Source: Microlunatus kandeliicorticis (GTDB lineage Bacteria; Actinomycetota; Actinomycetes; Propionibacteriales; Propionibacteriaceae). From it: a stretch of 64,000 nt of DNA. The position numbers and the translations under genes were made by a program. The stretch spans positions 310,001 to 374,000 of the forward strand of contig NZ_JACGWT010000002.1 of assembly GCF_014137855.1 (NCBI RefSeq), read 5' to 3'. Within the stretch, counting starts at the first letter, position 1. Every line of letters starts with the position of its first letter. The notes under the pieces were generated by a model. That model was not told the origin of the DNA. It searched no databases and saw only the letters and a list, made by a program, of their open reading frames with translations. This document shows, in pieces, positions 1-64,000 of the stretch.

Positions 1-362
1 GCCACGGCGACGAGGACGAGTGCGGCGGCCAGGGCGACCGCGACACCGGCGAGCCTCCCGCCGACCAGCAGCCACACCGCCACGGTGGCCAGCGCGAGCG
101 GGACGACGAGGTCGATCAGCACCGCCGCGACCCGGGCGCCGAGCCCGGCCGGGCTCACCCCGGTGATCGGCCCGTCGGTGACGAGCCCGTCACGGGTCGT
201 CGAGTCCACGGCGGCCGCCGGCCACCAGGGTGAGCCACACCGGTCGCAGTGCTCGGCGTCCTGCTCCGAGCCGGCGTCAGCGGCGCGAGCCGGGGTCCGG
301 ACCGCGGGGTCGGGTGATCCGCAGACGAGACAGCTGGCCGCTCCGGCGAGTGCTGCTGGCAC
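1..362 (-). CDS. Zinc-ribbon/RDD-type membrane protein, 3' end cut by window edge
   Basis: An open minus-strand frame starts at a GTG at 362, preceded by GGAGG about 10 nt upstream, and runs off the left edge with no stop. Residues about 11-45 carry two CxxC pairs (CLVC and CDRC, each followed by GSP), a zinc-ribbon pattern. They are followed by GLGARVAAVLIDLVVPLALA and a second hydrophobic stretch, which look like the first helices of an RDD-family membrane protein. Only about 120 residues are visible. It is divergent from the WXG100-like genes, and small membrane proteins of this sort often accompany ESX-type secretion loci, so an accessory role there is an inference. The zinc-ribbon plus RDD reading is visible; the function is unknown. 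Confidence 0.6.
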   Translation of the reverse strand, partial: MPAALAGAASCLVCGSPDPAVRTPARAADAGSEQDAEHCDRCGSPWWPAAAVDSTTRDGLVTDGPITGVSPAGLGARVAAVLIDLVVPLALATVAVWLLVGGRLAGVAVALAAALVLVAV

Positions 363-554
363 GGGCGACCGTCCTCCCTCGCGGTTCTGGCCGGCGGATC
401 GGACCGGCCTGCTGGGTGCTGGATGAGCTGGCTGGGCTGGGTAGCTGCGGGGTGTGGCCACTGGTGTGGCGTGGTGGGCCGGCGTCCGGATCCGGGGGCG
501 ACGGACCGACGGCACTCTAACGATTCCGCGGCTCAGCCGGTCGGCCGCGACGGG

Positions 555-590
555 GTGACCGCCGTGACGGCGGTGACGCTTGTGACGTCG
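555..590. repeat. Four 9-bp-phased GTGAC repeats between divergent genes
   Basis: GTGAC occurs at 555, 564, 573 and 582, exactly 9 bp apart, and is followed by a degenerate GCGAC at 591. It lies in the 446-bp gap between the RDD-like gene and the first WXG100-like gene, where I find no other gene. The phasing looks like an iterated protein-binding site, perhaps an operator for the secretion operon. That role is inferred. Confidence 0.4.
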
Positions 591-808
591 GCGACACCCA
601 CGGATGGCGGGGATTGACGCACGTGTCCACATAGAGAGAAGAATTTTCCCTGCGTCGGGGGGGCATGACCCCCTGACACCTCTATCGTGCTGGACGGCGC
701 TGGTTCACGCGGAGCGGAACCCCCGCCGTACGACACACAGAGGGACGACACAACAACTGCCGGACCGAACCACGGTGCAGGGGCACCGGGTCGACGAGAG
801 GGGACGAC

Positions 809-1156
809 GTGGCGCGGTACGTGATGGGTGACGAGACGCTGTCGACGCTGACCAAGCAGACCGCGAACTCGAGCCAGGACCTGGGCGCTCAGGTGCGCAA
901 GCTGGCGCGGGCGGCCGATCCGATCCAGGACGACTTCCAGGGCGCGGGCAAGGTCGCGTTCATGGAGTTCAAGGGCCACACCGACGAGATCGCCAACGGG
1001 CTCAACGCCGCACTGGCCTCGGTGCTGCAGGGCGTCGGCGGCATGGACGGCGCGTTCGCCCGCGGCGTCCAGCAGCAGGCCGACGAGACGCGGTCGCTGA
1101 TGGGGTCGGCCAACTTCGACGCGGCCCGCTTCGGCGGCGCCGGCGGCGCAGCCTGA
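809..1156 (+). CDS. WXG100-like (ESX-type) small secreted protein
   Basis: A 115-residue helical protein starting at GTG 809 (GAGAGGGGACGAC just upstream). Two predicted helices flank a central FQGAG turn around residue 46, where WXG100 proteins have the W-x-G hairpin (F replaces W here). Size, Ala-rich helices and a Gly/Ala C-terminal tail suit an EsxA/CFP-10-like secretion partner. The next gene encodes a second small helical protein, so the two may form the usual heterodimer, and both precede a large toxin that probably uses a type VII secretion machine. No ESX motor (EccC) is in the window. The family call rests on size, context and the hairpin only. Confidence 0.6.
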   Translation: MARYVMGDETLSTLTKQTANSSQDLGAQVRKLARAADPIQDDFQGAGKVAFMEFKGHTDEIANGLNAALASVLQGVGGMDGAFARGVQQQADETRSLMGSANFDAARFGGAGGAA

Positions 1157-1196
1157 CCCGATCCCCGAGAACACACGACCTGAGACGAAGGAGTTC

Positions 1197-1514
1197 ATGA
1201 TGGTGGCTGCAGGTGCCGGCGATCGGGCGTACAACACCGCGTCCTCCGCTGATTCGCAGCAGTTGTTCAACACCGCGGCGGCCGAGCTCGAGGCGCTGCT
1301 CGACCTGCGGGACAAGCAGGTCCGCGCCGCGATGGCGCACTACCTCGCGACCGGGGTCTCCGAGGAGTACCACGCCAAGGAGGTCCGCTGGCACACCAAG
1401 GCCCAGCAGGTCCGCGACATCATCCGGAAGCTGCGCCAGTCGCTGCAGCAGAACGACGAGACCGCGATGACCGCGCTCAAGCAGGCCAGCACGGCGGTGT
1501 CCAACATCATCTGA
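1197..1514 (+). CDS. Second WXG100-like helical protein (pore-forming ESAT-6-type)
   Basis: A 105-residue, highly helical protein with a good Shine-Dalgarno (GAAGGAG 5 nt before ATG 1197). The segment GVSEEYHAKEVRWHTKAQQV followed by IIRKLRQSL is typical of actinobacterial small WXG100-type partners that carry a Y-x-x-K-E-x-x-W pattern. It follows the other small helical protein by 40 bp and precedes the DUF6507-like gene, so the three are probably co-transcribed with the toxin. It is inferred to act as a secretion partner or chaperone for the downstream toxin. No catalytic residues are visible. Confidence 0.6.
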   Translation: MMVAAGAGDRAYNTASSADSQQLFNTAAAELEALLDLRDKQVRAAMAHYLATGVSEEYHAKEVRWHTKAQQVRDIIRKLRQSLQQNDETAMTALKQASTAVSNII

Positions 1515-1557
1515 TCGGCTGTCGATCAGAGACCTCATCGGACAGCAGGACAGCAGG

Positions 1558-1580
1558 GCCGGTCGCCTCGGGCGACCGGC
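1558..1580 (+). other. Perfect 10-bp stem hairpin before the DUF6507-like gene
   Basis: GCCGGTCGCC at 1558-1567 and its exact complement GGCGACCGGC at 1571-1580 flank a 3-nt TCG loop. The hairpin ends 12 nt before ATG 1593 and abuts its ribosome-binding region. There is no T tract, so it could be an attenuator, an RNA processing or stability element, or a weak terminator between the WXG100-like pair and the rest of the operon. Confidence 0.55.
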
Positions 1581-1592
1581 CGGGGGACGAGC

Positions 1593-1940
1593 ATGAGCAA
1601 ATACCGGATCAACGCGGCGGGCGTCTCCAAGACGCTCACCGCCACCTCGAACACCGCCGAGGGCTTCCAGACCGATCTGGCCCCGCTGGACGGCTACGTC
1701 CAGTCGGCCGCGTCGGCGTGCGGGAACAGCGGGGCGATCGTGCCCGCACTGCAGGCACTCTTCACCTACGAGGGCAAGGACCTCGAGGCGATGGCCCAGC
1801 AGATCAAGTCCTGCCTGAGCGGCGCGGCCCTGGCCACCACCGCCTACGTCCACGGCGACGAGCAGATGGTGCAGAACGCGCAGCGCAACGCCTCGCAGGC
1901 TCAGATGAGCACCATCCCGCCGCAGTGGCTCCCGCACTGA
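1593..1940 (+). CDS. DUF6507-like small protein of the toxin operon
   Basis: A 115-residue protein opening MSKYRINAAGVSKTL, with helices separated by a Gly/Ser-rich stretch and the fragment ALATTAYVHGDEQM near the C-terminus. This resembles the small helical DUF6507 proteins that accompany WXG100 genes and polymorphic toxins in actinobacteria, a recollection of the family pattern rather than a search result. It lies between the WXG100-like pair and the toxin (41 bp to the toxin ATG). A role as secretion adaptor or toxin N-terminal partner is inferred. Confidence 0.55.
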   Translation: MSKYRINAAGVSKTLTATSNTAEGFQTDLAPLDGYVQSAASACGNSGAIVPALQALFTYEGKDLEAMAQQIKSCLSGAALATTAYVHGDEQMVQNAQRNASQAQMSTIPPQWLPH

Positions 1941-1981
1941 CGCACCCCGGGCTCCTTCGGTACTGAGAGGACGAGACAGTC

Positions 1982-4072
1982 ATGGCATCACCGATCAAGG
2001 TCGAGGGTGTGCAGCTGCCGGGCGACAACATGGACCCGGACGCCATCGAGACCGCTGCGACCAACCTCAAGAACACCGGGCACGCGGTCAGCACCCGGGG
2101 AGCCACCGTGCTCACCACCTGGCAAGGGCTGTCAGCCTCCTACGAGGCACCCGAGCAGGAGCTGCTGTTCACCTCGATGAACCCGGCCAAGACCAAGGCC
2201 GAGAGCTTCGGGACGGACATGGGCACGGCGGCGAGCGCCCTGAACACCTTCGCCTCCGAGGTGCGGACGATCAAGGCCGAGGTGGCCAAGATCAAGGCCG
2301 ACGCGATCGCCTTCCTGGGCACGATCAAGGACGGCAAGGTGACCGTCCACCATCCCGCGGTCTACGGGGGCAAGGCGTCGATCCCGGCTCACGACTCCGA
2401 CGAGGACTGGGACTCCGACCAGGACACGGTGGACAAGAACAACGCCTTGATCCACCGGCTGAACGACCAGCAGGAGAAGCTCTGGACCGCCGAGCGCACC
2501 TGCGCGAACGCGCTCAACGCGATCTGCGGCGCGGCGGCGATCGGGGCGGCCGACCCCAACGACCCGAACTCGAAGGGCTACGGCTACACCGACCTGCCCG
2601 ACAACGCCGAGATGCCGTGGGGTCACAGCGTCGAGCGCAAGGAGGGCTGCGCCGAGAGCGTGGTTAAGGGCTTCTTCGTCGACGGCCTCTGGAACGGCAT
2701 GGTCCAGGGCCTGACGTCGCTCGTCGGCTTCAGCTGGAGCGGCCCGGACGGGATCGGTTTCTCGTGGTCGACCTTCGGTCACGCCTGGGAGGGCGTGGCC
2801 AAGCTCGGCACCGCGCTGTCCCCGACCAACTACCTGATGATGATGATGCCCGGTCCGGCCGGTGACTGGGCTCGGAGCAGCAACAAGGCGCTCGTCCAGA
2901 CCGTGACCGGGATGGTCGGGATCGACCCCTACGCCAAGGACCCGTTCGCCGCCTGGAAGGGCAACGCCTGGCGGACGGGTGGTTCGACCGTCTTCAACAT
3001 CGCCTCGTTCCTGGTGCCCGAGTCCAAGGTCGGCACGGTGGGCAAGGTCGGCGAGGCCGGTGACGCGGCCAAGCTCGCCGAGACGGCCGGCAAGACCAGC
3101 CGGGTGCTCAGCTTCGCCGGTGACGCCGCCAAGATGATCAAGGGCGTCACCCTCGACGGGCTGTCCAAGATCACCAGCAAGTTCGGCGACCTCGGCAACC
3201 TGTTCAAGTTCGGCGACGACGCCAAGATCCCCGAGGTCGGCCGCGGCGACACCGGGGTCAACACGACCAACGTCGGTGGTCACGGTCATGCGGACGCGCC
3301 CCCCGCTCGCACCCCGGTCGACGACGGCGCCACCGCCCACCCGACCACGGGCCATGGTGACAGCACGCCGACCACGGTCGGGCACGGCGACGGAAACGCC
3401 ACCCACCCGACCACCGGTCACGGGGACGGCACCTCGCCCACGGTGGGTCACGGCGACCCGACCAACGCCCACCCCGTCCCCGGTCACGGGGACGGTGCGG
3501 GTCCGCACCCGACCACGGGCCACGGTGAGGGGACCAACTCCGCGCCGGTGCCTGCCGAGCACACGCCGGTCAACGATCCTTCGCTCTCGAAGTCTGCGCC
3601 CGAGGTCCGAACCCAGGTCGACCAGATCAAGCACGACATCCAGCCCGAGTTGCAGAAGCAGGCCGACAACGCGCTGCAGCACGCGCTGGCTCGAGCCAAG
3701 GCAGAGGGTGTCTCGCCGACGGCCCAGCGGACCGGTACCTACGCGCACACCTACCTGGACCGATGGATCGGTGCTCACGCCGACGAACTGGTCAACCCGG
3801 ATGCGGGCTACCGGGTTCGGGCGGAGACCTCCTTCGACAGCACCGGTGCTGAAGTGGCACAGGGCACGAAGGGCTCGATCCGACCGGACATCGTGATCGA
3901 GCGCCAGACCGGCACCGGCTGGGAGGTCGTCGACGTGATGGACCTCAAGACGGGCAAGGCAGGCATCTCCACGACGTGGGCGAACAAGGTCCACAACTGG
4001 CTCGACCCGCTCAACCCACCGTCCGAGCTGAGGCCGAATCCGATTCCGCCGGCACCGGTGGCCGGCCGCTGA
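1982..4072 (+). CDS. Large polymorphic toxin with C-terminal PD-(D/E)XK-like nuclease tip
   Basis: A 696-residue protein with GAGAGGA upstream of ATG 1982. The N-terminal half is helical and LXG/WXG-like, suited to ESX-type export, with hydrophobic patches around residues 230-300 (FSWSGPDGIGFSWS, YLMMMMPGPAGDWA). Residues about 430-520 form a linker with seven GHG-type repeats, mostly GHGD or GHGE, alternating with HPTT-type segments. The C-terminal 100 residues carry RPD636IVIE and then VVDVMD654LK656TG, matching the PD...(D/E)xK active site of this nuclease fold. A DNase effector for interbacterial competition is the likely role. The nuclease call rests on the motif spacing and on position at the tip. 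The GHGD linker could bind metal. Confidence 0.7.
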   Translation: MASPIKVEGVQLPGDNMDPDAIETAATNLKNTGHAVSTRGATVLTTWQGLSASYEAPEQELLFTSMNPAKTKAESFGTDMGTAASALNTFASEVRTIKAEVAKIKADAIAFLGTIKDGKVTVHHPAVYGGKASIPAHDSDEDWDSDQDTVDKNNALIHRLNDQQEKLWTAERTCANALNAICGAAAIGAADPNDPNSKGYGYTDLPDNAEMPWGHSVERKEGCAESVVKGFFVDGLWNGMVQGLTSLVGFSWSGPDGIGFSWSTFGHAWEGVAKLGTALSPTNYLMMMMPGPAGDWARSSNKALVQTVTGMVGIDPYAKDPFAAWKGNAWRTGGSTVFNIASFLVPESKVGTVGKVGEAGDAAKLAETAGKTSRVLSFAGDAAKMIKGVTLDGLSKITSKFGDLGNLFKFGDDAKIPEVGRGDTGVNTTNVGGHGHADAPPARTPVDDGATAHPTTGHGDSTPTTVGHGDGNATHPTTGHGDGTSPTVGHGDPTNAHPVPGHGDGAGPHPTTGHGEGTNSAPVPAEHTPVNDPSLSKSAPEVRTQVDQIKHDIQPELQKQADNALQHALARAKAEGVSPTAQRTGTYAHTYLDRWIGAHADELVNPDAGYRVRAETSFDSTGAEVAQGTKGSIRPDIVIERQTGTGWEVVDVMDLKTGKAGISTTWANKVHNWLDPLNPPSELRPNPIPPAPVAGR

Positions 4073-4100
4073 GCCGGCTGCGGCTGGCAGGATTGGGACC

Positions 4101-4751
4101 ATGGCTACGGATCCGGCTGGGAAGGCTTGGCAGTCGATCGCGCGTGACCTCGTCGAGCGGCTTCCCGGTAGATGGCGCACCGCAGGCACGGGAATCCGCA
4201 CCGTCCTGGTGCGGGAGCCGATCGAGTGGGTGGTCGTCTGGGTCGGGACGAGTCGGATGCGCAGGAGCGACCCGCCGTATCTGATGGGGGGTGAGGCTGA
4301 GTTGGTCGGTCCGCCGTTCACGTTGGCCAAGGGCCACGGCATCCGAAGCGATGAGCGTCGAGGGAAGCCCTCGCAGATCGATCCGACTGCTCCCGACGCC
4401 GCCGCCGCGATCGAGGCGTTCGTGGTGGAAGACGTGCTTCCCCGAGTCGACCCGTGGACGCCTGAGCGTCTGGCCGCCGTGGCCGAGGAACAGCTGGTGG
4501 TTCCCATGCGCGAGCGGGGACGACCGATCATCTTCCAGAATGCGGCCGGCTGGCGGGTCATCCTCTCGGATGAGAGCCCAGAAGACCCGGCGGAGCAGGC
4601 GGCAGGCTGGTTCGGCGAAAGCGGGTCACCGGAGGAGTCCGAGTGGTACCGCCAGCTCGCCGCGGCCTGGCGCTCGGGTGGCCGTGCGGAGGCACTGCGC
4701 TACCTCGAGGGGGAGCGAACGAAAGCCCTGGCCAGTCTCAAGCTCGCCTGA
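4101..4751 (+). CDS. Candidate immunity protein for the nuclease toxin
   Basis: A 216-residue soluble protein that begins 28 bp after the toxin stop and points the same way. I do not recognise a named domain. It is Glu/Arg-rich with Trp-containing segments (EWVVVWVGTSRM, WRVILSDESPEDPAEQAAGW) and has no signal peptide or membrane helix. Polymorphic toxins normally have their immunity gene immediately downstream, so position is the main argument. Base composition matches the flanking chromosome. It could also be a general accessory protein. The ribosome-binding site is weak. Confidence 0.5.
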   Translation: MATDPAGKAWQSIARDLVERLPGRWRTAGTGIRTVLVREPIEWVVVWVGTSRMRRSDPPYLMGGEAELVGPPFTLAKGHGIRSDERRGKPSQIDPTAPDAAAAIEAFVVEDVLPRVDPWTPERLAAVAEEQLVVPMRERGRPIIFQNAAGWRVILSDESPEDPAEQAAGWFGESGSPEESEWYRQLAAAWRSGGRAEALRYLEGERTKALASLKLA

Positions 4752-4773
4752 GGATCTCGGCCGGGCTGGGCCG

Positions 4774-5640
4774 TCACCTGGGCAGCCGGTTTGCTGCGTT
4801 CGCCAACGGCGGTGAGAGGACCAGCTGAGGTCCACCCTCGGCGACCGGCTCGGTGCCGATCGGGTGGGCGTCGCCGTCGACAAACCAGTAGAGAAGCGGG
4901 CTGCAGGCATCGGGCGCATCGTCGAACATCGATCGTGCGAAACCCTCCAGGATTCCGACGGTGCTGAGGTCCTGACGGGTTCTCACCGGCTGCACGATGA
5001 TCATCGAGTGCCTCGGGACCGCGACCAGTGCGCCGTGCGGGGAATCCTCCCCCGCCAGGTGCGAGACGATCGCGATACCGGCCGACACCGACGGGTTGCC
5101 CTCCTCCGACGCAACCCGCACGCTCGCGTTCCCGGGCAGTTGCTGGCTCTGGATGTCAAGGCCTACCAGAACCTCGCTCACGGTCTGGTCGAGAGCGATG
5201 CGCACGGCCTCCTCCGGAGCGATGTCGAGTCGTTCGAGATCGGACCGACGAATCAGGCGGGTCGAGTCGCTCTGGTTCGCGAGCAGCCGTAGGTCGAAGG
5301 CGGAGTTGAACGGAATCGTCATGCCGTCCTCTGCCGTATCGCGCGGCAGAGCCTGCAGCCGTAGTTGACCGGCCGACTCGAGGCCGGCGTCCGCCTCCGC
5401 AATCTGTCGGTCGATACCAGCGAGCCAGCCCTCCACGGTTCGTGGCCATCGGGTGGACGGCTCCGGCGCGCATGCCCCGAGCAGAGAATCGGTCGCTACA
5501 CGGATGCGGTCGTGCGCGCGAGGCAGCACAACGCAGTCCTGGTCGCGGTCGAGATGCGCGCCGGGCTTCAGTACCGGGAGCAGGTCGTCGAGCAGGGCGT
5601 ACACGTCGGAGCGGACGTCGTTCGGCGTGGTCACGGCCAC
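4774..5640 (-). CDS. Hypothetical soluble protein in the toxin/immunity cluster
   Basis: A 288-residue protein from GTG 5640, convergent with the candidate immunity gene (22-bp gap). It has an N-terminal helical part (DVRSDVYALLDDLLPVLKPG), a middle with NSAFDLRLLANQSD, and a C-terminal region of strands including HSMIIVQPVRT. There are no membrane segments and no motif that I can name. The start is uncertain: no Shine-Dalgarno is visible upstream of 5640 and another in-frame GTG lies 6 bp downstream. By context it may be an immunity or housekeeping accessory protein. Confidence 0.5.
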   Translation of the reverse strand: MAVTTPNDVRSDVYALLDDLLPVLKPGAHLDRDQDCVVLPRAHDRIRVATDSLLGACAPEPSTRWPRTVEGWLAGIDRQIAEADAGLESAGQLRLQALPRDTAEDGMTIPFNSAFDLRLLANQSDSTRLIRRSDLERLDIAPEEAVRIALDQTVSEVLVGLDIQSQQLPGNASVRVASEEGNPSVSAGIAIVSHLAGEDSPHGALVAVPRHSMIIVQPVRTRQDLSTVGILEGFARSMFDDAPDACSPLLYWFVDGDAHPIGTEPVAEGGPQLVLSPPLANAANRLPR

Positions 5641-5713
5641 TGTCTATCAAAGGTGCTGCCCGCTCGTCCTCGCGGCGGATGGCGTGGCCTGACGGACTTC
5701 TAGGGTGAAAGCC

Positions 5714-5947
5714 GTGGCAACGAGCGCGAACCAGTGCCGTTTCGTCGAGCTCGTCCGCTGGTTGGCCCCTCCAGGAGTTGGGCCCTGCCTGGGTAAGCCG
5801 CGACGCAAGAAGTCGGGTGCTCGAGGCAGGGCGCTGTGGGACCTCGACAACGGCGCCATGCTCCACGTCGGTCGCACGACGAAGTCTTGTGCTCGGTCGT
5901 TCACCAGCCCGGCTGACACCGACGTGCAGCGCCAGCTCGGAGGATGA
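5714..5947 (+). pseudogene. Internally deleted copy of the 6564-7040 gene
   Basis: The 78-codon frame from GTG 5714 matches the start of the gene at 6564 (CRFVELVRWLA against GRFTELARWLA) and then jumps straight to its C-terminal third (GKPRRKKSGARGRALWDLDN against GRPRRKKTGSRGSALWDLEN). About 80 central residues are missing. The flanking upstream bases also match (TCTAGGGTGA against TCTAAGGTGA). It is a tandem duplicate of a putative immunity gene that has lost its core in frame. It might still be translated, but probably not as a working protein. Confidence 0.75.
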
Positions 5948-5953
5948 AGGGCG

Positions 5954-6433
5954 ATGGACGAATACTGGTCCGACTTCGCCGGCCGGCTGGCCCGAACCCT
6001 CGGGGAACTCGCCGAACGCTCGGTGCTGACCATCGCTTGGGCGTCCGTGCCGACGATCTACCTGCAGTTTGCGCAGGACGAGGAGGGTTTGACCGTGCGC
6101 ACCGGCGCGGAGGACGTGGCCGGCTCGGCACAGCTCGGCGAGCTCAGCGCGCTCGGTTGGGAGTCGCCCGAGACCGACCCGCTCGGTCGTCGTACCTGGC
6201 ACACCGCGCTCGGGTGGCCGGCCCGTTCGGGCGACTACGACCGGCTCGCGCAGCTGTGCGTGCGCACGTTGACCGACGCCCACGGCGTCCCTTCGCCGGA
6301 CGAGCTGGAGTACCGCGCGCACCGGGAGGGCGAGGAGCCCCCGGAGGACGTTGTCCTCTACGAGGAGGACCTCGAGCAGGCCGAGCCGCACCTCGTGCTC
6401 GACCGCCTCGGCATCACTGACGCGAACGGTTGA
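5954..6433 (+). CDS. TY-Chap-domain protein, putative immunity or chaperone
   Basis: A 159-residue acidic protein from ATG 5954. Residues 3-115 follow the TY-Chap N-terminal domain pattern: a WSDFAGRLARTLGEL helix, a YLQFAQDEEGL strand pair, then LSALGWESPE and a C-terminal LVVRTL-like helix (LAQLCVRTLTDAHGVPSPDE). TY-Chap proteins are found next to WXG100/ESX genes and toxin loci in actinobacteria and are thought to be chaperone- or immunity-like. It starts 7 bp after the deleted pseudogene, so the two may once have shared an operon. No membrane segment or signal peptide is visible. Confidence 0.65.
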   Translation: MDEYWSDFAGRLARTLGELAERSVLTIAWASVPTIYLQFAQDEEGLTVRTGAEDVAGSAQLGELSALGWESPETDPLGRRTWHTALGWPARSGDYDRLAQLCVRTLTDAHGVPSPDELEYRAHREGEEPPEDVVLYEEDLEQAEPHLVLDRLGITDANG

Positions 6434-6563
6434 TTGAGGTGGCGGGTGCTCACCGCTGTTCGTCCCTGGGGCGCCGGCCGCGTGATCACAGCCAGGGCCA
6501 GAGGTGCCATTCACTCGTTCCCGTGGCGGTGGGTGCGACCCGGCCTCTTCTAAGGTGACCACC

Positions 6564-7040
6564 ATGGCAGAGAGCGCGGAGCTGGGCCGTTTCACCGAGC
6601 TCGCCCGCTGGCTGGCCTCCTGGAGCTGGCCCATCGAGGAGAAGGCGGCGCAGACCCTGGTGACCGACCACGGATGGGCCCTTGAGAGCGAGACCCCTGG
6701 CATCGCAGCCCACTTCCGCACCGGGATCATCGACCACCGCGACGAGGCGAGCTTCCTGGTCGACGAGGGTGTGCTCGAGGAGCTGCAGTTCTTCACCGCT
6801 CTTCACCACGACGGCGGCGACGAGGCCGACAAGGCGCTGACCGACGCTCTGGCGGTCCAGGTCGCGGCGGTCATCGAGGTCCTGGGCAGGCCGCGGCGCA
6901 AGAAGACAGGGAGTCGGGGGAGTGCCCTGTGGGACCTCGAGAACGGAGCGATGCTCTCGGTCAGCCGCGCGCGCAGATCGTGCGCCTGGACCCTGACCAG
7001 CCCGAGCTACGCCGACGTGCAGCGCCGGCTCGGTGGATGA
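6564..7040 (+). CDS. Small acidic protein, DUF6301-like, putative immunity protein
   Basis: A 158-residue protein. I place the start at ATG 6564 because AAGGTGA lies just upstream and because homology with the deleted duplicate at 5714 begins there, although the frame is open further up. An N-terminal helix with SWSW, a central acidic region (HHDGGDEADKALTDALAVQV) and a C-terminal half with ALWDLENGAMLSVS and WTLTSPSYADVQRRL resemble DUF6301-type proteins, a tentative match. It is the last gene of the toxin/immunity stretch before recF, 58 bp away. Confidence 0.55.
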   Translation: MAESAELGRFTELARWLASWSWPIEEKAAQTLVTDHGWALESETPGIAAHFRTGIIDHRDEASFLVDEGVLEELQFFTALHHDGGDEADKALTDALAVQVAAVIEVLGRPRRKKTGSRGSALWDLENGAMLSVSRARRSCAWTLTSPSYADVQRRLGG

Positions 7041-7098
7041 GATGAGGGGCCCGTTCGGTCCGCGGTCCGACCCCGGCCGGTCTCACTAGGCTGACGGG

Positions 7099-8247
7099 GT
7101 GTTCGTCACCCACCTCCAGCTGGTCGACTTCCGGTCGTACCCCGGGGTGGACGTGCCGCTGGAGCCCGGGGTGACGACGTTCGTCGGGGCCAACGGCCAG
7201 GGCAAGACCAATCTGGTCGAGGCGGTCGACTATCTGGCCACCCTGTCCTCGCACCGCGTCGCCTCGGAGATCCCGCTGGTCCGCTCCGGTGCCGAGCGGG
7301 CGCTGGTCCGGGCCCGGGTGCAGGCCGGCGTCGACGACCCTCGGCAGCTCCAGCTCGAGATCGAGATCACCCCGGGCAAGGCCAACCGGGCCAAGCTCAA
7401 CCGCTCGCCGCTGTCGCGGGCCCGCGACCTGCTCGGAGCCCTCCGCACGGTGATCTTCAGCCCCGAGGACCTGGCCGTGGTCAAGGGCGACCCCAGCGAA
7501 CGCCGTCGGTTCCTCGACGAGCTGGTCGCCGCCCGCTGGCCCCGGCTGGCCGGGGTCAAGGCCGACTACGACCGGGTGCTCAAGCAGCGCAATTCGCTGC
7601 TCAAATCGCTCAGCGGCCGCCGCGGTTCCGCGGCCGGGGCGGACGTCGCCGCCACGCTCGACGTCTGGGACGGCCAGCTGGCCCGGGTCGGGGCCGAACT
7701 GCTCCAGGCCCGGCTGCAGACCCTGGCGGAGCTGATCCCGCACACCGCCAAGGCCTACGCCGACATCGCGCCCACCAACAACGAGGCCGGCGCGGAGTAC
7801 AAGTCGTCCCTGTCCGAACGGCTGGCGCTCGCCGAGCTGCCTACCCGGGACGAGCTCGCCGCCGCGCTGATTGAGGGCATGGCCGAGCGACGGCCCGACG
7901 AGATCCAGCGCGGCATCTCGCTGGTCGGTCCGCACCGCGACGACGTCGCACTGAGCCTCGGCACCCTGCCGGCCAAGGGATACGCCAGTCACGGCGAGTC
8001 CTGGTCGTTCGCGCTCGCGCTGCGGCTCGGCAGCTTCGCGCTGCTCCGCTCCGACGGGCTCGAACCGGTGCTGGTGCTCGACGACGTCTTCGCCGAGCTC
8101 GACGCCACCCGGCGCGAGCGGCTGGCCCAGGGCGTCCTCGACGCCGAGCAGGTGCTGATCACCGCCGCGGTCGCCGCCGACGTCCCCGCGGTGCTCGCCG
8201 GCACGCGGTTCCGGGTCGGCGGTGGTGAGGTGGTCCCCGATGAGTGA
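7099..8247 (+). CDS. recF: DNA replication and repair protein RecF
   Basis: A 382-residue ABC-type ATPase that loads RecA at gapped DNA during replication-associated repair. Walker A GANGQGKT spans residues 30-37. The RecF-type C-terminus shows LVGPHRDDV, the [17 protein letters not shown] signature region, and Walker [17 protein letters not shown]. Length matches actinobacterial RecF. Translation starts at GTG 7099. The stop overlaps the next gene by 8 bp, so translation is probably coupled. The usual upstream partners dnaA and dnaN are not directly adjacent: a toxin/immunity island lies upstream of recF instead. Confidence 0.95.
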
Positions 8248-8866
8248 CCCCGACGCCCCGGAACAACCCGAGGACCGGCCCGCCGACCAGCCGGACGACC
8301 GGCCCGAGGCCACGGAGGACCACGCCGACGCCAGGATCGCCGAGCCCGATCCGGAGACCCCCGCGCACGAACCGACGGGGCTCGACCTGGCCCGGACGAT
8401 CGCCCACGCCGTCAGCGCCAGTCGCGGCCGGAGCCGTCGGTGGCGTCAGCAGCGCGGCGAGCGCCCGGCCCGGCCGGTCGACCCGCGCTCGAGCGGCGCC
8501 CACCCCGACGACCGGGACCCGCAGCCGCTCGGCTCGGTGGTCGACCGGCTGGTCGAGAGCCAGGGCTGGACCCGCGAGGTCAGCGTCCACCTCATCCTCG
8601 GCAAGTGGCCGTCGCTGGTCGGGATCGAGGTGGCCGCGCACAGCACCCCGGTCGGTTACTCCGACGGGGTGCTGCGGGTCCGCACCGGGTCCACCGCCTG
8701 GGCGACCCAGCTCCGGCTGATGGCACCGCGGCTGGTGGCCAGGCTCAACGAGGCGCTCGGCGACGGCACGGTGACCCGGGTCGACATCAAGGGCCCGGAC
8801 GCTCCCAGCTGGAAGCACGGCCGGCGGTCGGTCCGCGGCCGCGGGCCGCGCGACACCTACGGCTGA
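8240..8866 (+). CDS. DUF721 (DciA-like) protein
   Basis: A 208-residue protein beginning at ATG 8240 inside the recF stop region. The first 80 residues are disordered and Asp/Glu/Pro-rich. After the basic [20 protein letters not shown] stretch comes the DUF721 domain (about residues 95-205), with [35 protein letters not shown] and [23 protein letters not shown]721/DciA proteins load or recruit the replicative helicase in bacteria lacking DnaC. The recF-DUF721-gyrB neighbourhood is the standard actinobacterial arrangement. Confidence 0.88.
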
Positions 8867-8928
8867 GCCGGCCGACCGGCGTCCCGAGCCGGGTCCGCTG
8901 ACCGTCCCGCGCCGTAATATGCGCCGCG

Positions 8929-10374
8929 ATGCTGCCGATCACGATGCTGGGCACCGACCTGGCCATCCTGCTGGTCAACACGACCCGGGTGTGGCTGGGG
9001 CTGCTGCCCAAGATCCTGACCATCTGGATGATCGGCTGGCTCGGCTACCAGGTCACCCTCAAGCTGGCCATCCTGGCCAGCGGGCTGAGCGCCTGGCTGT
9101 CGCTGGTGATCTTCAGCTGCGGCTTCGTCTTCAAGCTGTCGGCCATCGTGCTGATCCTGCGGCTGGCCGGTGCCGAGCTGCGGGTCCGCGAGCTGATCCC
9201 CGAGGACGAGTACGAGGACGACGGCCGCGAGGGCAGCGTGGCCCGGCTGCTGGCCATCACCCTGCTGCCGTTCCTCGGCATCTACACTGCCTTCGGCCAG
9301 GTGCAGGACGCCGCCGGACAGCTGCAGATCGAGTCCAAGTTCCAGAGCGGCGGGGTGCTGAGCACCGAGGACATCACCAGCCGGCTCAACGTCGACAGCG
9401 GCAGCCCGCGGCACTACCTCACCGTCACCGCCGTGGTCGTCGGCGCCTACCTGCTGCGCCGGCTGCTCGACAAGGTGCACGAGCACACCGGATGGCGCCC
9501 GCTCGGGATCGTGGTCGCGCTGGTCGAGGGCTTCTTCGTGCTCTCGGCGCTGATCGTCGGTGGCGGGGCCGTCTCGCGGCTGCTCTCGTGGCTCGACAAC
9601 CGCGCCTTCGTCGGCTGGCTGGCCGCGGTCGGCCGGGCGATCGCCTCGGCCTGGTCGGCCCTGCTCAGCGTGTTGCCGCAGACCCTGGTCACGGTGCTCT
9701 CCGCGATCAAGGACAACTTCTGGCCCGTGCTCACCCAGGTGGTCAGCCAGCCGATCATCTGGCTCGCCGTGGCGGCCCTGGTCTACGGCTCGAACGTGAT
9801 CTCGGTGGCCGAGCTCTGGCGCAAGGGCAAGCCGCTGGCCAGCCGGGTCCGGGTGGCCCGACGGGTGATGGAGCGCCGCGCCGGCCGGGCCGAGGTGCGC
9901 GCGGCCCGCCGCGAGCAGAGCACCCGGGCCGCCTTCGTCCGCGAGGAGTTCAAGGAGGCCTTCCTCGGCGACATCGACGACAAGTACCTGCCGACCGTCC
10001 ACTCGCTCCGGCTGATCCTGCGCGCGGGCGCCGTCTTCCTCGGTGCCTACGTGCTGGTCTACAACGCCTGGCAGATCGCGGCGAACTACTGGCAGACCGC
10101 GCTCGACCGGGTGATCGGCGGCCACGACATCGTCTTCTGGTCGACCTTCGGCCCGGCCGTCGACCTGATCACCGACCTCCCGCTCGAACCCTGGCGGATC
10201 TGCCTGCTCGCGGTCGCGCTGCAGCGGGCGCTGGAGATCTTCCGTTCCAGGGCCGAGGCCACCGGGAGCCTCTACCCCGAGGGTGACGCGCCGCTCACCG
10301 CAGGCTCCGAGGCGAGTCGGCGGTTCGCCGACCGGCTCCCCGTCGGGGCCGCAGCCGCGGAGGTCCGGGCGTGA
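8929..10374 (+). CDS. Polytopic membrane protein of unknown function
   Basis: A 481-residue membrane protein with about eight hydrophobic segments: residues 5-25, 29-50, 55-80, 105-125, 165-180, 200-225, 260-290 and two near 360-430. A charged cytoplasmic stretch around residues 300-345 (RRVMERRAGRAEVRAARREQ) joins the halves. I do not recognise the family; a channel or transporter-like role is possible. It ends with an ATGA-type overlap with the next gene and heads a run of four membrane or anchored proteins placed between the DUF721 gene and gyrB, all of host-like composition. Confidence 0.7.
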   Translation: MLPITMLGTDLAILLVNTTRVWLGLLPKILTIWMIGWLGYQVTLKLAILASGLSAWLSLVIFSCGFVFKLSAIVLILRLAGAELRVRELIPEDEYEDDGREGSVARLLAITLLPFLGIYTAFGQVQDAAGQLQIESKFQSGGVLSTEDITSRLNVDSGSPRHYLTVTAVVVGAYLLRRLLDKVHEHTGWRPLGIVVALVEGFFVLSALIVGGGAVSRLLSWLDNRAFVGWLAAVGRAIASAWSALLSVLPQTLVTVLSAIKDNFWPVLTQVVSQPIIWLAVAALVYGSNVISVAELWRKGKPLASRVRVARRVMERRAGRAEVRAARREQSTRAAFVREEFKEAFLGDIDDKYLPTVHSLRLILRAGAVFLGAYVLVYNAWQIAANYWQTALDRVIGGHDIVFWSTFGPAVDLITDLPLEPWRICLLAVALQRALEIFRSRAEATGSLYPEGDAPLTAGSEASRRFADRLPVGAAAAEVRA

Positions 10375-11021
10375 CCGACGTCCCGCCGGGGGCGTCGGCT
10401 CCCGGACAAATCTCTGGGCCGCCCCCTGCACCGCCTTCTGGGCCCAACGAGGAGCCGGCCGCCCGGGTTTCCCGGGTCGGTGCGGTCCTGGTCGCCTTGG
10501 CCTGTGTGGTGCTCGCCACCATCGGGCTGAAGTACAGCGAGCCCACCAGTGACTACGTCGACGTCCGCGGCGTGGTCGGCCGGCCGGTGGAGATCGGCGG
10601 CGGGCAGCTCACGGTCACCGGAGTGCGCTCCGGATCGGTGGTGCAGTACGACACCGACGACCGGATCACCACCAAGGGCCTGTTCCTGGTGATCGGCGTC
10701 CAGCTCGACGCCCCCGGTCAGGAGGCGGCGGTCACCCTCGCCACCGTCGAGGGGGACGGCCGGACCTACAAGCCGTACTCGTCGTTCACCCTGACCGCTG
10801 ACGCCGGCTACCGGTCGCGCGCCGACCTGGTGGTCGAGGTCGACCCCGCGCACCTCACCGGGCTCAGCGTCGGGCTCAGCAAGCTCGAGATCATCCACGG
10901 ACTGCAGCAGCGGGCGCTGATCGCGCTGCCCATCACCGACCCGAACGTCGAGCAGTGGCGGCGCACCTCGGGCGCCACCGTGCAGGCCGAGGAGTACCAG
11001 TCGAGCCAGGTGCTGTCGTGA
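10371..11021 (+). CDS. Single-pass membrane protein with extracellular beta domain
   Basis: A 216-residue protein starting at GTG 10371, overlapping the previous stop by 4 bp. A Pro-rich cytoplasmic head (about 40 residues) is followed by one transmembrane helix (VGAVLVALACVVLATIGL) and a beta-rich domain of about 150 residues (PVEIGGGQLTVTGVRSGSVV, GLFLVIGVQLDAPGQE). The pattern resembles DUF4352/telokin-like extracellular domains, in which a paired TGVR...VVIGV arrangement is common. Two neighbours share the same layout, suggesting a set of related exported proteins that may work with the polytopic protein upstream. Confidence 0.65.
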   Translation: MTDVPPGASAPGQISGPPPAPPSGPNEEPAARVSRVGAVLVALACVVLATIGLKYSEPTSDYVDVRGVVGRPVEIGGGQLTVTGVRSGSVVQYDTDDRITTKGLFLVIGVQLDAPGQEAAVTLATVEGDGRTYKPYSSFTLTADAGYRSRADLVVEVDPAHLTGLSVGLSKLEIIHGLQQRALIALPITDPNVEQWRRTSGATVQAEEYQSSQVLS

Positions 11022-11581
11022 GGGCGGCCCGCCCCGCCGTCCCCGCCCGGTGGACCCGTTTCGTCGGCAGCGACCGCCGGCGCTCCTGGCTGATCACCGG
11101 GTGCGTGACCGCGCTGGTGGTCACCTACCTGGTGATCTGGACGCTCTACGCCGGCACCCACACCTATCCGCGCTACCGCCAGCTCGCCGCCGGTGCCGCG
11201 AGCACCGGGAACACGTCGTTCCGGGTGACCAGCCTGGTCAGCACCGAGGCCGTCCGCACCAAGTACGGCGACGTCGCCCACCCCGACCCGGGTGCGGTCT
11301 TCGTCGTCGCCGAGGTGACGGTGCTGCTGCGCGCCCCGGAGGAGGACCCGATCTGCGGGCTCGACCTCCTCGGCCCGGGCGGGCGCACCTGGGAGACCCC
11401 GATCGGGGGCCCGACCACCGACCAGCCCTCGGACTGCTCCGACGGGCTGGTGGTCGGCCGGCCGTTCAGCTACCAGCAGATCTTCGAGATCCCCGCCACC
11501 TACGCCGACCAGCTCCGCGGGCTGGTGGTGGTCAACCACCTGACCGGGGCGCCGAGCCAGGTGATCCGGCCGGCCGGCTGA
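11018..11581 (+). CDS. Single-pass membrane protein, related layout to its neighbours
   Basis: A 187-residue protein. I choose GTG 11018, which overlaps the previous stop as GTGA, although an in-frame start exists further upstream. There is one membrane helix at about residues 25-45 (LITGCVTALVVTYLVIWTL), then a beta-rich exported domain with FRVTSLVSTEAVRTKYGD and VFVVAEVTVLLRAPEED. Two Cys residues (ICGLDL and SDCSDG) may form a disulfide outside the cell. Function is unknown. Tight coupling to the two genes before it implies one operon. Confidence 0.65.
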   Translation: MRAARPAVPARWTRFVGSDRRRSWLITGCVTALVVTYLVIWTLYAGTHTYPRYRQLAAGAASTGNTSFRVTSLVSTEAVRTKYGDVAHPDPGAVFVVAEVTVLLRAPEEDPICGLDLLGPGGRTWETPIGGPTTDQPSDCSDGLVVGRPFSYQQIFEIPATYADQLRGLVVVNHLTGAPSQVIRPAG

Positions 11582-11588
11582 CCCTGCG

Positions 11589-12284
11589 TCAGCTCGAGCG
11601 GGGCAGCACCCGCACCGGCACGGTCACCCGATAGGCGGTGTCCGGGTCGGGCTCGAGATGCGGGTCCTTGCCACCGAGTGTCCGGTCCACCTGGGTCAGG
11701 TCGGTGATGACGACCCGGAAGCTGTCGGTGGGTGTCCAGCGGCCGTCGAACTCGTAGATGAGCCGCAGCTCGACCGGGGGCAGGCCGGGAGTGACGGTCT
11801 GCCCGCCGGTGCCGTCGCTGCTCGTGCCGACGTTGACGTACTGGACCGAGGCATAGCTCGGGTCGGTCGGCTTCTTGCCGTAGAACTGGCTGGTGGAGGG
11901 CGTCTGGCCCTCGTCGCCGGTGTTGGCCACGGTGCCGTAGACGATCACCCGGACGATCCGCTGCCCGAGGGAGTCGACCGACTGCGCGGTCGCCCGTTGC
12001 AGCGTGAAGACGTACGGCCCGGTGCTGATCGGCCCGCCGACCGCGACGTCGTGCACCCGGTCGGTGCGCTGCCGGAAGCCGCCGAAGCCCGCGGTCAGGG
12101 CGACCAGCAGCGCCAGCCCGACCACCGGGGCCAGCACGAGCACCAGCCGGCGGCGGCGCGGTGGCGGTTCGGGCGGGGCCGGCCAGGCCGGGTGCGGCTG
12201 GGCCGGCGAGGGCGCCGACCAGTGTGGGTCGACCGGGTCGTCGGCGCGCCAGCGGGGTGGCGGCTCCGGCACGGTCACGCCCAC
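11589..12284 (-). CDS. Single-pass membrane protein with extracellular beta domain, convergent
   Basis: A 231-residue protein with a Pro/Arg-rich head, one membrane helix at about residues 48-68 (LVLVLAPVVGLALLVALTAG) and a beta-rich exterior with GPYVFTLQRATAQSVDSLGQ, RIVRVIVYGTVANTGDEG and a C-terminal VTVPVRVLPRSS. It has the same architecture as the two plus-strand neighbours but the opposite direction, with only 7 bp between stops. The start may be GTG 12284 or GTG 12278. A TAGACT box ends just before 12284, so the shorter form could be leaderless. Confidence 0.65.
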   Translation of the reverse strand: MGVTVPEPPPRWRADDPVDPHWSAPSPAQPHPAWPAPPEPPPRRRRLVLVLAPVVGLALLVALTAGFGGFRQRTDRVHDVAVGGPISTGPYVFTLQRATAQSVDSLGQRIVRVIVYGTVANTGDEGQTPSTSQFYGKKPTDPSYASVQYVNVGTSSDGTGGQTVTPGLPPVELRLIYEFDGRWTPTDSFRVVITDLTQVDRTLGGKDPHLEPDPDTAYRVTVPVRVLPRSS

Positions 12285-12289
12285 AGTCT

Positions 12290-12675
12290 AGAGCGGAGGA
12301 GGTCCGGCGAGCCCGGACGACGAGCGCTGCAGATCGCCGTAGGAGGGCCGTGGAGGCCCTGGGTGCGTACCGGGTCACGTCCTGGACCCTGTCGACGGCC
12401 CTGTGGGGCCTTCTCGGGGCACTCAGTGGCATCCGGGCGCCCGGACGCGGCCGTCCGGAGTCGGGTTTCTCGCGCGCGCGGGGTAGACTCGTCACGTCCG
12501 CCGACGGCAGTGTCGGGGTTCGCTCTCCGGGTCCGGGGACGCCCTCGCTGCCCGCGCGGGCTGCACCGGCTCCGCGTGGCGCCGGCGCACGACAGACGAA
12601 TCGCGCCGCCTGATCTCCCGGGCCCGTCCCGGAGTGGGTCGAGGGCGGCGCACGTGTGACAGGAGCCCGGAGTCG
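12290..12675 (+). promoter_or_regulatory. gyrB upstream region with a likely -10 box at 12484
   Basis: These 386 bp between the convergent membrane-protein gene and gyrB hold no gene that I can support. TAGACT at 12484-12489 is a good actinobacterial -10 box; the -35 at the right distance is poor (TCGGGT). A transcript from about 12496 would give gyrB a 5' leader of roughly 180 nt. Gyrase genes are often supercoiling-sensitive through such promoters, but nothing specific is seen here. Confidence 0.4.
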
Positions 12676-14775
12676 GTGACCGACAACCCTTCGCTCGACA
12701 CCCCGCAGCCCGACGACCTCCCCGACGACGCGTCGTCCGAGCAGCCCGCCGAGGTCGCGGAGCCGGAGGAGAGCGCTGATCCGCTCGGCGGCCTCGAGAG
12801 CAGCCTGCCCGACCCGCCGCCGGCGCCCGAGTACGTCTACGACGCCGACTCGATCACCGTCCTCGAGGGTCTCGAGGCGGTCCGCAAGCGCCCGGGCATG
12901 TACATCGGCTCCACCGGTGAGCGCGGCCTGCACCACCTGGTCACCGAGATCGTCGACAACGCGGTGGACGAGGCGCTGGCCGGCTACTGCGACCACATCG
13001 ACGTCCGGATCCTCGACGACGGCGGTATCCGGGTCACTGACAACGGCCGCGGCATCCCGGTCAAGGAACACCCGACAGAGAAGATCCCGGCAGTCACGCT
13101 GATCCTCACCGTGCTGCACGCCGGCGGGAAGTTCGGCGAGGGTGGCTACAAGGTGTCCGGGGGTCTGCACGGCGTCGGCAGCTCGGTGGTCAACGCGCTG
13201 AGCGAGAAGCTCTACGTCGAGGTCCGGCGCGACGGCCACCACTGGCGGCAGAGCTTCAGTTACGGCGTCCCCGACGGGCCGCTCGAGCAGGGTGAGCCGA
13301 CCGAGGAGACCGGCACCACGGTCACCTTCTACGCCGCGCGCGACATCTTCGAGACCACCACCTACTCCTACGAGACGCTCGCCACCCGGTTCCGCGAGAT
13401 GGCCTTCCTCAACAAGGGCCTGACCATCGCGGTGACCGACGAGCGGACCGACCGCACCGACGAGGACGGCGAGCGGCACTCGGACACGTTCTGCTACGCC
13501 GACGGGCTGATCGACTACGTCCGGTACCTGACCAAGAACAAGGAGCCGATCCACCCGACGGTCATCGCCGTCGACGCGGACCGTCCCGAGGCCGGGCTCA
13601 GCCTCGAGCTGGCCATGCAGTGGAACACCTCGTTCAACGAGTCGGTGCACACCTTCGCCAACGCGATCAACACCCACGAGGGTGGCACCCACGAGGAGGG
13701 CTTCCGCGCGGCCCTGACCTACACGGTCAACAAGTGGGCCGACGCCTGGGGCATGGTCAAGAAGAAGGAGGACCGGCTCAGCGGCGACGACATCCGCGAG
13801 GGGCTGACCGCCATCGTCTCGATCAAGCTCGAGGAGCCCCAGTTCGAGGGCCAGACCAAGACCAAGCTCGGCAACACCGAGGCCAAGAGCTTCGTCCAGC
13901 AGGTCACCAACGACAAGCTGAGCGACTGGTTCGAGCAGAACCCGCAGGAGGCACGGGCGATCATCCGCAAGGGCCAGGCCGCGGCGATCGCCCGGATCGC
14001 GGCCCGCAAGGCGCGCGACGCCGCCCGCGACCGCAAGGGCCTGCTCGGCCGCAGCGGTCTCCCCGGCAAGCTCAGCGACTGCCAGTCGACGAACCCGGAG
14101 GAGTGCGAGGTCTTCATCGTCGAGGGCGACTCGGCGGGTGGCTCGGCCAAGGGCGGCCGCGACCCGCGGATCCAGGCGATCCTCCCGATCCGCGGCAAGA
14201 TCCTCAACGTCGAGAAGGCGCGGATCGACAAGATCATGCAGAACAACGAGGTCCAGGCGATCATCTCCGCGCTGGGCACCGGGGTCCACGACGACTTCGA
14301 CGCCGAGAAGCTGCGCTATCACAAGATCGTCCTGATGGCCGACGCCGACGTCGACGGGGCGCACATCAGGACGCTGCTGCTGACGCTGATGTTCCGCTTC
14401 ATGCGGCCGTTGATCGAGAGCGGCAAGGTCTTCCTGGCCCAGCCGCCGCTGTTCAAGATCAACTGGACCAACGGTGCCGCCGAGCTGGCCTACACCGACG
14501 CCGAGCGGGACGCGCTGCTCAAGGCCGGTCAGGAGGACGGCAAGCGGCTGCCCCGGGAGAACCCGATCCAGCGCTACAAGGGTCTGGGTGAGATGAACCC
14601 CGACCAGCTCTGGGAGACCACGATGGACCCGGAGCAGCGGATCCTGCTCCAGGTCACCCTCGAGGACGCCGCCCGCGCCGACGAGATGTTCTCGATCCTG
14701 ATGGGCGAGGACGTCGAGCAGCGCCGCAACTTCATCCAGCGCAACGCCAAGGACGTCCGCTTCCTCGACATCTGA
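12676..14775 (+). CDS. gyrB: DNA gyrase subunit B
   Basis: The ATPase subunit of DNA gyrase, which with GyrA introduces negative supercoils. I start it at GTG 12676 (AGGAG 10 nt upstream), giving 699 residues with an acidic 55-residue leader. The GHKL ATPase domain has [24 protein letters not shown] and [18 protein letters not shown]. The TOPRIM domain shows [14 protein letters not shown] around residue 482 and [16 protein letters not shown]. The GyrB tail has [20 protein letters not shown]. gyrA follows after 44 bp, probably in one operon. Confidence 0.97.
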
Positions 14776-14819
14776 CGTCGAAGCCCTGAGCCCGTCGACG
14801 CGCACAAAGGAAAGAGCGA

Positions 14820-17450
14820 ATGACCGAGACCCCGGAGCTCCCCGCCAGCCGGAACCAGCCGGTGGACCTGCAGGACGAGATCCAGAAGTCCTATCTCGAC
14901 TACGCGATGAGCGTGATCGTCGGGCGCGCGCTGCCCGACGTCCGCGACGGGTTGAAGCCAGTGCACCGCCGGATCCTCTACGCCATGTACGACGGCGGCT
15001 ACCGGCCGGACCGCGGCTGGAACAAGTGCGCCCGCGTCGTCGGCGAGGTGATGGGGCAGTACCACCCGCACGGTGACGGCGCGATCTACGACACCCTGGT
15101 CCGGCTGGCGCAGCCCTGGGTGATGCGGGCGCCGCTGGTGCTCGGCCAGGGCAACTTCGGCTCGCCGGGCAACGACCCCGCGGCGGCGATGCGCTACACC
15201 GAGTGCCGGATGGCGCCGCTGGCCATGGAGATGGTCCGCGACATCACCGAGAACGCGGTCGACTTCAAGGCCAACTACGACGGCAAGACCCGCGAGCCGG
15301 TGGTGCTGCCGTCGCGGTTCCCGAACCTGCTGGTCAACGGCTCGACCGGGATCGCGGTCGGGATGGCCACCAACATCCCGACCCACAACCTCCGCGAGGT
15401 CGCCTCGGCGGTGCAGTGGAGCCTGGAGCACCCCGAGGCGAGCGCCGAGGAACTGCTCGAGGCGGCCATGGAGCGGATCCAGGGGCCCGACTTCCCCAAC
15501 GGCGCGCTGATCGTCGGGCGCCAGGGGATCGAGGACGCCTACCGCACCGGTCGCGGGTCGGTGACCATGCGCGCCGTGGTGGAGATCGACGAGGACCGCT
15601 CCGGGCGGACCAACCTGGTGGTCACCGAGTTGCCCTACATGGTCAACCCGGACAACCTGGCCCTCAAGATCGCCGAGCTGGTCAACGCCGGCCGGCTGAC
15701 CGGGATCTCCGACATCCGCGACAACACCTCGGCCCGGACCGGCCAGCAGCTGGTGATCGTGCTCAAGCGCGACGCCCAGCCGCGGGTGGTGCTCAACAAC
15801 CTCTACAAGCACACGCAGCTGCAGGACACCTTCGGCTGCAACATGCTGGCGCTGGTCGACGACGTCCCGCGGACGCTGCGGCTCGACCAGTTCATCTCCT
15901 ACTGGGTGGAGCACCAGCGCGACGTCATCCAGCGGCGGACCGAGTTCCGGCTGGCCAAGGCCGAGCGCGAGGCCCACATCTACCGCGGGCTGGTCAAGGC
16001 CCTCGACGCGCTCGACGAGGTGATCGCGCTGATCCGGCGGTCGCCGAGCACCGAGGAGGCCCGGGCCGGGCTGATCGAGCTGCTCGAGATCGACGAGGTG
16101 CAGGCCAACGCGATCCTCGACATGCAGCTGCGCCGGCTGGCGGCCCTCGAGCGGCAGCGGATCATCGACACCCTGGCCGAGTACGAGCGGCTGATCGCCG
16201 ACTACCAGGACATCCTGGCCAAGCCGGAGCGGCAGCGGAAGATCGTCGGCGACGAGCTGGCCGAGATCGTCGAGCGGTACGGCGACGACCGGCGGACCCG
16301 GATCGTGGCGGCGGACGGGGACCTCGGGGCCGAGGACCTGATCCCGGACCACGACGTGGTCGTGACCATCACCCGCGGCGGGTACGCCAAGCGGACCAAC
16401 ACCGAGCTCTACCGGGTGCAGAAGCGCGGCGGCAAGGGCGTCCGGGGGGCGAGCCTCAAGGCCGACGACGAGGTCGAGCACCTCTTCGCCACCACCAACC
16501 ACCACTGGATCCTGTTCTTCACCAACAAGGGGCGGGTCTACCGGACCAAGGCCTGGATGCTGCCCGAGGCCGGGCGGGACGCCCGCGGGTCGCACGTGGC
16601 CGGGCTGCTGTCGTTCCTGCCGGACGAGGAGATCGCCCAGGTGCGCGCGGTGCGCGACTACGAGGCGTACCCGTACCTGCTGCTGGCGACCAAGAAGGGG
16701 CTGGTCAAGAAGAGCCAGCTCAGCCTGTACGACTCGCCGCGGCAGGCCGGGATCATCGCCATCAACTTCCGCGACGACGACGACGAGCTGATCGGGGCCG
16801 AGCTGTGCCGGGCCACCGACGACGTGCTGCTGATCTCGCGCAAGGGGCAGGCGATCCGGTTCGCCGCGGACGACAACCAGCTGCGGCCGATGGGCCGGGC
16901 GACGTCGGGCGTGGCTGGGATGAAGTTCCGCGACGGCGACGAGCTGCTCTCGCTGAGCGTCATCAGCAACGAGCTGGAAGAGGACAACTGGTTCGTCTTC
17001 ACGGTCACCGACGGCGGGTTCGGCAAGCGGACCCGGGTCTCGGACTACCGGCAGCAGGGCCGGGGCGGGCTCGGGATCAAGGCGATGCGGCTGAGTGACG
17101 AGCGCGGATCCTTGGTCGGCGGGCTGGTGGTGGCCGAGAATGACGAGATCATCGCCATCAAGGCCAGTGGTCAGATCACCCGCAGCGCGGTTGCCGAGGT
17201 TCCGGTCAAGGGTCGTGACACGATGGGGGTGAAGTTCGTCGGCGTCACCAACGGCGACAGCGTGGTGGTGATCGCGCTGAACCCGGAGACGACGGCGGCG
17301 GCCGCGGCCGAGCTCGACGCGGACGGCGAGGAGCCGGCGGAGGCGTCGACCGGCGAGCAGGCGACCGACGAGGTCGCCGGCGAGGGTCAGACGGTGAGCG
17401 ACTCGGAGCCCGAGGACCAGGCTGCGGGCGAGGAGGAAGACAGTGAGTGA
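14820..17450 (+). CDS. gyrA: DNA gyrase subunit A
   Basis: An 876-residue breakage-reunion subunit. AAAGGAAAGAG precedes ATG 14820. The catalytic tyrosine is Y126 in [10 protein letters not shown]. The quinolone-resistance region reads [19 protein letters not shown] (residues 82-100), so the position equivalent to E. coli Ser83 is Gly87 and Asp91 is kept. The C-terminal beta-pinwheel contains the GyrA box as QKRGGKG. An acidic tail of about 70 residues follows. The stop overlaps the start of the DUF3566 gene by 8 bp. Confidence 0.97.
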
Positions 17451-18420
17451 TGGCCGCAGGAGCCCGCAGGCTCCGGTCACGGGTGACCAGACCGACGACG
17501 GCGACTTCTACGCCACGGTGAGCGCCAGTGCCGGGGCGAGTCGCGCCACCCGGATCCGCAACGGCGCGACGGCTCCCGAGGCCGCGGGCGCGCGGACCGA
17601 GGCGTCCGAGGCGCGCGCTGAGCCTGGAGTCACGCGCGCTGAGTCTGTCGAAGCGGCTGAGCCCACTGGTACGCGCGCTGAGCCCGCCCCCACGCACGCT
17701 GAGCCCGCTGGTACGCGCCCTGAGCCTGTCGAACCGCAGCCCAAGGGTTCGGAGCCGAAGAGCGCGGAGGCCAAGGACGAGGGCAACGGCTGGCGCGACC
17801 GCTGGAGCGCCCTGACCTCGTCGGTGGCCGGCAAGGTCGGTGGCGGCTCGAAGCCCGCGTCGACCGAGGCTGGGGCCACGGCTCCCGCTCGAGCGGCCGA
17901 GCCCGCAGCGCGGACCGCCGGACCCGAGCCGTTGAGCGGACCGCCGACCGTGACCATCCCCGCGGTGGCCGCAGCCGCCGCCGGGACGGTGCAGACCACC
18001 ACCACGACCGCGGCGCCGGCGGCCAAGCCGAAGCCCGGTGTGGCCCGGCGGACCCGCAAGGCGCGGCTCCGGCTGTCCCGCATCGACCCCTGGTCGGTGA
18101 TGAAGACGTCGTTCCTGTTCTCGATCGCGGCCGGCATCGTCTTCGTGGTCGCGATCTACGTGATCTGGACCGTGATCGGCAGTTCCGGGCTGTTCACCTC
18201 GATCAACGAGGTCGTCGGCAGCGTGGTCAGCACCCCGGGCGACACCACCCCGTTCCGGATCGAGGAGTACATCAACACCCAGAAGGTCATGGGGGCGACC
18301 GCGCTGATCGCGGCCCTCGACGTGGTGATCTTCACCGCGCTGCTGACGCTCTGCTCGTTCCTCTACAACCTGGCCGCCACGATGCTCGGCGGCCTCGAGG
18401 TCACCCTCGCCGAGGACTGA
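17443..18420 (+). CDS. DUF3566 membrane protein with repeat-derived linker
   Basis: A 325-residue protein from GTG 17443 inside the gyrA stop region. The C-terminal 130 residues are the DUF3566 domain: [20 protein letters not shown], a membrane helix ([19 protein letters not shown]), and a second helix with [22 protein letters not shown]. This gene is usually found next to gyrA in actinobacteria; its function is unsettled. The first 200 residues are disordered and unusual: codons at about 17618-17734 encode repeated RAEP/PVE units that correspond to the interspersed DNA repeat seen at 46.5 kb. Confidence 0.9.
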
Positions 18421-18431
18421 CCTGGAGCGAT

Positions 18432-18460
18432 TTGAGGCGCCCCCGCCGATCGGCTAACGT
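18432..18460 (+). promoter_or_regulatory. Probable promoter of tRNA-Ile
   Basis: TTGAGG at 18432-18437 and TAACGT at 18455-18460 are separated by 17 bp. The predicted start lies about 30 nt before the tRNA. Both boxes are close to the vegetative sigma consensus for high-GC actinobacteria. Confidence 0.6.
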
Positions 18461-18496
18461 TGCCCGTCGGCGCGGGTGATCCTCGTCGCCACCCTC

Positions 18497-18570
18497 GGGC
18501 CTATAGCTCAGTCGGTTAGAGCGCTGCCCTGATAAGGCAGAGGTCGGTGGTTCAAGTCCACCTAGGCCCA
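18497..18570 (+). tRNA. tRNA-Ile (GAT anticodon)
   Basis: A 74-nt cloverleaf folds fully. The acceptor stem GGGCCTA pairs with TAGGCCC, followed by discriminator A. The D arm is GCTC/GAGC, the anticodon stem CTGCC/GGCAG with loop CTGATAA (anticodon GAT at 18531-18533), and the T arm GGTGG/CCACC with loop TTCAAGT. CCA is not encoded. Its 3' half is the attachment site of the integrative element; because the element carries an identical 3' half, the gene remains intact after integration. Confidence 0.97.
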
Positions 18571-18572
18571 CC
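18529..18572. other. attL: left copy of the 44-bp attachment core
   Basis: The segment from the anticodon loop of tRNA-Ile to two bases past its 3' end is repeated exactly at 38743-38786. The match breaks on both sides (C against T before, T against C after), defining a 44-bp core. The integrase gene lies about 90 bp inside, reading toward this end, the usual arrangement for tRNA-targeting tyrosine recombinases. Confidence 0.93.
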
Positions 18573-18663
18573 TCGATCGAACCACCTCTGACCAGGGTGA
18601 ACAGGTCTCGCGGGGTCGTGGCGCCAATAAGCCGGAGTGTCCCGAGGACACCAGACGGACACA

Positions 18664-19824
18664 TCAGGACTCACCACCCGTCAGCGACACCACCACGCCA
18701 GCTGGCTGATCATGACGACTCAGCAGCGCGTCCAAGCGGTCGACAGCCTCGTCTGAACCGTCCTCGAAGAGTCCGCCGTAACGGGTGAGGGTGAACGCAA
18801 CGTTGTTGTGGCCCGCCCACTCCGACACCTCACGGACGTTGCACCCGGCGGCGACCAGAATCGCCACGAAGCTGTGCCGAAGGCCGTGAAAGGTGATTGG
18901 CGGCAGACCGGCTCGCTTGACCGCCGGCTCCCAGGCGCGTCGGGCGAAGAGTGATCTCCGCAGTGGCCCGCCCGCCGGCGCGGTGAACACGAGCGCGTCC
19001 GGCTCTGGGCCCACGAAAAGGGACAAGTGGCGCTCGAGCTCGCGCATCGTCGCCCGGGCCACAGGAACTGTCCGCCTCGACCGACGGGTTTTCGGTTCGT
19101 TCCCCAGTGTCACATGACCACGCACCTCGACGGCGGTGGAGACCACCCGGATCCGCGAACGCAACACGTCCACGTGCTCACGGGTCAGACCGGAAGCCTC
19201 TCCCCAGCGGAGGCCCGCGAACGCACCCACCAAGACGAGGGCGCGATACCGCTCAGGCATGGCCTCCGCCAGGAGCCCGACTTCGGACTGGGAGAGAAAT
19301 CGCGGTGCCTTCATCCGCTCCGCGGGTAGCGGAACGTCCAGCGCTGGGTTGGTGACCAACCGACCGTCCGCCACAGCCGCCGACAGACACTGACTGAGTG
19401 CGAACACCGCCTTGCGGACCGTGGTGGGCGACAGCCCGGACTCCATCATCTCGGCCACCCAGCGCCGCACGTCAGCATTCGTGATCCGGGCCAGTGAGGT
19501 GCTCCCGAAGCGAGGAACCACCTGGCCGGACAAGGTCTGCTCAAGACGGGCTCGAGTCGAAGCCCTCACATCGTGGCGGGTCTTGATCCACTCGGCAGCC
19601 CATGTCCCGAGCTTCACTTCGCCGCGACGGGGATCACGCCAAACCCCGCTCGCCAGCTGCACCTCGAGCTCTGCTGCCCGGCGCTCGGCGTCCGCCGAAC
19701 GCTTCACGGTTTCGCTGTGCTCCCGACCGGCGTGGTCGCGGTAGCGGACCTTGTAGCGGAGGACCGTTCGCACGCGACCGGTCGAGTCCCGCTGCTTCAG
19801 CTCCCGGCGCTCGATCGACGCCAT
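18664..19824 (-). CDS. int: Tyrosine site-specific integrase of the element
   Basis: A 386-residue tyrosine recombinase that integrates the element at tRNA-Ile. I start it at ATG 19824, with GGAGG 9 nt upstream; the start overlaps the excisionase stop region. There is an N-terminal SAM-like DNA-binding domain (residues about 70-160: LGTWAAEWIKTR... ARITNADVRRWVAEM). The catalytic set is complete: R206 in AFAGLRWGEA, H313 and R316 in HGLRH, H339 in WAGHNN, and nucleophile Y349 in LTRYGGL. It is co-transcribed with the excisionase gene just upstream. Confidence 0.95.
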   Translation of the reverse strand: MASIERRELKQRDSTGRVRTVLRYKVRYRDHAGREHSETVKRSADAERRAAELEVQLASGVWRDPRRGEVKLGTWAAEWIKTRHDVRASTRARLEQTLSGQVVPRFGSTSLARITNADVRRWVAEMMESGLSPTTVRKAVFALSQCLSAAVADGRLVTNPALDVPLPAERMKAPRFLSQSEVGLLAEAMPERYRALVLVGAFAGLRWGEASGLTREHVDVLRSRIRVVSTAVEVRGHVTLGNEPKTRRSRRTVPVARATMRELERHLSLFVGPEPDALVFTAPAGGPLRRSLFARRAWEPAVKRAGLPPITFHGLRHSFVAILVAAGCNVREVSEWAGHNNVAFTLTRYGGLFEDGSDEAVDRLDALLSRHDQPAGVVVSLTGGES

Positions 19825-19826
19825 GG

Positions 19827-20018
19827 TCACCGACCTCCGATCGGCTCGGCGATGCGCTCCAACCAGGCCTCGACGTCCGATCGACGGAAGCGGACGAATT
19901 TGCCGACTCGATAGCCGGCTGGTCCCTCGCCACGGCACCGCCAGCTGTAGATCGTGCTCATGGACACTCCGAGCAGGTCGGAGAGCTCTCGCATCGTCAT
20001 GAGACGTTCTGCAATCAT
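19827..20018 (-). CDS. xis: Excisionase / AlpA-type helix-turn-helix protein
   Basis: A 63-residue MerR/AlpA-like winged HTH. MTMRELSDLLGVSMSTIYSW is the DNA-recognition helix-turn-helix, and GYRVGKFVRFRRSDVEAWLE is the wing and C-terminal helix, the standard excisionase pattern in AICEs. Its TGA overlaps a GTG near the integrase start, so the two are translationally coupled. It directs excision by bending the attachment DNA and assisting the integrase. ATG 20018 or the ATG seven codons later could be used. Confidence 0.88.
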   Translation of the reverse strand: MIAERLMTMRELSDLLGVSMSTIYSWRCRGEGPAGYRVGKFVRFRRSDVEAWLERIAEPIGGR

Positions 20019-20208
20019 CGTGTCTCCGCTCTTGGGCTGCGCCCGGTCTCCCCGAGTTGGTCATGATTCGGCTCTCGCCCCGCCCGTCAAGGGCACTGCG
20101 CTGCGCTTCGTGTCGTCCCGATTCGCTCCGCTCACCCTGGACCGGCGGACCGCGAGCCGATGGCAGCAGTGATCGGGGAGGCCGGAGGAGAGCGCGGTGC
20201 AGAACAGA

Positions 20209-21750
20209 TCACCCGTCCGGGTCGGTCTCCGTCGTCGGTGCTGAACCCGCCGCACTGCAACGACGAGCAGTCTTGGCTTGCTCGTACTCTGCGCGCCATC
20301 GTGAGCGCTCCCATACCGACTCCAAGATCACCCGCGCGTACAGAACCGGATCAGTCCGAAGGTCGGTCCAGACGAACCGCGGCCGTCCATCGGGAAGAGT
20401 GACCGAAGCAGCCAGCCGCTCGAGCTCCGGCGCGAGGATCCCCGCCTCGAGCAGCGCCTCGCGAACCACTGCTGCTCGATCCACGCGATGCTCTCGCAGG
20501 GTCTTGCCCGACCACTCACGGGACACCAGAACTCGCCGGCCGCCGAGACCCAGGTGTTCCCTGTCATGTGCCTTGCGCGCACACTCGCCCGGTCGAAGGC
20601 CTGGCCCGGCGTCCTTCGGCTGGACCCCGAACCTCAGCCAGTTCGCACACTGCTCTGAGCAGGGCAGCAACCTCACCTCATGATGGAGACGATCGATGTG
20701 CGCCTCGTACTCGCCGTCGACCTCGCCGCCCGCCCCCGCAAACGTGTCGGCGATCGACTTCGCGAGGTACTTGGTCAGATACCGCACCGCCCGATCCGCG
20801 TCCAGCGACGGCGCGACGATGCCGGCCATGTCGAGCTGACGGCCGAACCGAAGCGAATGAGACGCACGGTCGTCGTCGACCTGGTCCAAGGCTTCCTCCC
20901 ATCGGGGGAGGACGATGCCCGTATCGGGCTCGATATAGTCCTGCCCGTCCCACACCAGCTGCCGACGGTCGAAGACGGGCCGAACGAACCGTGGCCACCA
21001 CACCTGGTGATGGGTCGCTCTGACGACATCTCTGAGCGTTGCTCTCGGGATGGCGCCGCGAACTGCGGCATGCAGGTGCGGCGCCAAGCGACGCTGAGGC
21101 TCGACTGCCGCGAAGTACTGCACCCGATAGCCGGCGCACCGGCGCAGGTTCTGCCAGAAGCGATCGACGAGCTTGGAGAAGTGCAGCGCGTCCAGAGCCG
21201 CTCGTCGATAGTCATAGGTCGCGGGATCAACCGGAGTTCCGTTGCCCTTCACCCGACCGTAGGACGGCAAAGTCAAGGTTAGGAACATCGACGGTCGGTA
21301 TTCGCGACCATCTGCTGAGCTGAAGACCCGACCGATCGTCCGGTCCTCGGCCGGTACTCTCGGTAGATCGGCAACGTCGTCCCGATGCCGCGTCGAGCGA
21401 ACTCGCCTCTCACCCATCTGGGCTTCCAGTGGAAGCTCGGCGTCGATCTCGTCGTCGCCGTCATCCTCTTCCAGATCTGACGTATCCCTGGCCGGCTCGT
21501 CGCCCCGGTGCCATCCCTCGGCACACTGCTGCATCCGCAGTCTTCGGGCCTTGTCCGCGCATGAGGGGCAGACCGCCTCGCGCGTCGACCCACAAGCCAG
21601 GGGGACCTTCGTCTCGGATCCGCTGGCCTGGTCCAGCACCCGCCGAAGCAAGGGGCGCACGCAGACCTTCTGCTCCACGGCCAGCTCATACGCCATGTCC
21701 GGCGTGACGCGCGGCGTCCCAACCTCCCTGCTCGTGACCGCTGACATCAC
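20209..21750 (-). CDS. RepSA-type rolling-circle replication initiator
   Basis: A 513-residue protein that nicks the element's origin to start rolling-circle replication after excision. The central part has the strand MFLTLTLPSYGR, the HUH metal site PHLHAAVRG, and a tyrosine motif AVRYLTKYLAKS. Upstream lies a Cys region (CVRPLLRRVLD... CPSCADKARRLRMQQCAEGW) typical of actinobacterial RepSA. Its ATG overlaps the translocase stop as ATGA. A gap of 190 bp separates it from the excisionase gene and has no gene that I can support. Confidence 0.9.
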   Translation of the reverse strand: MMSAVTSREVGTPRVTPDMAYELAVEQKVCVRPLLRRVLDQASGSETKVPLACGSTREAVCPSCADKARRLRMQQCAEGWHRGDEPARDTSDLEEDDGDDEIDAELPLEAQMGERRVRSTRHRDDVADLPRVPAEDRTIGRVFSSADGREYRPSMFLTLTLPSYGRVKGNGTPVDPATYDYRRAALDALHFSKLVDRFWQNLRRCAGYRVQYFAAVEPQRRLAPHLHAAVRGAIPRATLRDVVRATHHQVWWPRFVRPVFDRRQLVWDGQDYIEPDTGIVLPRWEEALDQVDDDRASHSLRFGRQLDMAGIVAPSLDADRAVRYLTKYLAKSIADTFAGAGGEVDGEYEAHIDRLHHEVRLLPCSEQCANWLRFGVQPKDAGPGLRPGECARKAHDREHLGLGGRRVLVSREWSGKTLREHRVDRAAVVREALLEAGILAPELERLAASVTLPDGRPRFVWTDLRTDPVLYARVILESVWERSRWRAEYEQAKTARRCSAAGSAPTTETDPDG

Positions 21751-23225
21751 GCCGCCTCGGAGTTCCGCGAGCGGGGCGATCGTGAGCGAGGGGGACGAGC
21801 CGGATCAACCTCGAGCGGCTCGACCGGGATCTGTGCCGCCGCCGGATAGCGATGGGCAATCTCGCGGATGGCGTGGTCGTCGACGAATCCAGCGCGCACT
21901 CGGACCAGGCGGCCGGCGTCATCGAGCGCGAAACCCACGCCGGGTGTCGAGCGCGGAATCCGGTGAGCCGCCGCACCAGCCGAGATCGCTCCGTCGCCCA
22001 GCACCATTGCCACCTCCTCACGATCCCGAAGGCGCAGCGCAATGGTCTGCTGAAAGAGATGTCGAGCCTTGAGGGTCTCCTTCCGCGGATCCTGGAGGAA
22101 TCCGAAGACGAAGTAGCCCGGCGCCCGACCGATGGAGCACAGCCGAGCAAGGGCGACCTCGGCCCGACGGAGCAGATCCCGATCGGGCAGATAGGCGACC
22201 AGTGATGCCAGCTCATCGATGAGGACCAGGACCAGGGGTGCTTCGACCGAGGGCACGTGCTCTCGTGCGACACCCACCATGCCGCGGGCGCGCCGCTCAC
22301 ACTCTTCGACAGCGTCCTCGAGGAGGCGTACGGCCGTCCCAGGATCGTCGGCGTAACGAGTGAAGAGGGGCCGCCCGAGACCCAGCTCCATTCCGCCTTT
22401 GAGATCGATGCCGTGGATCTGCACCAGCCCCGCATGCGCCGCCGGCGCCAGCTCCACCATCAGCGACCACATCACCGAGCCCTTGCCAGCTCCGGATGCT
22501 CCCGCGGTGAGCGTCGAGACGCGCAGATCGACGGTCCACGGTTGCTCGTCTTCTGTCCGCCCCAAACAGACCCGCGTCAGAGGCAAGTGATCCGCTTCCG
22601 GAAGGGGGGTCGCGAACGGTTCGGCGAGGACGTCGCCGAACCGGCAGATGATCCGGCAGCTGATCTGATCCTCGTCCGGAGCGACCCGCACTCGGTGTGC
22701 AGCCACAGCGAGGCGCAGTCGTTCCGTTGCTTCCTCGACGTCCCCGATGGTCTGGCCGAGCAGCAAGGCCGGTCGCAGAGTGAGCTGATGGCCTGCCCAA
22801 CTCATCCCTCGCAACGTCGGGACGACAACCCGTTCGCTCGGCCCAATTACTCCGAGGGGTGGCGTCACCAGTGCCAATGCAACCCGAGGAGTTCGGCGCG
22901 ACAGGCCGCAGGCCTCGGCAATCAACGGCCACTGCTTGCGGACAGCCCGGCCAGTCCGACGACGCCACAGAGGGTCGGCGAGCAGACGCCGATAGCTGAT
23001 CGGGGAAAGCCGAGCCCAGCACACGACAGCGAGAACGGGCACGAGCAGCAGGCCGACGACGACGACTTGCCGCTGAAGCGTGGCCAAGGCGAGTATCGCC
23101 ACCCACAGAAGCGCGCGCCGTGGGTAGCGCCGCAAGATGCCCGCTGCGCCACAGGCCCACCACCACGCCTCGCGAACTGGCTGGCGCAGTAATCGCACCG
23201 CCTGCGACTTCGCTGTCCGAGTCAC
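21747..23225 (-). CDS. FtsK/SpoIIIE-type conjugal DNA translocase (TraSA/TraB-like)
   Basis: A 492-residue membrane-anchored motor that in AICEs moves double-stranded DNA between hyphae or cells. I place the start at GTG 23225, just after the upstream stop. Two membrane helices span about residues 25-70 (LWVAILALATL, VVVVGLLLVPVLAVVCW). Walker A is GASGAGKGS at residues 242-250 (K248). Walker B is LVLVLIDELAS near residue 320. GYFVFGFLQDPRKETLKARHLFQQ fits the FtsK sensor region. In this element it might instead act as coupling ATPase for the type IV system; that is inferred. Confidence 0.92.
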   Translation of the reverse strand: MTRTAKSQAVRLLRQPVREAWWWACGAAGILRRYPRRALLWVAILALATLQRQVVVVGLLLVPVLAVVCWARLSPISYRRLLADPLWRRRTGRAVRKQWPLIAEACGLSRRTPRVALALVTPPLGVIGPSERVVVPTLRGMSWAGHQLTLRPALLLGQTIGDVEEATERLRLAVAAHRVRVAPDEDQISCRIICRFGDVLAEPFATPLPEADHLPLTRVCLGRTEDEQPWTVDLRVSTLTAGASGAGKGSVMWSLMVELAPAAHAGLVQIHGIDLKGGMELGLGRPLFTRYADDPGTAVRLLEDAVEECERRARGMVGVAREHVPSVEAPLVLVLIDELASLVAYLPDRDLLRRAEVALARLCSIGRAPGYFVFGFLQDPRKETLKARHLFQQTIALRLRDREEVAMVLGDGAISAGAAAHRIPRSTPGVGFALDDAGRLVRVRAGFVDDHAIREIAHRYPAAAQIPVEPLEVDPARPPRSRSPRSRNSEAA

Positions 23226-23230
23226 CTGGA

Positions 23231-23635
23231 TCAGGCCGCCTTCGCCGCCACGCTGGAGCCGCTGCGGGGCCGGGCATCGGCCAGGCCGGTGCAGCGGAAG
23301 CTGTAGGCGATCTTCGGCCGCATGCCGTTGTCGTTGATCCACGGCGTCACCATCAGGTTCTCCAGCACCACCGGCCGGACGAACTGGCCATCCGTCAGCG
23401 CCGGCGGGACCGGCTGATGATCAGCGGCGATCTTCACCTTGACGGTCCGCTCGCGGGCGTCGGGATCGAAGTCGAGCACCTCGACCGTCCACAGCAGCCG
23501 CCCCGAGTCATCCCGAGCCTGCACCGGCCGCTCCTTCGTCGAAGCCTCGAAGTCGTTGGCCGGAATCACCTTCGACACCACGCCGGCACCGAACGGGAAC
23601 GCGTCGTCGAAGCTCATCTTGAACGGAACCTGCAT
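23231..23635 (-). CDS. Conserved AICE accessory protein of unknown function
   Basis: A 134-residue soluble protein starting at ATG 23635, chosen because GAGGAAG sits 7-8 nt upstream; an in-frame start 21 bp further up has no such site. It has beta-rich segments (MQVPFKMSFDDAFPFGAGVV, RLLWTVEVLDFDPDARERTV, KVKIAADHQPV) and a positively charged tail. Proteins of this size and pattern commonly precede the FtsK gene in Streptomyces-type integrative elements, where their role is not established. It is the first gene of the minus-strand replication/transfer operon and lies opposite the regulator. Confidence 0.7.
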   Translation of the reverse strand: MQVPFKMSFDDAFPFGAGVVSKVIPANDFEASTKERPVQARDDSGRLLWTVEVLDFDPDARERTVKVKIAADHQPVPPALTDGQFVRPVVLENLMVTPWINDNGMRPKIAYSFRCTGLADARPRSGSSVAAKAA

Positions 23636-23688
23636 GGCTGACTTCCTCTCGTCCACGGCTCCGATCGGGGTGATCGGTGCATGGATTC

Positions 23689-23939
23689 AGGACAACCGAA
23701 AGGCCAGGGACGGCGAAACAACCTTGTTGGACACTAGGGACGAATTGGGACACACATCACGTCCTAGTCAGTCCTTTCGCGTGTCCGCACCAACGAAGTA
23801 CTCGCCCTCGGACTGCGAGCCACGAGCTCGTCGACGGATGCGACTTAAGGTGATGTGAACGCATGTGCCCCGAAAGACGACGAATGTTCTGTCCTTCCAA
23901 GTCCTTGACATGTCCAGAAACGTCCCATCTACTGGAGAA
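23689..23939. promoter_or_regulatory. Divergent control region with repeated GGACA/TGTCC motifs and a leaderless promoter
   Basis: In this gap between the rep/tra operon (minus) and the XRE regulator (plus), GGACA or its complement recurs at 23690, 23730, 23749, 23782, 23890 and 23911. For the regulator, TTGACA at 23905-23910 and TCTACT at 23928-23933 are 17 bp apart. The predicted start is at about 23940, exactly the GTG codon, so the mRNA is probably leaderless. The motif cluster is a candidate operator array for the XRE protein. Confidence 0.5.
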
Positions 23940-24692
23940 GTGAACGAGCGCCTCCGCAGTCAGATGAAGCGACGCGGATACTCCCCTGGACGCCTCGCCC
24001 GAGCGTGTGATGTCAACATCAAGACCGTCGAGCGATGGATAGCCCACGACCGAATTCCGCATCGGGAGACACGCTGGGCGGTCGCCAGGGAGCTCGACGC
24101 CGATGAGGTCTATCTGTGGCCCGGCCTGCTGGATGATCAGGACGACAGTCAGCGACAGGGGACCGTGGAGTCCGAGTTGCTCGGCGTCTACCCCGACCGA
24201 GCTTCTGTGCCGCGCGACGTCTGGGTGCAGCTCCTCGGCTCAGCGACCAGACACATCGACTTCCTCGTCTACGCGGGAACGTCCATGGCGAACCTCAACC
24301 CGAGGATCGGAGCGATGCTGGCGGAGCGGGCCGCGGCCGGCGTGAGCGTGCGTCTGTGTTGGGGAGATCCGGACAGCCAGGCGGTCGACGTCCGCGATCG
24401 CGAGGAGGGGCTGCGTGGCACGCTTGCCGCCAAGATCCGGGCATCGCTGACCTACTACCGCGAGCTGATGGATGTTGACAACGTAGAGATCCGACTTCAC
24501 GGCACCACGCTCTACGCATCGATCTTCCGCTTCGACGACACCATGCTGGTCAACCCGCACATGTGGGGAGCCCCGGCTTCGGCCAACCCCACCTTGCACC
24601 TACGGCGGCTCGAGGGCAGCACGTGGTTCGACGGCTACCGTCGCAGCTTCGATGCCGTTTGGGATACGGCGCAGATCTGGGAACCCGCCTAG
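23940..24692 (+). CDS. XRE-type regulator with PLD-like C-terminal domain
   Basis: A 250-residue protein from GTG 23940. Residues 1-60 are a lambda-repressor-type HTH (VNERLRSQMKRRGYSPGRLA, then VKTVERW-like NIKTVERWIAHDRIP). Residues about 75-245 form a phospholipase-D-like or DUF5919-type domain (VQLLGSATRHIDFLVYAG, LAERAAAGVSVRLCWGDPDS, VNPHMWGAPASANPTLHLR) without an obvious HxK pair, so it may sense rather than cleave. It is divergent from the rep/tra operon and convergent with ispF: the two stop codons share the palindrome CTAG. It is the likely master repressor or activator of the element. Confidence 0.8.
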   Translation: MNERLRSQMKRRGYSPGRLARACDVNIKTVERWIAHDRIPHRETRWAVARELDADEVYLWPGLLDDQDDSQRQGTVESELLGVYPDRASVPRDVWVQLLGSATRHIDFLVYAGTSMANLNPRIGAMLAERAAAGVSVRLCWGDPDSQAVDVRDREEGLRGTLAAKIRASLTYYRELMDVDNVEIRLHGTTLYASIFRFDDTMLVNPHMWGAPASANPTLHLRRLEGSTWFDGYRRSFDAVWDTAQIWEPA

Positions 24693-25183
24693 GCGTTTCG
24701 GTTCTCCACCGGGTAGACGAGGACACTCGCCCACGCGCTGCAAGCCGCTCCTTCCCCCTCCGGCCCGATCCCATCGTTGGACCGGGCCTTCACCGACACC
24801 GCCTCCAGAGGCAAGCCCAGCGCGCCAGCCAGGTTCGCCCGCATCGCTTCAATGTGCGGCCGCAGCCTGACTGTGCCGAGTACGACGAAGCAGTCGAGAT
24901 TCGACACCTCGTATCCATGATCAGCGACCACCGCCGCGAACTCCTCGACGAAACCGAGGCTGCGAGCGTCCTCTGCAGCAGGATCGTCCTCGGGGAAGTG
25001 CGTACCTAGATCGCCGTCGGCAATTGCGCCCGCAAGCGCATCAACGACGGCGTGACTGAGCACGTCGCCGTCGGAGTGCGTGTCGAAGCCGACGCCTGCC
25101 GCAATGCTCACGCCGCCGAGCACGAGTTCCTTGCCTGGCACCAGGCGATGTGTGTCGTGACCCAACCCGGTTCGGAACATCAA
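24689..25183 (-). CDS. ispF: IspF-like 2-C-methyl-D-erythritol 2,4-cyclodiphosphate synthase carried on the element
   Basis: A 164-residue protein, close to the 159 of E. coli IspF, which converts CDP-ME2P to MEcPP and CMP in the MEP isoprenoid pathway. The metal ligands are present as GHDTHRL (D and H) and DVLSHAVVDAL (H). HFPEDDP, a KARSNDGIG segment in place of the usual TTEKLG, and GEGAACSAWASVLV match the family. No ispD lies nearby, and a housekeeping copy would be expected elsewhere on the chromosome. It forms a pair with the HD phosphohydrolase (ATGA overlap). The role on the element is unknown; it might alter MEcPP, a known stress metabolite, or have shifted substrate. Confidence 0.85.
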   Translation of the reverse strand: MMFRTGLGHDTHRLVPGKELVLGGVSIAAGVGFDTHSDGDVLSHAVVDALAGAIADGDLGTHFPEDDPAAEDARSLGFVEEFAAVVADHGYEVSNLDCFVVLGTVRLRPHIEAMRANLAGALGLPLEAVSVKARSNDGIGPEGEGAACSAWASVLVYPVENRNA

Positions 25184-25824
25184 ACGGCCACCCGATCCAA
25201 TCCCGCCAGGCGTGCAGGCTCGACCTCGATACCAGCCACCTCGATCAGGGCAGCGGTCGCAGCACAGGCTTCCTCGAACTCGGGGAGCCCAGAGTGAATC
25301 GACCTGGCCACCACATGATCGGCACCGTAGCGGTCGAGGATCTCTGCCACCCGTTCGTGGAGGCTCATCGGCTCGCCCGAAGGGCTCGTCGTCAGATCAC
25401 AGAACGTCAGCGCCTTGTCCAGCGCGGTGTTGCACCACGGGAACTCATCGCAGTAGCCGTCGATCCCCCTCAGTGCGGCTTCAATCCGCGCGCCTGAGTG
25501 ATGAGCGACCAAGAGCGCCAACTGGTGCTCACCACACGCTTCGAGAAATCGGGCGCCGTCCGCAGGGTGGAAGCCGGACGTCGCCAGGCTTGCCGAGTAG
25601 CCAATGTCGTGCAACAGGGCTGCATCGACCAGCAGGTCGAAGCCTCCGCCGAACGCGGGGGCCAACTTTTCGGCGACCGCACCGACGGCCCGCACGTGGG
25701 ACCACCGGCGTCCCAGGGGCGCCAGATAGCCCCTCGCGCACTCGTAGGCCCACCGGCTCTCAAGCATGCGAGAAACATACGCGGTGCCCTCAGACGACAC
25801 AGGTAGGCGAAAGTCACAAGTCAC
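25180..25824 (-). CDS. HD-domain phosphohydrolase paired with ispF
   Basis: A 214-residue HD-superfamily protein. The first metal-binding His is in SHVRAVGAVAEKL and the signature is LLVDAALLHDIGYS. A second His pair follows (LALLVAHHSGAR) and a late D in KALTFCDLTTS, the order H...HD...HH...D of this fold. Such enzymes hydrolyse phosphate esters of nucleotides or related metabolites. It overlaps ispF by 4 bp, so both are made from one mRNA. The substrate cannot be read from sequence; a nucleotide or the product of IspF are options. Start at 25824 (others are possible at ATG 25767). Confidence 0.8.
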   Translation of the reverse strand: MTCDFRLPVSSEGTAYVSRMLESRWAYECARGYLAPLGRRWSHVRAVGAVAEKLAPAFGGGFDLLVDAALLHDIGYSASLATSGFHPADGARFLEACGEHQLALLVAHHSGARIEAALRGIDGYCDEFPWCNTALDKALTFCDLTTSPSGEPMSLHERVAEILDRYGADHVVARSIHSGLPEFEEACAATAALIEVAGIEVEPARLAGLDRVAV

Positions 25825-25955
25825 CCCCGACCACGGCGGATTGTCTGGAGGCAGTTCGTCGCGTCTTGGGTCATCTCTGTAGAGCAGTAGGAGTGCAAGT
25901 CACTCACGGGACGATCATCCAGTGCTCGCCTTGCTGCCCTCGCACCTTCTGCCCA

Positions 25956-26250
25956 CTAGTTCGCAGCCTCATACTGCTCACGGACGGCGGCGCTGATGCG
26001 GCCGCGCGAGGAGACCTCTATTCCGTTCGCCTCGGCCCACTCATGGATCTGTGGGTATCGCTGCCGCTCGCAGCACTGCGCGGCCCCAGAGCGTCGACCG
26101 CCCGCCCGGCTGGCGTAACCGTCATGAGTTTGTCACAGTCCTTCGGGGTCACCTCAATCTCGGCCGACGGAGCAACGTGAACCGGGCCAGACAGCGACCG
26201 TCGTATCCCAGTCGCTACCGTCGAACTTGAGAGGACCTTGCCAGTATCGC
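25956..26250 (-). pseudogene. Frameshifted lsr2-like nucleoid-protein remnant
   Basis: On the minus strand, an Lsr2 C-terminal DNA-binding domain ends at TAG 25956: YPQIHEWAEANGIEVSSRGR and then ISAAVREQYEAAN. Just upstream, DGYASRAGGRRSGA continues in the same frame, but the preceding AEIEVTPKDCDKLM lies in another frame; restoring one lost base at about 26134 joins them. A third piece, DGSDWDTTVAV, resembling the Lsr2 N-terminus, needs a second shift. The gene is thus broken at least once and probably twice. Lsr2 silences AT-rich foreign DNA, and this remnant adjoins the AT-rich cargo. Confidence 0.7.
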
Positions 26251-26449
26251 CCTCGTGGGATGAGGTTCTTGGAAGGCCCGGAGTGGCCGCCTGCGCACGC
26301 CGGGCGAGCCAAAGGGCGCCACTTCGCAAATTGCGGATCACCTAGAAGCCTCAAATCCCCTCCAGCCGCGTTCTTCTCTGCCAACATGGATCCTGGCCAG
26401 CTTCTTGGCTGTCGCGAGGCACCCATTACACAGCAATTGAAGAGATAAC

Positions 26450-28081
26450 ATGAACCTACTCTCAATGATCCTACCGGGCTTCCGAGATTTACGAACGCCT
26501 TTCTCTGCCGGACTCCTATGGGCAACCGCCTTTTTCGCAGCATGGATCGCGCTTCCTCCAGCGACTTCAGATCGGCTGCAAATAGCGTTTCGACCTTACA
26601 GTGCTTTGATCGTGAAATTTCCATCAGGCGTAAAGACGGGGATCCTTATCGCTTCGGTATATCTTGTTGGTGTCATTCTTACGTACGTCTTCTCGGCGCT
26701 GTCGCGCACGCTCGGAGTTCTGCTCGACTACCGCATTCTTATAGCGGTTCTCGCCGTCGCGGTGGTAGTATTGGTTTCATTTCTTGGGGCGACTGCTCTT
26801 TTCTGGGTCGGGGTGCTGCTGGGTGTTTCTGTCACAGCACTGATCGTGATATTTGTTCGAAGCTTGCTAATATCCAAGACCGCCCAGGGCGCTGACCGAT
26901 TGGAGCAGCCAGTCAGCGAGGAGCCGTCGCGTAACGAAGACGTGGAGCCTGGCATCGGCCCCACCGCCGCCCTCTCCACGACCGCCCAAGACGAAGGTAG
27001 TGATTCCGTGGGAGCAACTGCCCAACAGGAATCACCTATGACTCTGCAAGATCTCCTTGGCGATGTCTCTGAAGCTCTCAGATTCGTGGGTCTTACAGTG
27101 CTCGAAGGCCTCAGGACTCTCGCCTATAGCTGGAGCAATGAACGAGCTGAGAGGCTCTACTTCTTAAAACAAGACGCTGAGCGACGAGTTCAAAGGTCAC
27201 CCTTCATGAGCCGCGAAATTGTGGATACCATGTCGCTCGCTGGCTCCGCAGATGCGCTTGACTTTCTCAATGCAAAATTCCCGCCAGAAGATTCCGAAGA
27301 CCTACTTAGCACGATGAGCAGTGCCGATTCTGACTGGTTGCGGAACCATATTACGGGAATCGAGCAAAACCAAAACGCAGCCAAGCGACCTTGGCGACGA
27401 TTGTATCGTGAGGCACGAACCGCTCACTATGTACCACGTCGAGATGTAGAGACCTATGTGAAAGAGTCTCTGCTGGGTGTGCTTGCTGGGAGTTCGGAGG
27501 CTAGAAGAGAATTTGTCTGGAGATATGTCGTCGTGGCATTGCCGCCAGAGCAAATTGATCGACGTATATCTGAGCTCAAGGTGAGACTTAAAGTGGACCA
27601 CGAAAAGCTTTACGACGAGTACGATCGTCTCTCCGCCGAAGCCGAATTTCGGAGTGCCATCGGCATCCCGATGGCGGCAACCCTCATCTTTGTAGGCTAC
27701 GCGCAGGTGCAAACATTCAGCTGGTTGACATTTGATCAATGGTGGCCAACCGTCGACCGGCTTCTTAATGTTCAAGCTTTGCCGTCATGGCTTTATTGGC
27801 TGCCAGAAGCCTGTCGGGAAATACTGCATCAACCATTCTGGGCGTTCGTTATTGGCGTAGTGATTATGATTCTGTTTTCCTCGGCCGGAAAGGCCAAAGC
27901 CGGAGAGGCCGCACGTCTTCTCTACGCAGCCGTCCGCCAGGGCATCCTCTCAAAGGCAGACGAGCCGCTGTTTGACAGCTCCGAACTTGGCTTTGATCAA
28001 GGCGGAGTTCTTGGCGTCCGCCCTGAGGGTCGTGAACCTGCCGAAACGGCACCCATGATGACCGAACCAACGTCCCAGTAG
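26450..28081 (+). CDS. Low-GC multi-pass membrane protein, unknown cargo gene
   Basis: A 543-residue protein with base composition near 50% GC against about 70% around it, a sign of recent transfer. About four N-terminal membrane helices lie at residues 18-38, 60-85, 95-118 and 120-142, followed by an acidic disordered stretch (to about 205), a helical cytoplasmic domain (residues 210-390) and two helices at about 398-418 and 465-485. I do not recognise the family. With the next gene it forms the only sizeable cargo that is neither transfer nor core function. Such two-gene membrane cargo is often defence-related, but no defence domain is identifiable. Confidence 0.75.
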   Translation: MNLLSMILPGFRDLRTPFSAGLLWATAFFAAWIALPPATSDRLQIAFRPYSALIVKFPSGVKTGILIASVYLVGVILTYVFSALSRTLGVLLDYRILIAVLAVAVVVLVSFLGATALFWVGVLLGVSVTALIVIFVRSLLISKTAQGADRLEQPVSEEPSRNEDVEPGIGPTAALSTTAQDEGSDSVGATAQQESPMTLQDLLGDVSEALRFVGLTVLEGLRTLAYSWSNERAERLYFLKQDAERRVQRSPFMSREIVDTMSLAGSADALDFLNAKFPPEDSEDLLSTMSSADSDWLRNHITGIEQNQNAAKRPWRRLYREARTAHYVPRRDVETYVKESLLGVLAGSSEARREFVWRYVVVALPPEQIDRRISELKVRLKVDHEKLYDEYDRLSAEAEFRSAIGIPMAATLIFVGYAQVQTFSWLTFDQWWPTVDRLLNVQALPSWLYWLPEACREILHQPFWAFVIGVVIMILFSSAGKAKAGEAARLLYAAVRQGILSKADEPLFDSSELGFDQGGVLGVRPEGREPAETAPMMTEPTSQ

Positions 28082-28298
28082 TCATTTGCTGCTGGGCGCG
28101 TAGTCTTGCTAATCGTCGTTATCGCTACTACCTCGGCGTCCCACCGACGATGATCATAAGGATGCTGACAAATCAAACCGGGTCCGAGATGCTGCTGGCA
28201 TCCGCGCACATCTCGGCCGGCCGATCACTCCTGGTCGAGGTCAGCTGACAATGATGGCGAATACATTGCCGAATCTGGCTCTATGGGATCAAGGCGGC

Positions 28299-28365
28299 TC
28301 GCTGCGCTCGCCGCGGCTGCGGTCCGGTCCTCGCTCGCTGCGCTCCCTGCGGTCCGGTCCTCGCT
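28299..28365. repeat. Two GC-rich 30-bp-period repeats between the low-GC genes
   Basis: CTGCGGTCCGGTCCTCGCT occurs at 28317-28335 and 28347-28365, each preceded by a CTCGCTGCGCTC block. The 390-bp gap between the two low-GC genes otherwise holds nothing that I can support. The repeat is strikingly GC-rich inside AT-rich DNA and may be an inserted palindromic repeat or part of a transcript stem. Confidence 0.45.
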
Positions 28366-28470
28366 GAACTTGGCTTCGCTTCAATTACACGCGACCAAAG
28401 TCGCCTACGCGAGCGCATACTCAAGTACTCTGCTGGACGTGGACCGACCAAATGACCGCCAAGACTTGCC

Positions 28471-29823
28471 ATGAAGGAGCCATCAGAAGCACCGCGAGAG
28501 AACCAACTCGAAGTGGCGGAACGCCGAATCGACGCTCTTTCGGAATTAGTTAAGCCGAACACAGGACATGCGCGCGAACTGAGCATACTAAAAAGAGCGA
28601 TTGGTCTAGCGCAGGATCTTCCGTTCCATTTGTTGCAAAACGGCTTGGGAACCTATGACCTCCGATTGTTGGAGAGCGTTTGCCGAGACATTGTGCTCCT
28701 AGAACCGGAACGGAGTATCTACAACCTTCAGCAAGCGCGACAGTCACTCATCAGGTCCTTATACACTCTTACTTCATCGCAGGAGAATTTCGGCGACTCA
28801 GTCGACTGGGCAAAAGCTCAGCACATAAACGCAGCGGTTGCTGCATTAGCTCCAACGGTGGAAATAGTAGAACCCTCTGACGGCGGGTCACCTTGGCTAA
28901 GCTCGGACGGTGCGCAACACCAGTCCATATACCTTGAATTGAGAAAGGCACTTGATCTCGCCATACAACGTATCGAGTCGCTTTCGTCCGGACCAACTAC
29001 CCTGGACGCCTCAGACGAGCTCGATTTGGTTCGAGAAGCACTCCAAATCGCCGAAATATTTGCCGACAGCGCTCGGACCTATGGCGTGCTTGACGTATAT
29101 TCTATCAATGACCTCACTTCAGTAATCGGGCAAACCGCATTGTTTGAGATGATGGAAGGCGTAGACGAATTACGTGCTCTTCGGCGTCGCTTAATCCAAC
29201 GGCTGTTCGACTCAATCGCCGAGGGTGCCCGTAGGGTAACTGATACTGAACGGGCACAACTCCAAGGACTAAGCGTAGATCTGGCGAACCTCACAGCATC
29301 TAGAGTCGTTGCCGACGCTGACGCCGTGTCTAGGGCACGGGCAGCGACAGAAGAAAGCGCTGGATCCGTGGCCGAGAGCGAGCTGGCTCAGCAGTTCGCC
29401 GGGTATCAGGTAGCACAATTGCGGGCCAGCTGGGGATGGCTCATCGTTTCAGTCTTCGCGCTTGCAGCCACGGTCGGGGTTGCCTTGGCCGCCCTGAATC
29501 AATCAGTTGGCTTGGGTTGGCAGAGCTATGTATCGCACCTACTTGTTGCACTTCCATGCCTGGGGCTGGCTGCATACTGCTCGCGTGAGGCATCTCGCCA
29601 CCGCCAGGCTAGCCAATGGGCTGGGCGCCTCGCGGTTCAACTCAAGTCCGTGGGTGCCTTCACCGGTCGGCTCAGCAACGAGAGTCGCGATGCCGTTCTA
29701 ACAAGTTTTGGACACTACGTGTTTGGACCGCATAGCGTCTCCGACGACAACCAGATCCAGTCTGTCCCACCCGAGATAGTAAAGGCCGTCGCGGATGCAA
29801 TCAAGGCACGCGGGACAGTTTGA
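28471..29823 (+). CDS. Low-GC helical protein with C-terminal membrane hairpin, unknown cargo gene
   Basis: A 450-residue protein. Residues 1-310 are soluble and helical, with repeated amphipathic helices (LGTYDLRLLESVCRDIVLLE, LDLAIQRIESLSSG, ELDLVREALQIAEIFADSAR). Two membrane helices follow (WGWLIVSVFALAATVGVALA and SHLLVALPCLGLAAYCS), then a short tail of the form ASRHRQASQWAGRLAVQLKS with a final FGHYVFG. A two-helix hairpin plus this kind of basic, HR-containing tail occurs in several membrane-associated conflict proteins; I draw only a loose resemblance. Low GC matches the upstream gene, so the two probably arrived together. Confidence 0.75.
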   Translation: MKEPSEAPRENQLEVAERRIDALSELVKPNTGHARELSILKRAIGLAQDLPFHLLQNGLGTYDLRLLESVCRDIVLLEPERSIYNLQQARQSLIRSLYTLTSSQENFGDSVDWAKAQHINAAVAALAPTVEIVEPSDGGSPWLSSDGAQHQSIYLELRKALDLAIQRIESLSSGPTTLDASDELDLVREALQIAEIFADSARTYGVLDVYSINDLTSVIGQTALFEMMEGVDELRALRRRLIQRLFDSIAEGARRVTDTERAQLQGLSVDLANLTASRVVADADAVSRARAATEESAGSVAESELAQQFAGYQVAQLRASWGWLIVSVFALAATVGVALAALNQSVGLGWQSYVSHLLVALPCLGLAAYCSREASRHRQASQWAGRLAVQLKSVGAFTGRLSNESRDAVLTSFGHYVFGPHSVSDDNQIQSVPPEIVKAVADAIKARGTV

Positions 29824-29988
29824 ATGACAGATCAGCCCCTTAACGCGGGCCCCAATAGGAGCTGAAGGTGACCCCTGTGCTCTTACAGAGTCGGCTGCGC
29901 AAAAATATAGGCGGGATCCGTCCGAAAGGCGATTCCGCTGTTTACCTGAACTTTCACAGAATCCCAACCCCATCTGGCGAAATGAGAA

Positions 29989-30039
29989 GGCGGACAGTCG
30001 GGTTGATGGCGGACAGTCGGGTTGATGGCGGACAATCAG
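29989..30039. repeat. 19-bp tandem repeats (2.7 copies)
   Basis: GGCGGACAGTCGGGTTGAT is repeated at 29989-30007 and 30008-30026, with a partial third copy from 30027 (one changed base). It sits in a 340-bp stretch (29824-30163) without a gene that I can support. Tandem repeats of about this size containing TGTCCGCC resemble the ends of IS21-family elements, so this may be a leftover IS end. That is inferred. Confidence 0.55.
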
Positions 30040-30163
30040 CGCTTAGTGGTACCGGGTGACTGCGCGCAAGGCGCACAGTATTCGTCAGCGCTCGGGAGTT
30101 ACCCGTGGCCACTCGCATGGATCCGCTCGGCGTCCGACGATCGTGGTTGTGAGAGCAACGGAA

Positions 30164-30568
30164 CTATGACCGCGAGTCCTCCCGTGTACTGTTCGGCTCT
30201 GACTGACCGTCGGTGAGTTCGAGCCAGACGTACCGTGCGGGCCAACAAATAGCGTGGCTCGGACGCGCTGGCCGTTCATCGGCCGACTGGCCGATCCACC
30301 ACCACCACTGGTCTTCGCCGACTAGATGGACGTACCAGCCGCCGGCGTCCTCGAAGACCTCCGAGGCGATCCGGAGTCCATAACGGATCCCGGACCCGTT
30401 CCTCGTCGCGCCTCGGCGCCCGAACGCATCCGGGGCGTCGATGACCGAGACCCACTCGATCGGAGGTGGCGGGCCGAAGTCCACATACTCGAGCGGACCG
30501 TTGACGTCGACCAACCGGCCGTTATCGTCGAAGCTCAAGTCCTCCCACCTGCTCGGAGGCTCCGTCAC
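30164..30568 (-). CDS. Small Trp-rich hypothetical protein at the end of the T4SS operon
   Basis: A 134-residue acidic protein. I place the start at GTG 30568, which overlaps the stop of the peptidase gene (GTGA); the frame is open further upstream. Visible features are VSVIDAPDAFGRRGATRNGS, a beta-type centre, a WWWWIGQ cluster and a C-terminal ARYVWLELTDG. No signal or membrane segment is seen. It is the last gene of the minus-strand secretion operon. Function is unknown; an immunity- or entry-exclusion-like role is a guess. Confidence 0.55.
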   Translation of the reverse strand: MTEPPSRWEDLSFDDNGRLVDVNGPLEYVDFGPPPPIEWVSVIDAPDAFGRRGATRNGSGIRYGLRIASEVFEDAGGWYVHLVGEDQWWWWIGQSADERPARPSHAICWPARYVWLELTDGQSEPNSTREDSRS

Positions 30569-32097
30569 GGCGACACCCCACGCCCGGAAAGCCACGCATC
30601 CGGGTCGACCGGAGTGCCGTTGACCCGCACCTCCAAGTGAAGGTGCGGCCCGGTCGTGTTGCCCGTGGCACCGATCCGGCCGATGACCTGACCCGCGCTC
30701 ACCGCATCACCCACCCTCACCTCCTGAGCCGACTGATGCGCGTACCAGCTCTGCACACCGTTGGGGTGCTGGATCTTCGTCAGGTTCCCGTACGCCCCGC
30801 CCCAGCCTGCCCAGACAACCGTCCCGGCCATGATTGCGTGAATCGGGGTGCCGGTGGGAGCCGCGAAGTCCAGCCCGGTGTGACAGTTCGCCCAGTGGCT
30901 CGAGCACTGCCCAAACCGCGCAGTCAGAACATAGTGGTCGACCGGCAACACGATCGAGCCGAACCCACGGACACCCGATGCACCGCCGCTCCCGGCTTGA
31001 TCCCCGTAGACGGAGATGTGGACGTGGTCACGGTGCGCAGCGGTCGGGTCCGGCCCGCTGTAACAGGCGGCGGCCGACGTGCCGCAGCTTCGCCAACCCT
31101 CGGAGGCCCGCTCGACGTTCCAGATGCGGGCGTTCCAGATGACGTACTTCACGCCTAGTGCCTGATGCTTCCGGACGGCCCAGGCGGCGATCGCATCACC
31201 CAACCGCACGCCGGTCGCGCTCGAAGGACCCGGGATCATCGCGTCCACGGCTCGGCCGTCCTGGTGGTCGGTGTCGACGTTCGCCGGCCGATCACCGACG
31301 CCGTACAGGGTCGTCAACTGCGGCCAGGAGTCCTTCAGGCAACGGAAGACCCGGAGCGCGTCGGGGGTGAGGCCCTGCTCGGCGGCCATCCCGGTCGCGG
31401 GGCAGCTCATCGCACCGGCCGCACCGCACATGCCGGACCCCATCGCCGCGACCGCATCGGCGCTTCCAGCCGGGGCCTTGGCCTTGATCGAGGCCACCAG
31501 ACCGGCAGCCGAACGCTCCCACTTCGCGTAGGCGTCAGGAAACGCCGAGCGCTGCACCGTCTGCGCCGCGACGGTGACCGACATCAGCTGCCAGCCCGTC
31601 ACCTTCGCCAACGCCTGGAAGAACAGCCGTGACGAATGCACGGGATCCTCGCGGACGGCAGCAGGCCCCCAGCTCGCCCGCTGTTGGAACAGTCCTAGCG
31701 AGTCGCGGTCGCCGTAGTTGAGGTTCCGCAGTCCCGACTCCTGGAGCGCCGTTGCGATCCCGACGACCGCGCCGCGGTCACCGAGCGACAGCTGCTGTGA
31801 GACCGACCAGATCGTGGTCGCGTTGCGGACCTGTTCGGCCGAGAAATCACCGGAAGCCTGCGCATCGCCGGCCAGCGCGAGGGTCGAATCCGCGCACGAA
31901 CCGCCGTCGGTGATCCGCTGCTGCTGGCCGCGCAGGCTCGCCGTCAGCTGGGCTGCCAACATCCACGGGCCGAAGACCACCGCCAGGGATGTGCACAGCC
32001 CGGCCAACACCAGCCCGACGATCAGGTAGCGGAACCCACGCTGGCGCGCCAAGGTCGTGGCGAGCTGGAGCGCCATCTTCGCGGTCGCGGGATCCAC
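30565..32097 (-). CDS. VirB1-like cell-wall hydrolase: transglycosylase-like plus M23 peptidase
   Basis: A 510-residue anchored wall hydrolase (membrane helix at residues 24-48: LIVGLVLAGLCTSLAVVFGP). Residues about 90-180 resemble a lysozyme-like domain (ATALQESGLRNLNYGDRDSL, GLFQQR). A middle domain at about 235-360 has HQDGRAVDAMIPG and HRDHVHISVYG. The C-terminal M23 metallopeptidase shows HTGLDFAAPTGTP (H and D ligands near residue 405) and HLHLEVRV near residue 485. Opening a local hole in peptidoglycan is the expected role in conjugation. It belongs to the T4SS operon. Confidence 0.85.
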   Translation of the reverse strand: MDPATAKMALQLATTLARQRGFRYLIVGLVLAGLCTSLAVVFGPWMLAAQLTASLRGQQQRITDGGSCADSTLALAGDAQASGDFSAEQVRNATTIWSVSQQLSLGDRGAVVGIATALQESGLRNLNYGDRDSLGLFQQRASWGPAAVREDPVHSSRLFFQALAKVTGWQLMSVTVAAQTVQRSAFPDAYAKWERSAAGLVASIKAKAPAGSADAVAAMGSGMCGAAGAMSCPATGMAAEQGLTPDALRVFRCLKDSWPQLTTLYGVGDRPANVDTDHQDGRAVDAMIPGPSSATGVRLGDAIAAWAVRKHQALGVKYVIWNARIWNVERASEGWRSCGTSAAACYSGPDPTAAHRDHVHISVYGDQAGSGGASGVRGFGSIVLPVDHYVLTARFGQCSSHWANCHTGLDFAAPTGTPIHAIMAGTVVWAGWGGAYGNLTKIQHPNGVQSWYAHQSAQEVRVGDAVSAGQVIGRIGATGNTTGPHLHLEVRVNGTPVDPDAWLSGRGVSP

Positions 32098-32100
32098 GGC

Positions 32101-32670
32101 TCAGACCTGCTCGACCGACGTCGCCAGCCATCCGAGTCTGGCCTGCGGATCGGCCACGACCAGCACTCGGATCGTCAGGTCCGACGACAGCTGCTGGCTG
32201 AACGTCACGCTGTAGGGCGAAACGTCCTCGACCGAGGGCGGACCCACCGGACGTGCGGCGGGCACGTTGTCCAGTGAGGTCAGCTCGAGCTGCTCCGCCA
32301 GCGCAGGCACCGCAGAATCCTGGAGAGCCTGCTTGCGGCTCTGTGGATCACGGTCGAGCCAGGCTCGAACGAACTCCTCGACGGCTTGGCGTGACTCGGT
32401 CGGCGCTGTGCTCGGCTGGGTCTCGTCCGACCCGGCCGGTGCGGTCGTGGTGGGTGATCCGGTGATTGTGGGGGTCGTCGACTCCGCAACTTTGCTGACT
32501 GCGCTCGGCGCCGGCGGCTTGGACGCCGAAGTGGTGCCGCTGGTCGCCGTCCAGACGATCAGGAGCGCGCCGACCGCGACTACCGCGGCGAGCAGCAGCA
32601 ACGACCGCCACGGCACACGACGCCGGGCGGAGTCTTCGACGTCGTAGGTGAGGACATCAGGCCGGCGCAT
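32101..32670 (-). CDS. TcpC/VirB8-like membrane-anchored transfer protein
   Basis: A 189-residue protein with a short cytoplasmic head, one membrane helix (WRSLLLLAAVVAVGALLIVW), a Ser/Thr/Pro spacer, and an exterior domain of about 110 residues (AVEEFVRAWLDRDPQSRKQA, VTFSQQLSSDLTIRVLVVAD). One helix plus an NTF2-like fold fits VirB8/TcpC proteins of Gram-positive conjugation systems; the fold is inferred from pattern only. It starts within the 3' end of the VirB6-like gene and ends 3 bp before the hydrolase gene. Confidence 0.6.
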   Translation of the reverse strand: MRRPDVLTYDVEDSARRRVPWRSLLLLAAVVAVGALLIVWTATSGTTSASKPPAPSAVSKVAESTTPTITGSPTTTAPAGSDETQPSTAPTESRQAVEEFVRAWLDRDPQSRKQALQDSAVPALAEQLELTSLDNVPAARPVGPPSVEDVSPYSVTFSQQLSSDLTIRVLVVADPQARLGWLATSVEQV

Positions 32671-34777
32671 GGACGGACTCGGCCCGGTTGCTGCGATACA
32701 TCACCAGCGGCTGTTCGTGGCCGTCTTCGTCGAGCTCGAGCTCCGCGGCCGGCACGTAGACCTCCGCCGGTGCGTCGCTCGCGGTCGACCGCGAGTACAG
32801 CGGCCCATCCTCGTCGGCGACGATCACGCCGGTCGGGTAGACCACCTCCACTCCACCCCGCGCGGGAACACCCGGCCGCGGCCGCACCACATCTCCGGGA
32901 CGCTCTCCGCCCGGCTCGGCAGCATCGGCGGACGTAGTGGTTATCGGCGGAAATGGTCGCAGACGAGAGCCGAGGTCCGGGCCCGCCTGCGCGTCAGGTT
33001 CGCTGATCTCCGGGTCTGCTGCTTCGGCCGCGTCGATGCGGTTCGGGCCGGCCGGAAGCGCTGCCACCGCGGTTCGCCGACCGACGATGCCAGGCCACGC
33101 TTGCCGCGCCTGCGCTGCACTGCCCACCGGGAGCGCCACGGCGGTGACCGGAGTGGCTGCACCGAGCTGAAGGGAACTTCCCCCGGGCACACCGCTCGTC
33201 GACGACGATAGCGCCGGTGCAGCAACCGCGGTCTGCCAGGCCGGAGAGGGCAACGAACCCAGCGACTCCAGCGCCTCGGTGGACGGCGACTGCGCGTCTG
33301 ACCCGTTGGCCGCCGCTGCGGCGACGACTCCGCGCTCGACGCCCTGCTCACTTCCGAACTTCGCGCCGAAGTAGCTGGCCACCCCAGAGGCCGCCGCGCG
33401 TACGTAGGAGCGATTCGGGTCCAGCCCTGGGACGATCGTCTTGAAGCTCCGCAGCGGCCGGGTCAGCACGATACCGACCACGGTCGCCACCACCACCCAG
33501 AACAGCTTGGCCCCGCCACTCAGCGAATCAGCCGACTGAATAGCGCCGAGGACCAAGGCCATCACACCACCCGCGATCACGAACTTCACCACCGCCACCG
33601 CCGCCGCGGTGAACAGATCCCACAACCGGCGCAGCACCGTCGTGTGCGTCGGCAGCACCCCGAGAATCACCGCCAGTGGCGCCGCCAGCACCAAGCCCTG
33701 CATCATCACCCGGGCGATCATCACCATCAGCATCGCCAGCCCGATGAATAGGCTCATCGCCAACACGACGACCACCCCGAACAACGCCGGGCCAGTCCGC
33801 TCGCCGCGACCTGTGAAGGTCTCGTAGGCGGCCGGATCCTTCGTCTTCAGCTCGTCGGCGACCGCCTTGAACTCTCGCGCCTTGTCCCGGTCAATGCTCT
33901 GCTTGGCCTCCGGGTCGGCCTGCATGCGCTTCATGTCCGACCACGTGTAGTGCGTCGCACTCATCAGCCGCGGTCCGAGCGCGACTGCCGTGGGCGAGTC
34001 CGGGTCACCGAAGTTCCCCGTCAGCCAGGTCCGATAGGCGCTCTCGCGGGTGACCGCATCGCTGCCGGAGGCCGAGAACTGCTGCCCGGCCACATTGGAC
34101 AGCTCGACGACGCCACGGTCGACGCTGCTGGACAGGGTCGTCGGGAACAGCAGCGCGAACGCGGCCAACGCGACCGATCCCACGATGACCAGCATCGAAC
34201 GCATCGTGTCGGCGTAACTCGAGCGCTTCGCCCGGAACCCGATGATCAGGCCGACGCCGAGCACGGCCACCGGCAGCCACAGACCCAGCAGTGGGCCCTG
34301 CAACTTGCCGGCGATCGCGGTCACCACGTTGGTCAGCCAGTCGATCGAGAAGCCCTTGGCCAGGTGCTCCAACGTGTCGAGCTGGGCCAGCGTCGCCCCG
34401 GTGAGCGACATGACCACATTCGCGCTCTGCGTGTTCGTCACGGCCACCGGGTCGCTGAGGAAGTCGCTCCCACAGCCCAGGTCGTAGTTGGCCCACTGCC
34501 AGTTGTAGCCGTAGACGTCACCGATCGGCACCGACGGATTCTTGAACGGGTCCGGCGCCGAGTCCGGGACGTCGGCCGGCTTCGAGGTCAACATGCCCGG
34601 CAGACCCGACTTCGGCGCGATCGGTGCCGGGGCGTCCGAACAGATGTCGGCCGCCGCCGGACGTGCGCTCACCAGCAGCGCCGCCGCCGCGATCACCCCC
34701 GCGAGCAGCAGACGCACCACCAGACGCTGCGTCGCCGTACCGCGCTTGCCGCTCGAGCGTTGACGCGATCGGGTCAT
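32657..34777 (-). CDS. VirB6/TrbL-like polytopic channel protein
   Basis: A 706-residue protein with an N-terminal signal-like helix (LLLAGVIAAAALLVSARPAAA), an exported loop with two Cys (ICSDAP and LGCGSD), and then about seven membrane helices between residues 160 and 450, including WLPVAVLGVGLIIGF, MLVIVGSVALAAFALLFP, ALFGVVVVLAMSLFIGLAML and AAVAVVKFVIAGGVMALV. The last 250 residues are a disordered Ala/Pro/Ser-rich cytoplasmic tail. This is the layout of VirB6/TrbL inner-membrane channel components. It overlaps the VirB4-like gene by 4 bp. Confidence 0.8.
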   Translation of the reverse strand: MTRSRQRSSGKRGTATQRLVVRLLLAGVIAAAALLVSARPAAADICSDAPAPIAPKSGLPGMLTSKPADVPDSAPDPFKNPSVPIGDVYGYNWQWANYDLGCGSDFLSDPVAVTNTQSANVVMSLTGATLAQLDTLEHLAKGFSIDWLTNVVTAIAGKLQGPLLGLWLPVAVLGVGLIIGFRAKRSSYADTMRSMLVIVGSVALAAFALLFPTTLSSSVDRGVVELSNVAGQQFSASGSDAVTRESAYRTWLTGNFGDPDSPTAVALGPRLMSATHYTWSDMKRMQADPEAKQSIDRDKAREFKAVADELKTKDPAAYETFTGRGERTGPALFGVVVVLAMSLFIGLAMLMVMIARVMMQGLVLAAPLAVILGVLPTHTTVLRRLWDLFTAAAVAVVKFVIAGGVMALVLGAIQSADSLSGGAKLFWVVVATVVGIVLTRPLRSFKTIVPGLDPNRSYVRAAASGVASYFGAKFGSEQGVERGVVAAAAANGSDAQSPSTEALESLGSLPSPAWQTAVAAPALSSSTSGVPGGSSLQLGAATPVTAVALPVGSAAQARQAWPGIVGRRTAVAALPAGPNRIDAAEAADPEISEPDAQAGPDLGSRLRPFPPITTTSADAAEPGGERPGDVVRPRPGVPARGGVEVVYPTGVIVADEDGPLYSRSTASDAPAEVYVPAAELELDEDGHEQPLVMYRSNRAESVHAPA

Positions 34778-37560
34778 GCCGCCACCTCCTCGACAGGCAC
34801 CGTCGGCACCAGATCGAACAACTCGGGGTCGATGAACGGAGTCGGCTGCGGCGCGATCGACACCGACGGTCTGGGCCGTCCGGGAGTCGTCTGCAGCGCC
34901 GCACGCAAGGCGGGATGCCAGTCCAGATCGATCCGGATCTTCCCGAGCCGGCCCAGCGGATCGAGCCAGATGAACTCACCCGTCTCGGCAGCGCCCTGCC
35001 CATCGCGCGGCTTCGGCGACAACGACTGGATCACCGGCGCATAGGCCTCCGGGCACTGGATCAGCTTGCACGCCTCGACCGCGGTCGACTCCTTCGTCAG
35101 CCGGCCGACGAACGCCGAGCCCATCAACGCGTCCACTCGCCCGATCGACAGGTGGTCGGCCGGGTGCTGGCTGGCCGCCCCGATCGCGGTGTTCCACTTG
35201 CGTGAGTCCCGCGACAGCCGCACGAAGAACGCCCGCCCCGATCCCCACTGACCCATCAGGTGGTTCTCGTCGAGGAACACGTTCTTGCGCACGTCCCGCG
35301 GCCGGCCGTAGATGAACTTCGAGGCGAAGAACGCGGCCAGGTGCAGCAACGGCTGCGTGTAGCGCTCCTCCGAACCCCAGTACTCCCGTTCCACCGACTC
35401 CGGCGGTGGCATCAGCCCCGGCATCGTGACCACCACCAGCGTCGCGCCCTCGACCTGGTCGTCCTTGATCGGTGCCCGGTGCGGCGGCATGATCAACTCC
35501 CCGAGCGGGAACTCCGCCGCGGCCTTGATCTCCTCCACCAGCTGGCGGGCCAGCTCCCGCTGCTGCTCTGTGCCGGCCTTCTCCGAGATCTCCTCGAGCT
35601 CCTCGGCGATCCACCGCGGGTTCGTCTGGGTGTCCCGCAGACCCCGGTTGGTCGCCCGCTCCGCCACCCGCCGCAAGGAATCGCGCAGCATCACGTCGGT
35701 GCCCGGCAGCCGCAGCGTCGAGTTTGGCAACCACATCCGCAGCACGTCGAACATCAGCTGCTGCCGCTCCGCCGCCGCCCGCCGCGCCGCACGCGCGTAC
35801 TCGAGCTGGTCGAACACGCCGCCTTCGTCAAACGCCTCCCGCACCGGATCCGGCACCAGCTGATAGGGCGACAACGTCCCCGGCCGCGACGCGGTCAGAT
35901 CGAGCACCCGGGAGAACGGCGCCAGCTCCGGCAGTTCCGCCAACCGGGCCAGCGGACCCGACGGGTCGAAGATGATCGTCGGCTGGCCCGCCCGGACCGC
36001 GTTGTAGGCCAGCGTGCCGATCAGCACGCTCTTGCCACCACCCGGCTCGGCCACGATCGGGAACAGACCCGGCGTCTGCAGCACCTCCGGTCCGTAGTGC
36101 ATGTCGAAGCGCGACGCCCGCCGGGCCGACCCGATCCCGTAACCCAGATACGGGCCGGTCGGGGTGCCCAACGCGCTGTCGACGTTCGGCATCGCCGAGG
36201 CCAGATACCGGACCGGCATCCGCCGCTGGTAGCCGTGTTGGGCCCGCGGCTCGCCTGGAATGAACTCGCGCAACGCCCGCGCCTGACCCCGGGCGTGCTG
36301 CAAAGGCATGTTCAACCGCTCCCCGTACAGGTCGACGACGTCGCGGGCCCGCGCCAGCGCCTCGTCCTCACTGGCCCCGTACACCGCCAACCGAACCGTC
36401 CCCATGAACCGGGCTGCGGTCCGACTGTCACCCTCGGTCACCTCGTCGAGGTTCGCCGCCGCCGCCTGAATGGCCCGGCCGACCGATGGCGGGGGAGTGA
36501 TCTGGTGCTCGTCGTAGTGCTGAGCGATCCCGTTCGCCCGGTTCTGTTCGAACTCGATCGCCTTCGACAGCGTCCGCGCCGACAGCAGCGTCCCCGACAG
36601 CGACCACTCGATCGGGAACCCGAGCCGGTTCCCGGCAACCATCCACGGATCACGACCGTCCTCGGGCCACGTCCGCTCCGGCATCACCCCCATGGTCAGC
36701 ACCGCAACCGACCGGCCGACCTGATTGCCCTTGATCTCGCTCAGCACCCGCACCGACGACGCGTACGGCTCGCTCAACCAGACCCGGCGCTCGGTGAACT
36801 CGGCCAGATCCTCCAGCTCCCACCGGTCACCGCCGACGCCAGCGAACACCGGGGCCGGGATCCCCATCGACAAACTGCGGTGGAAGAGGAAGCCCATCTC
36901 CTTGGCGGACGCCGGCCGGCCGTCGAAGCCCGGACCGCTCACCACCTTCTCCACCTGCAGGATCTGCTCGATCAGCGCCAGCGTGTCCCGGCTCGGCGAC
37001 TCAGCACCCTGGATCAGCTCAGCGCGAACCGACGCCTTCGGGGTCGGCGCGATCCACACACCGAGCGCCACCACCTTCTGGTCCAACCCGGTCGACTGGA
37101 GCCGGCGCTGGGCGTAACCGAGGTAGTCGTCCCACGACTCACCGCCCTCGACCTGCGGCAGCGGAAACGGCGTCTCCTCATCCAGAGACCTCGCGAACTC
37201 GAACGACGGATAGGGCCGGGTCGAGACCCGCAGCCGGATCGGCCGACCCTCCGGCCGCGACGCCGCCAGCTGCCCGTACCGATAGGCCTGCTGGTCCCAC
37301 AGCCGACGCCGGTCCTCCAGGGTGCGGAAGTCCCAGGACTGCCCGTCGAGCAAGAACCAGGCAAACACACCGCCGCGGGTGAACTGCAGGTGCCCGGCGA
37401 TCTCGTGAGTGGCCAGTGGAAAGGTCACCTCACGCTCGGCCAGCAACCGCTGCCGCAGCCACCCGTGCGCAGCCCGGCCCTGACGGACGATCCGGCTGCC
37501 CGGCCGCGGGATCTCCTCCACCGCTCCCGGATCCACGTCCACGCTGCTGCGTCGCTTCAC
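34774..37560 (-). CDS. VirB4/TraE-type conjugation ATPase
   Basis: A 928-residue ATPase that powers type IV secretion or pilus assembly. The N-terminal domain (to about residue 480) carries the VirB4-specific fold. Walker A EPGGGKSVLIG sits near residue 508 and Walker B KNVFLDENHLMGQWG near residue 763, with ATP-site partner motifs (FIIFDPSGPLA-like at TIIFDPSGPLARLAELPE). It starts within 4 bp of the VirB3-like stop. A VirB4 protein is diagnostic for a T4SS and is not part of the classical FtsK-only AICE set, which makes this element a hybrid. Confidence 0.9.
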   Translation of the reverse strand: MKRRSSVDVDPGAVEEIPRPGSRIVRQGRAAHGWLRQRLLAEREVTFPLATHEIAGHLQFTRGGVFAWFLLDGQSWDFRTLEDRRRLWDQQAYRYGQLAASRPEGRPIRLRVSTRPYPSFEFARSLDEETPFPLPQVEGGESWDDYLGYAQRRLQSTGLDQKVVALGVWIAPTPKASVRAELIQGAESPSRDTLALIEQILQVEKVVSGPGFDGRPASAKEMGFLFHRSLSMGIPAPVFAGVGGDRWELEDLAEFTERRVWLSEPYASSVRVLSEIKGNQVGRSVAVLTMGVMPERTWPEDGRDPWMVAGNRLGFPIEWSLSGTLLSARTLSKAIEFEQNRANGIAQHYDEHQITPPPSVGRAIQAAAANLDEVTEGDSRTAARFMGTVRLAVYGASEDEALARARDVVDLYGERLNMPLQHARGQARALREFIPGEPRAQHGYQRRMPVRYLASAMPNVDSALGTPTGPYLGYGIGSARRASRFDMHYGPEVLQTPGLFPIVAEPGGGKSVLIGTLAYNAVRAGQPTIIFDPSGPLARLAELPELAPFSRVLDLTASRPGTLSPYQLVPDPVREAFDEGGVFDQLEYARAARRAAAERQQLMFDVLRMWLPNSTLRLPGTDVMLRDSLRRVAERATNRGLRDTQTNPRWIAEELEEISEKAGTEQQRELARQLVEEIKAAAEFPLGELIMPPHRAPIKDDQVEGATLVVVTMPGLMPPPESVEREYWGSEERYTQPLLHLAAFFASKFIYGRPRDVRKNVFLDENHLMGQWGSGRAFFVRLSRDSRKWNTAIGAASQHPADHLSIGRVDALMGSAFVGRLTKESTAVEACKLIQCPEAYAPVIQSLSPKPRDGQGAAETGEFIWLDPLGRLGKIRIDLDWHPALRAALQTTPGRPRPSVSIAPQPTPFIDPELFDLVPTVPVEEVAA

Positions 37561-38009
37561 TTCTTCTCCTCCGCGGCCTCACACGCCGCCTTCCAGCGAC
37601 CAGGCACCGAAGCGTCCAGCTCACCGATCCGCGGCCACGGCATCGTCCACGCGGTCCTCGCCTCGGCCCGGGTCCGTGACTCGCGGCCCAGCTCGTCGCG
37701 GAGCGTGGCCACCTTGTGCCGCAGCGGCTCGTCGAAGGAGACGTTGCGCATCACCCGCACCGCCAGATAGATCGACGCCGGGGCGCCGTAGATCAACCCG
37801 AACCAGAACGCGAACCACGGCGCGTGGCCGACCGTCACCTGGCCGAGCAGCGCCAGCAGCAGCCAGACCAGACAGACCCCGACCGGGATCATCAGCAAGG
37901 TCACCGACCACTGCACATAGGTCCACTCGAAGGGGAGCGTCGCCCCCTTCGGACCCAGCCAGACTGCCCGGAGCTTGCGCGGACCGTCGTCCGTGCGCAG
38001 AACAGGCAC
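37557..38009 (-). CDS. PrgI/VirB3-like membrane protein
   Basis: A 150-residue protein with two adjacent membrane helices (VTLLMIPVGVCLVWLLLALL and WFAFWFGLIYGAPASIYLAV), a short N-terminal strand region and a charged helical tail of about 60 residues. PrgI/VirB3 proteins have this layout and always lie just before VirB4, as here (4-bp overlap). It is expected to anchor the VirB4 ATPase to the membrane complex. The call depends on topology and position. Confidence 0.65.
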   Translation of the reverse strand: MPVLRTDDGPRKLRAVWLGPKGATLPFEWTYVQWSVTLLMIPVGVCLVWLLLALLGQVTVGHAPWFAFWFGLIYGAPASIYLAVRVMRNVSFDEPLRHKVATLRDELGRESRTRAEARTAWTMPWPRIGELDASVPGRWKAACEAAEEKK

Positions 38010-38013
38010 GATC

Positions 38014-38241
38014 TCAGCTGACGCCGAGAGCGGTCAGGATCTTCCGACCGAACGCCGCGAAACCGATCGCACCCATCCCGATCGCCACGATTACGATCGC
38101 GACCAACGTGTTGAAGCCGACCCGAGCGGTCTCGGAGTACTGCGCCCGTTTCGCTCCCGCGGCCAGCGCGATGCCGACCACGATGATGACCAGGCCGAAG
38201 ATGGCCAGCAGCAACGTCTGGACTTTGCCTTCATCGAACAT
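38014..38241 (-). CDS. VirB2/TrbC-like small two-helix protein (pilin-like)
   Basis: A 75-residue protein with two hydrophobic helices (KVQTLLLAIFGLVIIVVGIA and NTLVAIVIVAIGMGAIGFAA) joined by a short charged loop (KRAQYSETARVG). This matches the VirB2/TrbC pilin-like family, which forms the pilus or a short surface channel. It is the first gene of the T4SS operon and has GGAAGGA just before ATG 38241. The next gene starts 4 bp downstream. Confidence 0.7.
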   Translation of the reverse strand: MFDEGKVQTLLLAIFGLVIIVVGIALAAGAKRAQYSETARVGFNTLVAIVIVAIGMGAIGFAAFGRKILTALGVS

Positions 38242-38742
38242 CGGACAGTCCTTCCAACGGGGGGAGCCAACAGGCGATCGCCCGCTGGCCGTGGCGCCTC
38301 GAAGCGCCGAGATGAGGGGGCAACCCGCCGGACCAGAGGCGGTCAGGGTGCAGGCGACCGCTAGGCAGCGCGCTGGCCTCGACCAGGGCGCACAGCTGGT
38401 GCAGTGCGGGACTCGCGCCAGAACGATTCACGCTCGGCTCCGGGGGGACAACGGCGGCGGGGGTGCCGGACAGCACGCTACCTGACCTGAGAGTACGCTG
38501 ACAGTCACGCCGTGGTCCGTTACGGAAGGTTTGCCGGACCTTTGTCCACAGCCTCGTCGACCGCCTCTCGGAGACGGATGCCCGCACCCTCGCGGACACG
38601 AGAGGGACACACGACACCTGCGCGCAGCGGCAGATGACGGCAACCATCCGCAGATGTCCCACGCGGCCAAAGCCGGTCAACGCAGGAGAAGTCGGGCCTA
38701 TCGCGCTGGGCCGAGGTGATGCTCCGACAGCCCCGGATCGAT
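38242..38742. promoter_or_regulatory. Gene-free right end of the element with hairpins and a DnaA box
   Basis: I see no gene in these 501 bp. At 38512-38549 GTGG and CCAC enclose two small hairpins: TCCG/CGGA around TTA, and AGGT/ACCT around TTGCCGG. TTGTCCACA at 38542-38550 is a perfect actinobacterial DnaA-box match. The region must also contain the T4SS operon promoter. It is a candidate for oriT or another cis-acting origin of the element; this is inference. Confidence 0.35.
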
Positions 38743-38786
38743 CTGATAAGGCAGAGGTCGGTGGTTCAAGTCCACCTAGGCCCACC
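38743..38786. other. attR: right copy of the 44-bp attachment core
   Basis: An exact repeat of 18529-18572, consisting of the 3' half of tRNA-Ile plus two bases. Only the half-gene is here: the sequence before it does not continue as a tRNA, so this copy is not a functional tRNA. It marks the chromosomal junction on the right. Confidence 0.93.
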
Positions 38787-38824
38787 CTTCACCAGATCAT
38801 TGCAACTTCGAGCTCGCTTGCCGA

Positions 38825-39613
38825 TCACGAGTCGCAACCGATCCCGTCCCCGTTGCGGTCCAGATCGTAGATGTCATCGCCGGTGACCCGAACTGGTCCG
38901 GTATAGGCCGGCCCGTTGCCGGAGCCACCGGCGCAGTCGTAATCGGAGGCAGGTGGCAGGCAGGGTGAATAGCCCGGCGTGCACCCGGAAGCTGGCGAAG
39001 TCTCGCGGCTCTCCCTGGCTGCCTGGCGATCGGCCGCTCGTCTCTCGGCCGCTGCTTTGCGCTGCGCGGCCGCTCGCCGGGCCTCTTCCTTGCGTAGTGC
39101 CTCGGCTCGTGCCGCCGCCTTGGCCCTCGCGACAGCCTTCGCCGCCGCTTTCGCCTTCGCCGCGGCTTTCGCCTGCGCGGCCCTTTCGGCAGCGAGCTTC
39201 CGTGCTGCGGCCTGCTTGGCGGCGGAGCGGCGAGCAGCCTCAGCCGAAGCCCTCGCACTGGCCTTCGTCGACACTGAGGCTCTGGCGCTCGGTGACGGAC
39301 TTGGACTCGGCGATCGAGTGGGCTGTACCGCGGACGGACTGGCTTCTCGTTGGGTCGCCTCGCCGGCGCTGTCGGCAGAGCCAGCGCCCTCGTTTGCAGT
39401 GATGCCGGTGAATCCCACCAACAGCACGACTGTCGCCAGGACTGACGTCATAATCTTGTGACGGGAGAGCCAGCTAGGACGCCGCTCCTCTCGCCAGAAC
39501 ACCCAACCCTGGGGTGCGGGTCCCCAGCCGGGATCGGGCTTCCATCCCGTGGGTGGTGTCCAACCCTTCGGGGGTGTCGGCCAGCTGGGGGGCGGGACGA
39601 AACGTCGGGGCAC
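38825..39613 (-). CDS. Membrane-anchored excalibur-domain protein
   Basis: A 262-residue protein. I start it at GTG 39613 (AAGGA 5 nt upstream), although the frame is open to about 39721. The head is Pro/Trp-rich with a repeated GW pattern (PPKGWTPPTGWKPDPGW), followed by one membrane helix (SVLATVVLLVGFTGITA), a long Ala/Arg/Lys helix (residues about 95-200, coiled-coil-like) and a C-terminal excalibur calcium-binding motif DLDRNGDGIGCDS with Cys pairs. Excalibur domains are found on actinobacterial extracellular proteins. It is the first host gene right of the element. A LacI-type operator lies about 95 bp upstream. Confidence 0.8.
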   Translation of the reverse strand: MPRRFVPPPSWPTPPKGWTPPTGWKPDPGWGPAPQGWVFWREERRPSWLSRHKIMTSVLATVVLLVGFTGITANEGAGSADSAGEATQREASPSAVQPTRSPSPSPSPSARASVSTKASARASAEAARRSAAKQAAARKLAAERAAQAKAAAKAKAAAKAVARAKAAARAEALRKEEARRAAAQRKAAAERRAADRQAARESRETSPASGCTPGYSPCLPPASDYDCAGGSGNGPAYTGPVRVTGDDIYDLDRNGDGIGCDS

Positions 39614-39705
39614 GGTGTTCCTTGCGGGCTCGGCACGCGGTGGAGCGCGGGTCGTCGGGGGCGTGCTCGATTTAGCCAGCTTGAACAACCTCAAAACTCC
39701 GGCGC

Positions 39706-39720
39706 TGGAAAGCGTTACCA
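39706..39720. promoter_or_regulatory. LacI-type operator (TGGAAAGCGTTACCA)
   Basis: TGGAAAGCGTTACCA is an imperfect palindrome with the central AAAGCG of LacI/GalR-type operators. Sites at 40920 and 49443 share the same core. It lies between the end of the GH43-like gene and the excalibur gene, so the excalibur gene (minus strand) is the likely target. Confidence 0.5.
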
Positions 39721-39752
39721 AACGGTGGCCAAGTACCGAGCCACCGATGTGC

Positions 39753-40748
39753 TCAGCGGACCCGCGGCTTGCCCTTGACCCAGACCACCTCGGCGGTGCG
39801 GGTGACTCGGTTGCCGCCGTCGCTGGCCGGGGTCGGCTTGCTCCGCTGCCAGACGTGGTAGGCGATGTAGACCTTGTTGGCCGGCTTGCCGACCACCTCG
39901 GCGCCGCCCGGGCCGTAACCGAAGGTGGAACTAGTGGCCATCAGGTGGTTGAGGAAGCTGAACCGGCTGCCGATGGTGGAGCCGACCAGGACATCCGTGT
40001 GGTAGTCGTTCGTGTCGAACCGGCCGCGGGAGACGAACAGGTAGAGCTTGCGGTCGTGCCGGATCACGTCCGGCGCCTCCATCACTGGTCCGTTGCTGAC
40101 CGACGCGAGCGTGTGCCGCGTGCTGGTGGTGAACCGCACACTCCGGCCCGAGAACGTCAGCCGCTGCGAGACGATCCGGTAGTCGCCGGTCGGGAAGCTC
40201 TTCACCCAGCCGTTGCGCCAGACGAGGTAGGTGTTGCCCTCCACGGTTTCGTACGTCGACGGGTCGATCGCCTCCCACCGCGTGCTCTTGCTCCCGTCCC
40301 CGTTGCGCACGCAGTAGAGCTCGTGGGTCAGGCTGAATCCGCCGGTCGGTCGGGTCGAGGTCGCGTAGTAGAGACAGTGCTTGGCGCCGCCGCGTGACGC
40401 GGTGAAGAACATGAAGTAGGACGAGCCGCGCTGGATGACGTGGGGTGCCCAGAACGCCGACAGGCCGCTCGGCTTGCTGGCGAAGGCGTGACCGATCTTG
40501 CTGTAGCCCCCGACTGCCGCCGACCCGCGGAAGACCGGGAACACGTCCTTCGCGCCCTTGCCCGTCGCGTAGACGTAGTAGGAACTGCCGAAGCGGTTGA
40601 AGCCGGGATCGGCGGCGTACGCGCTGTTGATCGTTCGCGGCGTCGCCGACGCACGGGGCAGCGGACCGGCCCACTGGCCGGCAGCCACCAGACCGAGTCC
40701 GGCGACAACGCCGGTGACGCGAGCAGGGATACGACGTGCGACGTTCAT
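39753..40748 (-). CDS. Secreted GH43-like five-bladed-propeller glycosidase
   Basis: A 331-residue exported protein. A signal peptide covers residues 1-37 (VVAGLGLVAAGQWAGPLPRASA). The mature part starts AYAADPGFNRFGSSYYVYAT, the opening blade of GH43-type propellers with the general-base Asp in AADPG. WAPHVIQRGSSYFMFFTA supplies the second conserved region (Asp of the usual WAPD replaced by His), and NGPVMEAPDVIRHDRKLYLF has the catalytic-type EAPD. Arabinan or xylan side chains are likely substrates. It is divergent from the sugar ABC importer. Confidence 0.75.
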   Translation of the reverse strand: MNVARRIPARVTGVVAGLGLVAAGQWAGPLPRASATPRTINSAYAADPGFNRFGSSYYVYATGKGAKDVFPVFRGSAAVGGYSKIGHAFASKPSGLSAFWAPHVIQRGSSYFMFFTASRGGAKHCLYYATSTRPTGGFSLTHELYCVRNGDGSKSTRWEAIDPSTYETVEGNTYLVWRNGWVKSFPTGDYRIVSQRLTFSGRSVRFTTSTRHTLASVSNGPVMEAPDVIRHDRKLYLFVSRGRFDTNDYHTDVLVGSTIGSRFSFLNHLMATSSTFGYGPGGAEVVGKPANKVYIAYHVWQRSKPTPASDGGNRVTRTAEVVWVKGKPRVR

Positions 40749-40881
40749 GGCGACTCCCGTGGTCCGCGGGCCAACTCCCTCGTCCGGCGGCTCGCACTCT
40801 AGTCAGCCGCCGGTCCAACCGACTGGACCGCGCGCGCACGGCCAGCGTCGTTCACCCGGATGGCAACTCGACGGCAACTCC

Positions 40882-40933
40882 TTGACGCCCCGATGAGGGC
40901 ATGGCAGCATCGAGCGAACGGAAAGCGTTTGCC
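40882..40933 (+). promoter_or_regulatory. Promoter and LacI-type operator of the sugar importer operon
   Basis: TTGACG at 40882-40887 and CAGCAT at 40905-40910 are 17 bp apart; the -10 is weak. GGAAAGCGTTTGCC at 40920-40933 lies over the expected start and shares its AAAGCG core with the sites at 39706 and 49443. A bound repressor here would block the importer operon when its inducer is absent. Confidence 0.55.
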
Positions 40934-40978
40934 AAGACGGTGCGAACGCGACGTCGGATCAGTGTGGATCAGGTGGTC

Positions 40979-41986
40979 ATGAGCAATCGGGAGCTCAGTT
41001 CTGTGGCGAGCGGCGGGAGGCTGCTGGCCGCGCCGGACGCGGACACCGCGGACGCGCGCAGCACCGGCCGCGCCCGTCGCGGCGGCACCGGCAGCCGCTG
41101 GTCGCGGGACAAGCTGCTGATCGGCATCGGGCTCCCCGGCGCGATCGCGTTGATCCTCTTCCAGTACGTGCCGCTGCTCGGCAACGTGATCGCGTTCCAG
41201 GACTACCAGCCCTATCTCGGCATCACCGGGTCCGACTGGGTCGGCTTCGAGAACTTCGCGGCGATGTTCGAGGACCCGAAGTTCTACACCGCGCTCTACA
41301 ACACGCTGATCCTCACGGTGATCCAGACCGTCCTGGTCTTCCCGATCCCGCTCTTCATCGCCCTGCTGCTCAACAGCCTGGCCGGCGAACGCCTCAAGCG
41401 GCTGCTGCAGTCGATCCTCTACCTCCCGCACTTCCTGTCCTGGGTGATCGTGGTCAGCCTGTTCCAGCAGATGCTCGGCAACGCCGGCATGCTCAACACC
41501 TTCCTGGTGCAGAACGGCCTCCCGATGTTCCAGGTGATCGGCGTCCCCGAGCTCTTCAAGGCCCTGCTGACCACGCAGGCGATCTGGAAGGACGCCGGCT
41601 GGGGAACGATCATCTTCCTGGCCGCGATCAGCCGGATCGACCAGGAGATGTACGAGGCGGCCGCGGTCGACGGCGCCGGTCCGTGGAAGCGGATGTGGAA
41701 CATCACCCTGCCCTCGCTCAAGGGCCTGTTCATCCTGTTGCTGATCCTGCGGCTCGGCAACAGCCTGTCGGTCGGCTTCGAGCAGATCATCCTGCAGCAG
41801 GGACCGGTCGGCCTGCCCGCCAGCGAGGTGCTCGACACCTACGTCTTCAACAACGGCATCCTCTCCCAGGAATGGGGGACCTCGGCCGCGGTCGGCCTGG
41901 CCAAGACCGTGGTCGGCATCGGACTGGTGATCGGAGCCAACAAACTCGCCCACCTGTTCGGCGAGAGAGGGGTGTACGAGAAGTGA
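40979..41986 (+). CDS. LplB-type sugar ABC transporter permease
   Basis: A 335-residue inner-membrane permease; the chosen start is ATG 40979, with AGGTGG upstream, although an in-frame start exists at 40901. There are six helices, beginning with GLPGAIALILFQYVPLLGN; the EAA loop for the ATPase is EMYEAAAVDGAGPWKRMWNI. It belongs to the carbohydrate CUT1 family, LplB branch. The stop overlaps the second permease start. No ATPase is encoded here; such systems often share a general MsmX/MsiK-type ATPase encoded elsewhere. Confidence 0.88.
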   Translation: MSNRELSSVASGGRLLAAPDADTADARSTGRARRGGTGSRWSRDKLLIGIGLPGAIALILFQYVPLLGNVIAFQDYQPYLGITGSDWVGFENFAAMFEDPKFYTALYNTLILTVIQTVLVFPIPLFIALLLNSLAGERLKRLLQSILYLPHFLSWVIVVSLFQQMLGNAGMLNTFLVQNGLPMFQVIGVPELFKALLTTQAIWKDAGWGTIIFLAAISRIDQEMYEAAAVDGAGPWKRMWNITLPSLKGLFILLLILRLGNSLSVGFEQIILQQGPVGLPASEVLDTYVFNNGILSQEWGTSAAVGLAKTVVGIGLVIGANKLAHLFGERGVYEK

Positions 41987-42939
41987 CCACCACCCAGCCC
42001 TCGCTCGACGAGGCCACCATCGGCGACAGCACCACCAGCCGCTCCCGCACCAGCAAGCGCCCGGTCTGGATGGAGAAGCCGAACCCCTTCGTCCAGCTGG
42101 TCAAGTTCCTCGCCCTGCTGATCTCGGTCGCCCTGGTGATCATCCCGTTCTGGTCGATCATCGCCACCTCGATCGCCGACCAGAAGACGATCAACGACTC
42201 CGGCGGCGGCATGGTGATGTGGCCCAAGGGGGTGACGCTGTCGGCCTACGCCTCGGTTCTCTCCGGGGGCGTGGTCACCCGGGCCATGATCATCTCGATC
42301 CTGATCACCGTGGTCGGCACGCTGCTCTCGCTGGTCACCACCGCCGGACTGGCCTACTGGCTGTCGCGTCCGCGCGCCGCCGGCGCCAAGCCGATGCTGC
42401 TGCTGGTGCTGGGCGCGGTGCTGTTCACCCCCGGCATCATCCCGAGCTACCTGGTCGTCCGGCAGCTCGGCCTGATCGACAGCTGGTGGTCGCTGATCCT
42501 GCCGGTGATGGTGAATGCGTTCAACGTGATCGTCATGCGGGCCTTCTTCCAGGACCTCCCGCAGGAGCTCTTCGAGTCGGCCGCGCTCGACGGCGCCTCC
42601 AGCCTGACCACCCTGACCCGGATCGTGCTGCCGCTCTCCAAGGCGGTGCTCGCGGTGATCGGGCTCTTCTACGCGGTGTCCTACTGGAACGCCTTCTTCA
42701 ACGCCCTGCTCTACATCCAGTCCTCCGACAAGTGGCCGATGGCGCTGGTGCTCCGGACCTTCGTGGTCAACCAGACCACCATCGGCGGCGACCAGATCGG
42801 CGCCACCGAGGTGTTGCCGCCACAGCTGTCGCTCCAGATGGCGATCCTCGTGATCGCGATCGTCCCGATCCTCGTCGTCTACCCGTTCATCCAGCGGCAC
42901 TTCGCCAAGGGCGTCCTCATCGGCGCCGTCAAGGGCTGA
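41983..42939 (+). CDS. LplC-type sugar ABC transporter permease
   Basis: A 318-residue permease starting at GTG 41983 (GTGA overlap with the preceding stop). It is a six-helix CUT1 protein whose EAA loop reads ELFESAALDGASSLTTLTRI. The first helix is FLALLISVALVIIPFWSIIA. It pairs with the LplB-like permease to form the membrane channel. The periplasmic-type binding protein follows after 63 bp, with an AAAGGAG site. Confidence 0.88.
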   Translation: MTTTQPSLDEATIGDSTTSRSRTSKRPVWMEKPNPFVQLVKFLALLISVALVIIPFWSIIATSIADQKTINDSGGGMVMWPKGVTLSAYASVLSGGVVTRAMIISILITVVGTLLSLVTTAGLAYWLSRPRAAGAKPMLLLVLGAVLFTPGIIPSYLVVRQLGLIDSWWSLILPVMVNAFNVIVMRAFFQDLPQELFESAALDGASSLTTLTRIVLPLSKAVLAVIGLFYAVSYWNAFFNALLYIQSSDKWPMALVLRTFVVNQTTIGGDQIGATEVLPPQLSLQMAILVIAIVPILVVYPFIQRHFAKGVLIGAVKG

Positions 42940-43002
42940 GACCGCCGCCCTTCCGTCCCTGCTCTCGTCCGCCAGGCCTCGCGCTCGTCAAAGGAGATGT
43001 CC

Positions 43003-44673
43003 ATGTCCGCCTTCCAGGTCACCCGTCGCCGGCTGCTCGCCGGGGCCGGCGGCGCCGCCCTGCTCGGTGCCACCGGCCTCGCCGGCTGCTCGAAGTCGTC
43101 CTCGGACGAGGCCAACTCGGCCACCGTCAACGACTCGGTCAAGCTGCCGACCTACGTCCGCTACCAGGGGGTCAAGCCGGACCTGCCCGGCACCGACGCC
43201 GGCGTCGACCCGGCGTTCCGCTACTTCCCGACCGACAACCCGTCGGTGGTGCCGGAGAAGCCCGGCAACGGCGGCTCGGTGAGCGGCATGGCGAACATCT
43301 ACTACGCCGTCCCGCCCGGCCCGGACCGCAACTCCTACTGGCAGGGTCTGAACGAGCGGCTCGGCACCAGCCTGCAGTTGCAGATGGTCAGCAACGCCGA
43401 CTACACGACGAAGTTCGCCACCACGATCGCGGGCAACGACCTGCCCGACATGCTGCAGACCCCCAACGGCTCGCCGCCGCCGGTGGCCAACCTGCCGCAG
43501 CTGCTCGACAAGCGGTTCACCAACCTCAGTGAGTACCTGAGCGGCGACGCGATCAAGGAGTACCCGAATCTCGCCAACATCCCCACCGCCAGCTGGAAGT
43601 CGACGATCTTCAACGGCGGCATCTACGGCATCCCGATCCCGCGCGGACTGATCGGCAGCTACAACTTCATCCGCGCCGACCTGTTCGAGGCCAAGGGCCT
43701 GCCGACCAGCCCCAAGGGCTACGACGAGCTGCTCAGCGTGGCCAAGGAGCTCACCGACCCGAAGTCGCGACGCTGGGCCTTCGGTCTGATGAGCCAGCTG
43801 CGGCAGATCTTCGCCGGCATGAACGACGAGCCGACGGTCTGGAAGTACGAGAACGGCACGCTCACCCACACCTACGAGACCGAGCAGTTCAAGCAGAGCG
43901 TCACCGACATGATGGCGTTCTGGAAGGCCGGCGTGGTCCACCCCGACGCCTTCAACACCGCACTGCCGTTCAAGCAGCTGTTCAACGCGGGCACCGTCGC
44001 GATCAACGGGCACGACGGCTACCCGGGCTGGACGCAGTACATCCTCGACAATGCGTCGAACTCGAGCTTCAAGCTGGGGCTGATGGAGGAGTACAAGCGC
44101 GACGGCAGCGGGCTCGCCCCCTGGCACCTCGGCTCGGGCATCTTCTCCTTCACCATGCTCAAGAAGCAGGACGGCGCGAACAACGGCAAGGACAAGATCA
44201 CCACGCTGCTGCGGGTGCTCAACTGGCTGGCCGCGCCGTTCGGCACCAGCGAGTACCTGTACCGGCTCTTCGGGCAGAAGGGCGTCGACCACACCGTCGA
44301 CGCCAAGAACAACCCGAGCCTGACCGCGACCGGGACGGCGAACACCGTGCTCCCGATCCGCTACCTGGCCGACAGCCCGTACACGATCTACCAGCCGGGC
44401 CGGCCGGGCGACGCGGACATCCAGCACGGCTACCAGTCGAAGGAGATCCCGACCGGCCGGGCCAACCCGACCACCGGTCTGTTCTCCAACACCGCGGCGA
44501 CCGACAACGCCACGGCGGACAAGAACTTCAACGACGGGGTCAACGAGATCATCCAGGGCCGCCAGCCGATGAGCAATCTCGACGGGCTGATCAGCACCTG
44601 GAAGAGCTCGGTGGGCGACAAGATGCGCAACGACTACCTGCCCCAGCTCGAGGGTGGCGCCCAGCCCAAGTGA
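43003..44673 (+). CDS. LplA-type extracellular sugar-binding lipoprotein
   Basis: A 556-residue solute-binding protein starting at ATG 43003 (AAAGGAG 6 nt upstream). The signal TRRRLLAGAGGAALLGATGL ends in the lipobox LAGC (Cys29), with a twin-arginine-like RRR start, so it may be exported by Tat and lipidated. The mature region has a type-I binding-protein layout with LPQLLDKRFTNLSEYL and a FNAGTVAINGHDGYPGW patch. Length and pattern match LplA proteins. The stop overlaps the DUF2264 start. Confidence 0.85.
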   Translation: MSAFQVTRRRLLAGAGGAALLGATGLAGCSKSSSDEANSATVNDSVKLPTYVRYQGVKPDLPGTDAGVDPAFRYFPTDNPSVVPEKPGNGGSVSGMANIYYAVPPGPDRNSYWQGLNERLGTSLQLQMVSNADYTTKFATTIAGNDLPDMLQTPNGSPPPVANLPQLLDKRFTNLSEYLSGDAIKEYPNLANIPTASWKSTIFNGGIYGIPIPRGLIGSYNFIRADLFEAKGLPTSPKGYDELLSVAKELTDPKSRRWAFGLMSQLRQIFAGMNDEPTVWKYENGTLTHTYETEQFKQSVTDMMAFWKAGVVHPDAFNTALPFKQLFNAGTVAINGHDGYPGWTQYILDNASNSSFKLGLMEEYKRDGSGLAPWHLGSGIFSFTMLKKQDGANNGKDKITTLLRVLNWLAAPFGTSEYLYRLFGQKGVDHTVDAKNNPSLTATGTANTVLPIRYLADSPYTIYQPGRPGDADIQHGYQSKEIPTGRANPTTGLFSNTAATDNATADKNFNDGVNEIIQGRQPMSNLDGLISTWKSSVGDKMRNDYLPQLEGGAQPK

Positions 44674-46520
44674 GCACACCCCAGCCCGCGGCGATCGCCG
44701 GTGCGGTCGGGGCCCTCGACGAGGACCGCGACCGCTCGCCGCTCACCGGGTGGACGCGTGATCACCACCGGCTGGTCGCCGACCGGTCGCTGCTCGCACT
44801 GCGGCGGTGGGCGAGCCCGGGTCACGCGCAGTTCGCCCTGCCCGGCCCGGCCTCGAACGCCGGACCGGTCAGCGACGGGCTCGAGGCGTTCGCGCGATCG
44901 TTCCTGACCGCGGGCTTCCTGCTGGGCAGCGGCGACGACGACCCGCACGACCACGCCGGCTTCTACGCCGCCGGTCTGACAGCCGGGCCCGACGGCTCGG
45001 CGACCGACCGCTGGCCACGGCTGGACGAGACCCGGCAGGCGCGGGTGGAGGCCGCCGCGCTGGTGATCGCGCTGCACGAGTCGCGGTCGCGGATCTGGGA
45101 CCGGCTCGACGCTGCGGTGCAGGAACGGCTGGTCGACTGGCTCAGCGGGTCCATCGGGACCGCCTACGGCGACAACAACTGGCGCTGGTTCCAGAACGTC
45201 ACCCAGGCCTTCCTCCGCAGCGTCGGGGGTCCGTGGGATCAGAACGAGGTGGAGAGCAACCTCGACTGGCTCGACGCCTGCTATCTCGGCGACGGCTGGT
45301 ACTCCGACGGCCGTCCGGACGGTCGCGGCGGAAACGTCGATTGGTACAACGCCTGGGTCATGCACCTGTTCTCGCTCTGGTACTGCCGGATCCTCGACGA
45401 CCAGGCCCCGGCCGACCGGATGGCGGTCTATCGCGAGAGGTTGGCCGCCTTCCTGCCGCAGGGCGTCCGTCTGTTTGGCGCGAGCGGTGCCCCGTTGTTC
45501 CAGGGCCGCTCGCTGGTCTACCGGTTCGCCACCACCGGGCTGTTCGGAGCCGCTCCGGTGTTCCTGACCGGCTCAGCCGGCGTGGAGCCCGGGGCGTTGC
45601 GTCGGGTGTGCAGCGGTGCGCTGCGGTGGTTCGTCGAGCAGGGGGCGTACGGCGCCGACGACGTGCTGAGCCTCGGCTGGCGGGGTCGGTTCGAGCCGAT
45701 GCGCCAGGGCTATTCGGGGCCGGGCTCGCCCTACTGGGCCAGCCTCGGGTTCGCCGGCCTGCTGCTCGGTGGTGATCATCGCTTCTGGACCGACACGGAG
45801 ACCGAGCCGGCGGACGGGGTCGCGCCCGCGCGACCGGTCGGCTGGCTGGTCGGCCGCCACCACGGGCTGGTCCGGGTGGTCAACCACGGCGTCGATCACA
45901 GCGGGGCGGCGCCGCTGGTCGAGGACCCGCAGTACTGCCGGTTCGGCTACAGCGAGCTCGCGGCGCCGGTGCCGCTCGCGGTCGGCGTGACCGCGCCGGT
46001 GGACAACCAGGTCGTCGTCGCCGACGAGCGCGGGCGCTGGTCACACCGACGGCCGCTCGAGCTGGTGCGGATCGACGACGTCACCGCGGTGAGCCGGCAT
46101 TGGGCGCGGTGGACCGACGACGGCGAACGCTGGGACGAGGGTCCGGAGTTGATCACCGGGTCGGTGCTGCGGGACGGCGTCGAGGTGCGGGCCGTCCGGG
46201 TGGCGGGCCAGACCGGCGGCGCGCTGGCGATCTCCGGGTTCGCCCTCCCCGAGGACAGCACGCTGACGAGCGCGGTGATTCCGTTGACTGCGGGGCTGGC
46301 CGTGCGGTCCGCGGTGCACGAGGTGGCCAATCCCTACGGTGAGAGCCTGGTGGTCCCCTACGTGATCACCGACGCCGGTGCGGGTGACCAGGTCCACGTC
46401 GCCGCGGTGGTCCTCGACCAGCGGGAGGCCGAGGCGGCGTTGCCGTCGGTGGTGGTCGAGGCTGCGGTGGTCACGGTGCGCTGGCCCGACGGTCGGACTC
46501 ACCGGCTCGACCTCGGCTGA
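44670..46520 (+). CDS. DUF2264-domain protein, likely glycan-processing enzyme
   Basis: A 616-residue soluble protein from GTG 44670, translationally coupled to the binding-protein gene. The opening SPLTGWTRDHHRLVAD, PGPASNAGPVSDGLEAFARS and NNWRWFQNVTQAFLRSVGG are characteristic of DUF2264, an alpha/alpha-toroid family related to unsaturated-uronidase and heparinase-type folds and often encoded with LplABC transporters. It probably acts on oligosaccharides imported by the neighbouring system, perhaps pectin-derived; the exact reaction is not known. The C-terminal 200 residues are a beta-sandwich-like domain. Confidence 0.8.
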   Translation: MSTPQPAAIAGAVGALDEDRDRSPLTGWTRDHHRLVADRSLLALRRWASPGHAQFALPGPASNAGPVSDGLEAFARSFLTAGFLLGSGDDDPHDHAGFYAAGLTAGPDGSATDRWPRLDETRQARVEAAALVIALHESRSRIWDRLDAAVQERLVDWLSGSIGTAYGDNNWRWFQNVTQAFLRSVGGPWDQNEVESNLDWLDACYLGDGWYSDGRPDGRGGNVDWYNAWVMHLFSLWYCRILDDQAPADRMAVYRERLAAFLPQGVRLFGASGAPLFQGRSLVYRFATTGLFGAAPVFLTGSAGVEPGALRRVCSGALRWFVEQGAYGADDVLSLGWRGRFEPMRQGYSGPGSPYWASLGFAGLLLGGDHRFWTDTETEPADGVAPARPVGWLVGRHHGLVRVVNHGVDHSGAAPLVEDPQYCRFGYSELAAPVPLAVGVTAPVDNQVVVADERGRWSHRRPLELVRIDDVTAVSRHWARWTDDGERWDEGPELITGSVLRDGVEVRAVRVAGQTGGALAISGFALPEDSTLTSAVIPLTAGLAVRSAVHEVANPYGESLVVPYVITDAGAGDQVHVAAVVLDQREAEAALPSVVVEAAVVTVRWPDGRTHRLDLG

Positions 46521-46525
46521 ACGGC

Positions 46526-46731
46526 CCTTCGACAGGCTCAGGGCGCGGGCCCTTCGACAGGCTCAGGGCGCGAGCCCTTCGACGGGCTCAGGGCACGTGG
46601 TTGGGAGTGCTCAGGGTACTGTTCTCTCGCGCACTGAGCCTGTCGAAGTGTGGCCCTTCGACAGGCTCAGGGCACGTGGTTGGCCCTTTGACGGGCTCAG
46701 GGCAGGAGCCAGCCCTTCGACGGGCTCAGGG
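46526..46731. repeat. Cluster of seven short interspersed repeats
   Basis: CCTTCGACAGGCTCAGGG, or its A-to-G variant CCTTCGACGGGCTCAGGG, occurs at 46526, 46551, 46576, 46655, 46685 (one base changed) and 46714. An inverted copy lies at 46632-46648 (CACTGAGCCTGTCGAAG). Spacing is irregular and there are no cas genes, so this is not a CRISPR array. The cluster fills the 223 bp between two convergent genes and may act as a bidirectional terminator or mobile palindrome family. Single or coding copies occur at 56300 and near 17720. Confidence 0.8.
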
Positions 46732-46743
46732 CACGGGCAAGGC

Positions 46744-48435
46744 TCAGAGGGTGAGGGCGGGTTCCGGTCGGTGGATGCCGCGGGGGCGGTAGCCGAGGGT
46801 GTCGGCCAGGCAGCACAGGTCGGCGAGCAGCCAGATCAGCGCGCTCCACATCTCGGTGCCCTGCAGACCCGGCTCGGGGGCGCCCGGGTGCGGGGCCTCG
46901 AAGCCGAAGCCCTGACCGTCGATCCAGTGGCCGACGGCGTCCCCGAGCAGCCGGCGGGCCAGCGTCTCGATCTCGTCGCGGCGGTGGGCGGTCTGCTTCG
47001 CCGCCAGCCAGAGCGGGTGGGCGACGTCGAGCACGTTGCAGGCGTTCTGCCGCGCGGGCGCGAAGAACCGGTCCTCGCGGCTGTGCGCGAGCACGGTGTC
47101 GATCACCCGCTCCGGGTACCGCAGCGGGACGCCGAACTGCGCCAGCGTGCCGCGGGTGGCGCGATAGCAGCCGTTGACCGGCTGGAGCATCCCGTCCTCG
47201 GCGCGGGCCGCACCCCACATCCCGGTCCCCGGGTCGGCGTGCAGCTCCATCCAGCCGAACAACGTCTCGACGAAGCCGGGCCGGGCGGTCACCCCGCGGG
47301 GCAGGTTCCACCGCAGCGCGGTGCCGATCATGTCGACCCAGCTGCCCGCGCTCCAGGCCCGCTCGACCCAGGGCAGACCGTCGAGGAACTCGGCGAGCTC
47401 CTCGGCACTCCGGTCGGCCACGGCATGGATCGGTTCGGGGAACGCGCTACCCAGCAGGTCGAGAGCGTAGCCGACGCAGAGCACGTGGTAGGCCGCGGCG
47501 TGGTCGTGCCAGTCGGTGGGCACCCCGTCCGGCTCACCGGCCAGGTCGAGCTCGGGCACCAGCCCGGTCCGCGCGTCCTGCCAGCCGCGCAGCCGGTCGG
47601 CCTGCACGTCCGCCGGGAGCTGGGTCGGCGCGGTCCCGAGCCAGAGGTCGGCGATCTCGATCGCGTCGCACTGGGCGCGGACGGTCGGACGGTGTCCGGG
47701 ACGGTCGACGAACTGCCCGCCGGGCAGCTCGGGCGACCAGCTGCGGGCCAGCACGGCAGGCATCTGGGCCCGCGCCCGCTCGGCCCAGGCCGTCACCCGG
47801 CGCGCCAACGGATCCTCTGCGCCCGCGCCGGCCGGGGACCCGGTCGGTGGGACCCGCCACTTGATCACCCGGGCCGGGTTGCCGCCGACCACCGCGCCGG
47901 CGGGGACGTCCTTGCTGATCACCGCCCCGGCGGCCAGCACCGCCTTCGACCCGACGGTGACGCCGTCGACGATGGTCACGTTGGACCCGATCCAGACGTC
48001 GTCGCCGATGGTGATGCCACGGGTGGTGCCGGGCTGCCGGAAGACCTCGACGTCCGGGTCGGTCATCGTGTGGTTGAAGGCCAGGATCGACGTGTGCGCG
48101 CCGATCCGGACGGCGTCGCCGAGCTGCACCCGGCCACGGACCACGCTGTAGGCGTTGATGGTGCAGTCCCGTCCGGCGCGCAGCTCGTCGCTGAGGTACG
48201 CGTGCGCGGCCACGTAGCTGCGGTCGCCGAGCACCAGCACCTCGTTCTGGATCGAGGCGAGCTCGCTGAGGAAGACCCGGTCGCCGAGCTGCCAGCCGGG
48301 TCGGGCCTCCACCGCGAGCCGCTGGAGCTCGAGCTGGCGTCGTTGCTGATCATGGTCGGCGCGGCGCCAGAACCACCATGGCGAGACGTCGTCGGGGTGG
48401 CGGTCGAAGGGGAACGGCTCAGGCGACGGTGTCAT
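46744..48435 (-). CDS. Hexapeptide acyltransferase fused to an alpha/alpha-toroid domain
   Basis: A 563-residue two-domain protein; ATG 48435 has GGGAG upstream and overlaps the dehydrogenase stop by 17 bp. Residues about 60-205 form a left-handed beta helix of hexapeptide repeats with the maltose-acetyltransferase-type tail (ITIGDDVWIGSNVTIVDGVT, AVISKDVPAGAVVGGNPARV). Residues about 215-560 are a helical-toroid region (HDHAAAYHVLCVGYALDLLG, NACNVLDVAHPLWLAAKQTA). The fusion of a sugar-acetyltransferase-like domain to a terpenoid-cyclase-like toroid is unusual and not one that I recognise. Its companion is the dehydrogenase, so it may modify or process an acidic sugar. Confidence 0.8.
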   Translation of the reverse strand: MTPSPEPFPFDRHPDDVSPWWFWRRADHDQQRRQLELQRLAVEARPGWQLGDRVFLSELASIQNEVLVLGDRSYVAAHAYLSDELRAGRDCTINAYSVVRGRVQLGDAVRIGAHTSILAFNHTMTDPDVEVFRQPGTTRGITIGDDVWIGSNVTIVDGVTVGSKAVLAAGAVISKDVPAGAVVGGNPARVIKWRVPPTGSPAGAGAEDPLARRVTAWAERARAQMPAVLARSWSPELPGGQFVDRPGHRPTVRAQCDAIEIADLWLGTAPTQLPADVQADRLRGWQDARTGLVPELDLAGEPDGVPTDWHDHAAAYHVLCVGYALDLLGSAFPEPIHAVADRSAEELAEFLDGLPWVERAWSAGSWVDMIGTALRWNLPRGVTARPGFVETLFGWMELHADPGTGMWGAARAEDGMLQPVNGCYRATRGTLAQFGVPLRYPERVIDTVLAHSREDRFFAPARQNACNVLDVAHPLWLAAKQTAHRRDEIETLARRLLGDAVGHWIDGQGFGFEAPHPGAPEPGLQGTEMWSALIWLLADLCCLADTLGYRPRGIHRPEPALTL

Positions 48436-49414
48436 AGCGCTCCCGGCTAACGGCGTGGACGAGTGGGTCACCGGCGAGAGCCCGGGCCACCTCGTCGACG
48501 GCGGAGGCACCGAGCCGACGGAGCTCGTTGCCCGCGGCGCCGGCGAGGTGCGGGGTGAGGGTGACGTTGGGCAAGCTCCACAGCGGCGAGTCGTCCGCCG
48601 GGGGTTCGGGCCAGGTGACGTCGAGCACCGCCTCGATCCGGCCCCGCTCCAGCTCGGTGATCAGGGCGGCCTCGTCGACCAGGGCGCCCCGGGCGGTGTT
48701 CACGAAGGTGGCGCCGTCGGGCAGCAGCGCGAGCTCGCGGGCGCCGATCATGCCCTCGGTGCTCGGCAGCCAGGGCGCGTGCAGGCTGACCACGTCGTTG
48801 TCGCGCATCAGGGTGTCGAGGTCGACCAGGGTGACGCCGAGCCGTTCCGCGTCGGCCGGCGTCAGCGTGGGGTCGGCCAGCGAGACCCGCAGGTCGAACG
48901 GGGCGAGCAGCTCGATCACCCGGCGGCCGACCATCGACGCGCCGATCAGCCCGACCCGGGCTCCGTAGCCGCCACGCTCACCGAGGAACGCGTGGTTGTC
49001 GGGCCGGCGTCGCCGCTCCCGGTAGGCCCGGGTCAGCTCGGGCACCCGCTTCGCGGCGAGGAGGATCACGGCCAGGGTGTACTCGGCGACCGGGAGTGCG
49101 TTCGCCCAGGCCTGCGACGAGATCACCACCCCGCGGTCGTAGCAGACCGGGTCGGCGAACGCCCGGACCGAGCCCGCGCTGTGCACCACCGCCCGCAGCC
49201 GGGGGGCCAGGTCGAGCACCTCGGGCCCGACCCGACCGCTGCCCCAACCAGTGATGATCACCTCGGTGTCGGGCAGGAGCACGCTCGTCGCGGGATCCAG
49301 CAGATCGGTGGGGGTGGGCGCGAGCCGCACCTCGCCGAGCGCGGCCAGTCGTGCGCGCCGCTCCGGGTCGAAGAACCGGGACAGCATCGGCTCCGCCATG
49401 GCGATCAAGATCAT
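48419..49414 (-). CDS. D-isomer-specific 2-hydroxyacid dehydrogenase
   Basis: A 331-residue NAD-dependent oxidoreductase acting on 2-hydroxy acids. The Rossmann motif is VGLIGASMVGRRVIELLAPF (GxGxxG with G-x-S). The catalytic Arg is in VNTARGALVDEAALI, the Glu lies in the following helix region, and the His is in LTPHLAGAAGNE. ATG 49414 is the likely start. It is the first gene of a minus-strand operon with a strong promoter and LacI-type operator, followed by the hexapeptide/toroid fusion gene. A role in oxidising or reducing a sugar acid released by the local glycan enzymes is inferred. Confidence 0.85.
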   Translation of the reverse strand: MILIAMAEPMLSRFFDPERRARLAALGEVRLAPTPTDLLDPATSVLLPDTEVIITGWGSGRVGPEVLDLAPRLRAVVHSAGSVRAFADPVCYDRGVVISSQAWANALPVAEYTLAVILLAAKRVPELTRAYRERRRRPDNHAFLGERGGYGARVGLIGASMVGRRVIELLAPFDLRVSLADPTLTPADAERLGVTLVDLDTLMRDNDVVSLHAPWLPSTEGMIGARELALLPDGATFVNTARGALVDEAALITELERGRIEAVLDVTWPEPPADDSPLWSLPNVTLTPHLAGAAGNELRRLGASAVDEVARALAGDPLVHAVSRERYDTVA

Positions 49415-49442
49415 GGAACGGCCGGGCTCCCTCGTCGTCGAT

Positions 49443-49488
49443 GGGTAATCGCTTTCCCAACGCTAGGGGTGGGGGTCTGCGCTGTCAA
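49443..49488 (-). promoter_or_regulatory. Strong promoter with LacI-type operator for the dehydrogenase operon
   Basis: On the minus strand TTGACA (49488-49483) and TAGCGT (49465-49460) are separated by 17 bp, a good vegetative promoter. GGGAAAGCGATTACCC (49458-49443) follows directly and is a palindromic LacI-type operator covering the start of transcription. The same core occurs at 40920 and 39706. Confidence 0.65.
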
Positions 49489-49501
49489 CGAGACCTGCGC
49501 C

Positions 49502-51265
49502 TCAGCGAGGGGCGGTGGGCCCGGGCAGCACGGCCAGCAGGACGGCGAGCACCACCACCGCGACCAGCAGCACCGCGACCGCGATCAGCAGGGCGCGCCG
49601 CTGCCGCCGCAGTGCCTGTTCGGAGCCGGCGAGCCGGAGCAGCAGCCCGGCCGGCCAGTCCGCCCAGTCGAGGGTGCGGGCCAGCTGCGGGATCCAGCGG
49701 AGGGGCCCGGCGCTGCCGACCGTGTCGCCCGGTCCGGCCGGCGCGGTGACCGCGGCGTCGAGCGGGCGACGAAGCAGGGCCTCGGCGGTCTCCGGGTCGG
49801 ACCGCGCGAACAGGGCGGCGGCCCGCGTCGTCGGGACGGCGTCGGCGAGCTGGTCCCAGGCGGTGTCCACCGAGGCGCCGGCCGGCCGGGCCCGGAGCGC
49901 CGCGATCAGCTCGTCGTCCGGGCTCGAGCGGACCAGCTGTTCGGCGTGGGCGCAGGTCGGCTGCCGGGCCAGGTGGAGGCTCAGGCACCAGCGGCGCCAG
50001 GCGGCGGCCATCGGCTCCGCACCGTCGAGCTGCTCGGCCACCGTCCGGGCCAACGGCAGCGGCAGCCGGTCGGGCTCGAGGGTCTGCAGCCGGGGACGGA
50101 GCTGGGTCGGCAGCCCGGTGTCGGTGGGCAGCAGCGCGGCGGCGAGATCGACCACGTCCTGGTCGTCGCCGGCGGCGCCGACCCACCGGGCGGCCGCCGT
50201 GCGGGTCCGGGCGGTCCCGCGGGGAGCGGTGTCGATCATCGCGTCGAGCAGCGGGCGGCGGCGTCGGAGCTCGGTCACCGCGTCGGCGTCGGCGGCCAGC
50301 CTGGGCCTCCGGAGCAGCTCGTTGGTCACCAGCGTCCGGCCGCGCGCGGTGGCCTCGTCCCAGCGCGCCCAGAGCCACCCGTCGGCGACCTTGCTCACCG
50401 GCTGGGTCATCATCACGAACCGCTCGGCCTCGCGCTCCCAGTCCGGGACGGGTCGCGAGAGTCGCTGCCACCAGACGTCGTGGTCGGTGATCCCGAGCTC
50501 GACGGCGTCGGCGAACCGGGCGACCGCGTCGTCGATCGCCCCGGGGCGCGCGCCGCCTTCCCGGTCGTCGGTGGCGTCGACCTCGAGCCGGTTGACCAGG
50601 TCGGCCGGCAGCCGCCGGGTCAGTCCGGCCAGCAGCTGCGGCCAGTCCTCGTAGCGGTCGGGCCGGAGCGGACCGCTGCCCCAGGGCCCGTGCGGCCCGG
50701 TGGCGTCGTCCGACCCGGCGTCGCCGTCGATCTCCGGGGCCGGTTCGACGCGCCAGCGCACCGGCGCGGCCACCCGGACGGCGTCGGCCTCGCCGTCGGG
50801 GTCGACGTCGACGTCGCGCTCGAGTCGGAACACCCCGCCGTCGACCAGCGCGGGCAGGTCGAGCGACCCCAGCGTCCCGGTCGGGTCGTAGAGCGCGTGC
50901 ACGCAGTAGTTGCCGGGGCGCCCGGCGCCGTCGGTCCCGACGGCGCGCTTGGCCACCAGCAGCGACCCGCCGCCGACCCGTCGGTGCGCGACCAGCGGCA
51001 CCGCGTGCTCGTCGGGACCGCGGCGTGCCGCCGCGGACAGGTGGGTGAGCAGGTCGGCGAGGTCGAGCCCGGCCCGCGCGCCCGTCACGGTGCCGTCGGC
51101 CTGGCCGGGTTCGAGACCGGCGGGCCAGTCGACGGACCGCACCACCACCCCGAACCCGGCGCCGCGGCCGTCGAGCCGCCGCTCGGCCCAGGTGTAGCGC
51201 CACTGGGCGCAGACGACGGTGCGCAGCTCGGGGGTCGCCGACCGCGCCGGCACCGTCCCGGTCAC
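49502..51265 (-). CDS. GAP1-like (GTPase-associated protein 1) membrane-anchored protein
   Basis: A 587-residue protein from GTG 51265, overlapping the GTPase stop (GTGA). The N-terminus (VVCAQWRYTWAERRLDGRGA, GFGVVVRSVDWP) fits the GAP1 N-terminal domain that accompanies TRAFAC-type GTPases in actinobacterial conflict operons. The middle is helical with a WWQRLSRPVPDWEREAERF segment. The C-terminus is a single membrane helix (LLIAVAVLLVAVVVLAVLLA). The GAP1 name is from memory of that family's pattern. It is the last gene of the kinase/GTPase operon, and all four products appear membrane-associated or linked. Confidence 0.7.
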   Translation of the reverse strand: MTGTVPARSATPELRTVVCAQWRYTWAERRLDGRGAGFGVVVRSVDWPAGLEPGQADGTVTGARAGLDLADLLTHLSAAARRGPDEHAVPLVAHRRVGGGSLLVAKRAVGTDGAGRPGNYCVHALYDPTGTLGSLDLPALVDGGVFRLERDVDVDPDGEADAVRVAAPVRWRVEPAPEIDGDAGSDDATGPHGPWGSGPLRPDRYEDWPQLLAGLTRRLPADLVNRLEVDATDDREGGARPGAIDDAVARFADAVELGITDHDVWWQRLSRPVPDWEREAERFVMMTQPVSKVADGWLWARWDEATARGRTLVTNELLRRPRLAADADAVTELRRRRPLLDAMIDTAPRGTARTRTAAARWVGAAGDDQDVVDLAAALLPTDTGLPTQLRPRLQTLEPDRLPLPLARTVAEQLDGAEPMAAAWRRWCLSLHLARQPTCAHAEQLVRSSPDDELIAALRARPAGASVDTAWDQLADAVPTTRAAALFARSDPETAEALLRRPLDAAVTAPAGPGDTVGSAGPLRWIPQLARTLDWADWPAGLLLRLAGSEQALRRQRRALLIAVAVLLVAVVVLAVLLAVLPGPTAPR

Positions 51266-52386
51266 AGCAGGACCCGCCGTCCTTCTCGGGCGTCGAGCAT
51301 GCCGGCCGCCACCAGCGAGGCGAGCAACGGATCGACGACGCGCTGCGGGTTCCGTTGCAGGAAACGGTTCTGGTAGATGTCGGCGGGCTCACCCGTGGCC
51401 GAGACCAGGTGATAGCTGGCGCTGGCGTAGGCGCCCTCGATCCGGTCGACCAGCACCTTGCCGTCGGGGATCGAGCGCAGCACGTCCCGAATGTAGTGCG
51501 AGTCCTGCTCGATCACCTGGTAGGCGCGGAGCAGGGTCAGCCCGCCGCCGTAGTCGAGGTCGGACCGGGCGTCGGTGAGCATGTCGATCGCCGCCGGGTC
51601 GATGTCGTCGGACTTCCCGATGATCACCGCGGCGTGGGTCTGCGGCTGCGCGACGTCGGCGGCCGCCTTGATCGCCGCGTGGGTCGAGTGCCAGGTCTGC
51701 CGCTGGTCCTGCCGGCGGGCGGCGGTCCGCGGGGCGAGCCCGAGCGCGTCCGGGGTGATCAGGTGCATCACCACGTCGGCGGCGAACAGGAACCGGTTGT
51801 CGGTGCCGTGGTGCCGACGGGTGTTCTGCTCACCCGAGGCGTCGAAGAACGAGAGGTAGAACCGGTCCCGTCCCTCGGCGCGCGCGGTCAGGGTGAGCGC
51901 CTCGCGCTGGACGTCGCCGCGTCCGGGGGCGGTGGCCTGCGGGACGGACCCGTAGCGGTAGAAGTCGCCGAAGACCTCCTCGGTCAGCGACTCGGTGAAC
52001 TCGTCGGCGTCGAACGACAGATAGGGGAGCAACCGACCGCGGTCGAGCTGTTCGAGCAGCGTCCCGAGATAGACCGTCTTGCCCGCCGAGGTCTCGCCGA
52101 TCAGGCCGACGACCACCGACGGGATCCGAAAGGCCTGTCGCGGGATCCGGTGGCCGCGTGGGCAGACGAGGTGGACGCCGCGGGCGTGCTGCTCGGCCTG
52201 GACCTTCGGATCGACCTGGTAGAGCGGAGCCGGGTCGCCGCGCCACACCGCGTCGGCCCAGGCACGGAAGCCGCGCTGGTAGACCGTCTCGGGCCGCTCG
52301 ACCTGCTCGCCGTCGTGGGTGCGGTAGACGACGGCGTCCTCGGTGATGCGCTCCAGACAGCGCGGGCAGAAGTAGTCGCGGGCCAC
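51262..52386 (-). CDS. TRAFAC-like P-loop GTPase with N-terminal zinc ribbon
   Basis: A 374-residue protein starting at GTG 52386, 3 bp after the small membrane-protein stop. A zinc-ribbon-like pair starts the protein (CPRC at residues 7-10) and continues with CPRGHRIP at about residue 75. Walker A is GLIGETSAGKTVYLG (K at about residue 100). A DxxG-type switch is seen as YLSFFDASGEQ, and the guanine-recognition-like motif is AVIIGKSDD. This is the double-GTPase/TRAFAC pattern found with GAP1 and protein kinases. It probably works as a switch in a signalling or conflict system. Confidence 0.78.
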   Translation of the reverse strand: MARDYFCPRCLERITEDAVVYRTHDGEQVERPETVYQRGFRAWADAVWRGDPAPLYQVDPKVQAEQHARGVHLVCPRGHRIPRQAFRIPSVVVGLIGETSAGKTVYLGTLLEQLDRGRLLPYLSFDADEFTESLTEEVFGDFYRYGSVPQATAPGRGDVQREALTLTARAEGRDRFYLSFFDASGEQNTRRHHGTDNRFLFAADVVMHLITPDALGLAPRTAARRQDQRQTWHSTHAAIKAAADVAQPQTHAAVIIGKSDDIDPAAIDMLTDARSDLDYGGGLTLLRAYQVIEQDSHYIRDVLRSIPDGKVLVDRIEGAYASASYHLVSATGEPADIYQNRFLQRNPQRVVDPLLASLVAAGMLDAREGRRVLL

Positions 52387-52389
52387 GGG

Positions 52390-52509
52390 TCAGCCGATGA
52401 TCATCGCGGTCAGCGCGGCCAGGACGGTGAACACCCCGAAGGTGCCGAGGATAACCCGGACCCGGAACGCGCCGGTGGTCAGCGGACGCTCAGAACGACG
52501 CAGGGCCAT
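52390..52509 (-). CDS. 39-residue single-pass membrane protein
   Basis: A very short gene: ATG 52509 overlaps the kinase stop by one base (TGATG) and has GAGGAG 6 nt upstream. MALRRSERPLTTGAFRVRVI is followed by one membrane helix (LGTFGVFTVLAALTAMIIG) that ends the protein. The tight coupling on both sides makes translation likely. It could be a small anchor or regulator of the kinase/GTPase system. Many gene finders would miss it. Confidence 0.65.
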   Translation of the reverse strand: MALRRSERPLTTGAFRVRVILGTFGVFTVLAALTAMIIG

Positions 52510-54932
52510 CACAGACTCCTCAGCCAGGTGATCAGGAAGGTGCCGAGGACGACGCCGACGACGATGCCGGCCAGGGCGGCGACCCCCAGGGCCCGGCGGT
52601 AGTGGGTCGGGGTCAGTGCGGCGGCGCGTGCGGCGAGGCCGTGCGGGGTGGCGGGAGCGAGCAGCGCCGGGATCCGTTGCTGGGCGGCGGAATCGAGCGG
52701 CAGCCGGTCGCGGATCAGGCCCTCGTCGCTCGACGGCACGGAGTGGGACAGCTCGCGCCGGAGCTGGTCGAGCTCGGGCCGGTTGGCCGGCTCGTCGGAG
52801 AGGGCCGCGGCGACCGGACTGCGCAGCTCGGCCGGCAGCTGCTCGATCTGGGCGGTGCGCTCGGCGAGGTCGTCGGCGGGCCGCCGGCCGGTCCCGGCCT
52901 TGATCAACACCGCTCCCCAGCCGTAGACGTCGGTGGCCGGACCGACCACCCGCCGCTCGAGCTCGGGCGGGGCGTAGCCCGGCGTGCCGAACGCCGCCTC
53001 GGTGATCACCGTGGTGTCGGCGGGCACCGCGCTGCCGAAGTCGACCAGTACCGGGTAGTGGTCGTCGCGCATGATCACGTTGGACGGTTTGAGGTCGCCG
53101 TGCACGAGGCCGGCGTCGCGCAGCTCGCCGAGCGCCTCGAGGAGGCTGTGGGCGAGCCGGAGCAGGTCGTCGCGCTCGAGCGGGCGCCGCGCCACCACCT
53201 CGTCGAGATCGCGACCCGGCACGAACGACAGGGCCAGGAACGCCGGCTCGTCGGGGTCGAGTGTGTCGTCGCGGTCGCGGTGGTCGACGTAGGTGGTCAG
53301 CCGGTGCCGGTTGGTGACCCGCTGGGCGATCGTCGACTCGCGCCGGAACGCGGTCACCTCCTCGTCGCCGGCGTCGTCGCGCAGCACCTTGAGGAAGCAC
53401 CAGCCACGGCCGTCGCGGGCCACGAACTTGTCGGTGCCGCCCTGACCGCCGGCCACCCGGCGGGTCAGCTTGAACGGGCCGATCCGGGCCGGGTCGCCCG
53501 GGCGCAGCGGCTGCAGCTCGCGCCCGGTGAACAGCACGGTGGCGCTCTCCGCCCGCACCGAGGCGCGGCTGGTCACGTCGCGGTCGGCCGCCGGCGCACC
53601 GGTCGGGTCGGCGGTCGGGTCGGCGGTCGGGCCGGCAGTGGGATGGCCCTCGCGCGGGCCGAGCGCGGTGGTGACCGCGGAGGCCGGGTCGGGTGCCAGG
53701 GCGGTGGTCACCGTCTCGGTCCCGCCGGCGGCGTCCGCCGCGGGCTCCTCCCACCAGCCGGCCGGGGCGCGGGGTGGCTCCCCGGGACCGGTGGCGACCG
53801 GCGCGGGAGTCGGCCGGGGCGCCGGCGACGGCTCGGGGACGGTCTCCGGCAGCCGCGCGTGGTCCGGGGCGGGCAGCGGACGCTCCCAGTCGAGCCAACC
53901 GTCCTCCGGGGTCCAGCGCCGGACGAGCACGGTGTCGCGGCCGACCAGGGTGGCCAGGTACTGCCGCCCGTGCCGACCGTCCCCGGTGGCCGGCTCGGTC
54001 GCCCCGGCCAGCGCGGCGGGGGTGGCGGTGAGGACGTCGTCGGCCAGGGCCGGCGCCTGCCACCAGGCGCTCCAGCCGTCCTCCGGGCGGGACCGCCAGC
54101 GCTGGTGGACGCGTCCGGTGCGCAGCAGCACGGCCTGGTGCTGGATGCCGTCGTCCAGCGTCCAGCTGGTTAGCGCGACCGCCGGCTCGGCCCACCCGTC
54201 GACGGTCTCGACCCCGCCCCAGCGCAGGCTGCCGTCGGCGTCGCGCTGCTGACGCTTGACCTTGAGCTCGCCCTCGGCGGTCAGCAGGTACAGCTCGGTG
54301 CACCCGTCCGCGCCGGCGACCGCGTCGAGAGCGATCGCGTCGGGGGCCATCCCCACCGGTTCCCAGCGGGTGCCGGTGGCCCAGTCGTGCTGGCGGCGTT
54401 CGAGCAGCACGCCGTCGGCGCCCGCCGCGACCAGCTGCTGGTCACCGGGCCGGGCGGTCCAGCGGGCGAGGGCGCGGACCGGCCGGTCGAGCAACTCGGG
54501 CGGCCAGGCGACCCAGGACGCAGGGCCGTCATCGTGCTCGTCCGCGTCCGCCGGGCCCGACCGGTCGGTCCGCAGCGTCCAGGCCAGCAGCCGCTGGTCG
54601 TCGGTGACCGCGAACAGCTGGGCCCGGCGGTGGTCGAGATCGGGGCCGGTGGCCAGCGCGACCACCGCGGAGTCCGGCACGGTCAGCGGCAGCCACCCGG
54701 CGTCCTCGGCCGCAGGACCGAGCGGATCCGGCCGGTGCCAGAGCGCGGTGCCGTCGGCGAGCACCAGCCAGTCCGGCCCGGCCACCAGGCAGGCGCGGCG
54801 ACCGCCGAGGCGCGGCCTCGGTCGTGGGTCGGCTGGCACCGGTCGACCTCCCCGGTCGTTCGATCGGAGCGGGAGGCCGGGTTCGCCGGTCACCTCCCGC
54901 GCACGGACCGGTTCAGGGTACTGAGGCCGCAC
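52509..54932 (-). CDS. Ser/Thr protein kinase with N-terminal propeller-like region
   Basis: An 807-residue protein. The N-terminal 330 residues show repeated Trp-containing blades (WLVLADGTALWHR, GWAEPAVALTSWTL, VLLRTGRVHQRWRS), like lectin/PLL-type beta-propellers. A disordered Pro/Thr-rich linker (about 330-480) follows, then a kinase domain: GGQGGT loop, Lys in WCFLKVL, catalytic HGDLKPSN near residue 610, DFGSA, and an APPE-type segment (GTPGYAPPELERR). A C-terminal membrane helix is last. The start at GTG 54932 is uncertain. The kinase is the first gene of the operon; its propeller may sense a ligand. Confidence 0.82.
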   Translation of the reverse strand: MRPQYPEPVRAREVTGEPGLPLRSNDRGGRPVPADPRPRPRLGGRRACLVAGPDWLVLADGTALWHRPDPLGPAAEDAGWLPLTVPDSAVVALATGPDLDHRRAQLFAVTDDQRLLAWTLRTDRSGPADADEHDDGPASWVAWPPELLDRPVRALARWTARPGDQQLVAAGADGVLLERRQHDWATGTRWEPVGMAPDAIALDAVAGADGCTELYLLTAEGELKVKRQQRDADGSLRWGGVETVDGWAEPAVALTSWTLDDGIQHQAVLLRTGRVHQRWRSRPEDGWSAWWQAPALADDVLTATPAALAGATEPATGDGRHGRQYLATLVGRDTVLVRRWTPEDGWLDWERPLPAPDHARLPETVPEPSPAPRPTPAPVATGPGEPPRAPAGWWEEPAADAAGGTETVTTALAPDPASAVTTALGPREGHPTAGPTADPTADPTGAPAADRDVTSRASVRAESATVLFTGRELQPLRPGDPARIGPFKLTRRVAGGQGGTDKFVARDGRGWCFLKVLRDDAGDEEVTAFRRESTIAQRVTNRHRLTTYVDHRDRDDTLDPDEPAFLALSFVPGRDLDEVVARRPLERDDLLRLAHSLLEALGELRDAGLVHGDLKPSNVIMRDDHYPVLVDFGSAVPADTTVITEAAFGTPGYAPPELERRVVGPATDVYGWGAVLIKAGTGRRPADDLAERTAQIEQLPAELRSPVAAALSDEPANRPELDQLRRELSHSVPSSDEGLIRDRLPLDSAAQQRIPALLAPATPHGLAARAAALTPTHYRRALGVAALAGIVVGVVLGTFLITWLRSL

Positions 54933-55021
54933 CGCCGGGACATCGGCCTGCGGTCGACGGTCAGGGTTTCTTGAGGGTACGGACCCGGGAGCGGGGTGGC
55001 GGGTGCGAGAGGATGACCCCT

Positions 55022-56293
55022 ATGCGGTTGCCCTACGGACGCGGACGGCTCGAGGTGGCGCTGCCCCCGGACGCCGAGGTCACCGTGGTGCGCCAGCGTC
55101 CGCTGCCCGCGCTCGACGACCCGTCCGCCGCGATCGCCGACGCTCTCGCCCACCCGGTCGACGCCGCGCCGCTGGCCGAGCTGGCCCGGGGCCGGTCGAG
55201 CGCCTGCATCGTGATCTGCGACATCACCCGCCCGGTGCCCAACGGACTCTTCCTGCGCCCGATGATCAGCACGCTGATCGAGGCGGGCATCCCGGCCACG
55301 GGGATCACCGTGCTGGTGGCCACCGGACTGCACCGACCCAACCTCGGGGACGAGCTCGCCGAGCTGGTCGGTGACCCGTGGGTGCTCGAGCACGTCCGGG
55401 TGGTCAACCACGACGCCCGCGACGACGACCGGCACGTCTCGCTCGGCCGGACGCCGACCCGCGGCACCCCGGTGGTGCTCGACCGTGCGCTGGTCGAGGC
55501 CGAGCTGCGGATCGTCACCGGTCTGGTCGAGCCGCACTTCATGGCTGGCTGGTCGGGCGGCCGCAAGGTCGTCGCCCCCGGCTGCGCCCACCACACGGTG
55601 ATCAGGACCTTCCACTCCGCGCGGTTCATGGGCGACCCGCAGGCCCGCGAGTGCAACCTCGAGGGCAACCCGCTGCACGAGGAGCAGCTGCAGATCGTCC
55701 GGATGCTCGGCGAGGTGTACGCGCTCAACACGGTGATCGACGAGGACCGCGCGCTGGTCGACGTCACCTTCGGTGAGGTGGTGGCCAGCCACGCGGCCAG
55801 CGTCGCGCACGTCCGCACCGCGATCCAGGTGCCGGTCGGCCGCCGGTTCGCCACCGTGCTCACCTCGGCGGCCGGCTATCCGCTGGACAAGACCTACTAC
55901 CAGACGGTCAAGGCGATGGTCACCCCGCTCGACATCCTCGAGCCGGGTGGGACGCTGCTCGTCGCCTCCGAGTGCTCGGAGGGATTGGGGTCACCGGAGT
56001 ACCGGGACGCGCAGACCCGGCTGGTCGGTGTCGGCCCCGAGGACTTCCTGGCCTCGCTGTGGCGCAAGGAGCTCGCCGACGTCGACGAGTGGCAGACCCA
56101 GATGCAGCTGAAGTCGACCGGGCGCGCCCGGGTGCGGCTGTTCACCGACGGGCTCGCCGCGGGCGACCGGGCGCTGACCGGCGTCGAGCTGGTGGACGAC
56201 CTGGCCGCCGCGGTCGAGCAGTCCATGATCGACAGCGGCTCGCGCGAGATCGCCGTGGTGCCGGACGGGCCGTACGTCATCCCGGTCGTCTGA
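55022..56293 (+). CDS. LarA-like nickel-dependent lactate or related racemase
   Basis: A 423-residue protein starting at ATG 55022 (GAGAGGA 8 nt upstream). LarA-type racemases interconvert D- and L-2-hydroxy acids with a nickel-pincer cofactor. The key segments are TGLHRPN (His), EPHFMAGWSGGRKVVAPG (His and the cofactor-binding Lys near residue 182) and CAHHTVIRTFHS (His). The length matches. The cofactor-making genes larB, larC and larE are not here, so they must lie elsewhere or the protein uses another route. Its placement near a 2-hydroxyacid dehydrogenase and glycosidases suggests sugar-acid catabolism. Confidence 0.82.
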   Translation: MRLPYGRGRLEVALPPDAEVTVVRQRPLPALDDPSAAIADALAHPVDAAPLAELARGRSSACIVICDITRPVPNGLFLRPMISTLIEAGIPATGITVLVATGLHRPNLGDELAELVGDPWVLEHVRVVNHDARDDDRHVSLGRTPTRGTPVVLDRALVEAELRIVTGLVEPHFMAGWSGGRKVVAPGCAHHTVIRTFHSARFMGDPQARECNLEGNPLHEEQLQIVRMLGEVYALNTVIDEDRALVDVTFGEVVASHAASVAHVRTAIQVPVGRRFATVLTSAAGYPLDKTYYQTVKAMVTPLDILEPGGTLLVASECSEGLGSPEYRDAQTRLVGVGPEDFLASLWRKELADVDEWQTQMQLKSTGRARVRLFTDGLAAGDRALTGVELVDDLAAAVEQSMIDSGSREIAVVPDGPYVIPVV

Positions 56294-56299
56294 CCGCAC

Positions 56300-56316
56300 G
56301 CTTCGACGGGCTCAGG
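56300..56316. repeat. Solo copy of the short interspersed repeat
   Basis: GCTTCGACGGGCTCAGG lies between the convergent larA-like and GH35 genes, matching the units at 46.5 kb. It again falls at the junction of two converging genes. Confidence 0.7.
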
Positions 56317-56328
56317 CGTTCGGCTGGG

Positions 56329-58737
56329 TCAGCGCGTGGCTCCGAGCGTGATCACCAGCGGTGCGGCGGCCGGCGCGGTCACCAGCACCAGGTCGGCGTC
56401 GTCGCGGAGCTCGGCACCGGCGGTCGGGGAGCTGATCGGGCGGTCGGTGCGGAGCCAGACCTCGGTCCGCCGGCCGAGCGGCGGTGCGAGAACCACCTCG
56501 CCGTCCGACCAGGAGGCGAGCTCGGCGTTGGCCGCGACCACCGTGGTGGCGTCCTCGAGCCGGAGTGCGCGCGGGAGCATCGCGCCGGTCCGCGCCGGCA
56601 GCACGTAGGGCCGGCTGGCCGCCGGTGCGTCCGACACCGGGGCGACCGTGACCTCGGCGTCGAACCCGGTCGGGTTGATCAGGTGCAGGAAGCCCTGCCC
56701 CTGCCGGTCGCGGCTGTCCGTGGCGATCACGCCGGGGACGGTCGTGGCGAATCCGAGACCGGGCTCGGCGCCGAGCTCCCGCACCAGATCGGTGACCAGC
56801 GCCGGGCTGGTCGGGATCTCGGCGGTGATCACCACGGCGCGACCGGCGCCCGCCGTCACCTCGACACCGCAGACCGTCCCCTCCAGATCCGTCAGCAGCG
56901 GGGTGGACCCTCCGGTGCAGCTGAGCCCGGCCACCCAGCCGACCCGGGTCTCCTCGAGCGCGGCGGCGACACCACGGCCGACCACCGACGGGTAGTAGTC
57001 CGAGGTGCCCCAGCGCACCGCACCGCCGCGCACCCCGAGCCTCTCGGCGAGCACCGGACACGGCCGGCCGTCCGTGTCGAGCTCGGGCACCCGCCCGAGC
57101 AGCAGCAGCGACCCGCCGCCGTCGAGGTGCTCGACCAGCTGCTGCTGCACGTCGGCCCCGAGCACCCGGCCGGCGGCCAGCGCGACCACCCGGGGCAGCG
57201 GGGCGTCCGCGTCCTGCAGGTTCGTCGCGCCGAACCGGAAGCCGCCGAACAGCAGCGAGCGCTGCAGCGCCTTGCGCGGACCCGGGCCACGGAAGGTCCT
57301 CAGGTCCTCGACCAGCTCGGTCATCAGCGCGCTGCGCGGGTGGTGGTACTCGGTCATGAACGCGTCCGGCCAGAAGCCGAGGGTGACGTCGTCGTGCTGC
57401 TCGGCCTGGCTGGCCAGCCACCGCGCGTGCATCTGTGCCGCGTGGGTGACCCGGGCGGTGGCCGCGAAGGCCAGTCCGCGCTCGCCCCGCGGGCCGATCG
57501 GGGCTGCGGTGCCGTGCCGCTCGCCGGTGAAGCTGATCCGGTCGTTCCCGTCCCCCACCGGCTGGTCGAGCTTCGGGTTGATCCCGCCGGCGAGCAGGTA
57601 GTAGTTGATCATCCGGTTGCCCTGGGCCAGGCAGAGCCGGGTCTTGAGGTCGACCGAGGCCGGGTCGTTGAGGGCGTCGAGGCCACCGCTGTAGTCGCCG
57701 GTGCCGGCCTCGAACTCGAGCGAGGTCAGCGGCTGGTCCGCGTCGTTGAGCGCACCCATGGCCAGGTTGACGAAGTGCAGGTCGGCCGCGACCGCCCCCG
57801 TCACCTCGCCGAGGTAGTGGTCGGATCCGGCCACGAACCCGCGCCGGCCCGGCCAGCTCTCGGCCAGCTGGCTGACCCCGATGGCGAACGGGATGCCGTC
57901 GCCGCCCTCGGTGCCGTGGATGTTGATCATGAACGGGACGTCGGTGATGCCGTGCTCGCGGGCGACGGCGGCCAGGTGGTCGACGTAGCGACCGAAGCGG
58001 CCGCGCATGAACCGACCCAGGTCGACCCGGAGCGCGCCGGCCCAACCCTCCTCGGGTGACCGGACGGCCGCGGCCCAGCGGTCCGGGTCCCGGTGGTCGA
58101 ACGGGTAGCGGTCGTCGAGGCGGTCGCCGTGCGTGCGGACGCACCAGCCGTGCAGGTCGGCGAGCAGGTGGTCGGTCAGGTCGGGGCTGTTCGAGACCCA
58201 GGCCAGCATGCCGATCTCGTTGTCGAGCTGGACGCCGATCACCGGTCCGCCGTGCGGCTGCAGCCGGCTGGCGAGCACCGGGAGCACGGCCGCGTACCAG
58301 CGGTCGACCTCGGCGAGGTAGGCCGGCGCGAGGTAGTCGACGGTCCGGGTCGGCGCCGGCACCGCGTCCCATCCGACCCCGACGATCTCCGGGTGCTCGG
58401 TGTAGAGCCGGTAGGGCAGCCCCTCGTTCTTGAGCTCGGCCATGACGAACGGACCCGGGCGGGCGAAGAACCGCAGTCCGCGCGCGGCGCAGAGGTCGAT
58501 CCAGGCGCCGAGGTCGCGCTCGGGGGCGGTCTCCCCGGTCAGGTCGATCCGGCCGTCGGGCAGCTCGTGGAACAGCCACGGGATGTAGCTGGCCACGGTG
58601 TCGCACCCGGTCTCCACCAGCAGGTCGAGCCGCTGCTCCCACTCCGCCCGCGGTACCCGGAAGTAGTGCACCTCGCCGGCCATCACCAGGGTGGGACGTC
58701 CGTCGACCAGCAGCTCGCGGCGGCGGATCTCGATCAT
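56329..58737 (-). CDS. GH35-family beta-galactosidase
   Basis: An 802-residue soluble glycosidase; ATG 58737 has GAGGAG 9 nt upstream. The N-terminal barrel begins VMAGEVHYFRVPRAEWEQRL, typical of GH35. The acid/base Glu is in GVQLDNEIGML (near residue 174) and the nucleophile Glu in LTSLEFEAGTGDYSGG (near residue 339). C-terminal beta domains carry carbohydrate-binding-type folds. No signal peptide is seen, so it acts inside the cell on imported galactosides. It lies 17 bp downstream of the GH3 gene, probably in the same operon. Confidence 0.88.
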   Translation of the reverse strand: MIEIRRRELLVDGRPTLVMAGEVHYFRVPRAEWEQRLDLLVETGCDTVASYIPWLFHELPDGRIDLTGETAPERDLGAWIDLCAARGLRFFARPGPFVMAELKNEGLPYRLYTEHPEIVGVGWDAVPAPTRTVDYLAPAYLAEVDRWYAAVLPVLASRLQPHGGPVIGVQLDNEIGMLAWVSNSPDLTDHLLADLHGWCVRTHGDRLDDRYPFDHRDPDRWAAAVRSPEEGWAGALRVDLGRFMRGRFGRYVDHLAAVAREHGITDVPFMINIHGTEGGDGIPFAIGVSQLAESWPGRRGFVAGSDHYLGEVTGAVAADLHFVNLAMGALNDADQPLTSLEFEAGTGDYSGGLDALNDPASVDLKTRLCLAQGNRMINYYLLAGGINPKLDQPVGDGNDRISFTGERHGTAAPIGPRGERGLAFAATARVTHAAQMHARWLASQAEQHDDVTLGFWPDAFMTEYHHPRSALMTELVEDLRTFRGPGPRKALQRSLLFGGFRFGATNLQDADAPLPRVVALAAGRVLGADVQQQLVEHLDGGGSLLLLGRVPELDTDGRPCPVLAERLGVRGGAVRWGTSDYYPSVVGRGVAAALEETRVGWVAGLSCTGGSTPLLTDLEGTVCGVEVTAGAGRAVVITAEIPTSPALVTDLVRELGAEPGLGFATTVPGVIATDSRDRQGQGFLHLINPTGFDAEVTVAPVSDAPAASRPYVLPARTGAMLPRALRLEDATTVVAANAELASWSDGEVVLAPPLGRRTEVWLRTDRPISSPTAGAELRDDADLVLVTAPAAAPLVITLGATR

Positions 58738-58754
58738 GGTCTGGATCTCCTCGT

Positions 58755-60941
58755 TCAGTCGGTGATGCGGAGCCGGGCCGGGGTGCCGCGGGCGGCGTCG
58801 GGCCCGACGGTGAGCTCGACCTCGGTCGGGCGCAGCCGGGGGTCGGTCCGCTGCCCGGCGTCGAACGTCCGCGCGGTGATCTTGAACGAGACCCTGCGGG
58901 TCTCGCCGGGCGCGAGGGTGACCCGCTGCCAGTCGACCAGCCGGATGGTCGGCCGGACGGTCCCGGCGACCAGGGTGCGGGCGTAGAGCTGGACGACGTC
59001 GCTGCCCGCCCGACCGCCGGTGTTGGTGACGTCGACCGAGGCCCGCACCACGCCCGCCCGCCGGGGCAGCCAGTCGCGGCTCAGCTCGACGCCGGAGTAG
59101 CCGTAGCTGGTGTAGTCGAGCCCGAATCCCAGCGCGAGCTCCGGGGCGCCGAGCCCGAGCAGATAGCGGCCGAGCCCGGCGTCGCGGGACCGGCCGCGCC
59201 GGCCCAGCCCGCGGTCCATCGTCCCGACCAGCCGGTCCGGCTCGGTCCGCGGCAGGAACACCGGCAATCGGCCGGTGGGGGAGGCGTCGCCGAGCAGCAG
59301 GTCGGCCAGTCCCTCGGCGCCCCCGGCGCCCGGGTGCCAGACCAGCAGGACGGCATCGGCCAGGTCGAGCACCGGACGCAGCAGCGGCGGGTTCGCGGTG
59401 ACCACCAGCACCACCAGCGGCTTGCCGAGCGCGGCCAGCGCCCGGAGCAGCTCGAGCTGCCCGACCGGGAGCGTGGTGTCGGGCAGGCAGCGGTCCTCGC
59501 CGCTGCACCGCGGGTGCGTGCCCACCACGGCGACGGTGAGGTCGGCCTCCTCGCTGCGGCGCAGGGCCAGGTCGGCGAACCGCCCGTCGGTCACCATCAG
59601 GTTCTCGCCCAGCCGGTCGGCCAGGACCTCGGCGATGCTCGGCGGACGGTCCGGCCGGGACGGGAACACCCAGCTGCCGAGCAGCGCCTCGGCGTCGTCG
59701 GCGAACGGCCCGCAGAGGTGCACCAGGCCGACGTTGGGGTGCAGCGGCAGCAGCGCCCCGCTGTTCTTGATCAACACCGCCGACGAGATCGCGGCCTCGC
59801 GGGCCAGCGCGGTGTGGGTCGAGGTGTGGCTCGCGGTGTGGCTCGCGGTGTGGGTTGCGGGGCGAGCGCGCGACGGACGACGGGAGCCGGTCGCGGCGTC
59901 GAGCAGGCCGAGGTCGAGCTTGAGCCGGAGCACCCGGCGGACCGCGTCGTCGACCAGCGCGGGGTCGACGTCGCCGTCGGCGAGCAGGACGGGCAGCTGC
60001 TCGCGGTAGACCCCGGAGGCGAGATCGAGATCGACCCCGGCCTCGAGAGCGAGCCGGGCGGCGGCCCGCCGGTCGGCGGCCACCCCGAGCTGGACGAGCT
60101 GGCCGATCCCGTCCCAGTCGCTCACCACCACGCCGGGGAAGCCCCAGGCTCCCTTGAGCAGGTCGCGGACCAGGGCGCGGTGGGCGTGCATCGGCACCCC
60201 GTCGACGTCGTGCAGCCCGACCATGATCGCCCGACAACCCGCCTCGACCGCGGCGCGGAACGGAGGCAGGTGCACGGTGCGGAGCGCCTGCTCGCCGACC
60301 GAGAGGGTCTCCGAGTCCTGTTCGGCCCGCACCAGGCCGTAGCCGACGAAGTGCTTGGCGGTGGCGGCGAACCGGCCGTCGGCCTGGAAGCCGGCCACGG
60401 TGGCCGAGGTGCACCGGGCCGAGAGCTCCGGCTCGGTGCCGAAGGTCTCACCGACCCGGCCCCAGCGGTGCTCCTGGGCGATGTCCACCATCGGCGCCAG
60501 GCTGAGGTGCAGCCCGGCGTCCGCCGCCTCGGCCGCCGCGGCGACGGCGCACCGCCGGACGAGATCGGGGTCCCACCCGGTGGCCAGGCCGAGCGGGACC
60601 GGGAAGGTGGTGGCGAGCCCGTGGATGACGTCGCTCAGGACGAGCACACCGACGCCGTGCGGCGACCGTCGGGCGGCCTGCTGCGCGCGCTCCGTCAGCT
60701 CGGCGGCGGGTGGCAGGGTGACCGACCCCGGGTCGGCGCCCGCGGAGTAGATCAACGCGCCGACCTCGCCACGCTCGATCGCCTCGGTGTCCAGTTCGAG
60801 CCGGACCGGGTCGACCGCGGTGGACACGCTCAGCTGCCCGGCCTTCTGCTCGGGCGTCAGGGCGGCCAGCAACGCCTCCACCCGGGACTCGGGCGGGCGG
60901 TCGGGGTCCGACCAGGCTGGCGTCGTCGACATCGCCGTCAT
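58755..60941 (-). CDS. GH3-family beta-glycosidase
   Basis: A 728-residue enzyme, start at ATG 60941 (ATG 60932 is also possible). The GH3 barrel has ESRVEALLAALTPEQKAGQL; the nucleophile Asp is in FPGVVVSDWDGIGQL (near residue 275). The second domain has DLTVAVVGTHPRCSGEDR and GKPLVVLVVTANPP, and a C-terminal fibronectin-like domain follows (VDVTNTGGRAGSDVVQLYAR). No signal peptide is visible. It is upstream of the GH35 gene and divergent from the Dpp-like importer, fitting hydrolysis of imported oligosaccharides. Confidence 0.88.
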   Translation of the reverse strand: MTAMSTTPAWSDPDRPPESRVEALLAALTPEQKAGQLSVSTAVDPVRLELDTEAIERGEVGALIYSAGADPGSVTLPPAAELTERAQQAARRSPHGVGVLVLSDVIHGLATTFPVPLGLATGWDPDLVRRCAVAAAAEAADAGLHLSLAPMVDIAQEHRWGRVGETFGTEPELSARCTSATVAGFQADGRFAATAKHFVGYGLVRAEQDSETLSVGEQALRTVHLPPFRAAVEAGCRAIMVGLHDVDGVPMHAHRALVRDLLKGAWGFPGVVVSDWDGIGQLVQLGVAADRRAAARLALEAGVDLDLASGVYREQLPVLLADGDVDPALVDDAVRRVLRLKLDLGLLDAATGSRRPSRARPATHTASHTASHTSTHTALAREAAISSAVLIKNSGALLPLHPNVGLVHLCGPFADDAEALLGSWVFPSRPDRPPSIAEVLADRLGENLMVTDGRFADLALRRSEEADLTVAVVGTHPRCSGEDRCLPDTTLPVGQLELLRALAALGKPLVVLVVTANPPLLRPVLDLADAVLLVWHPGAGGAEGLADLLLGDASPTGRLPVFLPRTEPDRLVGTMDRGLGRRGRSRDAGLGRYLLGLGAPELALGFGLDYTSYGYSGVELSRDWLPRRAGVVRASVDVTNTGGRAGSDVVQLYARTLVAGTVRPTIRLVDWQRVTLAPGETRRVSFKITARTFDAGQRTDPRLRPTEVELTVGPDAARGTPARLRITD

Positions 60942-60975
60942 TCCAGCGGTGCGTAGCGGTGAAAACAAGGTGCGG

Positions 60976-60992
60976 GTCTCGCTCAGTGAGAC
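60976..60992. promoter_or_regulatory. Palindrome in the GH3/Dpp divergent region
   Basis: GTCTC at 60976-60980 and GAGAC at 60988-60992 flank GCTCAGT, a near-perfect inverted repeat in the 285-bp gap between the divergent GH3 and Dpp-like genes. It may be an operator acting on both. GGAAAGCGCTGGC (minus strand, around 61046) is a half-match to the LacI-type site. No gene is seen in this gap. Confidence 0.4.
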
Positions 60993-61226
60993 ACCAGGCC
61001 GAACTCGTGAAGGGCTCGAATGACCGGGGTCCACCGCCGTAGCCAGCGCTTTCCGCGCCGCCAAGGGGCTCTCACGTGGCGAGACGGGTGCGGTCCCGGG
61101 GTGGCCGTGCGTCAGGGGATTGCCCTAGGTTCTCACGATACGGAACGAGATGGCTGTTTCCGTCGCGCTGCCGCGACCCGCTCGGTGTCGGTGCGGCCGA
61201 CGGCTCGAGACCGCAAAGGAGCGGAG

Positions 61227-62930
61227 ATGGGTCTGCGCAGGACGCTGGTCGCGGTGATCGCGGTCCTCACGTCGCTGACGCTGCTGACCACCGGGTGCGC
61301 GGGCAGCCGGCTGGCGCACGAGCGCGAGGCACGGCGGAACCACAGCGGCGGCACCGGCGGGATGATCCCGCAGCTCAACCTGCCGGCCGAGTTCGACGCC
61401 TCGGTCGGCGGTCTGGTCAACTACAACCCCTACGCCCCCCAGCAGCTGGTCAAGACCTGGCTCTACGAGCCGCTGATGGTCCAGGACAGCCTGAGCTGCG
61501 GGGTCACCCCGTGGCTGGCCACCAAGTACACCTGGGTCGGCTCGAACAAGCTGATCTTCGACATCCGCCAGGGCGTGAAGTGGAGCGACGGGTCGGCGTT
61601 CACGCCGAACGACGTGGTGACCACCCTCAACCTGATGAAGAAGTACCCGGCGATGGACGTCAACGGGCTGTGGACCAGCGCCTTCGGCGCCCCGGCGACG
61701 TCGGTGACCGCGCAGGGCGACCAGGTGATCATCACCTTCGCCGGCCCCGCGGTGTCGAAGTTCTCCTCGATCCTGGGCAACCTCATCGTCCCCGCCAAGA
61801 TCTACGGAAAGGTCGGCGACCCGACCAAGTACGTCGACAAGAAGCCGGTCTCGACCGGGCCGTTCCTGGTCGGCAGCTACAACGGCCGGCGGCTCGAGCT
61901 CGACCGCAACCCGGACTACTGGCAGGCCGACAAGATCAAGGTGCAGAAGCTGGTGCTGCAGGGCAACTACGACGCCAACCAGGCGGTCCAGATGCTCCGC
62001 AACGGCGACCTCGACTTCTACACCGGCGAGATCCCCAACCCGATCAAGACCTTCGTCGACCCGAACCCGCAGCTCAACCACGTCTGGTACGCCCCCAACG
62101 GCAGCACCGTGCTGGCACCGAACCTGACCCGCAAGCCGTTCAGCGACGTCCGCTTCCGGGAGGCGATGGCCTACGGCGTGAACAAGCAGCAGGCCTCGCT
62201 CAAGGCGACCTACGGCCTGATGCAGGTGGCCAGCCAGTCCGGGCTCACCCTGCCGGCCAAGAAGGATCTGCTGCCTCCGGGCTACGCACTCAACGGCGGG
62301 GCGTCGACGATCCTGGCCTACGACCCGGCCAAGGCGAACCAGCTGCTCGACGCGGCCGGCTACACCAAGGGCCCGGACGGCTTCCGCCGCAACCCGGACG
62401 GCTCCCCGATCAAGCTGACCTTCGCCGTCCAGGCCGGGTTCATCGACTACCAGGCGGTGGCCGACGAGGTGGTGAGCAACCTGCGGGCGCTCGGGATCGA
62501 CATCTCGGTGGTCGCCTCGCAGCCCGACTCGGTCGACGCGCTGAAGAAGACCGGCGACTTCGACATCATGATCAACTACATGGCGGCCGGCTGCGACTAC
62601 GTCAACGGGGTCGGTGCCACCCTGGCCACCGCGCAGATCCCGACGAAGACCACCATCCTCGGCAACGTGGAGCGGTACTCGAACCCGACCGTCGACCAGG
62701 CGCTCAAGAACCTCAACGGCGAGACCGACCAGGCCAAGGTCAAGGACGAGGTCGGCGTGCTGGTCAACACCATGATGACCCAGTACCCGGTGGTCCCGCT
62801 GTTCTACGCCCCGGCCCGGGCGATCTACCGGACCGACAAGGCGGCGGGCTGGCCGAGCGCGGAGGACCCGTACTGCAACCCGCAGGACAACGCCCGGATC
62901 TGGATGACCCGGCTGAGCGCGGCGAAGTGA
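61227..62930 (+). CDS. Family-5 extracellular solute-binding lipoprotein (DppA/OppA-like)
   Basis: A 567-residue lipoprotein with AAAGGAG before ATG 61227. The signal VIAVLTSLTLLTTGC ends at lipid-attachment Cys24. The mature chain has the SBP_bac_5 features KTWLYEPLMVQDS, the conserved KWSDGSAFTPNDVV segment and YANKQQ-like YGVNKQQASLKATYG. It binds a peptide or oligosaccharide for the permeases that follow. Substrate is unknown; glycosidase neighbours favour oligosaccharides. Confidence 0.88.
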   Translation: MGLRRTLVAVIAVLTSLTLLTTGCAGSRLAHEREARRNHSGGTGGMIPQLNLPAEFDASVGGLVNYNPYAPQQLVKTWLYEPLMVQDSLSCGVTPWLATKYTWVGSNKLIFDIRQGVKWSDGSAFTPNDVVTTLNLMKKYPAMDVNGLWTSAFGAPATSVTAQGDQVIITFAGPAVSKFSSILGNLIVPAKIYGKVGDPTKYVDKKPVSTGPFLVGSYNGRRLELDRNPDYWQADKIKVQKLVLQGNYDANQAVQMLRNGDLDFYTGEIPNPIKTFVDPNPQLNHVWYAPNGSTVLAPNLTRKPFSDVRFREAMAYGVNKQQASLKATYGLMQVASQSGLTLPAKKDLLPPGYALNGGASTILAYDPAKANQLLDAAGYTKGPDGFRRNPDGSPIKLTFAVQAGFIDYQAVADEVVSNLRALGIDISVVASQPDSVDALKKTGDFDIMINYMAAGCDYVNGVGATLATAQIPTKTTILGNVERYSNPTVDQALKNLNGETDQAKVKDEVGVLVNTMMTQYPVVPLFYAPARAIYRTDKAAGWPSAEDPYCNPQDNARIWMTRLSAAK

Positions 62931-62958
62931 CCGGCGCGGCGAGAAAGGGGATCGAGAG

Positions 62959-63948
62959 GTGAAGTACTTCCTGCGCAAGGTGGGGTTCTTCGTGCTCACG
63001 CTGTGGGCCGTCGTCACCCTCAACTTCTTCATCCCGCGGCTCCAGCCGGGTGACCCGGCCGAGCTGATGGTGCAGAAGCTGGCCGGCAAGAACGCCCAGC
63101 TCAACCCGGCCCAGGTGGCGGCGATCCGCGACATGCTCGGCACCCCGACCGGGTCGCTGTGGAGCCAGTACTGGCAGTACCTCGGCCAGCTGGCGCACGG
63201 CAACTTCGGTGTCTCCTACACCTACTTCCCGTTCGGCGTGATGCAGGTGATCGGGCAGGCGTTCTGGTGGACGGTCATCCTGGTCACCATCGTCCAGGTG
63301 CTGTCGTTCGGGATCGGGGTGCTGCTCGGCGCGTTCGCGGCCTGGAAGCGCAACGGCCGGTTCGACACCGCGGTCACCCTGGTCTCGACCTTCGTCGGCA
63401 CCCTGCAGCCGTTCTGGATCGCGCTGCTGCTGATCTACGGCCTCGGCTACGGGCTGGGCTGGTTCGCCACCTCGGGCGGGTACGAGGACTCGACGCCCGG
63501 CTTCAACTGGGGCTTCGTCTACGACGCGATCAGCCACGGCTTCCTGCCCGCGCTGACCCTGATGATCGTCACGCCGGTCGGCTGGGTGCTCGGGATGCGC
63601 AACACGATGGTGCTCAACCTGGGCGAGGACTACGTCCGGCTGGCCAAGGCCAAGGGTCTGCCCGACAAGGTGGTCGCGCTGCGCTACGCCGCCCGGAACG
63701 CGCTGCTGCCCAGCGTGACCGGCTTCGCGCTCGCCCTCGGTGGCGTGCTCGGCGGCACGATCCTGGTCGAGACGGTCTTCGACTACCCCGGGCTCGGTCG
63801 GCTGATGGGCGAGGCCGTCGGCTACAAGGACTACCCGATGCTCCAGGCGCTGATGCTGCTCACCGCGGTGGCCACGCTGCTGGCCAACCTCGTCGCCGAC
63901 CTGCTCTACGGCGTGCTCGACCCGCGGGCCCGGAGGGCACAGGCATGA
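62959..63948 (+). CDS. DppB/OppB-like ABC transporter permease
   Basis: A 329-residue permease starting at GTG 62959. The first helix VGFFVLTLWAVVTLNFFIPR is typical of DppB, and the EAA-type loop reads DYVRLAKAKGLPDKVVALRY. The last segment is MLQALMLLTAVATLLANLVA. It forms half of the membrane channel with the DppC-like protein whose start overlaps its stop (ATGA). Confidence 0.9.
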   Translation: MKYFLRKVGFFVLTLWAVVTLNFFIPRLQPGDPAELMVQKLAGKNAQLNPAQVAAIRDMLGTPTGSLWSQYWQYLGQLAHGNFGVSYTYFPFGVMQVIGQAFWWTVILVTIVQVLSFGIGVLLGAFAAWKRNGRFDTAVTLVSTFVGTLQPFWIALLLIYGLGYGLGWFATSGGYEDSTPGFNWGFVYDAISHGFLPALTLMIVTPVGWVLGMRNTMVLNLGEDYVRLAKAKGLPDKVVALRYAARNALLPSVTGFALALGGVLGGTILVETVFDYPGLGRLMGEAVGYKDYPMLQALMLLTAVATLLANLVADLLYGVLDPRARRAQA

Positions 63949-64000
63949 GCGCGGCGCGGGAGCACACCGAGCCGACACAGGAAGCGACAGCTCGACGGGA
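63945..64000 (+). CDS. Start of a DppC/OppC-like permease, cut by window edge
   Basis: ATG 63945 overlaps the DppB stop by 4 bp. Only 18 residues are visible (MSAAREHTEPTQEATARR), a charged head with no membrane helix yet. The call rests wholly on operon position. Confidence 0.6.
   Translation, partial: MSAAREHTEPTQEATARR

Follow-up and report, generated by a model that had tools for sequence, protein, structure and literature searches.

Gene Content of the Locus and Its Host Element

The window analysed in this study is the whole stretch of 64,000 nucleotides from Microlunatus kandeliicorticis. Three of its genes, encoding a regulator, an IspF-like protein (IspF2 hereafter) and an HD phosphohydrolase, lie within an integrated element. 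The features of this region are as follows.

18497-18572: tRNA-Ile
18529..18572: attL, the 3' end of tRNA-Ile; exact 44-bp direct repeat
18664..20064, minus strand: tyrosine integrase (PF00589)
20209..21750, minus strand: RepSA replication initiator (PF20199, 290 bits)
21747..23342, minus strand: FtsK/SpoIIIE translocase (PF01580)
23231..23656, minus strand: small conserved gene at the head of the ftsK-repSA-int strand (54.7% identical stretch in locus L032)
23940..24692, plus strand: XRE and PLD-like regulator (PF19319 (DUF5919), 27.6 bits; PLD fold; start from alignment)
24689..24692: CTAG common to the convergent stops of ispF2 and the regulator
24689..25183, minus strand: IspF2, IspF-like with an altered cytosine pocket (PF02542, 172.4 bits; TIGR00151; clade and pocket columns)
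25180..25824, minus strand: HD phosphohydrolase (PF01966, 34.8 bits); the gene overlaps ispF2
38743..38786: attR; exact 44-bp direct repeat

On the minus strand the HD gene is followed by ispF2, and the regulator gene on the plus strand faces ispF2. The frame of the regulator is open from 23865 to the stop at 24692, and alignment with 19 relatives placed its start at GTG 23940. A sequence-only reading of this DNA had described an extra ispF-like gene on a mobile element, coupled to an HD gene and facing an XRE-PLD regulator. These open reading frames were found as described, together with the att repeats and the integrase, RepSA and FtsK genes, and the shared CTAG of the two stop codons was also seen. 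The 4-bp overlap that it gave for the HD gene and ispF2 depends on the start codon of the latter: at the TTGATG junction the overlap is 4 nt if TTG 25183 is the start, but 1 nt (TGATG) if ATG 25180 is the start. Because the HD gene overlaps ispF2, the two proteins are probably translated together. The sequence TTGACATGNCC...CGTCCC at window positions 23900-23930, just 5' of the regulator start, is common to L032 and may be the promoter or operator of the regulator.

The element is ~20.2 kb between the att repeats and carries the hallmarks of an AICE, namely an integrase, a RepSA-type initiator, an FtsK translocase and att repeats at a tRNA gene. The regulator gene is divergent from the strand with the small conserved gene, ftsK, repSA and int. 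AICEs typically transfer by a single FtsK-type protein and are not known to use a T4SS. The minus strand at 30565-38241, inside the same att sites, encodes an M23 peptidase, a sub-threshold TrbL/VirB6-like protein and an AAA_10 (VirB4-like) protein. As these genes share the att sites with RepSA and FtsK, the element may combine an FtsK-type AICE with a T4SS-type ICE. Two plus-strand genes at 26450-29823, encoding 543 and 450 aa, have a GC content of ~55% compared with 0.65-0.75 elsewhere in the window, and searches of Pfam, NCBIfam, PADLOC and PHROGs gave no match to either. They are probably foreign cargo.

The genome of this strain carries a second ispF beside the IspD and CarD genes, and its product is 38% identical to the element IspF. 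The sequence-only reading depended on such a copy. Given this separate ispD-ispF pair, the ispF-like gene of the element, which does not adjoin ispD, is not the housekeeping copy. Its claim that no other MEP-pathway gene is near also held among the element genes scanned, small ORFs lying outside the scan. IspF of the other type was also present in all eight genomes searched behind the IspF2 loci L050, L051, L052, L053, L055, L057, L063 and L064. Within the genus, IspF2 occurred in 11 of 20 genomes, and ten of these carried a further ispF; the eleventh, G260, is a fragmented draft assembly.

Features of the IspF2 Protein

The window IspF2 belongs to the YgbB family, and it scored 155.4 bits against the TIGR00151 equivalog cut-off of 116.45. 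The IspF2 proteins form a clade (20 rows, support 100/99) on a long stem, apart from 23 other IspF rows. These 23 comparison rows were labelled housekeeping, a label based on an adjoining ispD for L002, L045 and L046 only. Column counts were made on the 19 full IspF2 rows, with the broken L064 copy set aside; L091, missed by the extraction motif, lies outside the IspF tree.

The Zn ligands Asp8, His10 and His42 were kept in 19/19 IspF2 rows, in agreement with the intact metal ligands claimed from the sequence. His34, Asp38 and Asp56 were likewise kept in 19/19. All 19 rows have Ser at position 133 and Asp at 135, and the changes Thr133 to Ser and Glu135 to Asp are conservative. The stacking Ala131 and Lys/Arg104 and the Ser/Asp at the phosphate and Mg positions are further points of likeness to MEcPP synthase. 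In contrast, Pro103, present in 23/23 of the other IspF rows, was found in 0/19 IspF2 (Val in 14, Ile in 4, Thr in 1), and position 146 was Cys in 12, Ala in 5 and Val in 2, compared with Ile in 18, Val in 3, Leu in 1 and Ala in 1 of the others. Position 132 was Arg in 19/19, while the other rows had Thr in 18, Lys in 4 and Arg in 1; position 145 was Ala in 19/19 versus Gly in 23/23. Thus, Pro103, Thr132 and Gly145 are altered throughout IspF2. Arg142 (3/19 versus 20/23) and Glu144 (4/19 versus 22/23) are mostly lost, and the window copy has Glu and Ala there.

The accessible part of the report on the Mycobacterium IspF structure (PMC2151065) describes Pro103 and residue 146 as shaping the cytosine pocket, Thr132 as touching the beta phosphate, and Arg142-Glu144 as the aperture of the IspF cavity. 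It also notes that the pair of Pro103 with Leu/Ile146 is over 85% conserved in 450 IspFs, and that the cytosine contacts go to the backbone. As the contacts go to the backbone, a change of the pocket need not abolish CDP binding, and it would be expected to weaken this binding without excluding it. Against the window copy, dN/dS was 0.075-0.185 in nine of ten pairs made with ten other IspF2 copies, and the tenth was saturated. This codon comparison shows that IspF2 is under purifying selection. By its residues, IspF2 looks like a working enzyme in which the catalytic residues are kept and the recognition of the base is altered.

HD Phosphohydrolase and PLD-Type Regulator

The HD motif (H43, H72-D73, H86, H109 and D143) was invariant in 22 aligned rows, L123 not being among them, and the fold is near the small alarmone hydrolases, though not specifically. 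The window regulator was 34-70% identical to 19 other regulators. It reached Pfam DUF5919, while those of L055 and L133 did not. Its C-terminal domain has the PLD fold; TrmBL2 is one of several structure matches that tie at the top. The HxKxxxxD motif of active phospholipase D was sought in the 20 regulators: Lys at +2 of the HxK-like site was absent from 20/20, and His was present in 14/20. The regulator differs from TrmB/TrmBL2 (PDB 2f5t and 5bpd) in its XRE-type HTH and in an identity of 9-13%, and other PLD proteins lie within 1 Z. Another PLD-type regulator was seen in four same-genus genomes (L126-L129, L129 being from the strain studied here), divergent from a small Cys-rich gene. This gene matched Pfam Whib in both of the copies scanned (L126 and L129), and an integrase match lay nearby in L126 and L127.

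Recurrence of the Trio

An alignment of 11 same-genus IspF2 proteins was used to scan genome contigs and gave 15 loci. The trio, which the sequence-only reading had expected to recur, was found at seven of these, in six actinobacterial MAGs. HD, IspF2 and PLD regulator stand there in the order of the window, with IspF2 and regulator convergent (L050, L051, L052, L053, L054, L055 and L057; one MAG supplied both L052 and L054). In L052, L053 and L054 the contig stops within the regulator gene. By tblastn, identity to the window proteins at these loci was 71-78% for IspF2, 38-48% for HD and 40-46% for the regulator. Among the proteins scanned, a TrwC relaxase was found in L052 and L057, RepA_C in L057, and a D5_N primase-type protein in L050. 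The trio is real and recurrent; it lies on an integrated element in the window and beside mobility genes in several of the other loci. The idea that its home is on AICEs stood only in part: the context is AICE-like at the window and at the partial G264 locus, but those MAG contigs that showed a marker (L050, L052 and L057) resemble plasmids or TrwC elements.

In this partial version in G264 (L032), an element with RepSA, FtsK and integrase carries a convergent pair of IspF2 and regulator, the latter 70% identical, and no match to the window-type HD was found in G264 at E 1e-8. In place of HD, a RelA/SpoT-domain gene and a HAD hydrolase border the IspF2 and PLD-regulator pair, at L032 7985-11679.

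The remaining eight IspF2 loci lack the trio (L056, L058-L062, L063 and L064). L056 and L058-L062 are same-genus IspF2 copies with neither HD nor regulator, and other neighbours surround IspF2 in L063 (Dormibacterota) and L064 (Scrofimicrobium). A frame break divides the copy at L064 6001-6505, from Scrofimicrobium canadense, which is IspF2-like (59%); this species has a further ispF elsewhere. Altogether, IspF2 stood without HD and regulator in nine same-genus genomes, and these showed no match to the window-type HD at E 1e-8. In three same-genus genomes (L030, L031 and L035), the lone ispF2 lies at a common site near the M1 aminopeptidase and YchF genes.

A Nudix Gene as the Usual Middle Gene

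The HD gene was surveyed, whether or not IspF was present, in 246 genomes sampled from the phylum and in 394 sampled from the class. In the phylum sample, HD was present in 14/246 genomes, the genome studied here included. At nine of the 13 other loci a Nudix gene was convergent with HD, and in eight of these nine the PLD regulator was on the far side of the Nudix gene. L118 has a gene-sized gap before the regulator, and the ninth Nudix locus, L117, stops at the contig edge. The four weakest HD matches had neither Nudix nor regulator. In the class sample, HD was present in 73/394 genomes, and neighbourhoods were read for the 26 best-scoring new loci: Nudix was found at 24, the regulator accompanied 23 of these, one locus had the regulator alone, one had neither, and none had IspF. 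When both surveys were pooled, Nudix was in 33/39 of the other HD loci read (the best-scoring ones in the class sample), with the PLD regulator in 31/33 and IspF in 0/39.

Conversely, a search for the module-type Nudix at E 1e-3 was negative for the window element and for L032, L050-L055 and L057, and there was no Nudix family among the window element genes scanned. IspF2 is read on the strand of HD, whereas the Nudix gene of the Nudix trios is read on the strand of the regulator. The second PDB match of the module Nudix profile was 3q1p (E 7.6e-19), which the accessible text of PMC6384729 identifies as CDP-Chase.

In the part of Ghinet et al. (2011, PMC3218068) available, an mdp-nud-xre cluster is noted on four Frankia AICEs, Sco5349, pMEA100 and pSE211, and no function of its own is given to it. 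Genes named mdp, nud and reg also appear in the accessible text on the Actinoplanes AICE pACPL (PMC3364876). Since the gene content is alike, we infer that the Nudix trios found here are this same cluster. Judged by gene content, the window trio resembles it in that a conjugative element carries an HD phosphohydrolase together with a regulator and a middle enzyme of the nucleotide type, but the middle gene of the window trio is IspF2 and not Nudix. Our literature search, which covered few subscription-journal papers and sources available in part, found no description of IspF in this cluster. The IspF2 trio is a variant of a published module that carries no assigned function in these sources.

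Some further arrangements were observed. A Nudix-GntR-HD form, with GntR, is present on a Thermoactinomyces plasmid. On a Kitasatospora plasmid (L131 2401-3468), the gene before a module-type Nudix encodes a CYTH domain and carries the annotation class IV adenylate cyclase; the stretch shown has no annotated HD. The closest relative of the window HD (54%) lies at L133 3-2498, in a Nudix trio adjoining a TrwC relaxase. A small gene of L133 resembles, by eye, one in the IspF-type locus L050, so that the element surroundings are similar with Nudix in one and IspF2 in the other.

Exchange of Nudix and IspF2

In the HD tree (48 rows, the long-branched L123 left out of both tree and alignment), the window HD was sister to that of the Nudix trio L133 (100/97), and the seven other IspF-linked HDs grouped elsewhere, beside other Nudix-linked HDs. 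A single clade of all IspF-linked HDs was rejected (p-AU 7e-10 with 48 rows; 0.007 in the first tree of 23 rows). The regulator trees, made without L053, whose regulator is cut by the contig end, gave a similar picture. In the larger set, in which rows L134, L136 and L137 are a regulator copy not adjoining Nudix, the window and L032 grouped with the Nudix-linked L114 and L140 (100/100), apart from the other IspF-linked regulators. In the cleaned set of 41 rows, made without L134, L136, L137 and L143 and without L149 (extracted piece too short), they grouped with two non-IspF rows (100/99). A single clade of IspF-linked regulators had a p-AU of 0.032 (41 rows) and 0.033 (first tree).

As both trees split the IspF-linked copies into two groups among Nudix-linked ones, IspF, judged from these phylogenies, entered the module at least twice. 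The nearest Nudix-linked kin of the window HD and of the window regulator lie in different loci; the module therefore reassorts while the order of HD, enzyme and regulator holds. This pattern is the most telling indication that IspF2 and Nudix have equivalent roles, although wholesale recombination of modules would look much like single-gene swaps.

Discussion

According to the accessible text of PMC2151065, IspF acts on a nucleoside diphosphate linked to a further group (NDP-X), at the pyrophosphate, and published abstracts describe the same site of action for Nudix enzymes. Since the middle gene is usually Nudix, the exchange took place at least twice and the cytosine pocket is altered, the unit probably acts on an NDP-linked metabolite, and the MEP pathway is not required. 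With moderate confidence we regard the trio as a variant of the mobile HD-Nudix-XRE (mdp-nud-xre) module in which IspF2 takes the place of Nudix, does the same job on an NDP-linked metabolite and is read by the regulator in the control of transfer or immunity. Nudix and IspF2 would then do this job by two chemistries: Nudix would hydrolyse NDP-X to NMP and P-X, and IspF2 would expel NMP by an internal attack on the beta phosphate of NDP-X. In this scheme, IspF2 or Nudix would remove the same NDP-linked metabolite, and HD would take phosphate off the product or a related nucleotide. The PLD-like domain of the regulator, which lacks the HxK lysine, would by its fold sense the substrate or product, and the regulator, by its position, would control the divergent transfer and replication strand. 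The likely outcome, by analogy with Pif of pSAM2, would be that transfer is controlled or that redundant transfer meets with immunity. In the accessible text of PMC3218068, Pif is a conjugal immunity factor of the Nudix type, with its mechanism stated as unknown. By that description, Pif and the enzyme of the window trio are both element-borne and of a kind acting on NDP-linked metabolites, but the window element has no Nudix fold. More tentatively, IspF2 might be a new type of enzyme, which yields NMP plus a cyclic diphosphate from an NDP-linked metabolite, not necessarily a CDP one. In combination with HD and the PLD-like sensor it could form a metabolite-based cell-state or kin signal that tells conjugative elements when to transfer or to exclude one another, and it could be interchangeable in function with Pif-type Nudix.

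It is possible, though rather doubtful, that IspF2 is an ordinary isoenzyme of MEcPP synthase, carried as metabolic cargo that raises MEcPP or isoprenoid flux, perhaps with a trimer cavity that behaves differently because the Arg142-Glu144 aperture is mostly lost, and with HD and regulator as neighbours of convenience. Its Zn ligands and equivalog score, the conservative changes at 133 and 135, and the backbone contacts to cytosine (PMC2151065, as far as accessible), with which CDP binding need not be lost, agree with this. IspF2 stands alone in nine same-genus genomes, three of them with common flanking genes, so it can be useful by itself, which lends an isoenzyme some plausibility. An isoenzyme does not account for the order with HD and regulator kept at eight loci, for Nudix in the same place elsewhere or for the two or more origins. 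Also against it, the Pro103-Ile146 pair is altered, and the window genome as well as each of the six MAG genomes with the trio carries another ispF. The sequence-only reading had proposed a pair that might make and break a MEcPP signal. In such a scheme IspF2 would make MEcPP or a like cyclic diphosphate, HD would break it and the regulator would sense it. IspF chemistry is plausible from the residues, HD overlaps IspF2 with probable co-translation, and the PLD-like domain lacks the catalytic lysine. We nevertheless consider this proposal unlikely, given the repeated exchange and the altered pocket: MEcPP synthesis is not expected of Nudix, the middle gene at most of the HD loci read, and the same-genus genomes with a lone IspF2 gave no HD match.

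A defence, toxin-antitoxin or addiction module, whose enzymes alter the host nucleotide pool and are silenced by the regulator, is quite improbable. Convergent overlapping genes with their own regulator would suit it, as would the Nudix of the related trio L047, which matched the PADLOC candidate model PDC-S07 (E 1.3e-10; the L047 XRE weakly matched mad1), the nearness of the HD fold to small alarmone hydrolases, unspecific as it is, and the RelA/SpoT-domain gene beside ispF2 in L032. PADLOC (PADLOC-DB 2.0) gave 0 families for the window IspF, HD and regulator, and there is no candidate toxin: each of the three proteins resembles either a metabolite enzyme or a regulator. We give very little credence to simple sanitation of the nucleotide pool while the incoming element replicates and transfers, with no signalling. 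Nudix, HD, HAD and CYTH enzymes do occur at such sites, but the regular link to a PLD-type regulator beside transfer genes would be left unexplained.

For the preferred reading, in which IspF2 replaces Nudix in a mobile regulatory module, the presence of a second enzyme fold with understood chemistry narrows the substrate to a compound that both folds can cleave, an NDP whose attached group carries a nucleophile close to the beta phosphate. The exchange of Nudix and IspF2 thus makes the substrate of element-borne Nudix enzymes directly testable. An annotation of IspF on mobile elements may not mean isoprenoid synthesis, and the module may help to identify the metabolite by which such elements control their own spread.
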